Assembly (NCBI GenBank): GCA_013177945.1
Contig: JABLXW010000001.1
Location: 62,001 to 126,000, forward strand
DNA: 64,000 bases
Direction of reading: 5' to 3'
Source of the DNA: Bacillota bacterium
Lineage (GTDB): Bacteria > Bacillota > DSM-12270 > Thermacetogeniales > Thermacetogeniaceae
A program made the translations under genes and the position numbers. Positions 1 through 64,000 of the stretch are shown one piece after another (position 1 is the stretch's first letter; each line of letters starts with the position of its first letter). The notes below the pieces were generated by a model, which saw nothing but the letters and a program-made list of their open reading frames with translations, was not told where the DNA came from and did no database searches.

Positions 1-561
1 GACCCGGAAAGGCTCATGCGCCTATATCCATTTCAGCTTTCCGGGGGTATGCGGCAGCGGGTGATGATGGCCATGGCGCTCTCCTTGCGTCCGAAGGTTC
101 TGATTGCCGACGAGCCCACCACTGCCCTGGACGTCACCCTCCAGGCCCAGATCCTGGCGGAGCTGAAGCAGCTGCAGGAGGAGTTGGGGATGGCGATCAT
201 TCTCATCACCCACGACCTGGGGGTGGTCGCGGCCATGGCCGATGAAGTGGCGGTGATGTACGCCGGATCGATCGTGGAGCGCGGCCCGGTGGCAGAAGTG
301 TTTGACCGTCCCGCCCACCCCTACACCCGGGCTTTGCTCCGCTCCGTGCCGCGCCTGGATAGAGAAGAACTGGTGCCGGTTGAGGGACAGCCGCCGTCGC
401 TTCTAAATCTCCCGGCCCATTGCGCCTTTCTCCCCCGCTGCCCGCAGGCGGGCGCAGAATGTTGGGGGGATAAACCCGGATCGCGGGAGATCGGGCCGGG
501 TCATACGGCAGCCTGCCACCGCTTTTCCTGGAGCCGATTGAGGGAGGCGGGGTGCGGGTGA
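1..561 (+). CDS. Dpp/Nik-type ABC transporter ATPase (DppD/OppD family), 5' end outside window
   Basis: This is the C-terminal two thirds of a nucleotide-binding subunit that would power a peptide/nickel-type importer from the cytoplasmic side. The reading frame is already open at base 1, so the Walker A region lies upstream. Visible motifs are the ABC signature LSGGMRQR, Walker [13 protein letters not shown], the switch histidine in ITHDLG, and the C-terminal oligopeptide-transporter motif with cysteines (CAFLPRCPQ) typical of DppD/OppD/NikD. It overlaps the next ATPase gene by a few bases, the usual D-F gene pair arrangement. The substrate cannot be read from an ATPase; peptide, nickel or metallophore are all possible. 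Confidence 0.93.
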
Positions 562-1517
562 GCCTCTTAGAGGTAAGGGAACTGGTGAAGCACTACGCAG
601 GAAAAAGGGGGATATTTGCGGGTCATCGGGAAAAGGTACGGGCGGTGGACGGCGTCTCTTTCTCCCTGGCCCGGGGAGAGACCCTGGGCCTGGTGGGGGA
701 GAGCGGCTGCGGCAAGAGCACCCTGGGGCGGCTGGTGGTGCGGCTGGAAGAACCTACGGCCGGGAAAATTCTTTTTGCTGGCGAGGAGATCACTGCCTGG
801 ACGGGGAGAAAGCTGCGAGAGCTGCGCCGCCGGGTCCAGATCGTCTTCCAGGACTCTTATTCCTCGCTCAACCCGCGCCGGACGGTGGGGGCAATCATTG
901 AGGAACCCCTGGCCAATTTCGGCGTGGCGAAAGAGGAGCGCCGGGAGCGGGTGCGTGAGCTTTTAACGCTCGTCGGCCTGGAACCTGGGGATGCGCCAAA
1001 ATACCCGCACGAATTCAGCGGGGGCCAGCGCCAGCGCATCAACATCGCCCGAGCGCTGGCCTTAGAGCCGGAACTGATTGTCTGCGACGAGCCCGTTTCC
1101 AGTTTGGACGTCTCCATCCGGGCACAGATCTTGAATCTGCTGCGGGAGCTGAAAAGACGACTCAATCTATCGTACCTCTTCATATCCCACGACCTGGCGG
1201 CGGTGAAGTATCTTGCCGACCGGGTGGCGGTGATGTACCTGGGCAAGCTCGTGGAGATCCTGGCGGCAGAAGGCCTCGTATCACAGGCCCGCCACCCCTA
1301 CACCCGGGCGCTTCTACAGGCGGTGCCGGAACCCGACCCGCGGCAAAGAACCGGCCAAAAACCGGTGGTGCGGGGCGAGCCGCCCGACCCGGCGAATCCC
1401 CCGCCGGGCTGCCGCTTTCACCCCCGCTGCCCGCAAGTTCGCGGCGTTTGCCGGAAAGAGGAGCCCGTTCTGAAGGAGGTGGGGAAGGGTCATCTGGTGA
1501 GGTGCCATTTGAGTTAG
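552..1517 (+). CDS. Dpp/Nik-type ABC transporter ATPase (DppF/OppF family)
   Basis: Second ATPase of the importer, about 320 residues, full length for the family. It shows Walker [10 protein letters not shown], the Q-loop QD, signature FSGGQRQR, Walker [13 protein letters not shown], switch histidine FISHDL, and the C-terminal motif CRFHPRCPQ. The GTG at 552 overlaps the stop of the preceding ATPase, so translation is probably coupled; a second GTG at 558 is an alternative start. A substrate-binding lipoprotein follows after 62 bases. No permease genes lie between, so these ATPases either have permeases upstream of the window or serve permeases encoded elsewhere in the block. Confidence 0.93.
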
Positions 1518-1579
1518 CGTACCTTTCGTAACGATCCGGGTGTACAAAGGGCGATAACTGGAGAAAGGGGTGCAGAAAC

Positions 1580-3148
1580 GTGAAATATTTAAAGCAAATA
1601 GTGTCTTTCTTGGTCATCATAATGTTGGTTGCCGGGTCTACGGGTTGTGGTGGGCAACAAAGGGAAGGTCAGGTAAGCAAAAAGGAATTAGTTGTGGGCG
1701 TTGGAGCTGATGGTTATAGCCAGAGGGACAGCGAGTTAGGAATTTATCCGCTAAATGCCAATATTTGCGAGCCATTAATTAGACTAACGCCTGAGTATCA
1801 ATTAGAGCCACTTTTGGCCACCAAATGGGAATATAAGGGGAACAATACTTGGCGCTTTTACCTGCGTAGAGGCGTAAAGTTCCATAACGGTGAGGACTTT
1901 AATGCTGCAGCTGTAAAGTACACTTTGGAGAAAGGTATTAGCCCAAGTGGAAAATCCATGCTGAAAATCGAAGGGGATGCTGTCAAAATAATTGACGATT
2001 ATACGGTGGATATTGTAACCACAGAACCTAATATGCGCGTTCCAGAAATCCTGGCTCACCCAAGTTTTGCCATACGAATCAAAGAAAATGAAGATAGCCA
2101 GAAACCTATTGGTACCGGCCCCTTCTGTTTTGCCAGGTACGAGCAAGATAAAGAGCTGGTTGTTGAGCGTAACCCTGATTATTGGGGGGAACCTGCAAAA
2201 GTGAATAAGATTGTTTTTAAATTCATTCCAGACCACAACAGCCGGCTCCTTGCCCTACAGGCAGGTGAAGTTGATGTTATTACAGAAATTCCTCGTGAAA
2301 TGATTGGACAACTTAAGACAACCCAAGGGATTCAGGTGTTGCGCGGAAAAACCGGTGCTTATGTGGCTCTTTACCTTATGGTTAACGGGAAACAGCCCTT
2401 CGACATTTTGCAGGACAAAAGGATACGGCAGGCCATTGGCTGGGCCATCGACCGTGAGGCTATTATCCAGAAGGTATGGGAAGGTAATGCTATAAGCAGC
2501 CAGACCATAATTCCTCCTGATATCTTGAGGGAGTATAAGGATTTAGTCAACGGATTTGCCTACAACCCAGAAAAGGCCAAAAATCTCCTGGAACAGGCTG
2601 GATGGAAACCCGGGCCTGACGGCATCAGGATCAAGGACGGGCGGCGATTGGAACTCACCCTTGTTTCCGGTTTTCCTTCGGCTAGTGTGCTTGAACCCTT
2701 ACCGGAAATCTTGCAGCAGCAGCTTAAGGATGTCGGAATTGCAGTTAAGGTGGTGGAAGTTGCAGATCGCGGGTTTTACTTCGATAAATTGAAAAAGGGG
2801 GAAGGGGATCTCTGGCTGGAGCGAGGCAGCCAGAATGATGGCGACCCAACTTTCTTGCCGCAGCTTCTTTTCCATAGCGAAGGGTATTATGAGGCCAACT
2901 ATAATAAAGCATTCTGGCCAGGCAGAAAGTTTGACGATTTGATTGATCATGCCCGTAACAATCCTGAGATAGGGGAAGCAGCACGGCTGGTGGCGGAGGC
3001 CATTCATGTTCTGATAGATGAAGAAACAACTGCTGTACCAATTGCCTCGTTATACACGATCTATGCCGCAAAAGAAAAGGTTAAGGGACTTACTCCCCAT
3101 CCTTCAAATATTAACACGATATGGGACACTGTCTATATAGAAGAATAG
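1580..3148 (+). CDS. family-5 substrate-binding lipoprotein (DppA/NikA type)
   Basis: Extracytoplasmic solute receptor of about 522 residues, the normal family size. The N-terminus is a lipoprotein signal peptide ending in a STGC lipobox, so the mature protein should be lipid-anchored outside the membrane. Family hallmarks are visible: the WRFYLRRGVKFHNG segment, the GTGPF motif followed by a YWGEPAKV block, and the TRLLALQAGEVDV-like block. The GTG at 1580 is preceded by AAAGGGGTG. Base composition is somewhat more AT-rich than the flanking ATPase genes. It is followed 21 bases later by a methyltransferase gene. The ligand (peptide, nickel chelate, other) is not determinable from sequence alone. 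Confidence 0.92.
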   Translation: MKYLKQIVSFLVIIMLVAGSTGCGGQQREGQVSKKELVVGVGADGYSQRDSELGIYPLNANICEPLIRLTPEYQLEPLLATKWEYKGNNTWRFYLRRGVKFHNGEDFNAAAVKYTLEKGISPSGKSMLKIEGDAVKIIDDYTVDIVTTEPNMRVPEILAHPSFAIRIKENEDSQKPIGTGPFCFARYEQDKELVVERNPDYWGEPAKVNKIVFKFIPDHNSRLLALQAGEVDVITEIPREMIGQLKTTQGIQVLRGKTGAYVALYLMVNGKQPFDILQDKRIRQAIGWAIDREAIIQKVWEGNAISSQTIIPPDILREYKDLVNGFAYNPEKAKNLLEQAGWKPGPDGIRIKDGRRLELTLVSGFPSASVLEPLPEILQQQLKDVGIAVKVVEVADRGFYFDKLKKGEGDLWLERGSQNDGDPTFLPQLLFHSEGYYEANYNKAFWPGRKFDDLIDHARNNPEIGEAARLVAEAIHVLIDEETTAVPIASLYTIYAAKEKVKGLTPHPSNINTIWDTVYIEE

Positions 3149-3169
3149 AAGATTCAGGGAGGAAGCTTT

Positions 3170-4108
3170 ATGACAACAGAAAGGCTGGATCCGGCAGGGG
3201 GAGCCCCGGATTGTTCAGGGTATTCGTTGAAGGACCCCCATTTCTGGACAGAGACGTGGAACGAGGCGCATCGCCATTCCCTATCTGCCAGGCGGCGTCC
3301 TGACCTAAACCCTATAGAATACTGGAACCGGCTGGCGGGGCAAGTTGAACGCTGGACCGATCAGGCGAACGCCAGAGGACGTGTGGCCCGGGTACTGGCC
3401 TGGCTCGAGCAGCAGGGAGTACTGCACCCAGAAATAGAGGTGCTGGACATTGGTGCTGGAGCAGGTACTTTCACCATTCCTCTGGCCCCGCAGGTAAAAA
3501 AAGTAGTGGCCCTGGAACCGGCTCTGGCCGTACTGGCCGCCTTGCAAAAGAAGGTGGAAGCGGAAGGGCTGACAAACGTTCAATTTCTGGACCTAGAATG
3601 GGAGAAGATTGACCCAGTGGTAGAGCGCCTGGCCGGCAAGTTCGACCTGGTCTTTGCCTCCCTCACGCCGGGGGTGCGGGATGTGGAAACCCTTGAAAAA
3701 ATGATGGCCTGCTCCCGCCGGTGGTGTTTTTTGTGCGACTATGCCGGCAGGCGCAGTGCTCCTGGACGGGAGGAGCTGTGGCGCCTGCTCTTCGGCGAGG
3801 AAATGCCCATGCCTGGGTACGATATTATCTATCCCCTTAACTATCTGTACGCTAGCGGTTATTGTCTCTCTTTTCAGACCTGGGAGGATGACTGGGGGGA
3901 TGAGTTGCCGGTTGAGGAGGCGGTGGCCGGGTTGGAGGAGTTTTTCCGGCTCTACACGGAGGTTACCCCGGAGATTAAAAAGACAATTGCCGGGTACGTG
4001 GAGCAGCACGCAGTCAATGGGGTTTACAGGGAGGAATACCGGGTGCGCCTGGGCATGATCCTCTGGACGGGGGGTGAAAAATGGAAGGCCGAAACAGGCG
4101 CCTTTTGA
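3170..4108 (+). CDS. class I SAM-dependent methyltransferase associated with ABC importer
   Basis: A cytoplasmic Rossmann-fold methyltransferase of 312 residues. SAM motif I (VLDIGAGAGT) is at residues 91-100, followed by the acidic VALEP strand. The C-terminal half contains blocks FDLVFASLTP, YPLNYLYASGY and VTPEIKK. The same blocks recur in the methyltransferase at 29605, so the two are paralogues. RBS GGGAGGAAG precedes the ATG. Position directly between two substrate-binding protein genes suggests that it modifies a small molecule handled by the importer, or processes an imported compound. The substrate is unknown; no family name beyond class I methyltransferase is justified. Nothing marks it as nicotianamine synthase. 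Confidence 0.85.
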   Translation: MTTERLDPAGGAPDCSGYSLKDPHFWTETWNEAHRHSLSARRRPDLNPIEYWNRLAGQVERWTDQANARGRVARVLAWLEQQGVLHPEIEVLDIGAGAGTFTIPLAPQVKKVVALEPALAVLAALQKKVEAEGLTNVQFLDLEWEKIDPVVERLAGKFDLVFASLTPGVRDVETLEKMMACSRRWCFLCDYAGRRSAPGREELWRLLFGEEMPMPGYDIIYPLNYLYASGYCLSFQTWEDDWGDELPVEEAVAGLEEFFRLYTEVTPEIKKTIAGYVEQHAVNGVYREEYRVRLGMILWTGGEKWKAETGAF

Positions 4109-4186
4109 GAGAAACATTAAGTTTGACAAACGATACGTGGGTACATGATGGGTAGGTAATTGATATTCGGTTAATGGGAGGAAGAG

Positions 4187-5737
4187 ATGATAAAGATAAA
4201 ATATGGTAAGTTCACTTCAGTCTGGTGTTTAATTCTTCTCGTCCTGGCCGGCCTGCTTGCCGGCTGCGGGAGTAAGGAGCCGGCGGCATCAGCAACCCGG
4301 GAACTGGTGATCGGTGTCGGGCGGGACTTTTACAAGGGGCCGGAGAGCAGCTGCTTTGTGCACGGCAGCACGGGCGTGTGGGAGAGCCTCACCTACCTCA
4401 ATGAAAACCTGGAGCCGGTACCTCTGCTGGCCGAAAAGCTCGTCTCCGATGACACGGCCAAGGTATGGACGGTGTATCTGAGGAAGGGAGTTAAATTCCA
4501 TGATGGGGCACCGCTTAATTCGGAGGCGGTGGTAAAGAGCGTGGAGCGCCTACAAAGGCGGGCGCAATTCGACGAGTACGGAACTTTTTTGAACCTGGAT
4601 CGAGTTGAGGCAGCAGGTGACCGGACGGTGAGGTTTACCTTCAACAAGCCGGAGCCGGTTTTTCCGGCTAAAGTGGCTTATCACGGCTGCCCCATTTTCA
4701 GCCCGCAGAGCTTTGACGCTGAAGGAAGAATTGTTCATCCTTACGGGACGGGGCCTTTCAAGTATGCTGAATACAAAAAAGGAGAAGCCCTGGTGCTGGT
4801 CCGCAACGAAGAGTATTGGGGTGGCAAACCCAGGCTGACAAAAGTGACTTTTAAAGTCATTCCCGACCCCTCCACCCGCCTGGCTGCCCTGCAGACAGGT
4901 GAAATTCAGGCCGTAGCCGATGTGGGTGGTATTTTGCCGGAGCAGGTTCCGGCCATAAAGAGCGATTCACAACTGGCTTTATCTTCCCGGCCTGTTACCA
5001 CAACCCACTACCTGCTATTTAACAACAAGAAACCGCCTTTTAACGACCGGCGCTTGCGCCAGGCGGTCAGCCTTTTTATCGACAGGCCCCAGCTTGTTAA
5101 AGAGGTGCTCGGCGGTTACGGTGAGCCGGCGGATACAGTTTTCACGCCTCTGGCAAAGCATCTAGTAGAGAGGGGATTGTGGAAAACCGACGGGGAAAAA
5201 GCGAGATCGCTGGCAGCCCAGGCACTCGGTACCGGCAGGTCCCGGCGTGTCGAGTTTGTCATCAGCACTGCTCTTGCCAACCGCTGGCCTTACAAACAGA
5301 TAGCTGAGATCCTCCAGGCGCAGTTGCGGGATATCGGCCTTGAGGTGGAGATCAAGCTGGTGGAGGCCGGTGCCTGGAAGGATGCTCTTGCGAGCGGGGA
5401 ATATCACATTACCCTCTCCCCTTACACCCTGATGACCGGCGACCCGGACTTCTTCTTCGGCCGCTGGGTTTCTTCCGGCGGGCAGATGAACGTGCAGAGG
5501 GGTGTGGGATACATCAATCCCGAGGCGGACCGGCTGGTGGAGACTGCAGCTGCCGAACGAGATCCGGTAAAGAGAAGGGAGCTTTATGCTGAGCTGCAAC
5601 GACTGGTGGCGCGGGATGTGCCTCTCTGCCCCATTTACCACGATGTATGCCTGTACGCGACCAGAAAAGATGTTCAAGACTTAAAACTCGATCCTTTCTT
5701 CAAGCCAAGCCTGGATAAAGCCTGGGTTGAGGAGTAA
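4187..5737 (+). CDS. family-5 substrate-binding lipoprotein (DppA/NikA type)
   Basis: Second solute receptor of the block, 516 residues, with a lipoprotein signal peptide ending in LAGC at about residues 24-27. The domain carries KVWTVYLRKGVKFHDG, YGTGPFKY, NEEYWGGKP and STRLAALQTGEIQA blocks that mark SBP family 5. RBS GGGAGGAAG is 6 bases before the ATG. It is a diverged paralogue of the 1580 protein rather than a recent copy. Another importer component does not follow; downstream lies a Gate-domain membrane protein. Ligand unknown; the neighbourhood argues for a metal or metal chelate. Confidence 0.92.
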   Translation: MIKIKYGKFTSVWCLILLVLAGLLAGCGSKEPAASATRELVIGVGRDFYKGPESSCFVHGSTGVWESLTYLNENLEPVPLLAEKLVSDDTAKVWTVYLRKGVKFHDGAPLNSEAVVKSVERLQRRAQFDEYGTFLNLDRVEAAGDRTVRFTFNKPEPVFPAKVAYHGCPIFSPQSFDAEGRIVHPYGTGPFKYAEYKKGEALVLVRNEEYWGGKPRLTKVTFKVIPDPSTRLAALQTGEIQAVADVGGILPEQVPAIKSDSQLALSSRPVTTTHYLLFNNKKPPFNDRRLRQAVSLFIDRPQLVKEVLGGYGEPADTVFTPLAKHLVERGLWKTDGEKARSLAAQALGTGRSRRVEFVISTALANRWPYKQIAEILQAQLRDIGLEVEIKLVEAGAWKDALASGEYHITLSPYTLMTGDPDFFFGRWVSSGGQMNVQRGVGYINPEADRLVETAAAERDPVKRRELYAELQRLVARDVPLCPIYHDVCLYATRKDVQDLKLDPFFKPSLDKAWVEE

Positions 5738-5766
5738 TCCGTCTGCGTTTTCGGGGCAGATGCTCA

Positions 5767-5782
5767 TGCCGCCCATGCGGCA
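5767..5782 (+). other. short perfect hairpin after the 4187 gene
   Basis: TGCCGC and GCGGCA form a 6-bp stem around a CCAT loop 30 bases after the stop codon. No T-run follows, so terminator activity is doubtful. The rest of the 237-base gap to 5975 holds a second short inverted repeat (TACCCGC-TG-GCGGGTA, 5904-5919) and three GACATCT repeats, but no convincing gene. Confidence 0.4.
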
Positions 5783-5974
5783 CCATCAGAAAGATGTAAA
5801 TACAGATCAGGCGAAGCAAGGTTTGGAGGTTGATTCGGAACCGGCGTTAGACAGTTCTTGCGAGCTTCCGACATCTGACATCTGCCTCGGACATCTAGTT
5901 AAATACCCGCTGGCGGGTAATAAGCCGGAGAATTCTGTGATCAATGCCGGTTCTGGGTAAAGGTGGGGATGTAG

Positions 5975-6937
5975 GTGCAGCTCATTTTAGATGTCCTGCC
6001 AAATGTCCTAAAGCTGTGGAAAAGTGTGTTGCCTTCCATGCTGCTTGGTTGCTTTCTCGGCAATCTGTTTCAAAATACCGTTCTTCTGCAGCGCCTGGGC
6101 CGGGTAATGCAGCCCCTGGCGCGGCTGGGCCGTTTGCCTGCGGGCTGTGCGACACCCCTCACCTTGTGCCTGGCCGACCGGATTGCCGCCTACACCATGC
6201 TGGCCGAGCTGAAAAATACCGGGGTAGTCGGGGCCCGGGAGGTGGTGGTTTCTTTTCTGGTTTCCGCCCTTCCTACGGGGATCTATTATACGATATTTTA
6301 CTTCAGCCCGGCGGTTATGGCCTCCCTGGGGTGCCATACCGGAGCCGTATACCTGGCAATATACCTTGGCATAAGTTTAATGATCGGCGCCGTGGGAATG
6401 CTGCTGGGCAGGTTGCTTTTGCCGCTGCCGGATCAAGATCAGGAAGAGGGTGATCGAAGCCGGGAAACGGTTGGTTTATCCTGGCGGGATAAGCTGGCTG
6501 AAGCGGTGCGCCGCACGCTTCCCGCTTTTTGCCGTCTGGCTGTGGTATTCATGCCCGTCACCTTTCTGGTAGCGATCCTGCTGCATACGGACCTTGTCAA
6601 CCAAATATTGCGGCAGGTTGAACCTGTCTTAAGTTACCTGGGCCTGCCGGCCCCTGTGATCCTCGTTATTACTACAGGTGTAATCAGCATGGTTGCAGCC
6701 ATAGGCGCCCTCGGCCCCATCCTGCAGGCCGGTTTGGTCACTCCGGCCGAGGCGGTTATCGCCTTGCTGGTTACTTCGGTGCTGCATTACCTGTATGAAT
6801 TCTGGAGCAGTGGGCTGCCGACCAACATTTCTATTTTCGGACCCAAATTAGGCGGGAAAGTAAGCCTGGCAGCGCTGGTGGTGCGGGAGTGTGCGACTTG
6901 CCTGGCAATAGGGTTGGTGGTTGTCTTGTTTAATTAA
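5975..6937 (+). CDS. Gate/nucleoside-recognition domain membrane protein
   Basis: A polytopic membrane protein of 320 residues with roughly eight hydrophobic segments, resembling the nucleoside recognition (Gate) family that includes SpmA/SpmB, YlbJ and the core of FeoB. Two homologous halves are suggested: MLLGCFLGNLFQN near residue 20 and a second gate block with VIAVFMPVTF-like sequence near 190. The GTG at 5975 follows AAAGGTGGGG at good spacing. The location among NikA-type receptors and next to a DUF4198 gene suggests metal or cofactor transport, but Gate proteins have varied substrates. A short decayed copy of part of this gene lies at 12671-12727. Confidence 0.75.
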   Translation: MQLILDVLPNVLKLWKSVLPSMLLGCFLGNLFQNTVLLQRLGRVMQPLARLGRLPAGCATPLTLCLADRIAAYTMLAELKNTGVVGAREVVVSFLVSALPTGIYYTIFYFSPAVMASLGCHTGAVYLAIYLGISLMIGAVGMLLGRLLLPLPDQDQEEGDRSRETVGLSWRDKLAEAVRRTLPAFCRLAVVFMPVTFLVAILLHTDLVNQILRQVEPVLSYLGLPAPVILVITTGVISMVAAIGALGPILQAGLVTPAEAVIALLVTSVLHYLYEFWSSGLPTNISIFGPKLGGKVSLAALVVRECATCLAIGLVVVLFN

Positions 6938-7051
6938 CGTTTCTCCCTGATGTAACAGCGCTTTAAGTGAACATCTCAGGAGTCGTTGCCGGGTAGATGG
7001 GGTTTAATTTCTTAAGTATCTATTAAATTACAGTTTAAGGAGTGGTGGAGG

Positions 7052-7804
7052 ATGGGTGAAAAACCGAAAATCGCCTTGCGCGATACCACGGACTTGATGG
7101 TATACGGCCACGAAGTGTGGCTGGAGATGGCCGGCAGCCACGGCCACGCAGGCGGCAACGTGGAGGTGTATGTGAAATGGGGGCACAATATGCAGACGGA
7201 CGGGCTGGCCCGGAAAGAAGGCATGACCACGCTGGTTGTGGCTCCGGGTGGGGAAAAAGAAGAGTTGGCCATCGGCGATGGAGGCCCCGATTATTATATC
7301 CTGCGTCTTTCTGCCCCTGCCGAAGGGTTTTATCACGTTGTTGTTCAAAATACCGGCAGCTACGTGCTGGATAAGGAGGGCAAGTATCATCAGGGTACCC
7401 GCAGGGAACACCCGGATGCGGCCCAGGCCGTTTTATATAACCAGTACGCGCAGACTTTCGTACCGGTGGGACACGACCTGGAGGGTGTTCCCCAGCGGGC
7501 CGGAATACCATTGGAAATAATACCGGCAGTATGGAAACAATGGCGGGTGGGTGATGAAATCGGCCTGCAGGTACAATTCCGCGGTGAGCCGCTGGATGGT
7601 GTGGCCCTGGATGTGGCCTGCAACGGGCCTGGTGGATACCGGCAGTGGCAGGAAATGACGGGCGGGGACGGCCGCATCAATCTGCAGGCCCGGGACCCCG
7701 GCCGCTACCTGGTGGTGGCCCGCTACCGGGTGCCGGAAGGGGAAGAAGGGGTGTATGATGCCCTGTCCCTGACGGCAACATTGTGCTTTATTGTGACTAA
7801 ATAA
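7052..7804 (+). CDS. DUF4198 (NikM-type) domain protein
   Basis: A 250-residue beta-rich protein of the DUF4198 family (PF10670), which Pfam has linked with nickel transport complexes. The histidine-bearing N-terminus (YGHEVWLEMAGSHGHAG, then KWGHNM) and the middle block PVGHDLEG are candidate metal-binding segments; the C-terminus has the family pattern GDEIGLQVQFRGEPLDG and GRYLVVARYR. RBS GGAGTGGTGGAGG fixes the ATG at 7052. No signal peptide or membrane segment is visible, unusual because most family members are exported. A paralogue with the same blocks is at 43834. It probably binds a metal or chelate within the importer system; the role is inferred. Confidence 0.8.
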   Translation: MGEKPKIALRDTTDLMVYGHEVWLEMAGSHGHAGGNVEVYVKWGHNMQTDGLARKEGMTTLVVAPGGEKEELAIGDGGPDYYILRLSAPAEGFYHVVVQNTGSYVLDKEGKYHQGTRREHPDAAQAVLYNQYAQTFVPVGHDLEGVPQRAGIPLEIIPAVWKQWRVGDEIGLQVQFRGEPLDGVALDVACNGPGGYRQWQEMTGGDGRINLQARDPGRYLVVARYRVPEGEEGVYDALSLTATLCFIVTK

Positions 7805-7848
7805 AACCCTGTTACGAGCAAAAATGGCACTTAAGCTACAAGGAAGTT

Positions 7849-7875
7849 AGACGTTACGCGGCAACGTCTTTTGTC
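7849..7875 (+). terminator. intrinsic terminator after DUF4198 gene
   Basis: AGACGTT (7849-7855) pairs with AACGTCT (7863-7869) around a 7-base loop and is followed by TTTTGTCT. It closes the transcript of the 7052 gene. Confidence 0.75.
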
Positions 7876-7890
7876 TATAGGCTCTGAAGG

Positions 7891-7929
7891 ACCGTCATGG
7901 CCGCCTCTCGTGCTGCTGGCCATGACGGT
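7891..7929 (+). other. strong 12-bp hairpin in leader of the 7977 gene
   Basis: ACCGTCATGGCC (7891-7902) is perfectly complementary to GGCCATGACGGT (7918-7929) with a 15-base loop. It lies between the preceding terminator and the next substrate-binding protein gene. There is no T-run, so it is more likely a leader RNA structure or protein site than a terminator. It does not match the five-copy attenuator found elsewhere in the window. Confidence 0.6.
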
Positions 7930-7976
7930 TCATCAAGGTGAATGCCCGTAAAAATCTAAGAAGAGAGGGATAAATT

Positions 7977-9587
7977 ATGTTTCAAAGACACAAGTTTTTT
8001 ATCAACTTGTTTATCGTAATACTGCTAGTTGCAATCTTGACGGGCTGTGCAACGAAAACCGGGGTGAGTGTAAAAGAAAAAGGAGGAGAAATAACGGTAG
8101 CTGTCGCTGAAGACCCCGGGTTTGATCAGCTGGATGCAGCCTCCTATAACGGTTTAATTCAAGCTTATCCGATGATCTATGACTCTTTGGTAGAGTATGG
8201 AGAAAAAGGCAAGATTCTACCCGCTTTAGCCACGTCCTGGGAGATTTCACCTGACGGTAAAACTTACACATTTCATTTGCGACAAGGAGTAAAGTTTTCC
8301 GACGGTACACCTTTTAATGCTGATGCGGTCAAATTTTCCCTGGAAAGGTGGCGCCAGAAGCCAGAGCATTCTTCAATCACTGCCTCCAAAGCCCTGGAGA
8401 AGATTGAGGTTGTTGATTCTCATACCATTAAGTTGCACTTTAACATCTGCTACTACCCCATCCTGACGGAATTGACGTATCCCCGGCCGGTGAGAATTAT
8501 GAGCCCTTCTGCGGTTACTCCTGCCGGAGATCCCAATGGTAAGTTCGTCAAACCGATCGGGACAGGCCCCTGGATGGTTGAAAGCTATACTAAAGACCAG
8601 CAGGCTGTCTTGGTGAGAAATCCCAATTATTGGGGAGAAAAGCCCAAGCTAAGCAAGATCATTTTAAAGGTTATTCCCGACCCTCAAGCCAGGGTGCTGG
8701 CTCTCCAGAGCGGAGAGGTGGATTTGGCCGGAGGGCGAATGAGCAGTATTCCTCTGGAAAGTCTCCCGTTAATAACAAAAGACAGCAAGCTGCAAATTCA
8801 CCGGACCGAGGGGAGCACATCTTATTTCTTGATCTTCAATTATGACAATGAGTTTTTCCAAGATGTCCGCATTAGGCAGGCCATCAACTATGCGATCAAC
8901 AAAAGGAGCATGGTGGACAATCTCCTTAGTGGGGTGGGCAAACCTGCGCAAGGGCTTTTCCAATTCACTGTTCCCTATGTTACCGAAAGAAATAACCAGG
9001 GTTACCCGTACGATGTGAACAGGGCCAGGGAACTGTTAGCGGAAGCTGGGTGGAAAGATACAGATGGCGACGGCATACTGGACAAGAATGGGAAGCCTTT
9101 TAAGGTTTCTTTGACCTTCCAAAACGTAGAGTATCCTGAATGGAAACCCATGTGTGAAGCCATCCAAGGAGATCTGGCGAAAGTGGGCATTCAGGTAAAC
9201 TTGAAAATGCTGGAGCGCACTGCTTATTATGATGAACTCTGGAAAAACAGGGGCTACGAACTCATTATCTACCGCACCTATTCGGACTCCTGGAATCCTC
9301 ATGGCTTTTTAGCGGGACTTTTCCATACTGCCAAGGGTAAACCCGCTGTTGCCTGGGCTGATCCAAAACTTGAGTTGCTGATTGATAATGTCTTATCTAC
9401 TATGGACGAAACAGAAAGGCAAAAAATCTATGATGAAATATTCAACTTGATTTACGAACAGGCCATGTGTGTGCCTCTTTATTACCCGGAAGAAATTATG
9501 GTAGTTAATTCGTATGTCCAGGGTTTTGAATTCGGAACCACGGCGTATTTTCCCGTAAAATGGGAAAAGCTTTTTGTGACCAAATAA
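7977..9587 (+). CDS. family-5 substrate-binding lipoprotein (DppA/NikA type)
   Basis: Third solute receptor, 536 residues, with lipoprotein signal peptide ending LTGC. Family blocks include TYTFHLRQGVKFSDG, GTGPWMVESY, NPNYWGEKP and ARVLALQSGEVDLAG, followed by the DTDGDGILDKNGKPF block common in this family. The ATG has an AGAGAGGGA ribosome binding site. It is followed after 22 bases by a methyltransferase, repeating the receptor-methyltransferase order seen at 1580-4108. Cell location: membrane-anchored, external face. Ligand unknown. Confidence 0.92.
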   Translation: MFQRHKFFINLFIVILLVAILTGCATKTGVSVKEKGGEITVAVAEDPGFDQLDAASYNGLIQAYPMIYDSLVEYGEKGKILPALATSWEISPDGKTYTFHLRQGVKFSDGTPFNADAVKFSLERWRQKPEHSSITASKALEKIEVVDSHTIKLHFNICYYPILTELTYPRPVRIMSPSAVTPAGDPNGKFVKPIGTGPWMVESYTKDQQAVLVRNPNYWGEKPKLSKIILKVIPDPQARVLALQSGEVDLAGGRMSSIPLESLPLITKDSKLQIHRTEGSTSYFLIFNYDNEFFQDVRIRQAINYAINKRSMVDNLLSGVGKPAQGLFQFTVPYVTERNNQGYPYDVNRARELLAEAGWKDTDGDGILDKNGKPFKVSLTFQNVEYPEWKPMCEAIQGDLAKVGIQVNLKMLERTAYYDELWKNRGYELIIYRTYSDSWNPHGFLAGLFHTAKGKPAVAWADPKLELLIDNVLSTMDETERQKIYDEIFNLIYEQAMCVPLYYPEEIMVVNSYVQGFEFGTTAYFPVKWEKLFVTK

Positions 9588-9609
9588 AGCCGGGCGAGAG
9601 GGGAGTAAG

Positions 9610-10359
9610 ATGATCAACGAGATATCAAATTACTGGAGCCGGGAAGCGAGTGAGTACGATAAAAGTATCCAGGCTGAGTTTCGCAATCAGAAGGGTATTG
9701 AAGTGTGGAAAAATCTCCTTCGAGAAGCCTTGGGAGAGAAAGTACCCCAGCATGTCCTGGATGTGGGAACCGGTTCCGGATTTTTAGCATTGCTTCTGGC
9801 CGAAATGGGACACCGTGTTATGGCCGTGGATGCTGCACCGGGAATGCTGGAAATTGCATCTAGAAATGCTGCCCAACGCGGTTTACGAATAGATTTTCGT
9901 TTAAATGACGCATCGGAACTCGTTGGATTTGCCGACGATACGTTTGACGCAGTAGTTTCCCGCCACGTCGTCTGGACCTTGCCGGACCCGGGAAAGGCAT
10001 ACGCTGAATGGTGGCGGGTACTACGCCCGGGAGGAAAGTTAATAGTTATTGACGGCAATTGGTACCTAAACCTGCGTTCCCCGTTCAGGAGGGCCTGGCA
10101 ATTTTTTGCCTGGATATTAATCTTTCTTTCCGAGGGCTATAAACCCTGGAAGCGGGACCGGAATGAGGAATTTTTGCAGAAATTACCCCTTATTGACCGC
10201 CTCCGGCCGCAGGAGGATCAAAAAATATTAAACGCTTGTGGCTTCAAAATAATTACCGTTAAATCTAACATTAATTCTCAAATACGAAGCATATTTGAAC
10301 ATTTGAAGACAGGCTATTGGGGAGATACCTTTATGATTGTTGCCGTGAAACAAGCATAA
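9610..10359 (+). CDS. class I SAM-dependent methyltransferase (UbiE/Methyltransf_11 type)
   Basis: A 249-residue soluble methyltransferase beginning NYWSREASEYDKSI, typical of the UbiE-like small-molecule methyltransferases. SAM motif I VLDVGTGSG is at residues 49-57, with VMAVDAAPGML after it and LRPGGKLIVIDG as the post-motif III strand. RBS GAGGGGAG precedes the ATG. It is only distantly related to the other three methyltransferases in the window. Coupled to the receptor gene upstream, it may act on the transported compound or on a chelator. Its last 25 bases are duplicated 65 bases downstream. Confidence 0.85.
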   Translation: MINEISNYWSREASEYDKSIQAEFRNQKGIEVWKNLLREALGEKVPQHVLDVGTGSGFLALLLAEMGHRVMAVDAAPGMLEIASRNAAQRGLRIDFRLNDASELVGFADDTFDAVVSRHVVWTLPDPGKAYAEWWRVLRPGGKLIVIDGNWYLNLRSPFRRAWQFFAWILIFLSEGYKPWKRDRNEEFLQKLPLIDRLRPQEDQKILNACGFKIITVKSNINSQIRSIFEHLKTGYWGDTFMIVAVKQA

Positions 10360-10410
10360 GCCCCTCTGGTGCCGGATGTACGTCTGGAGATACCTTTATG
10401 ATTGTTGCCG
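10321..10410 (+). repeat. 25-bp direct repeat duplicating the 3' end of the methyltransferase gene
   Basis: Bases 10321-10345 and 10386-10410 are identical, and similarity continues past one mismatch (GTGAAAC against GAGAAAC). The first copy is coding; the second lies in the spacer before the next receptor gene. It looks like a recombination or slippage scar. Confidence 0.9.
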
Positions 10411-10544
10411 AGAAACCAGTTATATGATGCAAAGCTGGAAGATCGACCGGAAATGTGTTCAATTACTAAATACATCTGCTTGGGTGACTGAATCGATATT
10501 TCTGCAGTGGAATCATATGGTATCTGAAAGGGAGGTTACAGATT

Positions 10545-12104
10545 ATGAAGTCGAGCAAATATTTGATCGCTCTGATAACGATTGCATCTCTTTTGCTGTC
10601 AGCATTGGGTTGCGGCCAAAAGGTATCCGAAAAAGCGTCGACAGGGGGGACAACGGAGAAAACCCTCACGCTAGGCCTGGCCCAGTCGCCGACCAATCTT
10701 GACCCTGCTGTGGAATATAACGGCTGGTACACTGTGGAATACGGTCTGGGAGAGACCCTATTCAAGATCAACAAAGATATGAAGATCAGACCCTGGCTCG
10801 CAGAATCATGGAAAAGAGTGGACGAACTGACCTGGAAGATCAAGATCAGGGATAATGTCTTCTTCCATAACAACAAAAAGGTCGACGGAAAGGCGGTCAA
10901 GGTATCGCTCGAGCGTTCCCTGCGAATGAATAAGAGAGCGCCTGAGTTGCTCGATATCGCATCAATAGAGGCAAATGGCAATGAGATTACGGTAAAGACC
11001 AACCATCCAAACCCGGCATTGCTGAATGCCCTGGCAGATCCCCTGACGGTGATCGTTGATGCAGAGGCAGCCAGTGCCATGGGCGATGCTTTTGCCATGA
11101 AACCCATTCTGACCGGCCCCTTCAAGTTAAAAGAATATGTGAAAGACGTTCAGGTGGTCGTCGAAAGGAATGACGATTACTGGGGAGAGAGGCCGAAGCT
11201 GGAGAGGGTGATTATCAAGCTTATTCCTGATGCCAATACCAGGATAATGGCCCTGCAGGCGGGGGAGGTCCAGGTTGCGAACAACATTCCTGCAGAAAGC
11301 CTTGAGGCCATTAAAAAGAGCAGATCATTCCGGACGCTCAGCTGGTCCTCTGTGCGCACCCATATGCTCATTTTTAATGTCAAGAAACCAGGACTTGACG
11401 ATATTAACGTGAGAAAAGCGATTAATATGGCCATTAACAGGGAAGACCTGGCTAATAAAGTGATGAAAGGCAGCGGCATCCCTGCGGTTAGCCCTTATCC
11501 ACTGGTCCTGCCTTTTGGCGGGAATGAGCTGAAGGGATATGCCTATCAACCCGATGAGGCCAAGAAGCTCCTTGATGCCGCAGGCTGGAAGGTTGGCTCT
11601 GACAACATCCGCCGGAAGAACGGGAAAAAGCTGGAGTTTACCGTTCTCTGTTATAAAAGCAGGCCAGAGCTGCCGGTTCTTTTGGAGGCCATCCAGGCTG
11701 AGCTGCAGGAGATCGGGATCAAGATAAATATTTCAGTTGTGGAAAACATCAGCGATGCTCTGAAAGGAGACTTCGATGCTGCCATTTACAGCATAAACAC
11801 TGCTCCGACTGCTGATCCTCAGTACCTGCTGGAGATCATGTTTAGGACGGGAGCGAGCTCCAACTTCGGGAAATACAGCAATCCCAGGCTTGACGCTCTG
11901 GTCGATCAGCTCAAAACCGCTTTCGATACCCAAAAGAGAAACTCCATAGCAAAAGAGGCTCAACAGGTGCTGCTCGATGACGCAGCTTTCGCATTCCTGG
12001 TCTACCCCAAGACGATTGTGGCCATGAGCAATAAGGTTAAGGGGATTACGCCATCTCCAACCGAGTACTATCTGTTGACACCAGAGGTGACGCTTGCAAC
12101 GTGA
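10545..12104 (+). CDS. family-5 substrate-binding lipoprotein (DppA/NikA type)
   Basis: Fourth solute receptor, 519 residues, with lipoprotein signal peptide ending ALGC. Family blocks: WKIKIRDNVFFHNN, LTGPFKLKEYV, NDDYWGERP and TRIMALQAGEVQVANN. RBS AAGGGAGG precedes the ATG. It is closest in pattern to the NikA-like receptors with the PTNLDPA N-terminal motif. A GNAT acetyltransferase follows after 31 bases. No cognate permease is adjacent. Confidence 0.92.
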   Translation: MKSSKYLIALITIASLLLSALGCGQKVSEKASTGGTTEKTLTLGLAQSPTNLDPAVEYNGWYTVEYGLGETLFKINKDMKIRPWLAESWKRVDELTWKIKIRDNVFFHNNKKVDGKAVKVSLERSLRMNKRAPELLDIASIEANGNEITVKTNHPNPALLNALADPLTVIVDAEAASAMGDAFAMKPILTGPFKLKEYVKDVQVVVERNDDYWGERPKLERVIIKLIPDANTRIMALQAGEVQVANNIPAESLEAIKKSRSFRTLSWSSVRTHMLIFNVKKPGLDDINVRKAINMAINREDLANKVMKGSGIPAVSPYPLVLPFGGNELKGYAYQPDEAKKLLDAAGWKVGSDNIRRKNGKKLEFTVLCYKSRPELPVLLEAIQAELQEIGIKINISVVENISDALKGDFDAAIYSINTAPTADPQYLLEIMFRTGASSNFGKYSNPRLDALVDQLKTAFDTQKRNSIAKEAQQVLLDDAAFAFLVYPKTIVAMSNKVKGITPSPTEYYLLTPEVTLAT

Positions 12105-12135
12105 TTGAGGTGATTAGTGCGTGGGGGTGATCCAT

Positions 12136-12651
12136 ATGCCAACAAGTGCGGGGATTGTTGTCAGGAGCGCGGCAGGGGATAATGCTCAGGAGGTTGCCGA
12201 ATTCGCTATTCGCAGCATTAAAGAGGTTTATGGTAGAGAGATCAGGCCGGATTGGGACCGCGATCTGCTTGAGTTTCAAAAGGTCTACCTCGAAACCCCT
12301 GGCAATACCTTTTTGACCGCTTATGCCGAAGATGATAAGATTGTCGGCGCCCTGGCCGTGCGCCGGTATGACGGGCGAATACGGATTTTGGATGGTTTTT
12401 ATGATTTAAAGGCGACGGCAGAGCTTTCCAGATGTTACGTTGATAGGAAATACCGAAGAAGGGGAATTGGTTCCCTGTTGGTAAAAGAAGCTGAACAATT
12501 CTCCAGGGGAGCAGGGTATAAAGTAATTTATCTCCATACTCATATGTACCTACCAGGTGCTTTCGAATTCTGGCATTCGCAGGGATTTAAGCTAAGGCTG
12601 GATGAAGGGGGCCCCCAGCAAACTGTCCATATGGAAAAATTTTTACCTTAG
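12136..12651 (+). CDS. GNAT-family N-acetyltransferase
   Basis: A 171-residue acetyltransferase-fold protein. The acetyl-CoA binding motif is visible as RKYRRRGIGSLLVKEAEQF (about residues 105-123), preceded by a beta strand ending ELSRCYVD. The ATG at 12136 is chosen because GGGGGTGAT lies just upstream; an in-frame GTG at 12121 would have no ribosome binding site. Placement after a receptor gene hints at modification or detoxification of an imported amine-bearing ligand, but GNAT substrates cannot be deduced from sequence. Confidence 0.85.
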   Translation: MPTSAGIVVRSAAGDNAQEVAEFAIRSIKEVYGREIRPDWDRDLLEFQKVYLETPGNTFLTAYAEDDKIVGALAVRRYDGRIRILDGFYDLKATAELSRCYVDRKYRRRGIGSLLVKEAEQFSRGAGYKVIYLHTHMYLPGAFEFWHSQGFKLRLDEGGPQQTVHMEKFLP

Positions 12652-12672
12652 GTATAAATCTGGTATAAATCT
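12651..12672 (+). repeat. 11-bp tandem duplication at gene end
   Basis: GGTATAAATCT occurs twice in direct succession right at the stop codon of the acetyltransferase gene. A comparable 13-bp tandem pair (CTTAATGTCGAA plus one base) is at 12954-12979. Confidence 0.85.
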
Positions 12673-12727
12673 GATAGTTGGCGCCGTGGGGATGCTGCTG
12701 GGCAGGTTGCTTTTACCACGGCCGGGG
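12671..12727 (+). pseudogene. remnant of a Gate-domain gene
   Basis: About 50 bases here match the middle of the Gate-domain gene around 6376-6430 with only a few substitutions; the shared core is GCCGTGGG(G/A)ATGCTGCTGGGC followed by AGGTTGCTTTT. No open frame continues in either direction. It is a decayed fragment left by duplication or rearrangement. The rest of the gap 12728-13035 shows no gene. Confidence 0.75.
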
Positions 12728-13035
12728 TGGGTCAGGTTTGGGCTGGTAAGGCAATGGAGAATAACTGCGGGGTAATCAAGCCCGAGTAATGAGGACCGGC
12801 GGGGAGAAAAGGACCTGGAGTACGTTCCGTCAGTACCGCATCCGCAGCGTTCCGGGCTTGTAAAGAAATCGAAATGCAAATACATCCTTGCCCTTAATGG
12901 TAAGGCCGGGCAAAAGGTGAGGTTGCCAGCTATTCTGTTGCAGGAATTTATTACTTAATGTCGAAGCTTAATGTCGAATAGAATATCTCCCGAATAAAAA
13001 GGCGGCTGAAGCTGCTCTGGTTTGGTTGAGAGAAA

Positions 13036-13094
13036 GGCAGACCACGAAGGTCTTTTCTTGCAGAAGCAAGATGAGATTTTCGTGGTTTTTTGTT
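13036..13094 (+). promoter_or_regulatory. tandem-hairpin attenuator, copy A
   Basis: Hairpin 1 is AGACC-ACGAA-GGTCT (13039-13053). Hairpin 2 is TCTTGC-AGAA-GCAAGA (13056-13071). A terminator forms when ACCACGAAGG (13041-13050) pairs with TTTTCGTGGT (13077-13086), followed by TTTTTT. Hairpin 1 and the terminator cannot coexist, while hairpin 2 can sit at the apex of the terminator. It precedes the ATPase/CobN-like/ExbB-like operon. A possible -10 (TAGAAT, about 12978) lies upstream. Confidence 0.85.
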
Positions 13095-13162
13095 TCAGTG
13101 GCTCCTCGCAAGGAAAGGGGTACGCGGCGGCTTTTTTAAGCTGTCAGGCAGGGTGTTTGATA

Positions 13163-14101
13163 GTGGATTCCAGTTTGCTTCTTATCAGGGACCTGTCGGT
13201 GGAATTTCCGGGTCCCGGGGGTTCAATCCGGGCAGTGGACAGGGTTGACCTGGAGATTGAAAAAGGGGAGCGGGTGGCCCTGGTCGGGGAAACAGGCAGC
13301 GGCAAAAGCGTCCTGCTTCTCTCCCTCCTTCGGCTTTTGCCGGCCGGTGCCCGGATTGCCGGAGAAATCTGGTACAAAGGAAGGAACCTTCTCCGTTTAT
13401 CCGAGGATGAACTCTGCCGGATCCGGGGGCGGGAGCTGGCCTACATTCCGCAAGGGACAGGAAACGCCTTGAACCCCGTCTTAACCGTGGGAATTCAAGT
13501 GGCCGAGCCTCTGATCGTCCACCTGGGCTTCAAAAAGAGGCCCGCTCTGGCAAAGGCGGTTTCTCTGCTCGGGCAACTGGGCATCCCCGAGGCTCACAAA
13601 AGAGCCTTTGAGTACCCGCATCAGTACAGCGGAGGGATGAAGCAGAGGGTGCTGGTGGCCATGGGGGCAGCTGCCGAGCCCCAGGTTCTCCTTGCTGATG
13701 AACCTACGAAGGGAGTGGACTGGGAAAGGCGAGAAGAAATCATAAACCTCTTTCAAAGTTTGGCAGAAAAGACTATCTTAACCGTTACTCATGACCTCTG
13801 TTTTGCCGAAAAGTTTGCCCAAAAGGTGGCAGTAATGTATGCAGCCCAAATTGTGGAGGTGGCTCCCCGGGCGGAATTCTTCAGACAGCCGCTCCACCCT
13901 TACGCCCAGGCGTTGCTGGCCGCCTTACCCCCCCGCGGCTTGCGGCCCCTGGCCGGCTACGCCCCTGAGCACGCCAGCTATGGAGAACCGGGCTGTCGTT
14001 TCCGAAAGCGCTGCCCCCGCGCTTTCCACCACTGCCAGGCGGAGCCACCCCTTTTAGAACAAAACGGTCGCCAGGTGAGGTGCTGGCTCTATGTTAGTTA
14101 A
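13163..14101 (+). CDS. Dpp/Nik-type ABC transporter ATPase (DppD family)
   Basis: ATPase of about 312 residues with Walker A GETGSGKS, signature YSGGMKQRV, Walker B VLLADEPTKGVDW, switch histidine TVTHDL and the C-terminal CRFRKRCPRAF motif. A longer frame opens at 13022 but would run through the attenuator, and AGGCAGGG sits before the GTG at 13163, so that start is chosen; TTG 13157 is an alternative. Its stop overlaps the ATG of the next ATPase. It is first in an operon leading to the CobN-like and ExbB-like genes, but no permease is encoded with it. Confidence 0.9.
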   Translation: MDSSLLLIRDLSVEFPGPGGSIRAVDRVDLEIEKGERVALVGETGSGKSVLLLSLLRLLPAGARIAGEIWYKGRNLLRLSEDELCRIRGRELAYIPQGTGNALNPVLTVGIQVAEPLIVHLGFKKRPALAKAVSLLGQLGIPEAHKRAFEYPHQYSGGMKQRVLVAMGAAAEPQVLLADEPTKGVDWERREEIINLFQSLAEKTILTVTHDLCFAEKFAQKVAVMYAAQIVEVAPRAEFFRQPLHPYAQALLAALPPRGLRPLAGYAPEHASYGEPGCRFRKRCPRAFHHCQAEPPLLEQNGRQVRCWLYVS

Positions 14102-14819
14102 AGCAGTTGCCCTGAGCAAGACCTATAAAATCGGGTGGCTCAAGAAAAGGTCCATTAAGGTGATCAAAGAGGCCGAGATCTTTATCGATGAAGGGGAGAC
14201 CGTAGGCCTCGTCGGGGAAAGCGGGAGCGGCAAAACCACCCTGGGGCTCCTTTTAACAGGTCTTTTAAAACCCGATGAGGGTCAGATTTTCTTTAACGGG
14301 AAGGAAATCACCAGACTGACTCCGTCTGAGAATAAGGATTTCCGGCGCCAGGCCCAGATCATCTTCCAGCACCCCGAGGCGGCCTTCAACCCCAAATGGA
14401 GATTGATCCGGAGCCTGGCCGAACCGTACAGGCTGCACGGAATCCCCTTTACAGAGAAGGTCCTCTTAAAGCAACTGGAAGCCGTCGGCCTGTACGCCGA
14501 GCACCTGGGCCGCTACCCCTCCCAGCTGAGCGGGGGAGAACTGCAGAGGGCAACCATCGCCCGCGTCATGGTGCTTGAGCCGAAGTTTCTCGTGCTGGAT
14601 GAACCCACCAGCATGCTGGATGTCATTACCCAGGCGCAGATCATCAGGCTTTTGCAGGCGATTCAAAAGGAAAAAGGGGTGGCCTATCTCTTCATCAGCC
14701 ACGATTTAGAACTGGCCCGGTTGTTCTGCCGGCGGATTTACCGCCTGGTGGACGGGAAGCTGCAGGAGCAGCCGCCGGTGCGCCAGCCTCACGAGATCCT
14801 GCAACAGGGTGCTTTTTAA
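14091..14819 (+). CDS. Dpp/Nik-type ABC transporter ATPase (DppF/NikE family)
   Basis: A 242-residue ATPase with Walker A GESGSGKTT, Q-loop FQHPEAAFNPK, signature LSGGELQRA, Walker B FLVLDEPTSMLD and switch FISHDLEL. It lacks the C-terminal cysteine-bearing extension of the longer DppF proteins, as is common for NikE-like subunits. It overlaps the preceding ATPase by 11 bases, indicating translational coupling. Together the two would energise a Dpp/Nik-type permease encoded elsewhere, for example one of the pairs further along this window. Confidence 0.9.
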   Translation: MLVKAVALSKTYKIGWLKKRSIKVIKEAEIFIDEGETVGLVGESGSGKTTLGLLLTGLLKPDEGQIFFNGKEITRLTPSENKDFRRQAQIIFQHPEAAFNPKWRLIRSLAEPYRLHGIPFTEKVLLKQLEAVGLYAEHLGRYPSQLSGGELQRATIARVMVLEPKFLVLDEPTSMLDVITQAQIIRLLQAIQKEKGVAYLFISHDLELARLFCRRIYRLVDGKLQEQPPVRQPHEILQQGAF

Positions 14820-14835
14820 GAAAGGGGGCGCGGAA

Positions 14836-16215
14836 TTGCAGCGCTGGAAATGGATTTTGTTCTTGTTCGCAGGTTATCTCTCTGTTGCCTGTTTTGCCTC
14901 TGCTGCTTTGGGGCAATCAGATCTGAGCGTCCTCCGCTTTGACGAAAAAATCAAAAAAGAAACCATCGATCCCGAAAGATATCCCAGCCGGGAGGCCTAT
15001 GCCGTGGGGGAAAAGCTGGCCCGGGAGGCTATGAGCAGGTTCAGAGCAGAAAAAGGGAGTTACCCCCCGCGGGTAGCCGCAGTGATCTGGGGCAAGGAGA
15101 CGGCGGGGAGGGAAGGGCCGATGGTTTCCTTTGCCCTTGCCCTGCTTGGCGTCAGGCCCCGGTGGGATCCATCTGGAAAAGTGGTTGGCCTGGAGTTGAT
15201 CAGTCCCAGTGAATTGGGCCGGCCGCGCACCGATGTCATAATGATAGCCACAGGCCTGTTTCGCGACCTTTTCAAGAACCAGGTGATTATGCTGGACCGG
15301 GCCCACCGCCTGGCCCTGGCGGCTTCTTACCAGAGCATCACCTCAGCCTATCCCGACCTCCAGGGGGCCCTGGATGCCTCCCTTGCCTCTTTAGAAAGAG
15401 CCAGACTGCTCACAAAAGGGAGGGAGCCATTGGACTCCAACTATGTTGCCGGGTGCTGGATAATTGCCGTCCGCGAGCTCCTGGCCAAAGGCCACCAGCC
15501 AGAGGAAGCCGGCGAACTGGCGGCGGCCAGGATTTTTGCTCCACCTGAAGGAGAGTTTGGTTCCGGAGTCGATGTTGTCGGATCTCCGCAGGACCCGGAA
15601 AAGGTGGCCAACCAGTTTGTGAACCGCCTGGGCAATGTTTATTCCGAGACGGATTGGGGTGCAAACCGGCCCGAACTTTTCAAGGAACTGCTGAAGGGGT
15701 GTAATGTACTCTTCCACTGTTGCAGCGAAAGTTCGATCCTTGACCAGGACGACCTGCCCCTGGAATACACCTACGTGCCGGGGCTGAGGGCGGCCCTGGA
15801 AAAATGGGGGGGAGGGGAGGTGGAAAAAATTACCGGGACACCCCATGGCCTGCAGGGAGTTGAGACCGGCAAAGAACCAGGACCGCAGGAAGATTCCCGG
15901 GTTCGGCTTGGCGAAAAGGGGAGCGCTCCGGCGGTTCAGAAAAAGCCATCAGCAGCAGGGGTAGAACCGGTCCAAACAAAATCCCAACAGCAGCAGGCAA
16001 GTTCAGCGCCTTTGCCGCCCCGAGCACCCGAGGTTAAACCAGGGCCGCTGATCTTTGAAGTGGAGCCTGTACCATTGCCTGCTGCCCATTCCCAGGGGCA
16101 AGCTTCCTGCTGGCCTGCTGTTGGAGTCCTTCTGGCCCTGCTTGCGGTGGGCGGAGCAAAGGGGCTCCTCCAGCACAGGCGAGAATTTGGCCAGATGCAT
16201 CCAATTGGTTTTTGA
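14836..16215 (+). CDS. secreted, membrane-anchored CobN-like chelatase fragment
   Basis: About 459 residues. A signal peptide (hydrophobic run then ASAALG) is followed by a region matching the C-terminal part of the CobN/BchH chelatase large subunit (PF02514): YPPRVAAVIWGKET, LLGVRPRWD, GLELISPSELGRPRTDV and GLFRDLFKNQ. Later come VANQFVNRLGNVYSETDWG, a Pro/Gln-rich linker and a C-terminal membrane helix near residues 430-450. CobN is normally cytoplasmic and over 1100 residues, so this is a short extracytoplasmic version. TTG 14836 is chosen because AAAGGGGGCG precedes it. The ExbB-like and DUF2149 genes follow, suggesting an energised complex handling cobalt, nickel or a tetrapyrrole outside the membrane. 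Function is inferred. Confidence 0.78.
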   Translation: MQRWKWILFLFAGYLSVACFASAALGQSDLSVLRFDEKIKKETIDPERYPSREAYAVGEKLAREAMSRFRAEKGSYPPRVAAVIWGKETAGREGPMVSFALALLGVRPRWDPSGKVVGLELISPSELGRPRTDVIMIATGLFRDLFKNQVIMLDRAHRLALAASYQSITSAYPDLQGALDASLASLERARLLTKGREPLDSNYVAGCWIIAVRELLAKGHQPEEAGELAAARIFAPPEGEFGSGVDVVGSPQDPEKVANQFVNRLGNVYSETDWGANRPELFKELLKGCNVLFHCCSESSILDQDDLPLEYTYVPGLRAALEKWGGGEVEKITGTPHGLQGVETGKEPGPQEDSRVRLGEKGSAPAVQKKPSAAGVEPVQTKSQQQQASSAPLPPRAPEVKPGPLIFEVEPVPLPAAHSQGQASCWPAVGVLLALLAVGGAKGLLQHRREFGQMHPIGF

Positions 16216-16228
16216 GGAGGAGTTGAAA

Positions 16229-16933
16229 TTGGGTCTGCTGTACGGATTGAAGGAAGTAATGCACCAGCTTTCTGCCATCCTGCTGGTTCCCACCATCGCC
16301 GTGCTTCTGTTCTTTATTTGTTTTGCTGTAATTGAACTGGGCAGCCTGCTGGTGGAATGGCTCTTTTCGAGGCGTGCTGCTTTAACCGATGTTTCTGATT
16401 TGGTGAGAAAAATCAAAATGAGCAGGCACCGGGTGGAACTGGGAAGACTGGTTGAGGAAAGCAATATGCTCCGCAGGCAAAAAGAAGCGCTGGGCGCGCT
16501 GCTGGCGCAGTCAGAACTGCCCCACGCTGCCTGGGAGGCCCTGGCGCGCAGGATGCTTACTCGGGAGGAGCTTTTTTACGCAAAGATAGTGACCAAAACA
16601 GAACTCGTGGCCCGGTTAGGCCCCATGCTCGGTTTGATGGCAACACTGATCCCTCTCGGCCCGGGGCTAATTGCTCTGAGCCAGGGTGATACCAAAAAAC
16701 TTGCCGAAAGTTTGCTGACGGCGTTCGACGCCACCGTGCTTGGCCTGGCGTCGGCCGCCATCGCCTATTTCATTTCCAGGGTGCGCCGGCGGTGGTACGA
16801 GGATTACATGAGCATCCTGGAAACCGTTACTGAAGCTTTGCTGGAGGTGAGCAAGAGCCATGAGGTCGCTGCGGAAAAAGAAGGGGCTGCTGACTTCGGC
16901 GGAGGAAGCAAATCCCTTAGAGGGAGCGATTAA
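16229..16933 (+). CDS. MotA/TolQ/ExbB-family proton channel protein
   Basis: A 234-residue membrane protein with a long N-terminal hydrophobic helix (residues about 12-45), a cytoplasmic segment rich in charged residues, and two further helices: LGPMLGLMATLIPLGPGL and ATVLGLASAAIAYFI. These match the TolQ/ExbB pattern, in which the last two helices carry the proton-channel function. TTG 16229 follows GAGGAGG by 8 bases; an upstream in-frame extension overlaps the previous gene and is unlikely. It sits between the CobN-like gene and DUF2149, the order known from CobN-associated clusters in methanogens and some bacteria. It probably transduces ion-motive force to the external CobN-like partner. 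Confidence 0.82.
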   Translation: MGLLYGLKEVMHQLSAILLVPTIAVLLFFICFAVIELGSLLVEWLFSRRAALTDVSDLVRKIKMSRHRVELGRLVEESNMLRRQKEALGALLAQSELPHAAWEALARRMLTREELFYAKIVTKTELVARLGPMLGLMATLIPLGPGLIALSQGDTKKLAESLLTAFDATVLGLASAAIAYFISRVRRRWYEDYMSILETVTEALLEVSKSHEVAAEKEGAADFGGGSKSLRGSD

Positions 16934-17186
16934 CATTGTAGACGCCATGCTGGTCTTCGCCTGCGGCTTGATGCTTGCCCTGGTGATTTACTGGAAAGTT
17001 CCGATCATCCCTCAGGGAGAAAGAATCGAGTTAAAACAAGCGAGGGAAGTTTCCCATCTCCCCGAAGTGCGGCGCGACCTGCTGGAAACACCTGGGGAAG
17101 GAAAGGCTTATGAAAAGGTGGGGACAGTCTTCAAAGACCCCGAAACAGGAAAACTCTTTATGGTAACCACAGAACAGTTGAGATAG
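16860..17186 (+). CDS. DUF2149 protein (ExbD-like partner)
   Basis: A 108-residue protein with the family signature NPLEGAINIVDAMLVFACG, which forms a single membrane helix preceded by the NxxD motif expected of ExbD-like proteins. The remainder (residues about 50-108) would be extracytoplasmic. Its ATG lies inside the end of the ExbB-like gene, a 74-base overlap, so expression is tightly coupled. DUF2149 co-occurs with CobN and ExbB-like genes; together they likely form an energy-transducing complex. Confidence 0.82.
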   Translation: MRSLRKKKGLLTSAEEANPLEGAINIVDAMLVFACGLMLALVIYWKVPIIPQGERIELKQAREVSHLPEVRRDLLETPGEGKAYEKVGTVFKDPETGKLFMVTTEQLR

Positions 17187-17195
17187 GGGGGAACA

Positions 17196-19172
17196 ATGGT
17201 GGCGAGAAAAGCCAGGTTTTTTACTCTGGCGGTTTTATTCCTTTTTGCCGTAACCCTTTTTAATGGGACGGCCTTGGCTTATGCGAAGGATTTCAGCGTC
17301 AAGGTCGACGGAAGGGAACTGGCTTCTGGGTCATCACTGCTTAATGAGCAGGGAAGAATTATGGTTCCTGTTCGTGGCTTGGGTGAGGCGCTGGGATTAA
17401 AAGTCAGGTGGTACGGCGATGAAAGGATGGTCACCCTGCAAAAAGGGGACCTGCTGCTGAAGCTCACTGTCGGGAGCAGGGCGGCTGAGAAAAACGATGG
17501 AAAAGTTTTTATGGAGGTTGCGCCGAAGATCGTAAACGGCAGGTGTTTTGTCCCTCTCCGCTTTGTCGCCCAGACCTTTGGCTGCCAGGTGGGGTGGGAC
17601 CATGGAAGGCAACTGGCTGACGTAAAGAGCGGCAGGGTGAAGGAGGTATCGCTGGGGACGCTCAGCCCACTTGAACCGTTGAATATCTTAAATGCTCTGG
17701 GCGCCTGGTACCGGATGAACCACCTGGGCTTCACTCATGTCCAGCTCGTTCAGTATAATTCCCAGTTGAACATTGTGCCGTGTCTTGCCGAAAAGTGGGA
17801 TGTCTCTCCGGACGGGAAGGCAGTCACCTTTTACCTGGTAAAGGATGCCCGGTGGCACGACGGGAAGCCGGTGACAGCCGAAGACGTGAAGTTTACCTTT
17901 GAATACAAACTCAAGCACTTGAAAGAGCTTGCCCGGTGGACGGTGGCCGCAATCGAGAGAATCGAAGTTGCCGACGAGCACACAGTTACCTTCTACTTGA
18001 AGGAACCCCTGGTCTATTCCCTCTTTAAGGATCTAGCCATCGGCATCGGGATCATCTTGCCGAAGCACATCTGGGAGAACGTTGAGGATCCCAAGAAATA
18101 CACCGCAAGGGAGAACCTCATTGGTAGCGGCCCCTTTATTTTCGAGTCCTACGACCCCGCTTCCCAGACCGCCACTTTCAAGGCCAACCACGACTACTTT
18201 GCCGGGCAGCCGAGCGTCGAAAAGGTCAAGGTGAAGTATTACAAAAACGTTGATGCCCTGGTAATGGCGCTTAAAAAGGGAGAAATCGCTGCTACATATG
18301 ACTATGCCATGCCCGTTCCGGCCTCTTATGCCCCTGCCTTGCAGGATGTTCCCGGCCTGGAGCTGGGGGTAATCCCCGACTTGGGAATCATGATCTACAT
18401 GGCTTTTGGCAGGGAATACCCGGTGCGGGAGAAACCTTTCCGGGAAGCGGTCTCTTACGCCATCGACTACGAGATGCTGGTGAAGGCGATTGCCGGGGAT
18501 TACGGCGAGGTTCCGGGACGCGGCATCGTGCCCCCGAGCCTCCCCGGGTATGACCCGTCGATCCCCAGGCTAAAACAGGACCTGGCGAAGGCCAATGCCC
18601 TCCTCGACCAGATGGGCCTGAAAGACAAAAACGGGGACGGGATAAGAGAGCTCCCGGACGGCTCGAAGCTGAGCATTCCGGTTACGCCCGCCACAAAGAA
18701 AGGAAAGGAAACGATGATGGTGAGGGCCGCGGAGGTAATCTGCAGCCACCTGAAAAAGGTTGGAATCGATGCGTATATCGATCCTGAGGTCCTCGGTAAT
18801 GAAGAGAAGTGGCAGCAACGGGTCTGGAACGACCGCGACTACTGGTTCTACCTGGGCTATGCCACACCGGGCGCGGCCATCTACGACGGGGGTTTGATGT
18901 ACTTTGTGGATGCCCAGGGAGCTTTCGGCACCCGCGCCGATCCGGAATACGTGCGGATCTACCAGAAAGTCAGGCAGGCAAAAGACGATTCGGAGTGGAC
19001 TGCTGCCTTAAGAGAAGCCCAACACTACCATGCCCGCGAACTGCCGGGGCTCGCCCTGATCTGGGGGAAGGCCCTGTATCCGTACCGGACGGACAAGTTT
19101 AGCGGCTGGGTGATCCGCAGCGGGTTCGGCCCCGTAAACTACCAGACCTGGTTCAGCCTGCGCGCTCATTAA
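17196..19172 (+). CDS. substrate-binding protein with N-terminal copper amine oxidase-like stalk domain
   Basis: A 658-residue exported protein. A cleavable signal peptide (ending ALAYA) has no lipobox. Residues about 30-145 form a copper amine oxidase N-terminal-like domain (PF07833), with repeated MVPVRGLGEALG and FVPLRFVAQTFG motifs. Residues about 165-658 are SBP family 5, with VTFYLVKDARWHDG, GSGPFIFESYD and NHDYFAGQP. The stalk domain may hold the receptor at the cell surface in place of a lipid anchor. It starts 9 bases after DUF2149, so it belongs to the CobN-like operon. It is closely paralogous to the frameshifted gene at 20057. Confidence 0.88.
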   Translation: MVARKARFFTLAVLFLFAVTLFNGTALAYAKDFSVKVDGRELASGSSLLNEQGRIMVPVRGLGEALGLKVRWYGDERMVTLQKGDLLLKLTVGSRAAEKNDGKVFMEVAPKIVNGRCFVPLRFVAQTFGCQVGWDHGRQLADVKSGRVKEVSLGTLSPLEPLNILNALGAWYRMNHLGFTHVQLVQYNSQLNIVPCLAEKWDVSPDGKAVTFYLVKDARWHDGKPVTAEDVKFTFEYKLKHLKELARWTVAAIERIEVADEHTVTFYLKEPLVYSLFKDLAIGIGIILPKHIWENVEDPKKYTARENLIGSGPFIFESYDPASQTATFKANHDYFAGQPSVEKVKVKYYKNVDALVMALKKGEIAATYDYAMPVPASYAPALQDVPGLELGVIPDLGIMIYMAFGREYPVREKPFREAVSYAIDYEMLVKAIAGDYGEVPGRGIVPPSLPGYDPSIPRLKQDLAKANALLDQMGLKDKNGDGIRELPDGSKLSIPVTPATKKGKETMMVRAAEVICSHLKKVGIDAYIDPEVLGNEEKWQQRVWNDRDYWFYLGYATPGAAIYDGGLMYFVDAQGAFGTRADPEYVRIYQKVRQAKDDSEWTAALREAQHYHARELPGLALIWGKALYPYRTDKFSGWVIRSGFGPVNYQTWFSLRAH

Positions 19173-19201
19173 GAAGGCTGCCGGGCAAGGAGGCTGCTAA
19201 A

Positions 19202-20005
19202 GTGGAACTTGACTGGGCAACAGTATGGCACCAGAAGCGCGAGGAGTATTTCTGGACAAGGAGGCTGAAAGAGAAGGGGCTCACCAACGAAGACTACTGG
19301 GACAATTACCCTGATGAGCTCTACTTTGACCACGGGTACAAGAATTATCCCGGGGCCATCCTGGAGAAGATGAAGTCTTACCTCGGCCCCAATTCTAGGG
19401 TCTTGGACATCGGGGCCGGGGACGGCGCCTATACCGTTCCCCTGGCCCGGATCGTCAAGGAAGTTACGGTTGTCGAGCCCTCGCAGGGGCAGATCCGGAG
19501 GTTGCTCAAGAGGACGGAGGGGCTCGAGAACATCAAGATCATCAACAAGCGCTGGGAGGACGTGTCGCGGGAGGAATTGCAGGAGTACGATCTGGTCAAC
19601 GCCGCCTACTGCTTTGCCATGCCCGATATCAAGGACGCCTTGATGAAGATGTGGGGCTGCACCAGAGGCGTTCTTTTCCTGATCACCCAGGCCGGCAGCT
19701 CCCTGGCTGCGGTGTATCCCCTCTTCGTCCCCGACTATGAGCCCCCTCCCGACTATATCATCCTCTATAATGTGGTCTACCAGCTGGGGATCAAGGCCAG
19801 CGTGGAGATCAACACCAGGCGCTATCTTTACCCCTGGGACCTGCTGGTCAAGACCTGGCGCCACGATGAGGGAATTGCCCCGGAAGATGAAGATAAAGTG
19901 CGCGCCTACCTGGAGGCAGAAGGAAAGCTCGTCACGAAAGAAGACGGAACGCTGTGGGTCAACTGCTGGTACAGGGATGCGATGATCTATGCCGAGAAAG
20001 AGTGA
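19202..20005 (+). CDS. class I SAM-dependent methyltransferase associated with ABC importer
   Basis: A 267-residue methyltransferase with SAM motif I VLDIGAGDG at residues 67-75 and the following acidic strand VTVVEPS. It shares its overall plan with the proteins at 3170 and 29605 (N-terminal W-rich segment, then motif I) but has diverged C-terminally. The GTG start follows AGGAGG. It lies between two stalk-domain receptors in the operon that begins at 13163. The substrate is unknown; the repeated pairing with receptors points to the imported compound or a secreted chelator. Confidence 0.85.
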   Translation: MELDWATVWHQKREEYFWTRRLKEKGLTNEDYWDNYPDELYFDHGYKNYPGAILEKMKSYLGPNSRVLDIGAGDGAYTVPLARIVKEVTVVEPSQGQIRRLLKRTEGLENIKIINKRWEDVSREELQEYDLVNAAYCFAMPDIKDALMKMWGCTRGVLFLITQAGSSLAAVYPLFVPDYEPPPDYIILYNVVYQLGIKASVEINTRRYLYPWDLLVKTWRHDEGIAPEDEDKVRAYLEAEGKLVTKEDGTLWVNCWYRDAMIYAEKE

Positions 20006-20056
20006 TTCCGGCGAGCATTAAAATAGTTCAGGGCTGGGCAAAACCGAAAACCGCAA

Positions 20057-22083
20057 ATGAAAGGAGTGTTGCGTGACGTGAGGTTTAAAGCGCTACGACT
20101 GCTTGCCCCGGTTGTTATCCTCTTGTTTACTGCCAGTATTTTATGGGGAATTCACCCTGCTTTTGCCGCCCCTAAGATAAGCGTTCTCGTGGACGGCCGG
20201 AGGGTTTCTGCCGATGTGCCTCCCTTTATTGAAAACGGAAGAACCCTTGTTCCTGTAAGAGCCCTCGCGGAGAGCTTGGGAGCTAAGGTAATTTGGGAGG
20301 AGAAGGAAAAACTATCACTATTGAAGCCGAAGGCAAGAAGGTCAAGCTTCAAATCGGCAATCGCTTGGCTTCTTCGGACGGCCAGACAACCGTGATGGAA
20401 GTGGCTCCCAGGATAGTCCAGGGTCGGGCTTTTGTTCCCTTGCGCTTTGTGAGCGAGCACCTGGGGGCGGCCGTGAAATGGGACGGAAATACGGGTACCG
20501 CTAGGATATTCAAGGAAACCCTTCGCCCGCTCGTCCTGGGTACCGTCAGAAAAGGCGGTTTTGGAACCTTAAATCCTAGAGTAGCCGATTGGTTGTCCCA
20601 GTCGAACATTGAAGGGGTCACACATGTGGGCCTGGTAAAGTTCACCCCCGATCTGAAGCTAGCTCCCTGTCTGGCAGAAAGGTGGGAAATATCCCCCGAA
20701 GGCAAAGCCGTTACTTTTTACCTCCGCAGGAATGCAAAGTGGCATGATGGGACACCAGTAACTGCTGAAGACGTGAAGTTTACTTACGAGGCTAATTTAA
20801 AGCACCACTTCATGACTAACTGCAATCTCATCTGGGAACCATTTTTTGAGCGGGCAGAAATAAAGGATCCCTGGACGGTTACTTGCCATTTCAAGCGTCC
20901 GGTGGCTTACGCCGCACTCCTTGAAGAAGCCGGAAACTACATGCTCCCTAAGCATATCTGGGAAGATATAGTGGCCACTGGGGACCCGGGGAAGGCTACA
21001 GGCCGCGAGTTGATGATTGGCAACGGCCCCTTTATCTTCGAGCGTTACGATCCTGCAGAAAGAATAGCTTACTTAAAAGCCAACCCCGATTACTTTGCCG
21101 GGAAACCGGTCCTCAATGAAGTTCGTTACAAGATTTTCGACACCATGGATCAGGCCGTTCTGGCCCTCTGCAAAGGGGAAATTGATGGCTTGGGCACCTA
21201 CTATGAATCGGTAGCACCAGCCTACGCTGAGGCTCTGAAAAAGACAAAAGGTGTTTCCCTGGGTCTCACGCCCAACACGGGGATTAGCTTCCTCCTCCAG
21301 TTTAATGTGCAAAAGTACCCATTGAACCTTAAGGAAATGCGCGAGGCAATCTCTCTGGCCCTTGACTATAACCAGCTGGTGAAAATGTTTGCCGGGGGTT
21401 ACGGGGAAGTCCCCGGAAGGGGTTTTATTCCCCCGCGTGTTCCGGGTCACAATCCAGAACTCTCCAGGCTGGCGTATGATCCCGAAGGCGCAAAGCGAAT
21501 CCTCGACTCTTTAGGTTTGGTGGACAAAAATGGCGATGGCTGGCGCGACCTTCCAACTGGGGAAAAGCTTATCCTTGCCCTTATCCCCTATGGATCTCCT
21601 GATGAATTATATATCCGGATGGCCGAGGTTATAGCCAGTTATCTAAAGAACGTGGGTCTTAATGCTACCCTTGACCAGGAAGTAATCGGCAATGTTGATA
21701 AAGCCAGCAAGAAGCTCCACGATGATAAGGACTTCTGGTTGTGCGTGAGGAGGGCCTACCCCATGATCACCCAGGTCATTGGCGGGCTGTGCCACTTTGT
21801 TGACCTGGGCAAAACCAAGGAAGGAATAGGCGCCTGGGGCACTTCCGATGACCCGCAGTTGCAAGAGCTCTATTTTAAAATGCTCTATGCCAGTAACGAA
21901 AAAGAGGCCTTAGAGGCGATTCGGGAGCTGCAGGATTACTACAACAAGACGTTGGTGGGAATCGCCTTGAGCTGGAACGAGCTGTTATATCCCCACAGGA
22001 TCGACAAATACACCGGTTGGATTACTTACCCCAGGTGTCCCTTTAATTACTTCTCCTGGTGGAGTTTAGAGCCTGCAGAATGA
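20057..22083 (+). pseudogene. stalk-domain substrate-binding protein, frameshifted in an A5 run
   Basis: Two frames together encode one protein like the 17196 gene. The first part (signal peptide ending AFA, then stalk motif LVPVRALAESLGAKV) is in one frame to about 20310. The second resumes from TITIEAEGKK through FVPLRFVSEHLG and a complete SBP family-5 domain with NGPFIFERYDPAE and NPDYFAGKP. The frames would join if the A5 run at 20307-20311 had one more A. A sequencing error, a true mutation or transcriptional slippage are all possible. The receptor half is fully intact, so the gene may be alive. GTG 20078, preceded by AAAGGAG, is the likelier start than ATG 20057. Confidence 0.82.
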
Positions 22084-22384
22084 GGAAGGAACGCTGCCTT
22101 AGTCAAATAATTAGTGTTTTGGTGAAAGTAGACCTAACGGTGAGCCTGTACGAGATCATGACCTACAGGCAGTGAGGATACATGAGCTGTGGGAACCGTA
22201 TAGACAGAACTGAAAGCGATAATAACAGAATTTTTTAGAAAAAACAAGAAAAATATAGAGACTTATCCAGAATCTCCTAATGAATCGGTCAATATAAGAT
22301 TTTATGGTGATGAGTTTTTATGATACAATGCCTTCAAGACAGCAGGTAGCAAAATAAACAAAAATGAACAGAATATAGCAGTAA
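22084..22384. other. gene-free gap before attenuator B
   Basis: No gene is seen. A 7-bp hairpin (GCCTGTA...TACAGGC, 22144-22170) and a possible extended -10 (TGATACAAT, 22321-22329) occur; the latter would start a transcript about 50 bases before the attenuator. Confidence 0.4.
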
Positions 22385-22446
22385 GAGGAACCGCGAAGGT
22401 TTCTACCATGCCGTGAAGGCGGGTAAGATCTTCGCGGTTTTTCTTT
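22385..22446 (+). promoter_or_regulatory. tandem-hairpin attenuator, copy B
   Basis: Hairpin 1 GGAACC-GCGAA-GGTTTC (22387-22403); hairpin 2 TACC-A-TGCC-GTGAA-GGCG-GGTA (22404-22425); terminator AACCGCGAAG (22389-22398) with CTTCGCGGTT (22430-22439), then TTTTTCTTT. It precedes the operon of receptor, RiPP-like peptide, radical SAM enzymes and exporter. Confidence 0.87.
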
Positions 22447-22556
22447 GATATAGGGGGTGGGAATTGAAATATCAAAACAAGCGGGCGAGCTTAAAAAAAA
22501 TGCAGGCTTAATATTCGCAAATCACTTAAAAAGTAATGTGTAAGGGGGCGTAAACA

Positions 22557-24506
22557 ATGAATTTGCCTAAGAGCAGGTTCGTTTTGGTATTGCTCACCGC
22601 AATGCTTGTGGCAGGCTTGCTCAATATTACCGTAGCACCAGCTGCCATAGCCACTCCAGACAAGCAAGCCATAAAAGTTGAGGTAGACAACAAATTATTG
22701 GCCTTTGATGTTTCCCCGTTTATTGAAAAAGGGAGGGTCCTTGTTCCTGCCAGGACACTATTCGAAGCTTTAGGAGCCTCAGTCGAATGGGATGGAAAAA
22801 GTAAAACAGTAACTGCGGAAAAAAATGATACTGTCATTAAATTAACCGTCGGCAGCAAGATTGCATCCATCACCCAAAGAGGAGTTACCCAGGTTGTTTT
22901 GGATGCGCCTGCAAAAATTGTCAATGGGCGCACCATGGTGCCTTTACGGCTTATCAGCGAGGCCTTCGGGGCAAAGGTGGCGTGGGATGACCAATCGCGC
23001 CTGGTGAGAATAGCTACCGGGGTCCCGGCTAAAGAAGAACTGGTTATAGCATTAAATACCTATTCTCCGAGCAAGGCTTTTAAAGTAGCTGGCTGTACGC
23101 AAATTTATGAACCTCTACTCTTTCTCAACAGAAAGTTAGAAGTGCAGCCAGGATTGGTACTCTCCTGGGATAGACTAGATGATCTTACGTGGAGCCTTAA
23201 AATACGTGAAGGGGTAAAATTCCATAACGGTAAAGAATTTGATGCGGAATCAGCCAAGTTTGCGTTTACTATTTATCTCGATCAGTTAAAAACAGGTTAT
23301 GTTGGCCAGAGAGTAAGTCAAGTTGTAGATCACAATTCTTTCAAAGTAGTGGACAAGTATACACTAGAAATAAAAACACTTAGGCCTTACCCCTTTTTAC
23401 CTAATTTAATGACCCATGGGTCTATAGCAGGGTTTGATCCTGAAGCAATAAGCAAAGGAGAAGTAGTTGGCACAGGGCCATTTAAATTTAAGGAAGAGGT
23501 CAAAGACCAGTATGTAATAGTTGAGCGCAACGATGAGTACTGGGGCGAAAAGCCCTACTTCAAACGAATTGTATTTAAACCAATACCAGATGCCAATACC
23601 CGGGTAATGGCTTTACAAAGAGGGGAGGTTGATGTAGTCCTTTATCCTCCTTACCCGCTTATTAACGAACTAAGGAAAGATTTTAACGTAGTTGTAGCTC
23701 CGCGTGGCTGTACAGCTATTCTTCTGTTTAATCACAATCGTCCTCAGATGCAAGACATCAACTTAAGAAAGGCGCTGTGTATGGCCTTCGAAAAAGATAA
23801 GATTGTAAGCAGAGTTTTTTATGGGACAGCCAGTCCGGCCAAGGCAATAGTACCACCTGAGGTCATATATTCTGCAGAAAATGAAATCCAAGGATGGTCT
23901 TATAATCCCAACGAGGCGAAAAGACTTATTGGAAAGGCTGGTTACCGGGAGACCGATAGGGGTTATGTCGATAAAAACGGTCAACCTTTGAAACTCAGGT
24001 TTACTTATTATGCCCCGGAAGAAGGCTATAAGGAACTTGCCGAAGCTATTGGTTCTTACTACAAGAAAATAGGCATAGAAACAGATATCGTAGGCTTGGA
24101 CTCGAATGCTTACTACAAAGAAGTAATTGAGGAGGGGAATTTTGATATTTGTCTTGACCTGGTGGGTCTTTTCTGGGGTAGCCCCAGCACAATGCTTTAC
24201 GACCAGCTTTACAGCAAAAGTGGTTTGATAGGTTATCACCGGCCGGAAGATGAAGAGATAGACCGGCTGTTAGAGGAAGGAATGGAGCTGGAAAGCAGGA
24301 AAGATCTTGCAGGAGCAGCAGAAAAGTATAAGGCAGCGCAAAAGAGAGCTTTAGAAGAACTGGTTGTTTCATGCCCTATAGCCTATCAGAAGCATATTGT
24401 TGTTTCAAAGAAAAATGTAAAAGGTCTTTCTCCTTTCCCAATGTATAGAATGTACTTTAACGGCGATGCTGAAAAAGAGCTGATAAAGGTAAGGTGGGAG
24501 GAATGA
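22557..24506 (+). CDS. substrate-binding protein with N-terminal copper amine oxidase-like stalk domain
   Basis: A 649-residue exported protein with a cleavable signal peptide (APAAIA) and no lipobox. Residues about 35-160 form the stalk domain, with LVPARTLFEALGA and MVPLRLISEAFGA motifs. The remainder is SBP family 5, with SLKIREGVKFHNG, GTGPFKFKEEV, NDEYWGEKP and TRVMALQRGEVDVV. RBS AAGGGGGCG precedes the ATG. It is first in the peptide-maturation operon and is the best candidate receptor for whatever that operon makes or modifies. Base composition is more AT-rich than the 17196 paralogue. Confidence 0.88.
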   Translation: MNLPKSRFVLVLLTAMLVAGLLNITVAPAAIATPDKQAIKVEVDNKLLAFDVSPFIEKGRVLVPARTLFEALGASVEWDGKSKTVTAEKNDTVIKLTVGSKIASITQRGVTQVVLDAPAKIVNGRTMVPLRLISEAFGAKVAWDDQSRLVRIATGVPAKEELVIALNTYSPSKAFKVAGCTQIYEPLLFLNRKLEVQPGLVLSWDRLDDLTWSLKIREGVKFHNGKEFDAESAKFAFTIYLDQLKTGYVGQRVSQVVDHNSFKVVDKYTLEIKTLRPYPFLPNLMTHGSIAGFDPEAISKGEVVGTGPFKFKEEVKDQYVIVERNDEYWGEKPYFKRIVFKPIPDANTRVMALQRGEVDVVLYPPYPLINELRKDFNVVVAPRGCTAILLFNHNRPQMQDINLRKALCMAFEKDKIVSRVFYGTASPAKAIVPPEVIYSAENEIQGWSYNPNEAKRLIGKAGYRETDRGYVDKNGQPLKLRFTYYAPEEGYKELAEAIGSYYKKIGIETDIVGLDSNAYYKEVIEEGNFDICLDLVGLFWGSPSTMLYDQLYSKSGLIGYHRPEDEEIDRLLEEGMELESRKDLAGAAEKYKAAQKRALEELVVSCPIAYQKHIVVSKKNVKGLSPFPMYRMYFNGDAEKELIKVRWEE

Positions 24507-24585
24507 TTTGCGATGATGAATTTCTGCAAGCTTTTGGTTTCCGAGGCTTGCAGTGATTAACAGTTGAGGGAGGAGGTGAAAAGGT

Positions 24586-24687
24586 ATGGAGTGGACGCTT
24601 GAGCTGGAGGAGTTTGTGTTTGCAGGTTGCATGAGTAATCATGCAGGACAGTCGGGTTTCTGTGTTGGCGAATCTGCGGAAGAATAG
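24586..24687 (+). CDS. putative 33-residue RiPP precursor peptide
   Basis: A short frame with an excellent ribosome binding site (GGGAGGAGGTG, 7 bases before the ATG) encodes 33 residues. It has an acidic, hydrophobic leader-like start (MEWTLELEEF) followed by a core-like segment (AGCMSNHAGQSGFCVGES) with two cysteines at 15 and 26, a histidine at 19 and several Gly/Ser/Asn. It stands directly before two radical SAM/SPASM genes and a PqqD-like gene, and is followed by a strong hairpin. That is the normal arrangement of a ribosomal peptide and its maturases. I do not recognise a named peptide family. Cysteine thioether or other radical crosslinks are possible. Confidence 0.72.
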   Translation: MEWTLELEEFVFAGCMSNHAGQSGFCVGESAEE

Positions 24688-24696
24688 CAAATTTTT

Positions 24697-24728
24697 GGTC
24701 AGGGTGGGGGTTTACCCCCACCCTGACC
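24697..24728 (+). terminator. 14-bp perfect hairpin after the peptide gene
   Basis: GGTCAGGGTGGGGG pairs perfectly with CCCCCACCCTGACC around a TTTA loop, 10 bases after the peptide stop codon. There is no T-run. It may be a partial terminator or an mRNA-stabilising hairpin that sets peptide expression above that of the maturase genes. Confidence 0.65.
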
Positions 24729-24766
24729 CGGATTTCAGTTTTACTGAAAAGGGAGCCTGATATTTT

Positions 24767-25792
24767 ATGTATTTACCAAAAAGTCCCCTGGAATTGTCCA
24801 TAGAGCTTACAACACGTTGTAATCTTGATTGTCCACACTGTCTAGCTGAAGCAAGCAAAGAAGGCAAGAGTATACCCTATGATAGAATACTATCACTCGT
24901 AGATGAAGCTCAGCTTATAGGCGTAAGGATATTGGATTTAGGAGGCGGTGAACCACTTCTTTACGATGGTTTTTTCGACTTATGCGAGTACATATTGTCG
25001 AAAGGGTTAAAGTTGTCTTTTGTTACAAACGGTTTGCTTATACCAACTAGGATTAATTCATTGCGGAGAATTTTAAAAAAATATGATGACTTGTTGGGAG
25101 TAGGGGTCAGTTTAGACGGCCCTTCACCAGAACTCCATGGTTATTTTCGGCCCAAAGAAACCTTTGATTCTGCAATTGAGGCAATTATTATGTTGCGTGA
25201 ATCAGGCGCCAAAGTTTCTGTTTCATGTGTCCTAAATAAAGAAAATATCAAGGTAATTCCAGAATTTTTAAGTTTCCTTTCTGCACTTAATATTTCAGAT
25301 GTAAGATTCCTACCATTTATGCCTTTAGGCAGAGGTGCTAAGTTTAAGAGCGAGGTTCTTTCTTCTAGAGCAATATATGATTTTCTTCAGCAAAAGCATT
25401 CATGGAACAAAATATTTAAAGGTAACATAGGCTTTCAAATGCCCTGGGAATTTCTTTTTCTTCCCCCTAAAAAACGCCAGGCTGGGCCATGTGAAGCAGG
25501 ATACACGCGCCTTTGGATAAATTCCCATGGAGATGTAACGCCTTGCGCATATATGATAGACGTTATTATAGGCAATATCTATCATGATTCTATAAGCAAA
25601 ATTTGGCATGACTCGTTTGTATTAAAGAAACTGCGCGACCCCACCTTGCTTAAAGGCCCCTGTGCCACCTGTGCTTACCGTGACGGCTGCCGGGGAGGCT
25701 GCCGGGGCCTAGCTTATTTTCTGGAGGGTGATTATTTATGTTCGGATCCTTACTGCCCGATTGTTGTCCAAGGCAAAGAGACACAGGCTTAA
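24767..25792 (+). CDS. radical SAM/SPASM peptide maturase
   Basis: A 341-residue enzyme with the radical SAM cluster motif CNLDCPHC (Cys 18, 22, 25), a GGGEPLL SAM-binding motif, and a C-terminal SPASM region with several cysteines (GPCEAGY, TPCAYM, CATCAYRDGCRGGC). SPASM enzymes use auxiliary iron-sulfur clusters to modify peptides. It follows the 33-residue peptide gene and its stop overlaps the start of the PqqD-like gene by one base. It is the likely catalyst for the core peptide modification. The chemistry (sulfur-to-carbon, carbon-carbon or other) cannot be predicted here. Confidence 0.9.
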   Translation: MYLPKSPLELSIELTTRCNLDCPHCLAEASKEGKSIPYDRILSLVDEAQLIGVRILDLGGGEPLLYDGFFDLCEYILSKGLKLSFVTNGLLIPTRINSLRRILKKYDDLLGVGVSLDGPSPELHGYFRPKETFDSAIEAIIMLRESGAKVSVSCVLNKENIKVIPEFLSFLSALNISDVRFLPFMPLGRGAKFKSEVLSSRAIYDFLQQKHSWNKIFKGNIGFQMPWEFLFLPPKKRQAGPCEAGYTRLWINSHGDVTPCAYMIDVIIGNIYHDSISKIWHDSFVLKKLRDPTLLKGPCATCAYRDGCRGGCRGLAYFLEGDYLCSDPYCPIVVQGKETQA

Positions 25793-26016
25793 TGCAGCGC
25801 CAGGAGGGGGACAGGCTTGTACTTTATCGGGGGCACCAGCTTTTTGTTTTAGGAAGCTATTCGGCAGAAATATGGCATTTATGTGACGGCCAGCACACAA
25901 TAAAGGATATGGCTGAAATAGTAGTTAACAAATATAACGTTGCCAGGGAAAGAGCTATGGAAGAGATAACCGGTTTTCTTAATCAATTAATGGAAAAAAA
26001 CCTAATTGTTATATAA
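25792..26016 (+). CDS. PqqD-like peptide recognition (RRE) protein
   Basis: A 74-residue protein with the PqqD winged-helix fold pattern: LVLYRGHQLFVLGSYSAEIW, then the CDGQHTIKDMAEIV helix and a C-terminal FLNQLMEKNLIV strand. PqqD domains bind leader peptides and present them to radical SAM partners. The ATG at 25792 overlaps the previous stop as TAATG; a longer in-frame version would lie inside the radical SAM gene and is less likely. It supports the view that the upstream short peptide is a maturation substrate. Confidence 0.88.
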   Translation: MQRQEGDRLVLYRGHQLFVLGSYSAEIWHLCDGQHTIKDMAEIVVNKYNVARERAMEEITGFLNQLMEKNLIVI

Positions 26017-26043
26017 AACGCCTCTTTGGAAAGAAGGTTAAAC

Positions 26044-27003
26044 ATGAGTTTAGGTCTTCATCTGGTAACTTTAGAAATCACCGGCAGGTGCAACCTATCC
26101 TGCAGCCACTGCTACCGGGGAAGTGAACTTCCAGAAGACTTTAGTGATTTTAATTTGCTTTTGGGCTACCTTGCTAAAGTAAAGCCACATTTCATTACTG
26201 TTTCCGGGGGAGAACCTTTGGTTTTGGAGAACATTTTTGAGTTAGCTAAAGAACTTAAAAAAGTGTGCCGGAAGCTTTTGCTTACTACCAACGGCACTTT
26301 AGTCCGGGAATTTCCGAGGGAATATTTTAAGATTTTTGACGAAGTACAGATAAGCTTAGACGGCGATGAATCAACTCACGATAAGATAAGAGGAAGAGGG
26401 GTTTTCGAAAAGGCGGTTAGCGCTGCCTGCTATTTGAAAGAAATTGTGCCGGTTTCTTTTCTCTGTACAGTAAATGCAGACAACCACCATAAGCTGGATG
26501 CCTTTGTCCAAATAGCCAAAGAAAATGGCGCTGTAGCCAAGATTGCCCGCATGTGCGGTTTTGGAAAAAATAACCTGGCTCCTTTAACTGACCCTTCTAT
26601 TTGGAAAGACGTGTTGTTAAAAGCTTTTCACGCTGGCCTCCCCAACGATGACCCTTTAAATTTCTGGTTTAACGAAAAAAAGAAAAAATCTGTAAAACCC
26701 AACAAAATAGCCGGCGGCTGCACTGCCGGTATTGCCGGGGTGGCCATTTCACCTGAAATGGACGTTTACCCTTGTGTAAAGCTAAGGATTCCCGCTGGAA
26801 ATCTTAAAAACCAAAGTTTAAGAGAAATCTGGCTAAATTCACCATTATTTATAACCTTGCGCAACTGGCATAACTTAAAAGGAAAATGCTCCGGCTGTGA
26901 ATACATTAGCATCTGCCGGGGGTGCCGGGCCGATGCCTGGGCGCGCTCAAAGGATTACCTGGCCGCTGACCCCTTATGCTGGCTGGAAGGTGGGGGCCGG
27001 TGA
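26044..27003 (+). CDS. second radical SAM/SPASM enzyme
   Basis: A 319-residue radical SAM protein with CNLSCSHC (Cys 16, 20, 23), SGGEPLV, and a C-terminal SPASM region (GGCTAGIAG, YPCVKLR, CSGCEYISICRGC). The ATG at 26044 follows AAGAAGG; a TTG 18 bases upstream is an alternative. It is distinct from the first enzyme and may carry out a second modification, or form a complex with the SPASM-only protein encoded next, whose start overlaps its stop. Confidence 0.9.
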   Translation: MSLGLHLVTLEITGRCNLSCSHCYRGSELPEDFSDFNLLLGYLAKVKPHFITVSGGEPLVLENIFELAKELKKVCRKLLLTTNGTLVREFPREYFKIFDEVQISLDGDESTHDKIRGRGVFEKAVSAACYLKEIVPVSFLCTVNADNHHKLDAFVQIAKENGAVAKIARMCGFGKNNLAPLTDPSIWKDVLLKAFHAGLPNDDPLNFWFNEKKKKSVKPNKIAGGCTAGIAGVAISPEMDVYPCVKLRIPAGNLKNQSLREIWLNSPLFITLRNWHNLKGKCSGCEYISICRGCRADAWARSKDYLAADPLCWLEGGGR

Positions 27004-27890
27004 AAGAATTCGCTTTAAGCCACCCCTTTATCCTTGCCCTGGCTTTAAACAATTACGACCCGTTCCTTAATCCAGGAAAAGTAGGCATTTTAAGCGAATC
27101 AGCTTACGACCAGGTCTTTGCTTACCTTAAGACAAACCCACCCCAGGGTGTGCTCGTTTTAACAGGCGGAGAGCCTTTTGTGGATTTGCGCTTAAAGGAA
27201 ATTCTTTCCCTGGCGCGAAGCATGAGGTGGCCGGTTTCTGTAGATACCTGGGGCGGCTTTTTGGAGCAGCCTTCATCTTTAAATCTAATTCAGCAGATCC
27301 GCCTGCGTCTTTTTTCTTTAAATCCAGAAAAACATGATCAGATCGCAGGTGAAAAAGATAATTTTCAGAAAATAATGGTTTTTGCCCGCTGGCTGGCTGA
27401 AAATTATAACCAGGAGAAAATCCTGGTCTTCCCGGTTTGCCGGGAAAACACGGAAGAAATAGCTGATATTTTAAGCTGGTGCGCCAAACATAATTTTAAA
27501 GCCAATATTTTTATTGTTCCCCGGCACCATAAATATGCTCTCGAGTTTACGTCTTTCCAACAGATAATCAAAAAGCTGGGAAATTTACCCTTACGTGAGC
27601 TGATCATAGACATCCCCCTGTTAGGCCTGTCCGGCTTTCCCAACCTTTGCCCTGGGGGAAGGCTGGCCATGTTTATTGGCCCGGAAGGGGAAGTAAAACC
27701 CTGCCCCTACTTTCCCCTCCCGCTTAGCCACCTCAAAGAAGGCGTTTTAAAAGCCTGGGTTTGCTTGCAGGCAAAGCTTACGGAATTAAATAAAGGCTGT
27801 GCTTGCTGTCGTTATTTTTCTTTGTGTGGCGGCGGCTGCCTGGCAAATAAAACCGGGGCGGGAAAAGACTACTACTGTCCTCTCCAATGA
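27000..27890 (+). CDS. radical SAM-like protein lacking the catalytic CxxxCxxC (SPASM-type partner)
   Basis: A 296-residue protein with a radical SAM-like barrel. The usual first-strand cysteine motif is absent: the N-terminus reads PFILALALNNYDPF. The GGEPF motif remains, and the C-terminus has SPASM-like cysteines (CPGGRLAM, KPCPYFP, CACCRYFSLCGGGC). It probably binds auxiliary clusters without starting radical chemistry, so it may be a non-catalytic partner. The layout (PqqD, radical SAM/SPASM, SPASM-only) recalls the GeoRSP systems, from memory only. GTG 27000 follows GGAAGGTGGGGG and overlaps the previous stop by 4 bases. Confidence 0.78.
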   Translation: MKEFALSHPFILALALNNYDPFLNPGKVGILSESAYDQVFAYLKTNPPQGVLVLTGGEPFVDLRLKEILSLARSMRWPVSVDTWGGFLEQPSSLNLIQQIRLRLFSLNPEKHDQIAGEKDNFQKIMVFARWLAENYNQEKILVFPVCRENTEEIADILSWCAKHNFKANIFIVPRHHKYALEFTSFQQIIKKLGNLPLRELIIDIPLLGLSGFPNLCPGGRLAMFIGPEGEVKPCPYFPLPLSHLKEGVLKAWVCLQAKLTELNKGCACCRYFSLCGGGCLANKTGAGKDYYCPLQ

Positions 27891-27901
27891 GGTGCTTTTT
27901 A

Positions 27902-28843
27902 ATGAATATCCTGGAAGTAAAAGATTTAACCAAATACTTAAAAAAACAAAAGGTGCTGGACAACCTTAATTTTGTTTTAAAAAAAGGAGAGGTGCTGGGC
28001 TTTTTGGGGCCCAACGGAGCAGGGAAAACCACAACGATAAGGATCATTACCGGCCTCTACAGGCCGTCCGCAGGGCGAGTCTTTATTGCCGGGATCGATG
28101 CAGTCGCAAACCCCATCAAGACCAAGGGCCTTTTTGGCGTCTGCACCCAGGATTTCAGCTACAACGCACACTATAACATCGAGCAGGACCTTTACTTTTA
28201 CGCCCGCCTCTACGGGCTTCCCCGCCAAGAAGCCCTGGAAAGGGCCAGGCTTGCTCTCCAATGGGCGGATTTAACGGAACACAGCAAGAAAAACGGGGCG
28301 CACCTCTCCGGCGGGATGCAAAAGAAGGTCCTCTTTGCCCGGGCAATGATTAACGATCCCCCCCTGCTCCTCCTGGATGAACCAACTACAGGCCTGGATG
28401 TGCGGGCCAGAAAAGAGCTCTGGGATTTAATTCAAAGGCTGAAAAGCCAGGGGAAAAGCATCTTTTTAACCACCCATTATTTAGAAGAAGCGGAGCAGCT
28501 TTGCGACCGGGTGATTATCATCAATCAAGGGAAGCTTGTCGCGCAGGGAAGCCCAGAAGAGCTGCGCAAAATCATCGGCAAGCCGCAGGTTTTATCTGTA
28601 GAGCTTAAGGAATCGCCCGCGCCGGAGGAAATGAACCGGTTGAACGGGCTGCCAGGGGTAAAGACTTGCCATCTTCAGGGAAAAACCCTGGAGGTCACTT
28701 TTAATGGTGATTCCCGGCAGGCAGGCTGGCTCGTCCAGGAAGTTTGTTCTCGGTTTAATCCGCTGGGGTTTTCTTTAAGGCAGGCTTCGCTAGAAGAAGT
28801 TTTTTTAAAGGTTACCGGGAAGGATGATGAGGTAAATGCATAA
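27902..28843 (+). CDS. ABC-2 type exporter ATPase
   Basis: A 313-residue ATPase of the DrrA/CcmA/NatA-like class with Walker A GPNGAGKTT, signature LSGGMQKK, Walker B LLLDEPTTGLD and switch TTHYLEEAE. It carries the C-terminal extension usual for exporters. ATG 27902 follows GAGGTG; an ATG at 27887 overlaps the previous gene and lacks a ribosome binding site. It pairs with the next gene to form an efflux transporter, most simply for the matured peptide or a derived chelator. Confidence 0.92.
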   Translation: MNILEVKDLTKYLKKQKVLDNLNFVLKKGEVLGFLGPNGAGKTTTIRIITGLYRPSAGRVFIAGIDAVANPIKTKGLFGVCTQDFSYNAHYNIEQDLYFYARLYGLPRQEALERARLALQWADLTEHSKKNGAHLSGGMQKKVLFARAMINDPPLLLLDEPTTGLDVRARKELWDLIQRLKSQGKSIFLTTHYLEEAEQLCDRVIIINQGKLVAQGSPEELRKIIGKPQVLSVELKESPAPEEMNRLNGLPGVKTCHLQGKTLEVTFNGDSRQAGWLVQEVCSRFNPLGFSLRQASLEEVFLKVTGKDDEVNA

Positions 28844-29579
28844 GCCTCTGCAGGCGATTGGCGTTACCTGCGAATACGTATTATATGATTACTTGATCCA
28901 CCTCCCGTACTTTGCCGTAAGAACCCTCCTTGCCCCCGCCCTTTACCTTTTTGCCTTTGGTTTGGGGGTAGGCACTCTTACCCGCTACGGGGGGAACACT
29001 TACTTTGAATATGTTTTTCCAGGAATTTTAATGATTACCGTGATGCAGGTAAGCTATACTCACTTCAGCTCGGAGCTCTGGATTTCCCGGCAGGTAGACA
29101 AGTATTTAGAGCTTTTAATGATGGTGGCCCCTATTTATCCGCTGGAAGCAGTGGCTGGTTACCTGATTGCCGGCATTTTCATTTCTCTTTTTGCCGTGGG
29201 TTGTTTTTTAGTCATGGCGTATCTGGTTATAGGGAGCAGTTCAGTTTCTTTAGGCTGGCTTATTGGCTTTAGCGCCGGCTTGGGGGTGTTTTTTACCTCG
29301 TTGGGGATTATTAGCGGGATAAGCCACACCAATCCTCATCACTTCACCACTACAGGCACTCTGATTTTGCTGCCGCTTTCCTTTTTGTGCGGGATATTCT
29401 TCCCTCTTGAACTTTACCCAAAGGCGGTGCGCTGTTTTATCGAGCTTGTTCCCCTGACTCAGGCGGTGGAAGGATTAAGAAGCAGCTCCCCTTTAAGGCA
29501 CCTGCTCTATGTCTGGGGGGTGGCTTTGTTTACCGCCATCGTTTCAGCCAGGATCTTTCATCGCAAGATCGTTTCTTAA
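28836..29579 (+). CDS. ABC-2 type exporter permease
   Basis: A 247-residue polytopic membrane protein of the ABC-2 transporter class, with about six hydrophobic segments and the GILMITVMQVSYTHFSSE region typical of the family. It overlaps the ATPase gene by 8 bases. It would provide the membrane channel for export. The substrate is inferred from the operon to be the modified peptide, not shown by the sequence. Confidence 0.9.
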   Translation: MHKPLQAIGVTCEYVLYDYLIHLPYFAVRTLLAPALYLFAFGLGVGTLTRYGGNTYFEYVFPGILMITVMQVSYTHFSSELWISRQVDKYLELLMMVAPIYPLEAVAGYLIAGIFISLFAVGCFLVMAYLVIGSSSVSLGWLIGFSAGLGVFFTSLGIISGISHTNPHHFTTTGTLILLPLSFLCGIFFPLELYPKAVRCFIELVPLTQAVEGLRSSSPLRHLLYVWGVALFTAIVSARIFHRKIVS

Positions 29580-29604
29580 TTAAGGAGGGAAAGGAGGATT
29601 GAGC

Positions 29605-30516
29605 TTGGACTTTAAGCTCCTCAAGACGGCCGGGTTCTGGCGCAGCGCCTGGGAAGAAGCTTTAAAAAATTCCCTATGGGCTAAAAGGACGAAAGATAGC
29701 TCTGACTTCTGGAATAAGATCGCTCTTACTTACGGGCAGGAGAGACAAACAAAGGAAAAAGATCGCTTAGAAGCTGTGATGGAAATTTTAGAGACTCAAG
29801 GGATTTTAAATAAAGATTCCGTTGTCCTGGATATAGGCTGCGGGCCGGGGGTTTATGCCCTGCGCATGGCACCTAAAGTAAAGCAGGTAGTGGCTTTGGA
29901 CAGTGCTGAGAAAATGATCGAGGTTTTAGAAGAAAAGGCTAAGGAAGCAGGTTTGCCAAACATAACCACAGTGGTTCTTCCCTGGGAAGAGGTTGATTTA
30001 GAAAAAATGGGCTGGTCGGGTTATTTTGACCTGGTCTTTGCTTCCATCACACCGGCAATCAGAGATCCCGAAACCTTCCTGAAAATGCTCGCCGCCAGCC
30101 GCAAATACTGCTGCCTCATTGAATTCGCTGGAGGTTATCATAACCCTGTTTTTGCTGAACTGTGGAAACTTATCTTTAAAGAAGCTTACCCTGGTGGCGG
30201 ATTTGAAGTTATTTACCCTTTGAATTTCTTGCTGGCTTTGGGTTATCTTCCAAGCTTACGCTTTATCGATGATTTTTGGGAGGAAGAAAAACCTGCTGAA
30301 GAGGCCATTGAAAGCCTTTGTGCATCTTTTGGCCGTTATACAGATGTTACTCCTGAAATTAAGCAGATAATTTCTGACTACATCCAAAAACAGAGCAAAG
30401 ACGGCATTTATCATCAGAAAGTATCGCATCATTTAGGAGTCATCCTCTGGGAGGTAAACAAAAAAAGAATTTATCCGGTTGGCCGCCAACCGGATAATTG
30501 GGGCCAAAGGGGTTGA
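29605..30516 (+). CDS. class I SAM-dependent methyltransferase associated with ABC importer
   Basis: A 303-residue methyltransferase paralogous to the 3170 protein, sharing FDLVFAS.TP, YPLNFLLALGY, DVTPEIKQ and the C-terminal LGVILW. SAM motif I VLDIGCGPG is at about residues 74-82. TTG 29605 is chosen because AAGGAGG lies 8 bases upstream; TTG 29599 is too close. It stands between the exporter and the importer permeases, so it may modify the peptide before export or the chelate after import. Confidence 0.85.
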   Translation: MDFKLLKTAGFWRSAWEEALKNSLWAKRTKDSSDFWNKIALTYGQERQTKEKDRLEAVMEILETQGILNKDSVVLDIGCGPGVYALRMAPKVKQVVALDSAEKMIEVLEEKAKEAGLPNITTVVLPWEEVDLEKMGWSGYFDLVFASITPAIRDPETFLKMLAASRKYCCLIEFAGGYHNPVFAELWKLIFKEAYPGGGFEVIYPLNFLLALGYLPSLRFIDDFWEEEKPAEEAIESLCASFGRYTDVTPEIKQIISDYIQKQSKDGIYHQKVSHHLGVILWEVNKKRIYPVGRQPDNWGQRG

Positions 30517-30521
30517 AGAAA

Positions 30522-31457
30522 ATGAGAACGTATCTCCTTAAGCGTTTGTCTTACCTCATTCCGGTAATGTTTGGCATCTCCATAATTACTTTTGGCTTAA
30601 TTCGCCTGGCCCCTGGAGACCCGGCGGAGTTGATCTTGCGGCAGGGCGGGATTGAACCGACAAAAGAAGAGGTAGAGGCGCTGCGTGAAGAGCTGGGCTT
30701 AAATGCCCCGGTTCCTCTCCAGTACCTCCGCTGGCTTATAAATGTCCTTCACCTGGACCTGGGAAAGTCCTATTATACCGGCGAGCCGGTGGCAAAGGAA
30801 ATCCTCGCGCGCTTTCCGGCAACCCTGGAGCTGGCCGGGGCGGCTATTGCTCTGGTGGTCTTGCTTGCTCTGCCCGCAGGTATTCTGGCTGCCCTTTACC
30901 GCCAGGCCGCAACTGACCATTTAATGCGCCTGATCGCTATTTTAGGCGCTTCTTTGCCCGGTTTCTGGCTGGGCCTGCTCCTCATTTATCTTTTTGCCGT
31001 AAAGCTAAAGCTTTTGCCTGTCATGGGAAGAGGTGGCTTAGAGCATCTTATTTTGCCTGCAGCAACCTTGAGCTTTGGCATGGCGGCAACTTACGCCAGG
31101 CTCCTGCGCGCAAGCATGCTGGAGGTGCTGGGGCAGGATTACATTACGGTGGCCTGGGCTAAAGGACTGAACAAAAGAGAGATAGTCGTCCGGCATGCTT
31201 TAAAAAACGCCCTCTTGCCGCCTGTGACCATGCTGGGTTTGAGCTTTGGCCACCTTTTGGGGGGGACAGTGATCATTGAAACCGTCTTTGCCTGGCCGGG
31301 GGTGGGCAAGTTTTGCCTGGAGGCCATTTTTAACCGGGATTATCCGGTTGTCCAGGCTTACGCCTTGTTTATGGCGGTGGTTTTTGTCCTGGCCAACTTG
31401 GTGGTGGATCTATCCTACCGGCTCCTCGACCCCCGGGTAGAGGTGGAGGAGAGCTAA
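30522..31457 (+). CDS. Dpp/Nik-type ABC importer permease (DppB family)
   Basis: A 311-residue integral membrane protein with six helices. It has the N-terminal GISIITFGLIRLAPGDP block and the C-terminal cytoplasmic coupling motif (AKGLNKREIVVRHALKNALLP) with the trailing ETVFAWPGVG block, all family hallmarks. ATG 30522 is used rather than an upstream TTG overlapping the methyltransferase. It abuts its DppC partner directly. It lies in the RiPP-like operon, supporting re-import of a product captured by the 22557 receptor. Confidence 0.94.
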   Translation: MRTYLLKRLSYLIPVMFGISIITFGLIRLAPGDPAELILRQGGIEPTKEEVEALREELGLNAPVPLQYLRWLINVLHLDLGKSYYTGEPVAKEILARFPATLELAGAAIALVVLLALPAGILAALYRQAATDHLMRLIAILGASLPGFWLGLLLIYLFAVKLKLLPVMGRGGLEHLILPAATLSFGMAATYARLLRASMLEVLGQDYITVAWAKGLNKREIVVRHALKNALLPPVTMLGLSFGHLLGGTVIIETVFAWPGVGKFCLEAIFNRDYPVVQAYALFMAVVFVLANLVVDLSYRLLDPRVEVEES

Positions 31458-32387
31458 ATGCAGGAAGCAAGAATTTTGAAAGAAAAGATCGGGGTAAGGC
31501 CGGAGGCAGCAGGCCTGTTAAAAATTTGCCAGGACCCTCTGGCTTTCGCCGGCCTGGTCATCGTTCTAGGGTTTATAGCGGTTGGGGTGCTGGCTCCTTT
31601 CCTTGCCCCCCATGACCCGGTAGATGCAAACCTTGACCAGGCTCTTCTTGCACCTTGTAAGGAATACCCGCTGGGCACTGATCAACTGGGGCGCTGCCTG
31701 CTTTCCAGAATAATCTGGGGAACAAGGGTTTCTCTTACCACTTCTTTTATTGTTTTGCTGGCCATCCTGGGAATCAGCATCCCTTACGGCCTGATTTCCG
31801 GCTGGTTTGGAGGCCGGGTAGACAATTTACTAATGCGCATTGTGGACGTGCTGCTGGCTTTTCCCAATATTATTTTGGCCCTGGTCATCGCCGGGATGCT
31901 CGGCCCCAGTCTCACCAACACCATGCTGGCTTTGGCCGGTGTTTCCTGGGTAAGCTTTGCCCGGCTCATCCGGGGACTGGTGCTGCAAATAAAAAAGCAG
32001 GAATTTATCCTGGCTGCCAGGGCCTTAGGCGCATCAAGTTTATGGGTTTTATCCCGTCACGTCCTTCCCAATGTTATCGGGCCGGTGGTGGTGCTTGCCA
32101 CCTTAGACCTGGGCTGGATTATTTTAAGCATTTCCGGGCTTTCCTTTATAGGCTTGGGAGCCCAGCCGCCTGCTCCGGAATGGGGGACAATGCTAAGTGA
32201 CAGCAGGCCGTACTTTCAGGTGGAACCAAACCTGATGCTGTTTCCTGGTCTGGCCATTATGCTCGCGGTGCTGGGCTTTAACCTTTTGGGAGACGGGTTA
32301 AGGGATGTGCTCGATCCCCGGGAATCCGTCAGGGGAAAACGGAATATCCTGGAAACAGAAACCGCGAAGGTTTCCACCTTGCCATGA
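31458..32387 (+). CDS. Dpp/Nik-type ABC importer permease (DppC family)
   Basis: A 309-residue membrane protein with the N-terminal helix, the HPLGTDQLGR-type motif (here YPLGTDQLGRC), the coupling loop ARALGASSLWVLSRHVLPN and ISGLSFIGLGAQPP. The ATG starts immediately after the DppB stop. Its last 12 or so codons run into attenuator copy C, so the stop codon lies inside hairpin 2 of that element. The final residues are therefore probably set by RNA structure rather than protein function. Confidence 0.93.
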   Translation: MQEARILKEKIGVRPEAAGLLKICQDPLAFAGLVIVLGFIAVGVLAPFLAPHDPVDANLDQALLAPCKEYPLGTDQLGRCLLSRIIWGTRVSLTTSFIVLLAILGISIPYGLISGWFGGRVDNLLMRIVDVLLAFPNIILALVIAGMLGPSLTNTMLALAGVSWVSFARLIRGLVLQIKKQEFILAARALGASSLWVLSRHVLPNVIGPVVVLATLDLGWIILSISGLSFIGLGAQPPAPEWGTMLSDSRPYFQVEPNLMLFPGLAIMLAVLGFNLLGDGLRDVLDPRESVRGKRNILETETAKVSTLP

Positions 32388-32417
32388 AGGCAAGGAGGAG
32401 CTTCGCGGTTTTTTGTT
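32353..32417 (+). promoter_or_regulatory. tandem-hairpin attenuator, copy C, overlapping the end of dppC
   Basis: Hairpin 1 GAAACC-GCGAA-GGTTTC (32358-32374); hairpin 2 CCTTGCC-ATGAA-GGCAAGG (32377-32395); terminator AACCGCGAAG (32360-32369) with CTTCGCGGTT (32401-32410), then TTTTTTGTTT. The DppC stop codon (32385-32387) is inside hairpin 2. It may both end the importer operon and control readthrough into the radical SAM remnant downstream. Confidence 0.87.
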
Positions 32418-32728
32418 TAGGGGGTGGGCAAATTTATACACCTTTGGTGGTAACCGTGGAACTTACCAACCAGTGCAACCTCAGGTGCCGCCACTGCTAT
32501 GCCAGCGCCGGGGAGAAGCTGTACAACGAACTGAGCCTGGCCGAGGTCAAGGAATTGCTTGGAGAGTTGTCCCGGCTGGGCACCATGGAGGTGGAATTCA
32601 GCGGCGGTGAGCCCCTGTTGCGACCCGATTTGTTTGAGATTATTGCATATGCGAAAACCTGGATTTTTCTGTTGTTTTAATAACCAACGGAATTATAAGG
32701 AGGTTAAGCGCCCATGTTGCGGAAAATT
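32384..32728 (+). pseudogene. radical SAM gene remnant, frameshifted and 3' truncated
   Basis: The first frame encodes VELTNQCNLRCRHCYASAG with a complete CxxxCxxC motif and SGGEPLLRPDLF, stopping near 32680. A second frame continues the family pattern as LDFSVVLITNG and ends at a TAG (32726-32728). A frameshift lies around 32655-32662 and everything after the first third of the protein is missing. The start of the amidase gene overlaps its end. It stands right after attenuator C and is what that attenuator once controlled. Confidence 0.83.
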
Positions 32729-33667
32729 AGTACCCGCTGGCAGGCAGCAATAGCAATCTTACTCTTACTCGCGCTGCTTGCCGGACCAGGGGTGGCCGGT
32801 TATACAGCTGTTCAAGAAGGAAATGGTACGGTAGACGAACTGATCAACATGCAAGTAATGGAGCAGCAGAAGGTTGAAAAAGGGCAGAAGATCTTCGAAG
32901 AGCTTCTGCGTCAGAAAGTCGGTAAGGTCCCTAAATACGGCACAGAGGAGTACTGGCAGCGCCTCACCGAGTATGCCGACCCCGCAGGAAAGCTGCGGCG
33001 TCAAGATCCCCAGAAATGGGAACTGATAGATGCTTACGCCTACGACTACTACGTCCGAAACATTTTGCCGCCGGTAGGGTCACCAGAAGAGGAGCTAAGG
33101 AAGCAATCGCAGCAAAAGCCTGCTCCTACCGTCATACAAAGTGGCTCGTACAACCGTTCGGGGGCTGTTAATTATGCCTACCGTTATGTCGGCAACGCGA
33201 GTGACAATCCTTTTTACAAAAACTACAATCCCGCTTACCACGCTTTTCGTGCCGACTGCACCAACTTTGTCTCCCAGTGTCTTAAAGAAGGCGGCGGGAT
33301 ACCGATGGTTGATGCCTGGTGGCGGCCCTGGTGGGACAAAGACGACTGGTACTACTACCGCCACGGTAGCGATGCTTACGACAGCAACAACGACGACGAC
33401 TGGTCCTGGAGTTGGGTGAAGGTGGAGACCCTCCACTGGCACATCCGGAGTCGTTTAGGGACCCTGGTTTCCTCACCCAGCCAACTGCAATTGGGTGACA
33501 TCGTGCAGCTCAACCTCGATGATAGCGATCCAAACGATCACTCGATGATCGTAACGAAGATTGATAGTGCAGGGAATCGACATGTGACGTACCATACAAC
33601 TAACACAAAGGACAGAAAATTAAGCGACATCAGTGGCACCAAGTACTACCTCCATATAACATATTAA
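32714..33667 (+). CDS. exported amidase-domain (Amidase_6) protein
   Basis: A 317-residue exported protein with an N-terminal hydrophobic signal. The C-terminal domain (about residues 150-317) is the putative amidase domain PF12671: YNRSGAVNYAYRYV, then FRADCTNFVSQCL carrying the likely catalytic cysteine, and DPNDHSMIVTKI carrying the likely histidine. A Trp/Asp-rich insert (WWRPWWDKDDWYYY) sits between. Such proteins are thought to act on cell-wall or peptide amides outside the cell. RBS AAGGAGG precedes the ATG. Apparently unrelated to the importer genes. Confidence 0.87.
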   Translation: MLRKISTRWQAAIAILLLLALLAGPGVAGYTAVQEGNGTVDELINMQVMEQQKVEKGQKIFEELLRQKVGKVPKYGTEEYWQRLTEYADPAGKLRRQDPQKWELIDAYAYDYYVRNILPPVGSPEEELRKQSQQKPAPTVIQSGSYNRSGAVNYAYRYVGNASDNPFYKNYNPAYHAFRADCTNFVSQCLKEGGGIPMVDAWWRPWWDKDDWYYYRHGSDAYDSNNDDDWSWSWVKVETLHWHIRSRLGTLVSSPSQLQLGDIVQLNLDDSDPNDHSMIVTKIDSAGNRHVTYHTTNTKDRKLSDISGTKYYLHITY

Positions 33668-33675
33668 ATAAAACA

Positions 33676-33709
33676 GGCTGCCCCAGGCCTCCTGCCTGGG
33701 GCAGGCTTA
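33676..33709 (+). terminator. hairpin after amidase gene
   Basis: CTGCCCCAGG (33678-33687) pairs with CCTGGGGCAG (33695-33704) around a 7-base loop; the T-run after it is weak. Likely a terminator. Confidence 0.65.
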
Positions 33710-33741
33710 CCCTTTCATGCCATATAGGAGGAGATAGAACC

Positions 33742-34218
33742 TTGAAAAAACTCACGGTCTTTTTTGTGATCTTAGTTATTCCGCTGATCTTTACCGGGTG
33801 CCAGAAATACGATCCCGTCGACACTCTGCAAGCTACGGTTAAAGTCAGCGTGTACTTTTCTCCTGATCCACACGATCCCTGTTACGACTGGTATAAAGGT
33901 AGGAGGCCAGACCCAGAGAAACACCGGCAGGTAGTATATCAAGTAACCGTAACAAACACCGGAAAAAGGAATAAAAGCTTCATTTTAGTCGACCCGATTC
34001 TTGATCCTTCTTTTAAGAAACTCGTCATCAACGAGTGCTTAGGCATCCCTGGGGCTGTAGCTCCAGGTAAAACAGTCACCCTGGACAAGGTTACGTACCT
34101 CATTGAAGGCAACCCTGACGAAGTTGAAAGACTTGCCTACCAAAGCAAAGTGCGGATCGTCTGGGAGGAAGGCGGCAAAAAGTGGGAGAAGGTTGTTAGC
34201 GTTACTCCGGAAAGGTAG
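33742..34218 (+). CDS. hypothetical lipoprotein
   Basis: A 158-residue protein with a lipoprotein signal peptide (LIFTGC lipobox). TTG start with RBS AGGAGGAGA. The mature part has a beta-rich look (YQVTVTNTGKRNKSFILVDP, then VTLDKVTYLI), reminiscent of immunoglobulin-like or DUF11-type domains, but I recognise no named family. It follows the amidase gene after a terminator-like hairpin. Surface-located; function unknown. Confidence 0.75.
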   Translation: MKKLTVFFVILVIPLIFTGCQKYDPVDTLQATVKVSVYFSPDPHDPCYDWYKGRRPDPEKHRQVVYQVTVTNTGKRNKSFILVDPILDPSFKKLVINECLGIPGAVAPGKTVTLDKVTYLIEGNPDEVERLAYQSKVRIVWEEGGKKWEKVVSVTPER

Positions 34219-34219
34219 T

Positions 34220-34318
34220 CTGATTGGCTCAGAATTTACTGTCCTTGATATAGGGGCGGGTGATGGCGCGTTTATCATTCAGTTGGCGGCTGCCTTTTGC
34301 TTGCAATTTTCACGCTAA
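34220..34318 (+). pseudogene. methyltransferase remnant
   Basis: A 32-codon stretch encodes EFTVLDIGAGDGAFIIQLA, the SAM motif I region of the methyltransferases found elsewhere in this block, and then runs into a stop. Nothing upstream or downstream restores the rest of the gene. Confidence 0.75.
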
Positions 34319-34410
34319 AGAGAACCCTCTTAGGTTGCTACAAAAGCGAGTATCAAGGCTAGCTGTGAGAATTTAATCCAAAGATCAAGAAGGTTTGGAG
34401 GGGGATTTTG

Positions 34411-34557
34411 ATGAAAAAAAGTTTTTCCCTGAAGGGCATCTCCTTTTTGATGGTTTTTGTTCTGCTGATGTCTTTGCTTCCTGCTCTTGGCCATGGAGGG
34501 GCGGTTAGGGAGCAGGGAATTCAGGTTTATCTGAAGCGGGTCTTGACATGCAGCTAG
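34411..34557 (+). pseudogene. truncated exported-protein stub (48 codons)
   Basis: RBS GGAGGGGG and an ATG lead into a signal peptide (hydrophobic core FLMVFVLLMSLLPALG) and only about 20 more residues (GIQVYLKRVLTCS) before a stop. It may be the beginning of a lost stalk-domain receptor, since those begin similarly after the signal peptide, but this is a guess. It could also be a true short secreted peptide. Confidence 0.45.
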
Positions 34558-34567
34558 ATTGGGTCGG

Positions 34568-34981
34568 TTACCCATCTCCTGGCGGGGCAACCCATTTGAC
34601 GTTCAACTTTTCAAAATCGTTGTCAAAGGAGCAGATGCTTTCCTCACGTGCTCGGGCCAGCGCGGCAAGGTAGGCATCTGCGAAGTCGACATTTTTTTCC
34701 GCCATATCTTGCAGGGCCTGGATAAGCAAAGCGGGGTTTTCAGGGTAAATTCCGTCGGCACTGAGAAAGGAGATTAAGGTTTCGGCAATCTGGCTTTTGG
34801 CATACCTGTAAAAAGAAGACAGAACCCAGACGATTTCGGCTACTACCAGGTGAGATACTCGCAGGCCGATTTCTCCTTTTTCAGCACGGCTCATTAGCTC
34901 CAGGGCTTGAGCGGCCATTTCGGGTGGGTCGCCGGTGAGAAAGCGCAAGACAACGTTGGCATCAACCCACAAATAGACCAT
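34568..34981 (-). CDS. PIN-domain toxin (VapC-like)
   Basis: A 137-residue PIN-domain ribonuclease. The acidic metal-binding residues fit DANVVLRFL near the N-terminus, the mid AEIVWVL glutamate, and the C-terminal NVDFADAYLAALAR and SFDNDFEKL blocks. It shares one base with the upstream antitoxin gene, the classic toxin-antitoxin coupling. It probably cleaves RNA when released by the antitoxin. Confidence 0.88.
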   Translation of the reverse strand: MVYLWVDANVVLRFLTGDPPEMAAQALELMSRAEKGEIGLRVSHLVVAEIVWVLSSFYRYAKSQIAETLISFLSADGIYPENPALLIQALQDMAEKNVDFADAYLAALARAREESICSFDNDFEKLNVKWVAPPGDG

Positions 34982-35247
34982 TACGTTTCTTTCCCCTTGT
35001 CCAGTATCTGCCGGGCGAGTCCACCAGCCACCTCTTCCCGGACTTCTGCCTTGCCGGGGTAAGGTCTCTTCGCGGGCAGGGAGGCATAGAGCTCAGTTAA
35101 GCGTTTGCGCTTCAGGACCCTTATCTTAACTTCCCCGCCCGGGTCGAGATCGAACACGAGCTCGTCTCCCGGTTGCAGGTTAAGCTTGCGGCGGACGATT
35201 ACGGGTATTGTTACCTGTCCCTTACTTGTTAGCCTTGCTCTTATCAT
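34981..35247 (-). CDS. AbrB/SpoVT-type antitoxin
   Basis: An 88-residue protein with the swapped-hairpin AbrB domain: RARLTSKGQVTIPVIVRRKL and LQPGDELVFDL. It should neutralise the PIN-domain toxin encoded next and autoregulate the operon. RBS AAGGAGGT lies before the ATG at 35247, and a good sigmaA promoter is just upstream on the same strand. The pair is a mobile-type stabilisation module in a decayed region. Confidence 0.9.
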   Translation of the reverse strand: MIRARLTSKGQVTIPVIVRRKLNLQPGDELVFDLDPGGEVKIRVLKRKRLTELYASLPAKRPYPGKAEVREEVAGGLARQILDKGKET

Positions 35248-35268
35248 TTAAATACCTCCTTACACCTG

Positions 35269-35297
35269 AATATAATCCTTACGTCAGTTCCTGTCAA
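35269..35297 (-). promoter_or_regulatory. sigmaA-type promoter for the toxin-antitoxin pair
   Basis: On the minus strand TTGACA (35297-35292) is followed after 17 bases by TATATT (35274-35269), about 20 bases upstream of the antitoxin start. Confidence 0.75.
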
Positions 35298-35436
35298 GGG
35301 TAGTTGCCTGAAGGTGGTTTGGCGGTTTAACACGTTTGGTCATAAATCGCCATTTTAATCAAAAACTCCGAGGTCCCCTCAGGTATGTAGCCCTTGAGCG
35401 CATGGTAGTCTGTCACAAGGGGGGGCTGAAGGGATT

Positions 35437-35640
35437 CGAAAAAAATACATATTGAAGGATAGAGAAATTGAGGCAGTGAAAGGAGTTGGCCTGGAAATTA
35501 AAAGTGGTGAGGTGGTGGCCCTGGTGGGGGAATCCGGTTCCGGCAAATCTACGCTTGCCCACATTTTGGCAGGGGTTTTGCCGGCCGATGCGGGCCGGGT
35601 ATTTTTTAAAAACAAAAAAGTGAGGCGAACCGCCGGTTCT
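35437..35640 (+). pseudogene. Dpp/Nik-type ATPase remnant (N-terminal part)
   Basis: The frame encodes [21 protein letters not shown], then Walker [10 protein letters not shown] and [23 protein letters not shown], the N-terminal quarter of a DppF/NikE-type ATPase. It then diverges into sequence without the Q-loop, signature or Walker B. No proper start with a ribosome binding site is visible. It is a truncated relic of the ATPase genes seen elsewhere in the block. Confidence 0.8.
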
Positions 35641-35815
35641 CGACGCCAGGCCAGCAATAATTACGCTGCTGTCCAGGAATACTTTAATTTGTTTATTTTT
35701 GCAGCCAGGCAGGTTCAGATAGTTTGCACAAACTGCTGTGTTCAGGTAAAATAATGAAAAAACCGCGGATTAAGACAATGCCAAAACCAGTACCGGAGAA
35801 ATGGAGGTGCGAAAA

Positions 35816-36379
35816 ATGAGAGCCGTCCCGGGTGAGCTGGCGGCCGGCCGGCAAAGGTATACCTACGAAGACTACTGCCGCCTTCCGGAAGGGTCGCCCT
35901 ATCAACTGATTGGGGGGGAACTGGTCATGACGCCCTCGCCGACACCATACCACCAGATGGTGTCCATGAAACTGGAATTAAAAATGGCGGGTTATGTCCT
36001 GGAAAAAGGACTGGGCGTTGTTTTGTACGCTCCTGTGGATGTCTATCTGGAAGAAACGGAAACCTACCAGCCGGACATAATTTATATTTCCAACGAAAGG
36101 CTGTTCATTATCGAAGAGAACCGGATTAATGGCGCCCCGGACCTGGTGGTGGAAATCCTTTCTCCCGGTACCGGTTATTACGACCTGCGGACCAAGTATA
36201 AGATTTACGAAAAGAGCGGCGTCAGGGAATACTGGATCGTTGATCCCCATAGTAAATCGGTCCAGGTTTTTTGCCTGAAGGGTGGAAAATATGCCCTGGA
36301 CCAGGAAGTGGAGCAACAGGGAGAGGTTCAATCCCGTGTAATCGCCGGATTTGCGGTACAGGTGGAAAGTATTTTTTAA
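35816..36379 (+). CDS. Uma2-family (DUF820) putative nuclease-fold protein
   Basis: A 187-residue protein of the Uma2/DUF820 family, related to restriction-endonuclease folds. Visible are YTYEDYCRLPEG, QLIGGELVM, the catalytic-type QPDIIYI, LVVEILSPGT and the following K (RTKYKIYEKSG), then YWIVDP. ATG 35816 follows GGAGGTG. Such proteins are scattered, often multi-copy and of uncertain function. It appears intact although surrounded by gene debris. Confidence 0.87.
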   Translation: MRAVPGELAAGRQRYTYEDYCRLPEGSPYQLIGGELVMTPSPTPYHQMVSMKLELKMAGYVLEKGLGVVLYAPVDVYLEETETYQPDIIYISNERLFIIEENRINGAPDLVVEILSPGTGYYDLRTKYKIYEKSGVREYWIVDPHSKSVQVFCLKGGKYALDQEVEQQGEVQSRVIAGFAVQVESIF

Positions 36380-36624
36380 ATAGCTCACCCAAACTCATGC
36401 CCTCTCTTTTGCGGTCGTCCCAGGGGCGGGGGGCTTCTCCCGGCCCGGCAGAGGCTGGGGCGGATCCAGCTTCCTGTCTAATGCCTTTCACCTCAAGCTT
36501 TTCCATCCGTGGCTGTGCACGGCAACTGGAGCATCATCCCTGACCACCCTCATCGCGGCCTCCCTGGGAATGGAATGATACGAGTACCGGAAACTGCCAG
36601 GTTATAGATATGGGAAGTGATTTC

Positions 36625-36860
36625 ATGGGTATGGATATTCTGGCCATCCTGGCCGAAGAGAAAATCCGGGAAGCCATGCGCAGGGGTGAGTTTGCAAACC
36701 TTGCGGGAAAAGGGCAGCCCCTGCAGGTGGACGACCTGTCCCACGTCCCCGAACAGCTGCGGGCCGGTTATACCATCAAAACGCGGGGGTGCTGCCCGAA
36801 GAAATGCAACTGAAAAACGTCGCTGTAGCATACGCCCAAAACCTGACTCCGGCCGGAGTG
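36625..36860 (+). pseudogene. DUF1992 (DnaJ-C28-like) gene, frameshifted and truncated
   Basis: The first frame encodes MDILAILAEEKIREAMRRG, then LAGKGQPLQVDDLSHVP and LRAGYTIK, the conserved core of DUF1992. At about 36780 the frame is lost; the +1/-1 frame continues as NAGVLPEEMQLKN, exactly the expected family sequence, before unrelated residues. A frameshift plus loss of the 3' end make it nonfunctional. Confidence 0.82.
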
Positions 36861-36971
36861 GGTTTCGGCAACAAAACTTATCTTTCAGCAGGAATTACCT
36901 TATTCTTGTCGAATAGGTTGAAATCAGAAGGCGTCTCGTGAAGGGACGCGCGCGGAAGAACCCAGGCGGAA

Positions 36972-37040
36972 CATCAAAACCACGGAGGTTTTCATTCTTG
37001 CCACGAAGGCAGGAAAGGAGAATTTCTGTGGTTTTTTCTT
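36972..37040 (+). promoter_or_regulatory. tandem-hairpin attenuator, copy D
   Basis: Hairpin 1 AAAACC-ACGGA-GGTTTT (36976-36992); hairpin 2 TTCTTGCC-ACGAA-GGCAGGAA (36995-37015); terminator AACCACGGAG (36978-36987) with TTTCTGTGGTT (37023-37033), then TTTTTTCTTTT. Several pairs change in a compensatory way relative to the other copies. It precedes the double-permease operon. Confidence 0.87.
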
Positions 37041-37062
37041 TTAGGGTGGCGGGGAGCAGCTA

Positions 37063-38055
37063 ATGAGGAGATTTTACTTATCCTTGAGGTTGGTCTGGTA
37101 TTTATTAGCTTTTTTCTGCGTAATCACTTTGAACTTTTTCCTGATCCGCTTCATGCCGGGAGATCCCCTGGTTCATCTCTTGGGTGAGGAAAACTACCAG
37201 TATCTCTACGTTCACGAACCTGAGACCTTGGAGGAGTTGAAAGCCAGGTACGGGCTGGACAAGCCCTTGCCCGTTCAGTTCGGCATTTACCTTGCCAGCT
37301 GCCTGAAAGGGGACTTTGGCTGGTCCTATCAATACGGACAGCCTGTTTTCAAGGTGATCCTCTTCCGCATCAAGTGGACGCTTGTCCTGCTCCTGCCGGC
37401 GATTATCCTGGCTGCCATTTTAGGGGCTTACCTGGGGACGCTGGCCGGCTGGAAAAAAGGGCAGAAAGCTGACCTTGTCTTCACTCCCGTGCTCCTGTTC
37501 TTTTACACCGTCCCTACTTACTGCTTCGGGATGCTGCTGCTCCTGCTCTTTGCCTTTTACCTCGACCTCTTCCCTTTAGGTGGAATGGTGAGCGGGGATC
37601 TTTCCGGCCCGGCCAGGCTGGCCGATATCTTGTGGCACATGTGCCTTCCCCTGACGGTTCTGGTTATCCACAACGGCGCCTACAACTACATCATCATGCG
37701 CAACGCCGTGGCGCAGGTAAAGACAGAGGAATATGTGCTGACCGCCTTTGCAAAAGGTTTGAGGGAAAGAAGGGTTCTCTTCGGGCACATTTTCCGCAAC
37801 GCTTTGCCGCCGCTGGTGACGGTGGTGGCCCTTGATTTCGGGTTCTTGCTGGCCGGGGCGCTGCTGGTGGAGGTGGTCTTTTCCTGGCAGGGGATGGGCA
37901 CGTTAATCTATGATGCGGTAGTCTCCAGGGACTACCCCATGCTCCAGGGGTGCTTCCTGATCTTAACCATCTGTGTGATGCTGGCCAATTTCCTGGCCGA
38001 CCTCGCCTATGCGTTGATCGACCCCAGGATCAAAGAGGGTGAGGCTTTTGTTTAA
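37063..38055 (+). CDS. Dpp/Nik-type ABC importer permease (DppB family)
   Basis: A 330-residue membrane protein with the DppB N-terminal block (NFFLIRFMPGDPL), the coupling motif AKGLRERRVLFGHIFRNALPP and VEVVFSWQGMG. The ATG lies 22 bases after the attenuator terminator. It overlaps its partner by 17 bases. First of two permease pairs flanking one receptor gene in this operon. Confidence 0.94.
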   Translation: MRRFYLSLRLVWYLLAFFCVITLNFFLIRFMPGDPLVHLLGEENYQYLYVHEPETLEELKARYGLDKPLPVQFGIYLASCLKGDFGWSYQYGQPVFKVILFRIKWTLVLLLPAIILAAILGAYLGTLAGWKKGQKADLVFTPVLLFFYTVPTYCFGMLLLLLFAFYLDLFPLGGMVSGDLSGPARLADILWHMCLPLTVLVIHNGAYNYIIMRNAVAQVKTEEYVLTAFAKGLRERRVLFGHIFRNALPPLVTVVALDFGFLLAGALLVEVVFSWQGMGTLIYDAVVSRDYPMLQGCFLILTICVMLANFLADLAYALIDPRIKEGEAFV

Positions 38056-38872
38056 AAACAGGATGGCAGCTACAGGCTTGAGCCTACTTCTGCTTTTTTT
38101 AATCACGGCGATTTTCGCCCCTCTCCTGTCACCCCATGATCCCTGGGCGCTGGGGACTCCGTACCTGCCGCCGGGGGGAGAGCATCCTTTAGGCACCAAC
38201 GACATTGGGCAGGATCTCTTAAGCGAACTGATTTACGGTGCCCGCATCTCCCTGTTTATCGGTTTTTTTGCCGCCTTTCTGGCTACTGTCATCGGCACCC
38301 TGGTAGGGCTTGCGGCAGGTTATCTGCGGGGAACCCTGGATGAACTCCTGATGCGCTTCGCCGATCTCTTTTTCCTGATTCCCACTCTGCCGCTGGTGAT
38401 CGTGCTGGTGGCTTACCTCAAGCCCAGCATCTGGAACATTATTATTGCCATCTCCCTTCTGGGCTGGGCGGGAACGGCCCGCGTGGTCCGCTCAAGAGTG
38501 CTGCAGATCAGGGAAATGCCCTTTGTCAGGAGTGCCCGCGCCCTGGGAGCCGGCAGTTTCTACATCATGCTCCGGCATATCCTCCCCAATACCACAGAGG
38601 TTGTTTTCGCCAAGGCTTCCCTGGCGGTTGCCGGTGCTATGCTCACGGAAGCGGGAATAAGCTTTCTCGGGCTTGGCGACCCGACGCAAAAGAGCTGGGG
38701 AATGATGCTACACTACGCCTTCACCCACGGGGGGATCGTCAACGGCTACTGGTGGTGGTACCTTCCCCCTGTTTTCTGCATTTCCTTCGCGGTGTTGAGC
38801 TTTGTGCTTTTAGGCCACGCCGGACAGGAGGAGAGGTTAGAGACCCGCTGGTTGCCTGAAGTTAAGTTATAG
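38039..38872 (+). CDS. Dpp/Nik-type ABC importer permease (DppC family)
   Basis: A 277-residue membrane protein with EHPLGTNDIGQDL, the coupling loop ARALGAGSFYIMLRHILPN and AGISFLGLGDPT, all diagnostic of DppC. GTG start inside the end of the DppB gene. It would form the translocation pore with the 37063 product. Confidence 0.93.
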   Translation: MRLLFKNRMAATGLSLLLLFLITAIFAPLLSPHDPWALGTPYLPPGGEHPLGTNDIGQDLLSELIYGARISLFIGFFAAFLATVIGTLVGLAAGYLRGTLDELLMRFADLFFLIPTLPLVIVLVAYLKPSIWNIIIAISLLGWAGTARVVRSRVLQIREMPFVRSARALGAGSFYIMLRHILPNTTEVVFAKASLAVAGAMLTEAGISFLGLGDPTQKSWGMMLHYAFTHGGIVNGYWWWYLPPVFCISFAVLSFVLLGHAGQEERLETRWLPEVKL

Positions 38873-38998
38873 AATAAGCTCGGTTTTTATCAGGGCATTT
38901 AGGCGTTGGATGAGGGGGTGATGGACGGAGAACGTGGTTAGCCCCATGGCCGGGGCAGGGTGACTCGAAGTTTAGTTAAGAGCAAGGGAGGGCGAGTG

Positions 38999-40594
38999 AT
39001 GAGACTCTGGAAAAGATTGTTTTCAGTGAGCGGTATGATGCTGGTGCTGGTGGCGGGCATCATTTTGGCAGGCTGCGGAAAGCAGCACCCGACATCTACC
39101 CCACCACCCAGGGAAAACATCCTGGTGATTGCTCCCAAGTACGAGGGCGATAATTTGAACCCCATCTTGGGCTACGGCAAGTACGGGGGCTCCAAGTTCT
39201 TCAATGGGCTGGTAAAATTTGACGAAAACCTCAATGTAGTTCCAGACCTTGCTGAATCTTGGGAAATTTCCCCTGATGGTAAGACCTACACCTTTCACCT
39301 CCGCAAAGGGGTAAGATGGCATGATGGGAAGGAGTTTACTGCCGGGGACGTGAAGTTCACCTACGAGAAAATCCTTGATCCTGAAGTGGCTTCTCCCCTC
39401 AAGCCCTACTTTGAATTTGTAGAAAGGATTGATGTTATTGATGACCACACATTGAGGATTCAACTCTCCAAGCCTTATGCCCCGTTTCTAGAGAGACTGG
39501 TGGTCGGGATTGTCCCCAAGCACCTCTTGGAAGGGAAGGACATCAAGACTGCTGAGTTCAACCAGCACCCTGTGGGCACAGGTCCCTTTAAATTCGTGGA
39601 GTGGAGAAAAGGAGAGAGGCTGGTCATGGAGGCAAACCCCGATTACTTCCTGGGGAAGCCGGAGATCGACAGGGTCGTGGTTTCTTTTATTCCAGATGAA
39701 AACACCCGCCTCCTCCAGCTGACCAAAGGGGATGTCGATGTGGCTTTCTTGCCTCCCAGGCTGGCGGCGAAGGCTCAAAGCAAAAATATTCAGGTGGTTG
39801 CTGTTCCCACAGGTGAATGGTGTGGCATCGGCCTCCCTTATAAGAACCCGCTCTTCCGGGATCGAAACCTCCGACAGGCCCTTGCTTATGCCATCGATAA
39901 ACAGGCCATTGTCGATAGGATACTCGAGGGCAAAGGGGAGCCCACCAGCATTCCCTTCCGGAGCAACCACTGGGCCTTTAACCCTAAAGCCAAAAGGTAC
40001 AGCCCTGACCTGGAAAAGGCAAAGGCCCTGCTGGCCGCCTCCGGCTGGAAGGATACCGACGGCGACGGAATTCTGGATAAAAACGGAAAGCCCCTCCGGT
40101 TCACCTTGATGTATGCCGCAGACGATGTCCTGCGTAAGGATATCTGCACCGCCGTGAGAACAGATTTGAAAAAGGTCGGCATAGATATAGAGCTGGCCGG
40201 GCTGAGTTGGGAGCAGATTAAACCCAGAATGTATACTGATGCCACCCTCTTTTTCTGGTCGACTGTCTATGATCCCGATGACCAGTATCCCATCTGGCAC
40301 TCGGAGTTTATCGGCCAGGGCTGGTGGAACCCCGCCTGCTACCAGAACGAAATGGTTGACGAGCTTCTCGAAAAGGGCCGGGCGACCATGGATAAAGAGG
40401 AACGCCGGAAAATCTACGGGGAGCTGCAGCAAATCCTTGCCGAAGAGCAGCCGATGATCTTCATTGCTTATATCGACCACACCTACGCCTGCAGCACAAG
40501 GGTTGAAGGACTCAAAATCCAGCCCGAAGGCCACAGCGGCTATATGACCGAGGGCCTCTGGTGGAACCTGGAAGAATGGAGGCTGGAGAAATGA
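38999..40594 (+). CDS. family-5 substrate-binding lipoprotein (DppA/NikA type)
   Basis: A 531-residue receptor with lipoprotein signal peptide (lipobox LAGC). Family blocks include TYTFHLRKGVRWHDGKEF, VGTGPFKFVEW, NPDYFLGKPE and TRLLQLTKGDVDV, plus KDTDGDGILDKNGKPL. ATG 38999 is 6 bases after AAGGGAGGG; upstream in-frame GTG codons lack such a site. It lies between two complete permease pairs, so it may deliver ligand to either. Ligand unknown. Confidence 0.93.
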   Translation: MRLWKRLFSVSGMMLVLVAGIILAGCGKQHPTSTPPPRENILVIAPKYEGDNLNPILGYGKYGGSKFFNGLVKFDENLNVVPDLAESWEISPDGKTYTFHLRKGVRWHDGKEFTAGDVKFTYEKILDPEVASPLKPYFEFVERIDVIDDHTLRIQLSKPYAPFLERLVVGIVPKHLLEGKDIKTAEFNQHPVGTGPFKFVEWRKGERLVMEANPDYFLGKPEIDRVVVSFIPDENTRLLQLTKGDVDVAFLPPRLAAKAQSKNIQVVAVPTGEWCGIGLPYKNPLFRDRNLRQALAYAIDKQAIVDRILEGKGEPTSIPFRSNHWAFNPKAKRYSPDLEKAKALLAASGWKDTDGDGILDKNGKPLRFTLMYAADDVLRKDICTAVRTDLKKVGIDIELAGLSWEQIKPRMYTDATLFFWSTVYDPDDQYPIWHSEFIGQGWWNPACYQNEMVDELLEKGRATMDKEERRKIYGELQQILAEEQPMIFIAYIDHTYACSTRVEGLKIQPEGHSGYMTEGLWWNLEEWRLEK

Positions 40595-40616
40595 GGAAGA
40601 GGGAGAAAAGCGGGCA

Positions 40617-41597
40617 ATGGGCTTAAGCAGTTATCTCTTAAGGAGGGGGAGCCAGCTTCTCCCCCTCCTTTTCGGGATCAGTATCCTGGCTTTTCTCATC
40701 ATCCATCTGTCTCCCATTGACCCCGTCGAACTCTACCTGGGCAAGGAAGAAGCAGGCCTGCTGACACCGGAAGATCGGGCGCGGCTCCAGGCTTCCTGGG
40801 GGCTGGACAAACCCTTGCCTGTCCAGTACTTTGTCTGGTTGGGCCGCCTGCTGCGGGGAGATTTAGGCACATCCCAACTCATCGGACGACCCGTTCTCCA
40901 GGTCATTGGAGAGCGCCTGCCGGCCACCCTGGCGCTCATGGGCACAGGCTACCTGCTCATTATTGCTGTCAGCATTTACCTGGGGGTGGCTTCTGCTAAA
41001 AAGCAGGGGTCCCTTTTTGACCACGCCTGTACAACTGTCAGTTTCGCCCTTTACTCCACGCCCAATTTCTGGCTTGCCCTCATCCTTATTTATATTTTTT
41101 CCCTTAAGCTGAACATCTTTCCTGTGTGCGGAACCGCTTCGAGCCGGGCAACCACCTTTTCCTTTTTGGAGTTTTTGCATCATTTAGTTTTACCGGCTCT
41201 CGTGCTTGCCCTTACTACCGCACCCTGGTACACCAGGTTCCTCCGGGCCAGTTTGCTGGAGGTGCTTGCCTTTGACTTTATTTTGGTGGCCCGGGCAAAG
41301 GGTCTTCCGGAAAAGGCCGTCCTCCTCCGGCACGCTCTCCGGAACGCCCTCCTTCCCTTTGTTACCCTTTTGGGGATGGCCTTCCCTCACCTCGTTGGGG
41401 GGAGCGTGGTCATCGAGACCATCTTCGCCTGGCCGGGAGTGGGACGGCTGCTGGTGGAAAGCGCGCTGCGGGCAGACTACCCGGTCTTGATGGGGCTTGT
41501 TCTCCTTTTAAGCATCTTCGTTGTGCTAGGGAACCTCCTTGCGGACATCACCTACGCTTTCGTCGATCCGCGGGTAAGGTACGGTGGTGAACTCTGA
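40617..41597 (+). CDS. Dpp/Nik-type ABC importer permease (DppB family)
   Basis: A 326-residue membrane protein with GISILAFLIIHLSPIDP, the coupling motif AKGLPEKAVLLRHALRNALLP and ETIFAWPGVG. It starts 22 bases after the receptor gene. More similar in its coupling region to the 30522 permease than to the 37063 permease. It ends directly at the GTG of its DppC partner. Confidence 0.94.
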   Translation: MGLSSYLLRRGSQLLPLLFGISILAFLIIHLSPIDPVELYLGKEEAGLLTPEDRARLQASWGLDKPLPVQYFVWLGRLLRGDLGTSQLIGRPVLQVIGERLPATLALMGTGYLLIIAVSIYLGVASAKKQGSLFDHACTTVSFALYSTPNFWLALILIYIFSLKLNIFPVCGTASSRATTFSFLEFLHHLVLPALVLALTTAPWYTRFLRASLLEVLAFDFILVARAKGLPEKAVLLRHALRNALLPFVTLLGMAFPHLVGGSVVIETIFAWPGVGRLLVESALRADYPVLMGLVLLLSIFVVLGNLLADITYAFVDPRVRYGGEL

Positions 41598-42413
41598 GTG
41601 CCGAAAAGAGCTGTCTTTGGTGCTTGCTTTCTCTGTCTTGTTTGCCTTTTGGCTGCTTTTGCTCCGCTGATTTCTCCCGGTGATCCCACGGCAACTTCCC
41701 TGGACAGGGCCAGCCAGGCACCTTCTTTCAGACACCCCTTTGGCACAGATGACCTGGGCGGGGATGTCCTGAGCCGGTGCCTTTACGGGGCCCGGGTTTC
41801 CCTGCTGGTCGGGTTCCTGGTGGCCGTAATCACCACCGTGCTGGGGGTCGCTATCGGCCTGGTCTCCGGGTATTGGGGAGGCATTCTGGACAACATCTTG
41901 ATGCGCTGCGTGGATATCTTCAACTCTCTACCGAATATCGTTGTTTACATTGTACTCCTCGCCTACTTTAAACCGGGGCTTGCCAATGTGGTCCTTGTGT
42001 TAGCTCTTACCGGCTGGACGGCCACCGCCCGGGTGATCCGGAGCGAAACGCTCTCGTTGAGAGAAAGAGAATTTGTGCTGGCTGCCAGGGCGCTGGGTGC
42101 CTCAAGGGGATATCTCATCTTTTTTCACATCCTGCCCAATGTCGTTGCTCCCATGCTGGTCGCCGCTACCTTCAGCGTAGCCCACGCCATTCTGGCGGAG
42201 TCCACGTTGAGTTTTCTGGGCCTTGGCATCCCGCCGCATGAGCCGAGCTGGGGGAACATTATCATGGAAGAGATGGACGATCTGATGGCCGGTGTCTGGT
42301 GGACGGTTTTCTTTCCGGGCCTGGCCCTTATTTCCACCGTACTGGCGGTGAATTCTTTGGGCGAAGGTTTAAAGGAAATGCTTGAGGCCGGAAGGGGAGC
42401 CAGAAATGTTTAG
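41598..42413 (+). CDS. Dpp/Nik-type ABC importer permease (DppC family)
   Basis: A 271-residue membrane protein with RHPFGTDDLGGDVLSRCL, coupling loop ARALGASRGYLIFFHILPN and STLSFLGLGIPP. The GTG start abuts the DppB stop. Its stop overlaps the MFS gene start by 8 bases, so that transporter is co-translated. Confidence 0.93.
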   Translation: MPKRAVFGACFLCLVCLLAAFAPLISPGDPTATSLDRASQAPSFRHPFGTDDLGGDVLSRCLYGARVSLLVGFLVAVITTVLGVAIGLVSGYWGGILDNILMRCVDIFNSLPNIVVYIVLLAYFKPGLANVVLVLALTGWTATARVIRSETLSLREREFVLAARALGASRGYLIFFHILPNVVAPMLVAATFSVAHAILAESTLSFLGLGIPPHEPSWGNIIMEEMDDLMAGVWWTVFFPGLALISTVLAVNSLGEGLKEMLEAGRGARNV

Positions 42414-43539
42414 GGACCGCAACGTCCTTTTATTCAGCGCAGCTATCATTCTGGCCCTGTCAGGGCAGGGCTTTGTCGTCCCCTTTCTCCCTGTTTATGC
42501 CCGGCAATTAGGAGCGAGCTATTTTGAAGTAGGGATGCTCTTTGCGGCCCTCGAGATTGCCTGGGCCCTGGCGGTGCTTCCGCTGGGACTGCTGGCCGAT
42601 AGATTCGGGAGGAAATATTTTGCCTGTGCCGGGTTTGCGCTGCTTTCATTGACTCCGGTGGCCTATGCCTTATCCCGGCACCCCTGGCAACTGATCGGCT
42701 TCAGGTGCCTCCAGGGCATCAGCGAAGCCCTGAACTTTACCATTGGAACTGCCTATGTGGCCGGGATGGCCCGAAAAAAGGGGCAGGCCATCGGTGCCTA
42801 CCACTCCCTGGCCAATCTGGGGTTTGCCCTTACTCCTATTCCTGCAGGCCTGCTTATCGATTTCCTGGGAATTAAAAAGGTCTTTTTAATCGGAGCAGCG
42901 GTGATGGGCATGGGTTTTCTGGCCTCGCTGCCTGCAGAGCGGGACGAGCCTTCCAATGATCAAACCAGATCCGTGCACTTCATAAAAAACCGGTTGGTTT
43001 ACCTGCTCTCTGTGCTGGCTGTTTTCCCGGCTCTGACAATAGGTTTCTGCAATGCTTTCTTGCAGGTTTTCTTTTACGAGCTGGTTCCTTCTGAAAGAGT
43101 GGTCGGCTTCACCATAACCATTTACTTTATCAGCTACAGCCTGGCCGTCTTGCTGGCAGGGCATCTCACAGACTCCCTTGGGTGGCGGCGTCCCTTGCTC
43201 CTGGGCCTCTTCGGGAGCGGGGTCAGTTTCGCTGCCCTGGCCCTGGCTCGGGACGTCATCCGGGCAGGGGTAAGCGCAGGGTTTCTCGGCCTTGCCCAGG
43301 CCCTGGCCTCCGTTCCTTTCACGGTCAGGCTGGCCGAACTCTTTCCAGGAGAAACTGCCGGCAGTTTAAGCGTTCTAACAGTTTTTCGGATGGCCGCCCT
43401 GGCCGGCGGCGCCTCCCTGGGTGGAATGTTTTCCCAGTTAACGGGGTTGAGGCCGGCGTTTTTGCTTTGTGGCGGAATCATGTTTTTGGGAGGTGCATTG
43501 CTGGTTTTGATGAAAAAATACACCGAATACACCGGGTAA
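42406..43539 (+). CDS. major facilitator superfamily transporter
   Basis: A 377-residue, 12-helix MFS protein with GLLADRFGRKYF, the conserved motif between helices 2 and 3, and a matching AGHLTDSLGWRRPLL between helices 8 and 9. ATG 42406 has GGAAGGGGAG upstream and overlaps the DppC stop. It is last in the double-permease operon and probably exports a chelator or removes excess ligand. The direction is inferred from resemblance to drug-efflux type MFS proteins. Confidence 0.88.
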   Translation: MFRDRNVLLFSAAIILALSGQGFVVPFLPVYARQLGASYFEVGMLFAALEIAWALAVLPLGLLADRFGRKYFACAGFALLSLTPVAYALSRHPWQLIGFRCLQGISEALNFTIGTAYVAGMARKKGQAIGAYHSLANLGFALTPIPAGLLIDFLGIKKVFLIGAAVMGMGFLASLPAERDEPSNDQTRSVHFIKNRLVYLLSVLAVFPALTIGFCNAFLQVFFYELVPSERVVGFTITIYFISYSLAVLLAGHLTDSLGWRRPLLLGLFGSGVSFAALALARDVIRAGVSAGFLGLAQALASVPFTVRLAELFPGETAGSLSVLTVFRMAALAGGASLGGMFSQLTGLRPAFLLCGGIMFLGGALLVLMKKYTEYTG

Positions 43540-43699
43540 AAGCAATTTTTTGCAGGCATCCTGGGCAGGAATTTTCTGTTTTGCGTCGAAGTAAACACTA
43601 GCAAGAAGGGACGGCTGGAGCCGTTTGGATTTTCGGCGTTTTTTTGGGTTGCCGTGAAGGCCGGCATTGAATTTAACAATTAATCCATCCGGCTTTAAG

Positions 43700-43766
43700 A
43701 AGCAGACCACGGAGGTCTTGCGCCTCCCTGAAGGGAGGAGAAACTTTCGTGGTTTTTTGTTTTTTA
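43700..43766 (+). promoter_or_regulatory. tandem-hairpin attenuator, copy E
   Basis: Hairpin 1 AGACC-ACGGA-GGTCT (43704-43718); hairpin 2 CCTCCC-TGAA-GGGAGG (43723-43738); terminator ACCACGGAGG (43706-43715) with CTTTCGTGGT (43744-43753), then TTTTTTGTTTTTT. It precedes the DUF4198 gene. The surrounding gap 43540-43833 holds nothing else evident. Confidence 0.87.
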
Positions 43767-43833
43767 GAAATACGTGAGGCTTGCAAGAAAGGTCAGAATT
43801 TATGAAAACTAAAAGTCCTTAAGGGGGATTGAA

Positions 43834-44583
43834 ATGAAGTCCAGATCGCTTCGGGATACGACCCACCTCGTCATCCGGGGCCACGAGGGGTGGCTCGATG
43901 TAGGCCGCGTGCACTACCACCCCGGCGCTCCTGTCGAGGTCTTTTTCAAGTGGGGGCACAACATGAAGCCGGACGGGTTGTGCCAGAAAGAAAGGCTCCA
44001 GGCTTACCTGGTTGACCCTGAGGGAATCAAAGAAAACTTGAATCTCTACGATCACGACGATCTTTCCTACGCCCTTTCTTTCACTCCGGCAAAGGAGGGT
44101 TTCTATCAGGTCGTTGTGGAGCAGGACGGGATTGTAACGGTTACGGTCGACGGCAAATACCTGCTTTTGCCCAAAAAAGACTGCCAGTTTCCCCTGGAAG
44201 CCGCGGCCTTCACCCAGTATGCGCGGGCAATTATCCCGGTCGGCCACGACCTGGAAGGGGAGGTCAGGCCGGCAGGCAATGCCCTGGAGCTTGCGCCGCT
44301 GCTCTGGAAGACCTGGCGGGCCGGTGATCGTTTAAGGCTGCATGCTCTGTTCCGGGGCCAGCCTGTGGCAGGTGTGAAAATAACCTTCGTCGACGGGGAT
44401 TCGCCTGATGTGGGCGAACCTCTTGTAAAAGAAACGGGAGAAGACGGTCTCGTGGACTTTACGTTAAGTGAATCGGGTCGCTACCTGATCCTGGCAAGAT
44501 ACGTGGATGAAACCGACGCAAAAGAGGGGTACTACGACCAGCGGCGTTTTACCGCGACCCTCCCGCTCCTGGTGACCAGGTGA
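43834..44583 (+). CDS. DUF4198 (NikM-type) domain protein
   Basis: A 249-residue paralogue of the 7052 protein, sharing RDTTHLVIRGHEGWLDVG, FFKWGHNMKPDG, IIPVGHDLEGEV, GDRLRLHALFRGQPVAG and GRYLILARYVDE. Several histidines at the N-terminus and in HDLEG are candidate metal ligands. It also lacks a signal peptide. RBS AAGGGGG is before the ATG. It is the first gene after attenuator E, so it is probably controlled by that element, and a CooC-like nickel ATPase follows. Confidence 0.82.
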   Translation: MKSRSLRDTTHLVIRGHEGWLDVGRVHYHPGAPVEVFFKWGHNMKPDGLCQKERLQAYLVDPEGIKENLNLYDHDDLSYALSFTPAKEGFYQVVVEQDGIVTVTVDGKYLLLPKKDCQFPLEAAAFTQYARAIIPVGHDLEGEVRPAGNALELAPLLWKTWRAGDRLRLHALFRGQPVAGVKITFVDGDSPDVGEPLVKETGEDGLVDFTLSESGRYLILARYVDETDAKEGYYDQRRFTATLPLLVTR

Positions 44584-44604
44584 TCCAGGTGTAGAAAAAG
44601 AGTC

Positions 44605-44636
44605 TCCTGCCCGGGGAGCGCGCTCCCCGGGCAGGA
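44605..44636. repeat. 32-bp perfect palindrome
   Basis: TCCTGCCCGGGGAGCG followed by its exact reverse complement. It folds into a very stable GC-rich hairpin just after the DUF4198 gene, but no T-run follows. It could be an unusual terminator, an attachment or repeat element, or a protein site. Confidence 0.8.
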
Positions 44637-44712
44637 CGGAAAAGAGCCTTTGGGGAGCGGCCGGATTGTTGGGGGGGCTGTTCTGAGGGTGCCTGGACAT
44701 AAAACCGTACTC

Positions 44713-44748
44713 TTCTGATTTGGACAGTGTTTCTGATTTGGACAGTGT
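44713..44748 (+). repeat. 18-bp tandem repeat (2 copies)
   Basis: TTCTGATTTGGACAGTGT occurs twice head to tail, and a third partial unit (TTCTGA) follows. It lies between the palindrome and the CooC-like gene. Purpose unknown. Confidence 0.9.
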
Positions 44749-44802
44749 TTCTGAGGCACGCACAGGCTGGTTTAAAGATGATTCAAGGAGGGTTGGTTAA
44801 GG

Positions 44803-45591
44803 ATGCCTAAATTGCTTGTTGGCGGCCGGGGCGGCAGCGGGAAGAGCACACTGGTGACCCTGCTGGCGCGGCGGCTGGGAGAAAAGGAAAGGGTGCTGGT
44901 GGTGGATGCCGACGAATCGAATTTAGGATTGGGTACAATGTTAAATCTGCAGCCGCCGGAAAAGACGTTAATGGACCACCTGGGGGGCAAGCCGGCGGTA
45001 AGGGAGAAGTTGATGGCTGCCATCCGGGGTCAGGGCGATGAAGTTATTCAGCTTTTTGCCGAAAAAATCACTCTGGACAACCTGCCGGAGGAATGCATGT
45101 ACAGGGAGGGGCAGGTGGCCTGGATGCAAGTGGGCAAGATCGAGCATGTCATGGAGGGGTGCGCCTGCCCCATGGGTGCGCTGGCGCGGGCCTTCTTAAA
45201 CCACCTGGCGGTGGGAGACGGCGAATGGGTCCTGGTTGACACCGAGGCGGGGGTGGAGCACTTCGGACGGGGAGTCCTGGAAGGTGTGGATGCCGTGCTG
45301 ATGGTGGTGGATCCTTCCCACGATGCAGTCGTCCTGGCCGAGAAGGCTGCAAGCCTGGCCCGGGAAGCGAAAAAGGACTTCGGAGTGGCACTGAATAAGG
45401 TGGATGAGAAAACAGAGCCTGTTTTAAAAGAAATGCTGGCGGCGAAGGGCATCGAGATCAAGGGCGTTTTCCCTTATTCCCCGGCCATAGCCCGGGCAAG
45501 TCTGCTGGGGGGTCCTCTGGAAGGAGGCACCATGCAGGAAGAGGTAGACAGGCTGGTGAGCTGGATTGAAGAGATGTTGAAACGAAACTAG
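44803..45591 (+). CDS. CooC-like P-loop ATPase (nickel-insertion type)
   Basis: A 262-residue MinD/SIMIBI-class ATPase with P-loop GRGGSGKST (residues 8-16), the VLVVDADESN strand, DTEAGVEHFGRG switch region and a CACPMG motif near residue 125. The CxC in this position is characteristic of CooC proteins, which help put nickel into CO dehydrogenase. The P-loop has Arg where most deviant Walker A motifs have the signature Lys. RBS GGAGGGTTGG is upstream. It follows the DUF4198 gene and supports a nickel theme for this end of the block. Assignment to CODH maturation itself is family-based. Confidence 0.84.
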   Translation: MPKLLVGGRGGSGKSTLVTLLARRLGEKERVLVVDADESNLGLGTMLNLQPPEKTLMDHLGGKPAVREKLMAAIRGQGDEVIQLFAEKITLDNLPEECMYREGQVAWMQVGKIEHVMEGCACPMGALARAFLNHLAVGDGEWVLVDTEAGVEHFGRGVLEGVDAVLMVVDPSHDAVVLAEKAASLAREAKKDFGVALNKVDEKTEPVLKEMLAAKGIEIKGVFPYSPAIARASLLGGPLEGGTMQEEVDRLVSWIEEMLKRN

Positions 45592-45878
45592 CCATCACAC
45601 GAACTCGGCGACCGGGGATATGGTTTACCCGGCCGGTTTTTGCGGGCAGGTATGCAGATTACCGAGAAATGTTCCCGAGCAAAAAGGATGAAGCCCCTGC
45701 TTTTACTGGCGAACTGCCCAAGGAAAGCCAGGAATTTATCCCGGTATTAACTTGAGCGAAGAAGTGAGGGTGTCGGGAAAGGGGAACGTAGCGGGCCACA
45801 AGAAGCACTCGTATTGGCTGGAGCCAGGAAAGAACCCGGGCCCCAATGCTACTTGAAAGAGGTGGGTTTTGACCGGTC

Positions 45879-46739
45879 ATGTTGAGATTTCACGACTGCG
45901 CCCCCTGCCTGGTGAGGCAGGCTCTGGATGCGGCGCGGCTGGCCGCCACGGACGAACAGGTCCAAGAAAGAGTCCTCCGAAAAGTACTGGCAGCATTCGC
46001 AGAGGTCTCCTTTACGCAATACCCCGCCAGGCTCAGTTACCTGGCTCACAGCATTGTCAAGCGAGAAACCGGATGCTCAGACCCTTACCGGCCCCTGAAG
46101 CACTTTTTTAATAAAGCATCCCGCAGGCTGTACCCGCGCTTAAAAGAGATCGTCAGGACTTCCGAAAACAGCCTCGAGGCGGCAGTTAAAATAGCGATTG
46201 CCGGAAACATCATCGATTTTGCCATTCGGGATCTCGAGACGGTAAACAGAACAATCGAAGATACTCTGGAGAAGCCTTTCGCCATCAATCATTTTCGTGA
46301 ATTTCGAGAGGCCGTTGAGAAAGCAAAAAAGATTCTTTATATCGGAGACAATGCCGGAGAAACCTTCTTCGACCGGATTCTCATCGAAAAACTTCCGTTT
46401 GAAAAGCTCAGTTATGTTGTAAAAGGAGGCCCGATCATCAACGATGCCACAAAAGAGGATGCAATTTTTGCAGGTTTACCTGAACTGGTGGAGGTAGTTG
46501 ACACCGGTTCCGATACACCGGGCACCTTACTGGAAGCATGCTCACCAGAATTTCAGGAAAGGTTCCAACAGGCGGATCTGGTTATTGCAAAAGGGCAGGC
46601 GAACTACGAAACCCTTCAGTTTTGTGGAAAAGATATATTTTTCCTGCTCCGGGTGAAGTGCCCGATCATCGCCCGGGATACAGGCCGTCCAATAGGCAGC
46701 ATCGTTTTACAATATAAAAGGGCAGGCCAAACTTTTTGA
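45879..46739 (+). CDS. DUF89 (ARMT1-like) putative phosphatase
   Basis: A 286-residue protein of the DUF89 family (PF01937), metal-dependent damage-control phosphatases. Hallmarks: an N-terminal CAPCLVRQA cysteine pair, AGNIIDFAI, the catalytic-type GDNAGETFFDRIL and KGGPIINDATKEDA, then the VIAKGQANYE block. Members typically remove phosphate from damaged or side-product metabolites and need divalent metal, often cobalt or nickel in vitro. A GAGGTGGG site lies somewhat far upstream of the ATG, but a stop codon just before it excludes a longer start. The 287-base gap before it holds no recognisable gene. Confidence 0.85.
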   Translation: MLRFHDCAPCLVRQALDAARLAATDEQVQERVLRKVLAAFAEVSFTQYPARLSYLAHSIVKRETGCSDPYRPLKHFFNKASRRLYPRLKEIVRTSENSLEAAVKIAIAGNIIDFAIRDLETVNRTIEDTLEKPFAINHFREFREAVEKAKKILYIGDNAGETFFDRILIEKLPFEKLSYVVKGGPIINDATKEDAIFAGLPELVEVVDTGSDTPGTLLEACSPEFQERFQQADLVIAKGQANYETLQFCGKDIFFLLRVKCPIIARDTGRPIGSIVLQYKRAGQTF

Positions 46740-46751
46740 TTCTTTTGATAA

Positions 46752-46788
46752 AAAAAGAGAGGGTTTTCTCTAAAGACCCTCTTTTTCG
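46752..46788. terminator. bidirectional terminator between convergent genes
   Basis: AGAGGGT (46758-46764) pairs with ACCCTCT (46776-46782); flanking A-run and T-run extend the stem and supply T-tails in both directions. It serves the DUF89 gene and the oppositely oriented gene at 46804. Confidence 0.85.
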
Positions 46789-46803
46789 CTTTTTTATAAA
46801 GGG

Positions 46804-47169
46804 CTACATTAATGTCAGGAAGATGGTGTCACCATCTTTAAAGGCTCGTACCAGCTCGCAGTGGCGCAGGATTGCAAACTGCTTCTCGAGGTCTTCCCAG
46901 GGCATCCCTATATAAGTTGCCAGCTCATCGCGGGTTGCCTTTCCTTTTTCTTTCAAGTAGTCGTAAATCTTTCTCTGTAAGGGAGTAAGCCCCTCGGCTC
47001 CCTTAAGCCCCTGCAACTCCCGGCTCGCCCTGGCAGCCGAAACTGCGCCCGGGTCGCAGGGTTGAGGGCGGGTTAAAGCCGCAATATAGCAGTCCTCGCA
47101 GAGCTTTCGCCCTAAATGCTCGTGGATTTCGATTTCAGGAACATCTGCCTGGCATTTGTCGCAGCGCAC
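46804..47169 (-). CDS. zinc-ribbon plus winged-helix protein
   Basis: A 121-residue protein. The N-terminus has CDKCQ and CEDC, a likely zinc ribbon; the C-terminal 70 residues look like a winged helix (LTPLQRKIYDYLKEKGKATRDELATYIG). The GTG start at 47169 is preceded by AAGGAGGC at 8 bases; a longer frame upstream would overlap the selenoprotein gene and is rejected. It lies 14 bases downstream of that gene on the same strand, so the two are co-transcribed. It may be a redox- or metal-sensing regulator; function not known. Confidence 0.78.
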   Translation of the reverse strand: MRCDKCQADVPEIEIHEHLGRKLCEDCYIAALTRPQPCDPGAVSAARASRELQGLKGAEGLTPLQRKIYDYLKEKGKATRDELATYIGMPWEDLEKQFAILRHCELVRAFKDGDTIFLTLM

Positions 47170-47183
47170 CTGAAAAGCCTCCT

Positions 47184-47540
47184 TTATTCTTCTTGATCTA
47201 AGGCACCAAGATCCTTCAAAGCTTTTACCACATAAGATGTGTAAGCGATGGATGGCCCTCCCCCCATCATTACGGCCACACCGCATGCCTCAAGAATTTC
47301 TTCGGTCGTTGCACCCTCCCCGAGGGCGCGCTTAACATGGCTGGCGATTCACGGCTGGCAGCGGATTGCAACTGCTACGGCTACCGCGATCAGTTCCTTG
47401 AACTTTGGCGCTAGAATTCTTTCTTTCATAACTGACTGGGCAAGGGCATGAAAGTTCTCCAGTACACCGGGAAGATGCCGCGCCATTTGAGCCTGCCCCT
47501 CTTGGAGTTGGTTCAGAAGGGCTTGTGTTTCATTGAGCAC
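47184..47540 (-). CDS. AhpD-like (carboxymuconolactone decarboxylase family) selenoprotein with in-frame TGA
   Basis: The gene encodes 118 residues if TGA at 47351-47349 is read as selenocysteine (residue 64). Before the TGA: LPGVLENFHALAQSVMKER, then KELIAVAVAVAIRCQP. After it, in the same frame: IASHVKRALGEGATTEEILEACG, then VMMGGGPSIAYTSYVVKAL to a TAA. The TGA replaces the second cysteine of the family CxxC, giving CQPU followed by IxxH, as in peroxidase-type AhpD. A stem-loop starting 19 bases after the TGA resembles a bacterial SECIS. GTG 47540 follows AAAGGGGGTG. Likely a thiol/selenol peroxidase or disulfide-handling enzyme under PadR control. A nonsense mutation is the alternative. 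Confidence 0.82.
47311..47329 (-). promoter_or_regulatory. SECIS-like stem-loop
   Basis: In the mRNA the sequence GCGCCCUC-GGG-GAGGGUGC forms an 8-bp stem (one G-U pair) with a GGG loop, starting 19 bases after the in-frame UGA. Position and guanine-bearing loop fit a bacterial selenocysteine insertion element within the coding region. Confidence 0.65.
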
Positions 47541-47602
47541 CGGCTCACCCCCTTTCCTGCGGAAGATTTTGCTTCGAGTACCCTTCTCAAGGCATTTTAC
47601 CT

Positions 47603-47623
47603 ATATATGTTGGCAACATATAT
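47603..47623. promoter_or_regulatory. palindromic operator, probable PadR site
   Basis: ATATATGTTG, a single G, then CAACATATAT form a perfect 10+10 palindrome containing ATGT and ACAT half sites, the pattern recognised by PadR-family repressors. It lies between the divergent selenoprotein operon and the PadR gene and could control both. Confidence 0.75.
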
Positions 47624-47745
47624 TATAATCCAAACCTTTCGTCAGGGTCAAGCGGTTTTCGGTGCTCAGAACTATTTTCAAAAGGGTCTGCTGGGTGTTA
47701 AGATATTAAGACGGAGAAAAGCTGAATTAAATGGAGGGGGCGGCA

Positions 47746-48150
47746 GTGTTCCACGGTGGCTACCCTGATGATACAGATTTTAAAGAACATGATGAAGCCT
47801 GGCGGTGCCCCGGGGGCCCTTTAAAAAAATTCATCCAGCCCTGTTTACTTCTCCTGCTGCGGCAAAAACCGGCTTATGGATACGAACTTATAGAAAATTT
47901 AACGGGATTCGGATTGATGCAAACACCCGACCCTGGCGCAGTTTACCGCAACCTGCGCCGGATGGAAGAAGATGGCCTGGTTCAATCGCACTGGGATACA
48001 TCTGGTACAGGGCCACCCCGCCGCTTTTATAAACTAACTGGCGAAGGGGAAGATGTTCTTCGCGCCTGGGTGCTAACAATTAAGAAAAACAAAGAACTGC
48101 TTGAGGAATTCCTTCAGCGGTACTGTGAAATCACCGGGGAGGAATTATAA
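47746..48150 (+). CDS. PadR-family transcriptional regulator
   Basis: A 134-residue regulator with the PadR winged helix: CLLLLLRQKPAYGYELIENL, then PGAVYRNLRRMEEDGLVQSHW and RRFYKLTGEGEDVLRAW. GTG 47746 follows GGAGGGGG; the ATG 15 bases upstream overlaps that site. It is divergent from the selenoprotein operon, with an ATGT/ACAT palindrome between them, so it probably represses both until an inducer appears. Confidence 0.88.
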   Translation: MFHGGYPDDTDFKEHDEAWRCPGGPLKKFIQPCLLLLLRQKPAYGYELIENLTGFGLMQTPDPGAVYRNLRRMEEDGLVQSHWDTSGTGPPRRFYKLTGEGEDVLRAWVLTIKKNKELLEEFLQRYCEITGEEL

Positions 48151-48188
48151 AAGCAAGGTTTTCGGGGAGAGGCAGGAGCAGATTGAGG

Positions 48189-48443
48189 ATGTGCCATGAT
48201 TTTGAGCAGATGAGCAGCGAAGAGTTAAAAAAGGAACTGAACCGTCTCTATGAAGAGCAGTCTGACCTTGAGCGGGAGCGAAGTTTTGTCTTATGCAAAA
48301 CACCTGTACACATACCGGACGGTGTGCGAAAAAGACTGGACCAGGAGCTTGATGACTTAAAAAGAAAAATTGAATTAATCGAAGCCGTTCTCAAAAGACG
48401 AGGCTACGGCCCCGATTTTCTGCGAAAGCATTTAACTAAATAA
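48189..48443 (+). CDS. small coiled-coil hypothetical protein
   Basis: An 84-residue, highly charged, helical protein (SEELKKELNRLYEEQSDLE, then LDDLKRKIELIEAVLKRRG). ATG 48189 is about 10 bases after AGGAG; TTG 48183 is an alternative. It follows the PadR gene by 38 bases and could be co-transcribed. No family recognised. Confidence 0.65.
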   Translation: MCHDFEQMSSEELKKELNRLYEEQSDLERERSFVLCKTPVHIPDGVRKRLDQELDDLKRKIELIEAVLKRRGYGPDFLRKHLTK

Positions 48444-48515
48444 TTGTTCAAATTAATTAACATTTGTTTAATTTTTCCTTAATGGAAAGGAGTTATCAGA
48501 GGATCAGAGGGATAG

Positions 48516-48550
48516 AAAAAGCCATGAGGGTAATCCTCATGGCGCTTTTT
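48516..48550. terminator. bidirectional terminator
   Basis: GCCATGAGG (48521-48529) pairs with CCTCATGGC (48535-48543) around a 5-base loop; AAAAA before and GCTTTTT after give T-tails in both directions. Confidence 0.85.
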
Positions 48551-48619
48551 GCGCCGCCATTGAGACGCTCGCAGAGCGAACTCAATGACGGTGGGAGAGG
48601 AGAAACTGGAGGAAGAGCT

Positions 48620-48693
48620 CATGGGGGAGGGTTTTCTGTAACCTCTGCACCAACAGAAGCCACGTTGCCTGGTTCGGGGTCCCCCTCCCCATG
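48620..48693. other. 74-base structured inverted repeat of unknown role
   Basis: CATGGGGGAGGG pairs (with one bulge) with CCCTCCCCATG, enclosing an inner hairpin with TTCTGT and ACAGAA arms. It lies between the terminator at 48516 and the 3' end of nrdJ, with no coding frame. It could be a small RNA or a nrdJ 3' structure. No known RNA family was recognised. Confidence 0.55.
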
Positions 48694-48768
48694 AAGACCC
48701 TTTGCCATTACCTATTCTGTACAATTACAACGAATTTATACATTTTTTCTTGTGGTAATTTATACCAT

Positions 48769-50517
48769 TTAACTGGGATCTTCGCAACCGGTGCAAATCC
48801 ACCGCGAAGAACAGGATAGGGAGGGTTTCTCTCCTAAATCTCCTAAAGTAATAACTCCAGGTTTACTCCCTGCCCGAAAAACTGTAATGCCTTTCAGCCT
48901 CCCCGTGAAAGCTCTTTTGTAGATGAAATCTAAATCCTCCACGGTGCTTGTTAGGGGAAGATTGATCGTTTTGGAAATCGCATTATCAACCTCCTGCTGG
49001 AGTTCGATCTGCATTGCCAGATGATCTTCTGGAGCAATTTCGTAAGCCCCTTTAAATAATTTTTGAAGCTGATCCGGGATTCCGGCCACTCCCTGACAGG
49101 AGCCCTTGGCAGCAACTTCATCTAAAGCCCTTTCCGGAACTCGATGCTGGTTGCAGAAATGGCGAAAAAGACTTGAAAAAACGGGGATTGTTCCTGCTTC
49201 CGTCTCTTTGCGGTAGGCAACTGCAAAAATCGGCTCGATTCCGTACCCTTCGGTGCCGGCAAGAAGGGTAATGGTTCCGGTAGGGGCGATGGTGATGCAG
49301 GAGGCGTTTCGCATGGGCTGTGTTGGATAAAAGATTGAGTCTTTCCACTGGGGAAAACACCCCTTTTCCCGCGCCAGTTGAGCTGAATAGCGGTATGCGG
49401 TCAGGCGGATGTGGCGGAGCACCTCCCTTGCCTTTTGGCGCCCTTCATGGCTGTCATACGGAAGCCGGAGCCGGATCAACAGATCGTGCAACCCCAAGAC
49501 GCCAAGACCAACCTTTCTCGTGGCGCGGGACTTTTCCCCGATAAAAGCAAGCGGATACTGGGCGACATCAATCAGGTTATCGAGAAAGCGCAGGGCGACC
49601 TCTGTGATTGCGGCCAGTTCTTCCCAATTTATTTTTGCGATCCCCTTTTCGGCCGTCACTATTTGGGCAAGGTTGATGGAACCCAGCAGGCAGCTTTCTC
49701 CCGGTGAGAGAGGCTGTTCACCGCATGGATTGGTGGCGTTTAAAAGATTTCCCGGCACCGGATTCGCCTCTTGAAGCCGGTCAAGAAAAATTAAACCTGG
49801 ATCTCCACACGCCCAGGCGGCATTGACAATCGCCTCCCATAAATCTCGGGCTTTTACGGTTCTCCTTGTTTCCCCCCTAAACTTGAGGCTCCATTCTCCT
49901 TGGTTAAATACGGCCTCCATAAAGGAATCAGTGATTCCCACAGAAAGGTTAAAATTTTCTAAGCCGCCTTCCTTTTTGGCATTGATAAAATCAAAAATTT
50001 CGGGGTGATCCACGTTGAGAATTCCCATGAAGGCGCCTCTCCGGATGCCCCCTTGTTTTACCATTGCAGCCGAGGCGTCGTAGAGCCTGATCAACTCTAC
50101 AACGCCGCTTGCCCTTCCTTTTGTGGAACGAATAAAATCTCCACGCGGCCGGATAGAACTGAAATTAAAGCCAACCCCTCCTCCCCATTTACAGACAAGG
50201 GCAGTTTGCTTCAAGGTTTCATACATGGACTCGAGGGAGTCCTCCACTGCCAGAACAAAACAGGCGCTCGGCTGCCAGGGCCGCTCCGGTTTTCCCACGT
50301 TGGCCCAGATGGGGGTGCTTGGGATAAATTTTTTCTGGTCGATGATCGCGGCGAACTTTTCTGCCCAAGAAGCCCGCTGAAGCGGTTTTTCGGCAAGTGC
50401 TGCCGCATTTGCTATCCTCCAAACGGCCTCTGCAGGGCTTTCGATCACTTTTCCGGTATCGTCTTTTTGGGCGTAACGACTTCGAAAAACGGCCCAGCCT
50501 GCCTCTGTAAGTTCCAT
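48769..50517 (-). CDS. nrdJ: adenosylcobalamin-dependent (class II) ribonucleotide reductase, compact form
   Basis: A 582-residue enzyme that makes deoxyribonucleotides using adenosylcobalamin. The active-site loop NPCGEQPL carries the catalytic Cys and Glu; ACFVLAVEDSLESMYE and WGGGVGFNFS are conserved RNR strands, and a C-terminal CxxC-type pair (CTGC) is the likely reducing site. It has no N-terminal ATP-cone, so allosteric overall-activity control is probably absent; many NrdJ proteins are 700 residues or more. RBS AAAGGGGAGC precedes the ATG. It links this organism's DNA synthesis to cobalamin supply, which fits the cobalt/nickel block nearby. Confidence 0.93.
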   Translation of the reverse strand: MELTEAGWAVFRSRYAQKDDTGKVIESPAEAVWRIANAAALAEKPLQRASWAEKFAAIIDQKKFIPSTPIWANVGKPERPWQPSACFVLAVEDSLESMYETLKQTALVCKWGGGVGFNFSSIRPRGDFIRSTKGRASGVVELIRLYDASAAMVKQGGIRRGAFMGILNVDHPEIFDFINAKKEGGLENFNLSVGITDSFMEAVFNQGEWSLKFRGETRRTVKARDLWEAIVNAAWACGDPGLIFLDRLQEANPVPGNLLNATNPCGEQPLSPGESCLLGSINLAQIVTAEKGIAKINWEELAAITEVALRFLDNLIDVAQYPLAFIGEKSRATRKVGLGVLGLHDLLIRLRLPYDSHEGRQKAREVLRHIRLTAYRYSAQLAREKGCFPQWKDSIFYPTQPMRNASCITIAPTGTITLLAGTEGYGIEPIFAVAYRKETEAGTIPVFSSLFRHFCNQHRVPERALDEVAAKGSCQGVAGIPDQLQKLFKGAYEIAPEDHLAMQIELQQEVDNAISKTINLPLTSTVEDLDFIYKRAFTGRLKGITVFRAGSKPGVITLGDLGEKPSLSCSSRWICTGCEDPS

Positions 50518-50631
50518 GCAAGATGCTCCCCTTTCGAACCCTTTGCTTTGACTAAAAAAAGGGTTTCTCTCCTTCTGGTTTAATATTAATAAGCAAATCC
50601 TTTTTAGGGAAGTGTTTTCCTGGTTATTTAA

Positions 50632-50640
50632 TGCTATAAT
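50632..50640 (+). promoter_or_regulatory. extended -10 promoter for rsmD
   Basis: TGCTATAAT is a good extended -10 about 25 bases before the rsmD start; the -35 region is poor. Confidence 0.5.
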
Positions 50641-50663
50641 TTCTTTCAGGATTACAATCTGGG

Positions 50664-51215
50664 GTGGAAAAACTGCGCGTGATCGGCGGAATTGCGAAGG
50701 GAAAACGGCTGAAAACCAGAAAGTCGAAGGATTTGAGACCCGCGACTGACTTTGTCAGAGAGGCTCTTTTCAATATCATTGCCCCACGGGTGCCAAACAG
50801 CATCTTTTTAGATCTCTTTGCAGGAACCGGAAGCATTGGAATTGAAGCGTTAAGCCGGGGGGCGCAAGAAGTTGTTTTCGTGGAAAAAGATCCCCAAAAT
50901 GCTGACTTAATCCAGGAAAATTTGAAAATTACCAGATTTCTTGCCCAAGCGCAAATTTACAGGTGCGATGCTTTCAAGGCCCTTAATCTTTTAAAAAAGA
51001 GGGAATACGGGTTCGACCTGATCTTTGTTGACCCTCCCTTCAGACAGGGTTTAGTGGCACCAACTCTGAATTGCCTGTACCGGCTAAAACTTTTGCGTCC
51101 AGGGGGGTTGATTATTACCCGGAGCGCCTTCGGGGAGGAAATAACGGCAAACAGGTTGCCAGTTCGGGAGGAGAGGTATGGAGACAGTGTTCTGAGATTT
51201 TACTCCGGGGAGTAA
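50664..51215 (+). CDS. rsmD: 16S rRNA (guanine(966)-N2)-methyltransferase
   Basis: A 183-residue rRNA methyltransferase. Conserved: RVIGGIAKGKRLK, RPATDFVREALFNII, FLDLFAGTGSIGIEALSRGA (SAM site) and the catalytic FVDPPF. It methylates G966 of 16S rRNA during ribosome assembly. GTG start. The order rsmD-coaD is common in Firmicutes and supports the assignment. Confidence 0.96.
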   Translation: MEKLRVIGGIAKGKRLKTRKSKDLRPATDFVREALFNIIAPRVPNSIFLDLFAGTGSIGIEALSRGAQEVVFVEKDPQNADLIQENLKITRFLAQAQIYRCDAFKALNLLKKREYGFDLIFVDPPFRQGLVAPTLNCLYRLKLLRPGGLIITRSAFGEEITANRLPVREERYGDSVLRFYSGE

Positions 51216-51241
51216 TTGCAATCACGAGGAAGGAGGTCATC

Positions 51242-51733
51242 ATGAAAGTTGCGGTTTACCCTGGCAGTTTTGATCCGATCACTTACGGCCACCTGGATAT
51301 CATCGAAAGGGCTGCCCTAATCTTTGATAAAGTTATTGTGGCTGTATGTATCAACCCCGGGAAACAACCCCTCTTTTCGATAGAAGAAAGGGTGGAGATG
51401 ATCACGCGGGAGTGCAAGCACCTCCCAAATGTTGAGGTGGGATCTTTTAGAGGATTGTTGAGTGACTTTGTGCGCCAGCAGGAAGCTCGCGCCATTGTCC
51501 GGGGTCTGCGCGCGATCTCAGATTTTGAAAGCGAATTTCAAATGGCCCTGATGAACCGGAAGCTTAATCCTGCGGCGGAAACGGTCTTTCTGGTCTCGCA
51601 GCCGAAATATTCTTACTTAAGTTCAAGCATCGTCAAGGAGATCGCAAGCCTGGGTGGAGATGTCACGGGTTTTGTTTCAGATCAGGTAGCCTCACGACTG
51701 AAGGAAAAATTTCTGCAGAATTGCAAGCGGTAA
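51242..51733 (+). CDS. coaD: pantetheine-phosphate adenylyltransferase
   Basis: A 163-residue nucleotidyltransferase of CoA biosynthesis. It has YPGSFDPITYGHLDII with the catalytic (T/H)xGH motif, RGLRAISDFESEFQMAL, and the ISSS-like SYLSSSIVKEIASLGG motif. ATG 51242 directly follows AAGGAGGT; longer upstream in-frame sequence runs inside rsmD and is rejected. It produces dephospho-CoA from ATP and phosphopantetheine. Confidence 0.97.
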   Translation: MKVAVYPGSFDPITYGHLDIIERAALIFDKVIVAVCINPGKQPLFSIEERVEMITRECKHLPNVEVGSFRGLLSDFVRQQEARAIVRGLRAISDFESEFQMALMNRKLNPAAETVFLVSQPKYSYLSSSIVKEIASLGGDVTGFVSDQVASRLKEKFLQNCKR

Positions 51734-51751
51734 GCAGACGGAGGTGGGAGG

Positions 51752-52198
51752 GTGGATATCTTCAAGGTCCTGGATGAATTTGAAAGCATCATCCAGAGCA
51801 GCAAAAAGGTGCCGATGACCGGTAAAATTTTAATCAGCGAAGAAGTGCTGCTTGATTTTCTAGACCGGATCAGAACAATTTTACCGGAGGAAATTCGCCA
51901 GGCTAAATTGTTGAGCAGGGAAAGAGAAAGAGTAATTCAAGAGGCCCGCGAAGAGGCAGAACGGATCCTCGCCGAGGTTCGGGAAGAAGTTAACCGCTTG
52001 ACCAGCGAAAGTGAATTGACGAAACAGGCCCAGGCAGCAGCCGAGGAAATTGTTTCCCAGGCAAGACGCGTTGCCAGGGAAATCCGCAACGGGGCAACGG
52101 AATATGCCGACGAGATTTTACGTCAGCTTGAAGGGAGTCTAGATCAAAACCTCTCTGTCATCCGCAGGGCGCGGGAAGAACTCAGCCAGATGAAGTGA
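51752..52198 (+). CDS. coiled-coil protein downstream of coaD
   Basis: A 148-residue protein, mostly long charged helix (RERERVIQEAREEAERILAEV, then ARRVAREIRNGATEYADEIL), resembling stator-like or DivIVA-like coiled coils. In related genomes the gene after coaD is often called ATPase, without evidence. GTG 51752 is after GGAGGTGGGAGG. Conserved position suggests a housekeeping or division-related role; function unknown. Confidence 0.75.
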   Translation: MDIFKVLDEFESIIQSSKKVPMTGKILISEEVLLDFLDRIRTILPEEIRQAKLLSRERERVIQEAREEAERILAEVREEVNRLTSESELTKQAQAAAEEIVSQARRVAREIRNGATEYADEILRQLEGSLDQNLSVIRRAREELSQMK

Positions 52199-52205
52199 GT
52201 ACTGT

Positions 52206-53408
52206 TCAGCGAATGATAATTACTTTTTTTCGAAAAGATCTGGCAAAAGAGATGATGCAAAAGGTAATTGCTCCAGTCAGGAAAACCGCCGCCCAGACCA
52301 GAGGGTCCCGGGGAGAGATGGCTAAAATTGCTTGAACCGGGGAGCAGGTGAAGATGCAAGTCAGCGAAACCGCAATTGCAGCCTGGAGAAACCGCGTTAA
52401 AATGTAAGTCAAAATCCGGAGGTCGGTTCCTGCAACCATTCCTGCTACCTGAGCCTGAACGGCAAGTCCGTTCCATGCTAAAATTGCTTCGACCATCATC
52501 AGTTGTTGAAGTAGAGAACCGTTAACTTTGCTTGCTTCGTTGATTCCAATTGTAATTTCAAAAAAACCGTACAACAAAGGCCGGAATAAAGAAGGATCAA
52601 AATTGAAAAATGCGGCAAGGGGATTTAAAATCCTGGTAATTGCTGCAAACAAGCCCACCGCTTGGAGAATCCCTAGCAGTACCGAGAAGAGGGTGATGAA
52701 GCCTCCAATGGTGAGAAGAGTAATGGTTGTGCTGCGAATTGTCTCCCCCAGCAGGGCCCCGAAGCCCTGTTCTTTAAGCCGTGAAGCCTTTTGAAAGGCC
52801 CTGAGGGCGCTGGCTAAAAGGGATTCCTTTGACATTCCAGATCGCGGGGGATGACCAGGAGAAATCCGAGAAAAAAATTTGAGGATCACCCCGCATAAAA
52901 AATTCGAAAAGTAATGGATCCCGGCGATCAAGGGGCCCAGCGCCGGATTTTGAAACATTCCCGCGCTTACAGCCCCCAACATGAAGAGAGGGCTGGCATT
53001 GCTGGTGAAGGATAAAAGCCTTTCTCCTTCGTCCTTGGTGCAGAGGTTCGTCTGGCGCAGGCGAGCAGTAAGAACTGCACATAAAGGAAAACCCGAAAGG
53101 TAGCTCACGGCCAGAATAAATCCGCCGCTTCCCGGCAGATTGAAGAGGGGCCGCATTACCGGTTCCAGAAAGGTCCCGAAAAAAGCGATAAAGCCCAAAT
53201 TCATGAGAAGATCAGAAATGATGAAAAAAGGGAGGAGGCTGGGCAGAACTATTTCCCACCACACCTCTAAACCCCGCCGGGCGGCCCGGAGGACAACGAC
53301 AGGAAAGCAAATCATCCCGATGCCAAAACTTAGAAAGATGAAAATCCAGAAAAAAGATATGCCAGTTCTTCGGAGTTCAAAGTTGGAAAGCATTCTCCGT
53401 GCCAGCAT
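52206..53408 (-). CDS. ylbJ: sporulation integral membrane protein YlbJ
   Basis: A 400-residue polytopic membrane protein of the nucleoside-recognition/Gate family. The YlbJ pattern is visible: LVPSLLPFFI-like (here IVLPSLLPFFIISDLLM), GSGGFILAVSYLSGFPLCA, SFTSNASPLFMLGAV and a second Gate half near IGGFITLFSVLL. The ATG at 53408 has GGGAGGT upstream; a longer frame to 53471 lacks one. In Bacillus it is a sporulation gene under sigma-E, which points to a spore-forming host. Confidence 0.9.
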   Translation of the reverse strand: MLARRMLSNFELRRTGISFFWIFIFLSFGIGMICFPVVVLRAARRGLEVWWEIVLPSLLPFFIISDLLMNLGFIAFFGTFLEPVMRPLFNLPGSGGFILAVSYLSGFPLCAVLTARLRQTNLCTKDEGERLLSFTSNASPLFMLGAVSAGMFQNPALGPLIAGIHYFSNFLCGVILKFFSRISPGHPPRSGMSKESLLASALRAFQKASRLKEQGFGALLGETIRSTTITLLTIGGFITLFSVLLGILQAVGLFAAITRILNPLAAFFNFDPSLFRPLLYGFFEITIGINEASKVNGSLLQQLMMVEAILAWNGLAVQAQVAGMVAGTDLRILTYILTRFLQAAIAVSLTCIFTCSPVQAILAISPRDPLVWAAVFLTGAITFCIISFARSFRKKVIIIR

Positions 53409-53842
53409 TAAATATACCTCCCGGGTTATTAAAGGAAAAAACTTTTTCTCGGAAGGATTATACAAGCTCAATGTAGAAAGTAGACCTGGCAGTATAGCTT
53501 GAGACAGCAGGCTATCTAGAAAAATTTAAGCTGCAAAAAAAGAGTGGTTCCATTAAAACAATTATGATATAATATAAGCAACTCTACCCTGGAGACAGGC
53601 CATAGTCAATCCTAAATAACCGCGCATACTGAGAGCCTTCCTAACAAAAAATCTGCAACATTTCCAACACTTTTTTAACCCCAGGAATTGCTTTCGAATG
53701 CCAGTTTTCACTGGAAAAAAGAAAAGGGCGGGGCCGTTAACCGCCCGGGATACAGGATGCAAAGGCGGGAGAGATCGGTACGCTCTTCTAAAGTACCGAT
53801 TATGGTATATGTTTTTATAATTTCATCAGGGAGGTAGAGTCG
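53409..53842. other. divergent regulatory gap between ylbJ and pta
   Basis: No gene is seen. Present are an extended -10 (TGATATAAT, 53565-53573, plus strand) and a hairpin ATCGGTAC...GTACCGAT (53774-53800) about 45 bases before the pta start, possibly a leader structure. Confidence 0.45.
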
Positions 53843-54877
53843 ATGGCTGTCGTAGGACCCAAGCATCCCATCATGGAGTATGTGTGGGAGAGGGCCCGCC
53901 AGGGTCAAAAGCGCATCGTTCTTCCGGAAACGGAAGATGAAAGGACTTTGCTTGCCGCAGAAATGATCCACAAGGCGGGGCTGGCCAAGGTGATTCTGGT
54001 TGGGAAGGAGGATGAGGTTCGCAAGAAGGCCAAGGAGGCGGGAGCGAATATTGACGACCTGCCGGTAATCGATCCGGATAAGTACGAAAAGACCGAGGAA
54101 TATGCCCAGAAATTAATGGAGATCAGGAAGGGAAAGATTGCGTCCCTTGATGAGGCAAGAAACTTGTTAAAGGATTATCTTTATTTCGGAGTTACAATGG
54201 TCAAGCTGGATGACGCCGACGGTATGGTTGCCGGGGCCAGTCATACCACAGCAGATGTTTTAAGACCTGCTTTTCAAATTATTAAAACAGCTCCCGGAAT
54301 CTCAATTGCCTCTGCTTATTTTGCCATGATTGTGCCTGACTGTTCCTATGGGGAAAATGGATTCTTCCTCTATGCCGATTCCGGAGGTCATCCTAATCCC
54401 ACCGCGGAGGAGCTTGCTGACATCGCAATTACCACCTGCTTGACCATCAAAAACATTTTCGGCGTGAAAGAGGCTTATGCTGCCATGCTCTCTTATTCGA
54501 CAAAGGGAAGCGCCACCCACCCCATCGTTGACAAGGTGATTGAAGCCACCAAGATCGCCAATCAGAAGCGTCCCGATCTTTTCATTGACGGGGAACTGCA
54601 GGGAGATGCCGCCCTTGTTCCCGAAATCGGGAAAAAGAAGGCACCGGGCAGCCCTGTGGCAGGCCGTGCAAACTGCCTCATCTTCCCTGATCTGAACTGC
54701 GGAAACATCGCATATAAATTAACAGAGCGCCTGGCCAAGGCCGAGGCTTATGGACCACTGGTACAGGGTCTGGATAAGCCCATCAACGACCTTTCCCGGG
54801 GCTGCAAGCCGACCGACATCGTCAATGTTGCAGCAGTTGTGGCAGTAAAAGCAATGGTTCCGTACGGCACCCGCTAA
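53843..54877 (+). CDS. pta: phosphate acetyltransferase
   Basis: A 344-residue PTA of the short, single-domain type. It interconverts acetyl-CoA and acetyl phosphate. Visible: KRIVLPETEDERTL, DADGMVAGASHTTADVLRPA, SYGENGFFLYADSG, MLSYSTKGSA and NCLIFPDLNCGNIAYKL, all conserved in Pta. RBS GGGAGGT is upstream of the ATG. ackA follows, completing the acetate branch that makes ATP (or activates acetate) in acetogens and syntrophic acetate oxidisers. Confidence 0.96.
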   Translation: MAVVGPKHPIMEYVWERARQGQKRIVLPETEDERTLLAAEMIHKAGLAKVILVGKEDEVRKKAKEAGANIDDLPVIDPDKYEKTEEYAQKLMEIRKGKIASLDEARNLLKDYLYFGVTMVKLDDADGMVAGASHTTADVLRPAFQIIKTAPGISIASAYFAMIVPDCSYGENGFFLYADSGGHPNPTAEELADIAITTCLTIKNIFGVKEAYAAMLSYSTKGSATHPIVDKVIEATKIANQKRPDLFIDGELQGDAALVPEIGKKKAPGSPVAGRANCLIFPDLNCGNIAYKLTERLAKAEAYGPLVQGLDKPINDLSRGCKPTDIVNVAAVVAVKAMVPYGTR

Positions 54878-55006
54878 ATGAGGGCACATAAGCCTGCATG
54901 CTGTAAGAGGTTGAGAGGCTTTTTCTTGGGTAGCCCTGTCCAAGGCGCAGTCCCTTAAGCCTCTACCTGGGAATAATCAACGAATAAAAAAGGGGGAGAG
55001 AGTTAA

Positions 55007-56392
55007 ATGAAAATTATGACCTTGAACTGCGGGAGTTCCTCCGCAAAGTACATGGTCTATGACTGGGATGCGAAAGAGATCATGTGCAAGGGAATTGTAG
55101 AACGGGTAACGATCGGGCAATCGTTCTGCGTCCACGAAGTGGCAGGAAGGGACGCTGTAAAGGTCGAGCATGAGTGCCCTACACACAGAGAGGCCGTACA
55201 CCTGATCCTCGACCTCTTAGTAAGTCCTGAACACGGTGTCCTGAAGAGCGTCAAAGAGATTGATGCGGTAGGTCACCGTGTAGTTCACGGGGGCGAAAAG
55301 TTTGCGAAATCCGTAATAATCGATGACGAGGTACTGAATACCTTTAAAGAACTGCAAGATCTGGCTCCCTTGCATAACCCCCCAAACATTCTTGGCATCG
55401 AAGCAGCAAAGAGCCTCCTGCCAGACGTCCCCCACATGGCAGTCATGGACACCGCCTGGCACCAGACCATGCAGCCGCCCCAGTACATTTACGCCATTCC
55501 TTACGAATGGTACGAAAAGTACCGGGTGCGCCGCTATGGCTTCCACGGCACCTCCCTCTTGTATGTTTCAAAGCGGGCAGCGGTCCTGCTTGGGAGAGAC
55601 CCCTTTGATGTCAACCTGGTCTGCCTCCACATCGGCAACGGTGTAAGCGCAAACGCCGTCAAGAAAGGAATTTCCTTTGACACCAGCATGGGCTTCACCC
55701 CACTTGAAGGTCTCGTCATGGGCACGCGGGCCGGAGATCACGATGCCGCCCTCGATTTCTACATTATGCAGAAAGAAGGTCTTTCCCCGAAGGAAATTGA
55801 CAGCATCCTGAACAAGAAGAGCGGCATCTTTGGCATCACCGGGAAGTACACCGACCGGCGCGACGTTCTCGAAGCCATGGAAAAAGGTGACGAGCGGGCA
55901 AGGCTTGCCTTCGAAATCGAAAGCTACAGGATCAGGAAATATATCGGTGCGTACGCAGCAGCAATGGGTGGGGTCGATGCCATCGTCTGGACAGCAGGAG
56001 TCGGGGAAATGGCAGCCGACATCCGGGCGCGTGCTATGGAAGGTTTAGAATTTATGGGCATTAAATTTGACCCTGAGTTAAACAAGCTGGCGCGGACGAG
56101 GAACTCTGAATCGGACATCTCGGCCCCGGATTCCAAGGTTAAGATCTTCGTCATCCCAACGGACGAGGAACTCGTCTTTGTGGAAGACGTGGTCGCCCTC
56201 CTGGAGAACCGTTACGATGTCCATACCAACTTCAAGTATTCCTTTGAGAACCCTGAATACAGGAACAAGATGCGGGATGAAGAATTCGTGAAGCAGCTCC
56301 AGAAGAATCCGGATATGATCAGGGCCAGGGCAAAGGTTCCGGGGCGCACTCCAATTAAAGTTACGGTCAACGGCCAGGAAATGGAGATCTGA
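55007..56392 (+). CDS. ackA: acetate kinase with C-terminal extension
   Basis: A 461-residue acetate kinase. ASKHA-fold motifs: NCGSSSAKY, VGHRVVHGGEKF, YGFHGTSLLYVS, HIGNGVSANAV, DTSMGFTPLEGLVMGTR, KKSGIFGITG and WTAGVGEM. It phosphorylates acetate reversibly with ATP. The usual end (IPTDEELV) occurs near residue 390, and about 60 extra, highly charged residues follow (NPEYRNKMRDEEFVKQL, then GRTPIKVTVNGQEM). Typical AckA is near 400 residues. The spacer from pta is 129 bases. RBS AGGGGGAGAG. Confidence 0.95.
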   Translation: MKIMTLNCGSSSAKYMVYDWDAKEIMCKGIVERVTIGQSFCVHEVAGRDAVKVEHECPTHREAVHLILDLLVSPEHGVLKSVKEIDAVGHRVVHGGEKFAKSVIIDDEVLNTFKELQDLAPLHNPPNILGIEAAKSLLPDVPHMAVMDTAWHQTMQPPQYIYAIPYEWYEKYRVRRYGFHGTSLLYVSKRAAVLLGRDPFDVNLVCLHIGNGVSANAVKKGISFDTSMGFTPLEGLVMGTRAGDHDAALDFYIMQKEGLSPKEIDSILNKKSGIFGITGKYTDRRDVLEAMEKGDERARLAFEIESYRIRKYIGAYAAAMGGVDAIVWTAGVGEMAADIRARAMEGLEFMGIKFDPELNKLARTRNSESDISAPDSKVKIFVIPTDEELVFVEDVVALLENRYDVHTNFKYSFENPEYRNKMRDEEFVKQLQKNPDMIRARAKVPGRTPIKVTVNGQEMEI

Positions 56393-56419
56393 TTTCAGGT
56401 AAAAAATAATTTTACCAGC

Positions 56420-56450
56420 CGAGGGGAAGGTTATTAACACCTTCCCCTCG
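56420..56450 (+). terminator. terminator-like hairpin after ackA
   Basis: CGAGGGGAAGGT (56420-56431) pairs perfectly with ACCTTCCCCTCG (56439-56450) around a 7-base loop. The T-run is short, but the position immediately before a new promoter supports termination. Confidence 0.75.
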
Positions 56451-56454
56451 TTCG

Positions 56455-56483
56455 TTGACACGGGGGTAGGCGACCGGTATAAT
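56455..56483 (+). promoter_or_regulatory. consensus sigmaA promoter
   Basis: TTGACA (56455-56460), a 17-base spacer, then TATAAT (56478-56483): a perfect consensus promoter. It drives the DUF177-rpmF genes that start 28 bases later. Confidence 0.92.
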
Positions 56484-56510
56484 GTGGGGTGATTAAAGGG
56501 AGTGATCTCA

Positions 56511-57041
56511 GTGAAAATCGATGTCAGTGAGCTGCGCAAGGTAAAGGGGCGTGTGGAAGAATTTGCCGGAAATCTCCCCGGTTTCACCGTTGATTTTCAG
56601 GGTGCTGCCATTGCCGTACGCGGCCTTAAGGTTTTGGGGAAAGCAACCAATACAGGAAAAGAAATTTTGGTTCAGGGAAATGTAGAGGCAAGAGCAGAAC
56701 TGAACTGCAGTCTTTGCCTGAAGCCGTTTTTATTCGACCTGAAATTTCCCTTTACGGAGTCTTTTTTCAGGGTAGGGGATGCAGGATTAAAAAAAGAGGA
56801 GGGGTTAGGAAGAGTTTACGAAGGAGATACAATTGATTTAACCGAAGTCATCAACGAAGGCCTGATTTTATCTCTTCCCATGAAGCCGCTTTGCAAACCA
56901 GGTTGCCGGGGATTGTGTGCGGCCTGCGGCCTGGATTTGAATCTCGGAGAGTGCAACTGCGAGAAGCAGGAGGGAGACCCCAGGCTGATTGTGCTGGGAG
57001 AGCTATTGAAAAAAAATGCAAAAAATAATCAGGAGGTTTAA
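56511..57041 (+). CDS. DUF177 (YceD-type) protein
   Basis: A 176-residue protein of the YceD/DUF177 family, normally encoded just before rpmF and linked with 23S rRNA processing. Family marks: an N-terminal half with a LNCSLCLKPF cysteine pair and a C-terminal CKPGCRGLCAACG ahead of the LNLGECNC segment. GTG 56511 is selected because GGGAG is 9 bases upstream. Confidence 0.93.
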   Translation: MKIDVSELRKVKGRVEEFAGNLPGFTVDFQGAAIAVRGLKVLGKATNTGKEILVQGNVEARAELNCSLCLKPFLFDLKFPFTESFFRVGDAGLKKEEGLGRVYEGDTIDLTEVINEGLILSLPMKPLCKPGCRGLCAACGLDLNLGECNCEKQEGDPRLIVLGELLKKNAKNNQEV

Positions 57042-57046
57042 GAGAA

Positions 57047-57220
57047 ATGGGTGTACCGAAAAGAAGAGTATCAAAGGCCCGGAAAAATAAACGGAGGGCA
57101 ATGTGGAAAATAAGCGGCCCTACGGTGGTCCTCTGTCCCCACTGTCATGAACCGAAAATGGCGCATCGCATCTGCCCTGAGTGCGGCTACTACCGGGGCA
57201 AGGCGGTCTTGGAAAAATAA
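57047..57220 (+). CDS. rpmF: ribosomal protein L32
   Basis: 57 residues beginning MGVPKRRVSKARKNKRR, the hallmark of L32, with the zinc-ribbon cysteines CPHC and CPEC. A 50S subunit component. RBS AGGAGG before the ATG. It is 5 bases after DUF177, as in most bacteria. Confidence 0.97.
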   Translation: MGVPKRRVSKARKNKRRAMWKISGPTVVLCPHCHEPKMAHRICPECGYYRGKAVLEK

Positions 57221-57240
57221 ACTCCCAACAGGAAAAGCTC

Positions 57241-57284
57241 AAAAGACAAGAGGTTCTTCACAAAACCTGCTTGTCTTTTTTATT
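57241..57284 (+). terminator. terminator after rpmF
   Basis: AAAAGACAAG (57241-57250) pairs with CTTGTCTTTT (57270-57279), with an inner AGGTT/AACCT stem, and a T-run follows. Confidence 0.85.
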
Positions 57285-57313
57285 TCTTTGTAATATACTA
57301 AATTACAGGAATT

Positions 57314-57345
57314 TTTATTACCTGTTAATAATAATAGGTCATAAA
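57314..57345 (+). promoter_or_regulatory. possible FapR operator upstream of fapR
   Basis: An AT-rich imperfect inverted repeat, TTACCTG...AATAGGTCA, lies 15-45 bases before the fapR start. FapR commonly controls its own operon through an AT-rich palindrome, so autoregulation is likely. The match to the consensus was judged by eye only. Confidence 0.4.
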
Positions 57346-57358
57346 TAAGGTTGTTGAA

Positions 57359-57952
57359 ATGATGAGGAAAAAGCGAACCCAGGAGAAACTGGAAAGGCAC
57401 CAAAAGTTAACCACATATCTGCAGGAGAATCCGTTTTTAACAGACGAAGAGCTTGCCGACTTGCTGGCGGTAAGCGTCCCCACGGTCCGCCTGGACCGGC
57501 TTGAATTGGGAATTCCCGAACTGAGGGTGCGGACCAAAGAGGTTGCAGAACGGTTTTACGGGAAAATCCGGTCCCTCATGACAGGCGAACTGATTGGAGA
57601 ACCCGTGGAAATCCAGATCGGAAAAAGGGGTGTTTCCGTACTTGAAGTAAGGAGGGACATGGTTTTTGCAAAAACGAAAATTCTGCGGGGCCACTACCTT
57701 TTTGCGCAGGCCAATTCCCTGGCCGTGGCTCTAATCAATGCCGAGGTGGTTTTAACCGGAAGTGCACGGGTCCGTTTCTTGAAACCTGTTTACTGGAAGG
57801 ATAAGGTAACTGCCTGCGCCGAGGTGGTAACCCGGAAAGGAAACAGCTATCTGGTAAGGGTCAACTCGCGGGTAGGCAAGGAGGATGTTTTAAGGAGCCA
57901 GTTCACTGTTGTGGCAAAGGAGATGAAGGAGCTTTATGAAAGTTGCCGTTGA
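57359..57952 (+). CDS. fapR: fatty acid biosynthesis transcriptional regulator FapR
   Basis: A 197-residue regulator with an N-terminal DeoR-like helix-turn-helix (LTDEELADLLAVSVPTVRLDR, residues about 27-47) and a C-terminal hot-dog domain (GHYLFAQANSLAVALINAEVVLTG), which binds malonyl-CoA. It represses the fatty acid and phospholipid genes that follow. ATG 57359 or 57362. It overlaps plsX by 17 bases. Confidence 0.95.
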   Translation: MMRKKRTQEKLERHQKLTTYLQENPFLTDEELADLLAVSVPTVRLDRLELGIPELRVRTKEVAERFYGKIRSLMTGELIGEPVEIQIGKRGVSVLEVRRDMVFAKTKILRGHYLFAQANSLAVALINAEVVLTGSARVRFLKPVYWKDKVTACAEVVTRKGNSYLVRVNSRVGKEDVLRSQFTVVAKEMKELYESCR

Positions 57953-58943
57953 CGCCATGGGGGGTGATTATGCTCCTGAGGAAATTGTTAAAGGGGCGGT
58001 TGAAGCAGTCGTAAAAGACGGGACCCAGATTATCCTGGTGGGGAAAAAGGAAAGGGTTCAAGCGGAATTAAATAAATACCACTACCCTCCTGAGTTGATA
58101 TCCTGCGTTCATGCACCTGAGAGCATCGAGATGGATGAGGAGCCTGTACCGGCGGTCCGGAGAAAAAAAAATGCCTCCCTTGTGGTTGCCACAAGGCTTG
58201 TCAAGGAGAGAACCGCAGCAGCAATTGTCTCCGCCGGAAACACCGGGGCTCAAATGGCAGCTTCACTTTTTGAATTGGGCCGGATTCCGGGAGTCGAAAG
58301 GCCGGCTATCGCCACTGTTTTCCCTTCTCCTGGAGGCCCCAAAGTCTTGATCGATTCCGGGGCAAATGTAGACTGTAAAGCCCGCCACCTCGTCCAATTT
58401 GCCTGTTTGGGGAGCATCTATGCCCGGGAAGTGCTCGGGATCGAAAGCCCGCGGGTTGCCCTCCTCAATATCGGAAGCGAACCGAACAAAGGAAACGAAG
58501 CGGTTGTAGAGGCATTCCAAATTTTAGAAAAGACAAAGAATCTTTTATTTGCGGGAAATCTTGAAGGACGTGATTTTTTCACAGGAGATGTTGATGTTAT
58601 TGTCTGCGATGGTTTTCTTGGCAATGTTGTTTTAAAGCTCACAGAAGGCCTGGTTGCAGCACTTTTCATGATGATCAGGTCGGAACTCAAAAAAAATCCC
58701 CTCCGGTCGCTCGGGGGAGTTTTGGTAAAACCGGGGTTTCGTGAGATTTTGCGGAAACTGGATTATACGGAATACGGAGGTGCACCCCTTTTGGGAGTGC
58801 AGGGGATAAGCATTATCTGCCACGGCAGTTCCCGAGCCAAGGCAATCCGGAACGCGATTCGTTTTGCGCAGGAAGCTGCCCGGAAAAACCTTTTGGAACT
58901 TGTTAAAAAGGGATTAGGGGGAAATCTTTGTGAGTCAGGTTAA
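57936..58943 (+). CDS. plsX: phosphate acyltransferase PlsX
   Basis: A 335-residue enzyme that converts acyl-ACP to acyl phosphate for phospholipid synthesis. It begins MKVAVDAMGGDYAP and has VSAGNTGAQMAASLF, LNIGSEPNKGNE, FAGNLEGRD and FLGNVVLKLTEG. Overlaps with fapR and fabH show a tightly packed operon. Confidence 0.97.
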   Translation: MKVAVDAMGGDYAPEEIVKGAVEAVVKDGTQIILVGKKERVQAELNKYHYPPELISCVHAPESIEMDEEPVPAVRRKKNASLVVATRLVKERTAAAIVSAGNTGAQMAASLFELGRIPGVERPAIATVFPSPGGPKVLIDSGANVDCKARHLVQFACLGSIYAREVLGIESPRVALLNIGSEPNKGNEAVVEAFQILEKTKNLLFAGNLEGRDFFTGDVDVIVCDGFLGNVVLKLTEGLVAALFMMIRSELKKNPLRSLGGVLVKPGFREILRKLDYTEYGGAPLLGVQGISIICHGSSRAKAIRNAIRFAQEAARKNLLELVKKGLGGNLCESG

Positions 58944-59925
58944 GATGAGGGGTGTTGCAATCACAGGCCTGGGAAAACACCTGCCGGACCAGAGGCTTAC
59001 AAACAGTGATTTAGAAAAAATGGTAGAAACAAGTGATGAATGGATTCTCTCGCGCACCGGAATCAAAGAAAGGCGGATTGCCGCACCGGATGAGCCCTCC
59101 TCAAGTCTGGCTTTAAAGGCTGCAGAAAAGGCCCTGTTCGAGGCAAGAGTTGAACCGGATCAGGTTGATTTGATTATCGTTGCAACTGTAACGCCGGACA
59201 TGTTCTTCCCTTCCACAGCATGTCTGGTCCAGGCAGGTTTAGGGGCAACACATGCTGCAGCTTTTGACATCGAGGCAGCATGTCCGGGTTTCATTTATGC
59301 CTGTGCGGCAGGCTCCCAGTTCGTTGCCACAGGGATGTACAACTGCGTTCTGGTTATCGGAGTCGATACCCTAAGCAAGATTGTCAACTGGACAGACCGA
59401 AGCACCTGCGTTTTGTTCGGCGACGGAGCAGGAGCTGCGGTTCTCCAGCCTGCTCCTGAACATAAGGGATTTCTCTCTTTCGTTCTCGGCGCTGATGGAA
59501 CGGGGGAAGATTTCCTCAAAATGCCTGCCGGCGGTTCCCGCTTTCCGGCCTCTCCCGAAACCGTTGCAAGCCGGCTCCATACCATCCACATGAACGGAAA
59601 CGAAGTCTTCAAATTCGCGGTGCGGGCAATGCCCGAAGCGGCTCTGGAAAGCCTGGCCCGCGCCGGCCTCAGAGCCGACCAGGTGGATCTTTTGATCCCC
59701 CATCAGGCGAATCTGCGGATCATCGAAGCAGCACGTAAAAGGATGGGGCTTCCTCCGGAAAAAGTTTTTGTGAATCTGGAGAAATACGGAAACACTTCGG
59801 CAGCATCGATTCCCGTTGCCTTGACCGAAGCCGTCGAAGAGGGGAAAATCAGGGAGGGCTCCGTCGTTGTTTTAACAGCCTTCGGGGCTGGATTCACCTG
59901 GGCTGCGTGCACTTTGCGGTGGTAG
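58930..59925 (+). CDS. fabH: beta-ketoacyl-ACP synthase III
   Basis: A 331-residue condensing enzyme that starts fatty acid synthesis from acyl-CoA and malonyl-ACP. Catalytic Cys is in the AACPGF motif, His in PHQAN, Asn in YGNTSAAS; the TSDEWI and TGIKERR segments are typical. GTG 58930 overlaps plsX. Confidence 0.97.
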   Translation: MSQVKMRGVAITGLGKHLPDQRLTNSDLEKMVETSDEWILSRTGIKERRIAAPDEPSSSLALKAAEKALFEARVEPDQVDLIIVATVTPDMFFPSTACLVQAGLGATHAAAFDIEAACPGFIYACAAGSQFVATGMYNCVLVIGVDTLSKIVNWTDRSTCVLFGDGAGAAVLQPAPEHKGFLSFVLGADGTGEDFLKMPAGGSRFPASPETVASRLHTIHMNGNEVFKFAVRAMPEAALESLARAGLRADQVDLLIPHQANLRIIEAARKRMGLPPEKVFVNLEKYGNTSAASIPVALTEAVEEGKIREGSVVVLTAFGAGFTWAACTLRW

Positions 59926-59938
59926 GGAGGGGATTGAA

Positions 59939-60883
59939 ATGCTGAAAACACCTTTGTGCGATTTGCTTGAAATTGAATACCCCATTCTGCAGGGGGGGAT
60001 GGCCTGGGTTGCGACGGCGGAACTGGCAGCCGCCGTCTCCCAGGCGGGGGGTTTGGGGATCATCGGAGCCGGCAACGCGGAGCCTGAAGCCGTCCGGGCC
60101 GAAATCAGGAAGGCAAAGTCTCTGACCAGCCGCCCCTTTGGAGTAAATATTTACTACATGTCGCCTCATGTAGAAGAACTGATCGATCTGGTTATTACCG
60201 AGAGGGTTCCCGTAATTACAACCGGGGCAGGCAATCCCGGCAAGCACCTCCCCCGCTTAAAAGAGGCGGGGATTAAGGTGATCCCCGTTGTAGCTTCTGT
60301 TGCCCTGGCAAAGCGTCTTGAACGCACTGGAGTAGACGCGCTCATTGCCGAGGGCATGGAATGCGGCGGCCACATTGGCGAAATCACAACGATGGCTCTG
60401 GTTCCCCAGATCGTGGATGCCGTGAGGATTCCGGTTATTGCCGCAGGCGGGATTGCCGATGGAAGAGGGCTGGCCGCTGCCCTTGCCCTCGGCGCGGTAG
60501 GTGTTCAAATAGGAACGCGCTTTATCTGCGCCTCCGAGTGTGTAGTGCATCCCAATTACAAACAGGCGATCCTCAAGGCCGGCGACAGAGATACGGTAGT
60601 CACAGGTTATCCCGGCCATTATGTGAGGGTTTTGAGAAACAAACTGGCACGCCAGTTCGAAGAACTGGCGAAACGCGGGGCCTCTCCTGAGGAGTTTCAA
60701 GAACTGGGGACAAATAGACTGCGAGCCGCTGTGATTGAGGGAGACGTTGAAACGGGATCTCTGATGGCGGGCCAAAGCGCTGCGCTTGTCAAAAAAATCG
60801 AGCCGGCTGAAATGGTTATTAAAGAAATTATCCAGGAGGCAGAGGAGGTCATCAAAAGACTCGGGGTGCTTGCAAATGGGTAA
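59939..60883 (+). CDS. fabK: enoyl-ACP reductase II (FMN-dependent)
   Basis: A 314-residue 2-nitropropane dioxygenase-type flavoprotein. It has PILQGGMAWVATAELAAAVS, PFGVNIYYMSPH, VITTGAGNPGKH, and the GHIGEITTMALVPQ and GAVGVQIGTRF flavin-binding blocks. Position between fabH and fabD identifies it as FabK, the last step of each elongation cycle. RBS GGGAGGGG. Confidence 0.95.
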   Translation: MLKTPLCDLLEIEYPILQGGMAWVATAELAAAVSQAGGLGIIGAGNAEPEAVRAEIRKAKSLTSRPFGVNIYYMSPHVEELIDLVITERVPVITTGAGNPGKHLPRLKEAGIKVIPVVASVALAKRLERTGVDALIAEGMECGGHIGEITTMALVPQIVDAVRIPVIAAGGIADGRGLAAALALGAVGVQIGTRFICASECVVHPNYKQAILKAGDRDTVVTGYPGHYVRVLRNKLARQFEELAKRGASPEEFQELGTNRLRAAVIEGDVETGSLMAGQSAALVKKIEPAEMVIKEIIQEAEEVIKRLGVLANG

Positions 60884-61817
60884 AAGGGTGTTTGTTTTCC
60901 CCGGCCAGGGTTCCCAGTACGTAGGGATGGGGGCGGAGCTTTTCAGGAGCGAGCCTGAAGCGGCGAATGTTTTCAGGCAGGCAGAGCAGATTTTAGGTTA
61001 TCCGCTTGCCCGGTTATGTTTTGAGGGGCCGCCGGAAACTTTGAACAAAACCGGCTTTACGCAACCTGCCGTCTTCACGACAAGCATTGCTGCTTTTGAG
61101 GTTTTAAAAAAGCACGGGATTTCTTGCGATGCTGTTGCGGGTCACAGCGTGGGAGAATACTCCGCCCTTGTTGCAGCAGATGTTTTAAGCTTTCCCGATG
61201 CCTTAAAAATCGTCCAAAAGCGGGCCCAGTTAATGGAAAAGGCCCTTTTAGAAAAACAGGGCGGAATGGCTGCAATCCTCGGCCTTGAACGAGAAGCAGT
61301 AGAAGAAATCTGCCGCCAGGCTCGGGCGAAGGGAGTTGTGCAGCCGGCAAATTTCAATGCACCGGGGCAGGTTGTAATCTCAGGCGAAAAGGGGGGACTG
61401 GAGGAAGCCTTTGTTTTAGCACGCCGGGCCGGTGCAAAAAAAATCATTCCTCTGCCGGTAAGCGGCCCTTTTCATTCTTCTTTTATGGAGGAAGCGGCAC
61501 AGGAACTGGCGCTCTATCTCGAGCAGTTTTCTTTTTCCCCGCCGCGGGTTCTTTATGTGGCAAATGTGAACGGAAGCTACGTCTCGAATCCGGCAGCAAT
61601 CAAATCACTTCTGGCAGAGCAGGTTAAAAGTGCCGTTTACTGGGAAGAATCGATAAAAAGATTGCACCTGGATGGGCACCGTACTTTTATCGAAGTTGGG
61701 CCGGGCCGGGTTCTCTCCGGCTTAATTAAAAGGATCGTTTCCGATGCAAGGACCTTTCATGTTGAAGACAGAACTTCCCTGGAAAAGGTGCTTGCACAAT
61801 TAAGGGGGACTGTTTAA
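60876..61817 (+). CDS. fabD: malonyl-CoA:ACP transacylase
   Basis: A 313-residue enzyme that loads malonyl onto ACP. It has [12 protein letters not shown], the nucleophile elbow GHSVGE, the catalytic His in SGPFHSSFM, and QPA with the downstream [13 protein letters not shown] block. ATG 60876 overlaps fabK by 8 bases; a longer upstream in-frame stretch is noncoding. Confidence 0.97.
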
Positions 61818-61818
61818 A

Positions 61819-62565
61819 ATGATTTTAGAAAATCGGGTTGCTTTAGTAACGGGTGCTTCGCAGGGCATCGGGCGGGCAATTGCTCTGGCTCTGGCTCGGG
61901 CAGGCGCCCGGGTAGCGGTGAATTTTTACCCGGACCAGGAGGAAAAAGCCGCGCAGGTTGTAGCCGAAATCGAAAAACTGGGCGGGAAAGGTTTTACGGT
62001 TCCTGCAGATGTCAGGAGCAAGCCGGCTGTGGAAGAAATGGTGGAAACGATCCAGAAACATTTCGGCAGCCTTGACATCCTCGTTAACAACGCGGGAATT
62101 ACAAGGGATCAGTTGCTCCTCCGGATGAAGGATCAGGACTGGGAAGATGTTCTCTCCACCAATTTAACCGGGGTGTTTTACTGCACCCGTGCCGCTTTAA
62201 AGCTGATGCTCAAGCAGCGGTGGGGAAGGATTATCAACATTGCCTCGGTAATAGGAGTTACAGGCAACGCGGGGCAGGCTAATTACGGCGCGGCAAAGGC
62301 AGGAGTCATCGGCTTCACAAAATGCGTTGCCCGGGAGGTGGCCACGCGGGGGATTACCGTAAACGCCGTGGCACCAGGTTACATTGAAACAGAAATGACC
62401 GAAAAAATACCGCCGGAAGCAAAAGAGGAACTGCTGCGGAGAATTCCCCTGGGAAGAGCCGGAAAGCCGGATGATGTTGCCGGAGTGGTTGTATTTTTAG
62501 CTTCTCCTGGTGCAGATTATATTACCGGGCAGGTAATACATGTCGATGGAGGAATGGTCATATGA
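61819..62565 (+). CDS. fabG: 3-oxoacyl-ACP reductase
   Basis: A 248-residue short-chain dehydrogenase: NADPH site [18 protein letters not shown], catalytic Ser in IASVIG, YxxxK in NYGAAKAGV, and the PGYIETEMT loop. It reduces the keto group in fatty acid elongation. It starts 2 bases after fabD. Confidence 0.96.
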
Positions 62566-62595
62566 TCTGGAAAGCGGGAGGGAGGTGAAAGGTGG

Positions 62596-62841
62596 ATGGC
62601 CGAGTATGATGAAAAGGCAATTTTTGAAAAGGTGAAATCGATCATTGTGGAGCAGCTTGGTGTGGAGGAAGATGATGTTACTCCCGAGACCACTTTTGAA
62701 GAACTGAACGCAGACTCTCTGGACATTGTAGAACTAATCATGGCACTGGAAGAGGAGTTCGATCTGGAGATTCCCGACGAGGAAGCTGAAAAAATCCTCA
62801 CCGTAGGAGCAGCCGTCGAATATATCAAAGAGAATCAGTAA
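62596..62841 (+). CDS. acpP: acyl carrier protein
   Basis: An 81-residue acidic four-helix protein with the phosphopantetheine serine in the ADSLDIVEL motif. It carries the growing acyl chain for all neighbouring Fab enzymes. RBS GGGAGGTG; ATG 62596. Confidence 0.97.
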
Positions 62842-62921
62842 ACCAGGGTCCCGTGGGAAAACTACGGGACTTTCTAAGTTTGAGTTCTTTTCTCGATCCC
62901 ATATGAAAGGATTAAGATTTT

Positions 62922-64000
62922 ATGGCTAAGGTCACAAGGGAACAAGTCGTTGTTACGGGCCTTGGTGTAGTTTCCCCGGTTGGGATTGGTAAAGAATCTT
63001 TCTGGTCTTCCCTGGTGCAGGGGAGATCCGGTGTGGGCACCATCACACGCTTCGATCCTTCTTCTTTTGCCAGCCGAATTGCCGCGGAAGTTAAGGACTT
63101 TAACCCCGAAGCTTACCTGGAGAAGAAGGAAGCAAAGAGAATGGACCGTTTCACCCAGTTCGGAGTCGCAGCTGCAAAACTCGCGTTAGAAGATGCTGCA
63201 CTTGATCTGGAAAAAGAAGACTTAGATCGGGTGGGTGTTTTTATCGGCTCCGGAATCGGTGGAATTGAAACCCTTGAAGAACAGCTGCGCCTCCTCATCG
63301 CCAAAGGACCCAGCCGGATCAGTCCCTTTTTTGTCCCCATGATGATCAGCAACATGGCTGCAGGGCAGATCGCCATTTGCCTGGGACCGAAAGGACCAAA
63401 CATGACGCTTGTAACCGCCTGCGCCTCGGGGACAAACGCCATAGGGGAGGCCTTTCGGGTCCTGCAAAGGGGAGAGGCAGATGTGATGCTTGCCGGGGGA
63501 ACGGAGGCTCCCATCACTCCAATTGCCCTCGGCGGCTTCTGCGCAATGCGTGCCATGTCCACCCGTAATGACGAACCTGCCCGCGCCAGCCGCCCCTTTG
63601 ATCGGCAAAGAGACGGCCTGGTGATTGGGGAAGGAGCAGGAGTTCTGGTTCTTGAAACTCTATCCCACGCCCTGGCAAGAAAAGCAAGGATTTATTGCGA
63701 AATTTCAGGATATGGAACCACAGCAGATGCTTACCACATCACCGCTCCCGATCCCGACGGTGCCGGAGCCGCCCGCGCCATAAGGCTAGCCCTGCTTGAT
63801 GCCAACATATCCCCCGAAAGCGTGGATTACATTAACGCGCATGGCACTTCTACAGAGTTAAATGATAGAATAGAAACCCTGGCGATCAAAAACGTCCTGG
63901 GAGAGCACGCCTACCGGATTCCGGTCAGCTCAATCAAGTCCATGATCGGGCACCTGATGGGGGCGGCGGGAGCTGTTGAAGCAATCGCGACAGTTCTCAC
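62922..64000 (+). CDS. fabF: beta-ketoacyl-ACP synthase II, 3' end outside window
   Basis: The first 359 codons of a condensing enzyme that elongates acyl-ACP. It begins [13 protein letters not shown], has the catalytic Cys in [29 protein letters not shown], and the first His in [11 protein letters not shown]. It is open to the last base of the window; full FabF is about 412 residues. AAAGGA precedes the ATG at 62922. Confidence 0.96.

Follow-up and report, generated by a model that had tools for sequence, protein, structure and literature searches.

The HmuS-HmuT-HmuU-HmuV operon of Bacteroidota encodes a heme de-chelatase (PMC12583661, PMC10434189, PMC13227078). De-chelation by HmuS requires His-538 of domain III, and two residues of domain V, His-1209 and Glu-1212, line the same site (PMC12583661). 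A literature search of partial coverage returned HmuS as a proven de-chelatase and corrinoid operons with B12 riboswitches as a known class; within that coverage there was nothing on a reduced CobN accompanied by ExbB and DUF2149, nor on ExbB operons with Moco riboswitches. The homologues CobN and ChlH are cytosolic, full-length proteins that work with AAA ATPase subunits. The locus described here lies in a 64,000-nt stretch of DNA (hereafter the window), in which positions 14836-17186 display the HmuS-type gene context: ExbB (corresponding to HmuU) and DUF2149 (corresponding to HmuV) are encoded beside a CobN homologue. We conclude that this trio is related to the heme de-chelatase module HmuS/HmuU/HmuV, of which it represents a reduced form.

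A short CobN-like protein with a motor gene pair

The first protein of the trio, here called the short CobN, matches PF02514 (CobN-Mg_chel; 14836-16212, E 3.5e-53, 181.3 bits against a gathering score of 24.5), and the match is confined to profile positions 718-971 of 1090, that is, domain V and the start of domain VI. The original prediction spoke of a CobN-like fragment, and this is exact: domains I-IV are missing outright rather than merely diverged, and the six-domain architecture of HmuS is not found. The NCBIfam model for full-length CobN (TIGR02257) gives 105.8 bits where the cut-off is 822. Among solved structures, CobN 7c6o, HmuS 9d26 and ChlH 4zhj are nearest; a structure model computed from the single sequence had a mean pLDDT of 41 and was not used. 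The layout is that of a signal peptide, domain V with the start of VI, a linker and a C-terminal anchor (Table 1). The N-terminus is hydrophobic in the manner of a signal sequence, and towards the C-terminus a second hydrophobic segment, at approximately residues 426-446, is followed by basic residues. These ends are consistent with anchoring outside the membrane, which supports the extracytoplasmic location proposed at the outset.

The next two proteins also exceed their Pfam cut-offs, in agreement with the predicted succession of a signal-peptide CobN-like protein, an ExbB-like protein and a DUF2149 protein: the former matches PF01618 (MotA_ExbB; E 6.9e-9, 36.0 bits, cut-off 22.9) and the latter PF09919 (DUF2149; E 3.6e-9, 37.3 bits, cut-off 27.1). 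All three genes were said to overlap. This holds for ExbB and DUF2149, which share 74 nt, but a few nucleotides separate the stop codon of the short CobN from the start of ExbB, which comes after it. The channel protein keeps threonines in both pore helices, the conserved T140 and T170 of the MotA/TolQ/ExbB family; P133, T140, D168 and T170 are invariant across 34 sequences, and Asp28, at the start of the DUF2149 helix, is present in 35/35. An aspartate in the helix and threonines in the pore helices are what an ExbB/ExbD-type ion channel needs. Judged by these residues, the two proteins are as expected for an ExbD-like subunit and an ion channel, in line with the ExbB/ExbD-like motor first suggested, and ion coupling is predicted.

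Table 1. Features of the short CobN locus, and riboswitches at related loci
Feature	Position	Strand	Details
Dpp/Opp-type ABC ATPase (DppD-like)	13160..14101	+	NCBIfam PRK11022, E 2.4e-71, below cut-off
Dpp/Nik-type ABC ATPase (DppF/NikE-like)	14091..14819	+	TIGR02769 nikE, E 2.9e-65
Short, anchored CobN-like protein	14836..16215	+	459 aa; TTG start; stop 16213-16215; PF02514
Retained CobN/HmuS domain V core	14962..15330	+	Residues 43-165, ELGRPRTDV...TGLFRDLF
~35-residue insertion (SYQSITSAYPDLQGALDASL...)	15325..15435	+	Residues 164-200; from alignment; common to L048_387
I-F-E-V/I motif before anchor, and C-terminal transmembrane helix	16042..16173	+	
MotA/TolQ/ExbB-family channel	16223..16933	+	TTG start at 16223 or 16229; PF01618
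DUF2149 protein, ExbD-like single helix with invariant Asp28	16860..17186	+	PF09919
Solute-binding protein family 5 with N-terminal Cu_amine_oxidN1 domain	17196..19172	+	SBP_bac_5, E 2e-73; PF07833, E 4e-31
Cobalamin riboswitches upstream of type A operons	L017 12208-12401; L048 11596-11782; L049 12025-12208; L052 129-418; L053 7813-8275; L057 8953-9136		
Moco/tungsten riboswitch nearby	L018, L021, L064-L066, L068, L070, L072, L075, L076		Anchored non-CobN partner, often Oxidored_molyb-like

The order DppD-DppF-short CobN-ExbB-DUF2149-SBP(Cu_amine_oxidN1)-methyltransferase is kept in this genome (G000), in G001 and in the complete genome of Thermacetogenium phaeum (G006), which upholds the proposed tie to Dpp-type ATPases. 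The DppD-like gene and the solute-binding protein (SBP) gene are both syntenic in L019 and L020, and this SBP is the probable receptor partner. Scores against the NCBIfam equivalog models of the NikABCDE nickel importer fall below the cut-offs (220 of 332 bits for nikE, TIGR02769, with the DppF/NikE-like ATPase; 131 of 393 bits for nikA). In a profile search of 398 genomes sampled across the phylum, intact copies of the short CobN were found in these three genomes only, all of one family; a copy in G005, of the same family, is interrupted by a contig end. A search of genome contigs for relatives returned one record, LGFL01000068.1, which is incomplete, and none was found in the viral contigs searched. 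The source genome belongs with Thermacetogenium, and the carriers, few in number, are thermophilic acetogens from the kin of T. phaeum.

Several other gene sets surround the locus. At 20057-22083 of the window, two reading frames share an SBP gene with a Cu_amine_oxidN1 domain that is intact in G001 (L020 14621-16603). Three radical SAM/SPASM genes, with AhbD/NirJ-like scores below cut-off, and a PqqD-like gene occupy 24767-27890, near repeated SBP and methyltransferase genes, and T. phaeum has a similar radical SAM and ABC set upstream (L117). A Gate-domain membrane protein and two DUF4198 proteins are encoded amid SBP genes at 5975-7804 and 43834-44583; similar genes lie near the T. phaeum locus (L118).

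Active site, selection and descent

The HFG(T/A)HG motif, which carries the catalytic His-538, is present in the full-length relatives and is absent, with the whole of domain III, from the short CobN. Where domain V of HmuS has the motif LSLDHxxEFMGG, with His-1209 and Glu-1212, the short CobN reads ILDQDDLPLEYTYVPG: in the alignment, position 1209 is occupied by Asp306 and position 1212 by Thr312, the site loop has lost two residues in length, and PG stands in place of the GG that comes after it. The end of domain VI is deleted. A split CobN with its other half elsewhere was ruled out in T. phaeum, whose complete genome holds no separate gene for domains I-IV and no extracytoplasmic domain III partner; its single other PF02514 protein is a full-length, cytosolic CobN without a signal peptide. 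Because domains I-IV, His-538 and the end of domain VI are lost and the site loop is eroded, the short CobN is, to judge from its sequence, unlikely to be a chelatase or de-chelatase, and the metal insertion or removal that the original prediction assigned to it is not supported. Among the columns invariant in other CobNs, the short CobN keeps 17 of 18 in domain V and 7 of 12 in the next stretch. The dN/dS ratio is 0.23-0.24 in all pairs for the whole protein and 0.07-0.13 for domain V, the core of which is the most constrained part of the protein, more so than linker and anchor. The kept gene order in three genomes and the low dN/dS indicate a functional gene under purifying selection.

In a tree of CobN domains V-VI, the short proteins group with the anchored full-length proteins L048_387 (99/96) and L055 (100/99), with long branches involved. 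The ~35-residue insertion (SYxxIxxSYPDLxxxLD) is common to the short proteins and L048_387 and absent from the other CobNs in the alignment, and ahead of the anchor their I-F-E-V/I motif is similar to the R-A-Y-E-I/L of full-length anchored CobNs. Taken together, the tree, the common insertion and the similar pre-anchor motif argue that full-length anchored CobN-like proteins gave rise to the short CobN. An origin from cytosolic CobNs of the same genome was considered as well, and a grouping with cytosolic CobNs was rejected (p-AU 3.5e-5). The nearest full-length relative, L048_387, is the second anchored CobN of its locus (387-5321, minus strand; 1644 aa); its active-site motif is HLGRHATFEWLPRK rather than HLGTHGTLEWLPGR, with both histidines kept. 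In the ExbB tree, the ExbB of the short-CobN group falls inside the group with non-CobN partners (96/92 and 98/99); we do not claim this placement as shown, because grouping with the ExbBs of full-length CobNs is not rejected by the topology test (p-AU 0.14).

Other CobNs are found on the same contig, upstream of the window (L007, L008), where a corrinoid island (C1:28206-32068, C1:42750-46691, C1:48337-56967) contains cobalamin riboswitches and a pair of cytosolic CobNs, of which one is disrupted by a frameshift, along with a ChlI/D-like ATPase, BtuFCD-like genes and genes for a DUF4430/SLH surface protein and a CbiQ-type transporter. G001 (L088-L090), where there are cobalamin riboswitches, and G018 (L094-L096) carry as many as six CobN paralogues each, some of them adjacent. 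These anaerobes are not expected to have an aerobic B12 pathway.

Related motor loci and their riboswitches

DUF2149 occurs in 33 of the 398 genomes of the phylum, and the loci were sorted into three types before riboswitches were searched for. Type A loci encode ExbB-DUF2149, accompanied in most cases by a full anchored CobN and a membrane protein of the DUF2162 type; two of them (L051, L053) have no CobN in the stretch and were assigned by their motor and small membrane-protein neighbour, and several adjoin Dpp-type importers and FmdE (domains examined in L017). In type B loci, ExbB-DUF2149 is preceded by an anchored protein, which in several cases has an Oxidored_molyb-like domain with Big_2 or Fn3-associated domains; L066:4261-5952 is an example with the Oxidored_molyb-like domain. 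Type C comprises the short CobN loci. At the Rfam gathering score, cobalamin riboswitches lie near 7/10 type A and 1/22 type B loci, and Moco/tungsten riboswitches (RF01055) near 10/22 type B and 0/10 type A loci (Fisher p 2.5e-4 for loci with either switch; 0.0014 with one per genus). Both Moco riboswitches of genome G337 flank its ExbB operon. This split suggests that one motor is common to the handling of different metal cofactors, and the operons with Moco/tungsten riboswitches are possibly surface machinery for a molybdenum or tungsten cofactor. By extension, ExbB-DUF2149 could be a general ion-driven motor for extracytoplasmic metal-cofactor machines, whether CobN-type, molybdopterin-domain-like or a chimeric miniature such as the short CobN, a generalisation that we regard as possible if somewhat doubtful. 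Were it true, bacteria would salvage whole metal cofactors, possibly even Moco, via motor-driven surface receptors.

Type C loci have neither a cobalamin nor a Moco/tungsten riboswitch within ~16 kb. No cobalamin, Moco or NiCo riboswitch reached the Rfam gathering score in the window, and a relaxed search (E<=5) of positions 1-26000 gave no credible match. The nearest cobalamin riboswitch in the source genome, ~18.5 kb upstream, precedes the Dpp operon and does not place the short CobN operon in a cobalamin regulon; none was found near the T. phaeum locus.

A putative binding role and comparison with known systems

Given that a chelatase is unlikely and that domain V retains its invariant columns almost in full, the short CobN is best explained by a role in binding. 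Our leading explanation, which we hold tentatively and at slightly less than an even chance, is that it is a non-catalytic extracytoplasmic derivative of the CobN/HmuS type, acting as a motor-coupled tetrapyrrole- or corrinoid-binding adaptor for the adjacent Dpp-type importer. In HmuS, ring carboxylates are predicted to be bound at the conserved surface of domain V; in the short CobN this domain would still bind a carboxylated tetrapyrrole, most likely a corrinoid. ExbB and the aspartate-bearing helix of DUF2149 would draw on an ion gradient to shift the anchored domain into another conformation, and the ligand would thereby be loaded onto, or released to, the SBP and the Dpp-type ABC importer encoded next to the trio. 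The short CobN itself would neither insert nor remove metal. The cargo is the weakest step: a corrinoid is proposed by analogy only with type A, because no cobalamin riboswitch was found in the window or near the T. phaeum locus. Upstream cobalamin riboswitches of the full-length cousins favour the adaptor, and the resemblance of the group's ExbB to that of non-CobN partners counts against it.

Domain V may instead have been repurposed, the short CobN being an ExbB-driven accessory of the Dpp importer for a non-tetrapyrrole cargo (a nickel or cobalt complex, a metallophore or a peptide). This is unlikely but deserves to be taken seriously: the short CobN is linked directly to DppDF and SBP_bac_5, nickel-type NikA/NikE models are among the best albeit below cut-off, DUF4198 proteins and more SBPs surround the locus, the site loop is eroded and no cobalamin riboswitch is near. 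However, a changed ligand would not require that nearly all invariant domain V columns be kept, and the full-length relatives belong to the cobalamin regulon. The constraint on the domain V core, tighter than on linker and anchor, makes it quite unlikely that ExbB-DUF2149 is a generic stator acting on the SBP or surface proteins with the short CobN as a ligand-free scaffold or anchor, even though the anchored partners of most such pairs sampled in the phylum have no CobN part and the ExbB of the short-CobN group is nearer to those of non-CobN loci.

An active chelatase or HmuS-like de-chelatase, in which the short CobN contributes one half of the active site, with domains I-IV coming from a second protein, would suit its homology to HmuS and CobN and the proven iron-releasing context of HmuS-HmuU-HmuV. 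It is very unlikely in view of the missing domain III, the aspartate and threonine in place of H1209 and E1212, the deleted end of domain VI and the full-length T. phaeum paralogue that starts without a signal peptide. The large deletions relative to L048_387 might also mark what is left of a full-length anchored CobN in decay, but frame and synteny are intact in three genomes and dN/dS is ~0.24, down to 0.07 in domain V; on these grounds decay was rejected, and we give it hardly any credence.

The HmuS/HmuU/HmuV arrangement, with which gut Bacteroidota capture iron from heme, thus exists in a reduced, probably non-catalytic form, so that a CobN-like part can serve as something besides a chelatase. 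The pointer to cargo is cobalamin or cobalt for the CobN type and a molybdenum or tungsten cofactor for the sister type.

As in HmuS-HmuT-HmuU-HmuV, an extracytoplasmic anchored CobN homologue is encoded with MotA/TolQ/ExbB and DUF2149 proteins (PMC12583661, PMC10434189, PMC13227078), and the kinship with CobN-ExbB-DUF2149 clusters foreseen in the original prediction is borne out. HmuS, defined by NADH-dependent removal of iron from heme, has ~1450 aa, whereas the short CobN has 459 and lacks domains I-IV and the catalytic histidine; its operon is without HmuY or a TonB receptor, no DUF2162 gene was found in the source genome, and the trio is tied instead to Dpp ATPases and an SBP. The DUF2162-ExbB-DUF2149-CobN operons with cobalamin riboswitches (L017, L048, L049, L052, L054, L057) have the same motor pair, but of another subtype (a DUF2149 mid-region insert; an ExbB split at 100/99), and differ in their full-length CobN with an HxGxH motif, adjacent DUF2162-type membrane protein and upstream riboswitch. 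The closest ExbB and DUF2149 subtype is that of type B (L018, L064, L065, L066, L075 and others, with anchored Oxidored_molyb-like/Big_2 proteins), where the gene directly upstream of the motor likewise encodes a partner with a signal peptide and C-terminal anchor; that partner, however, is not a CobN, and Moco/tungsten riboswitches lie nearby. With cobaltochelatase CobN and Mg-chelatase ChlH, the short CobN shares homology in domain V (7c6o, 9uk9, 4zhj).
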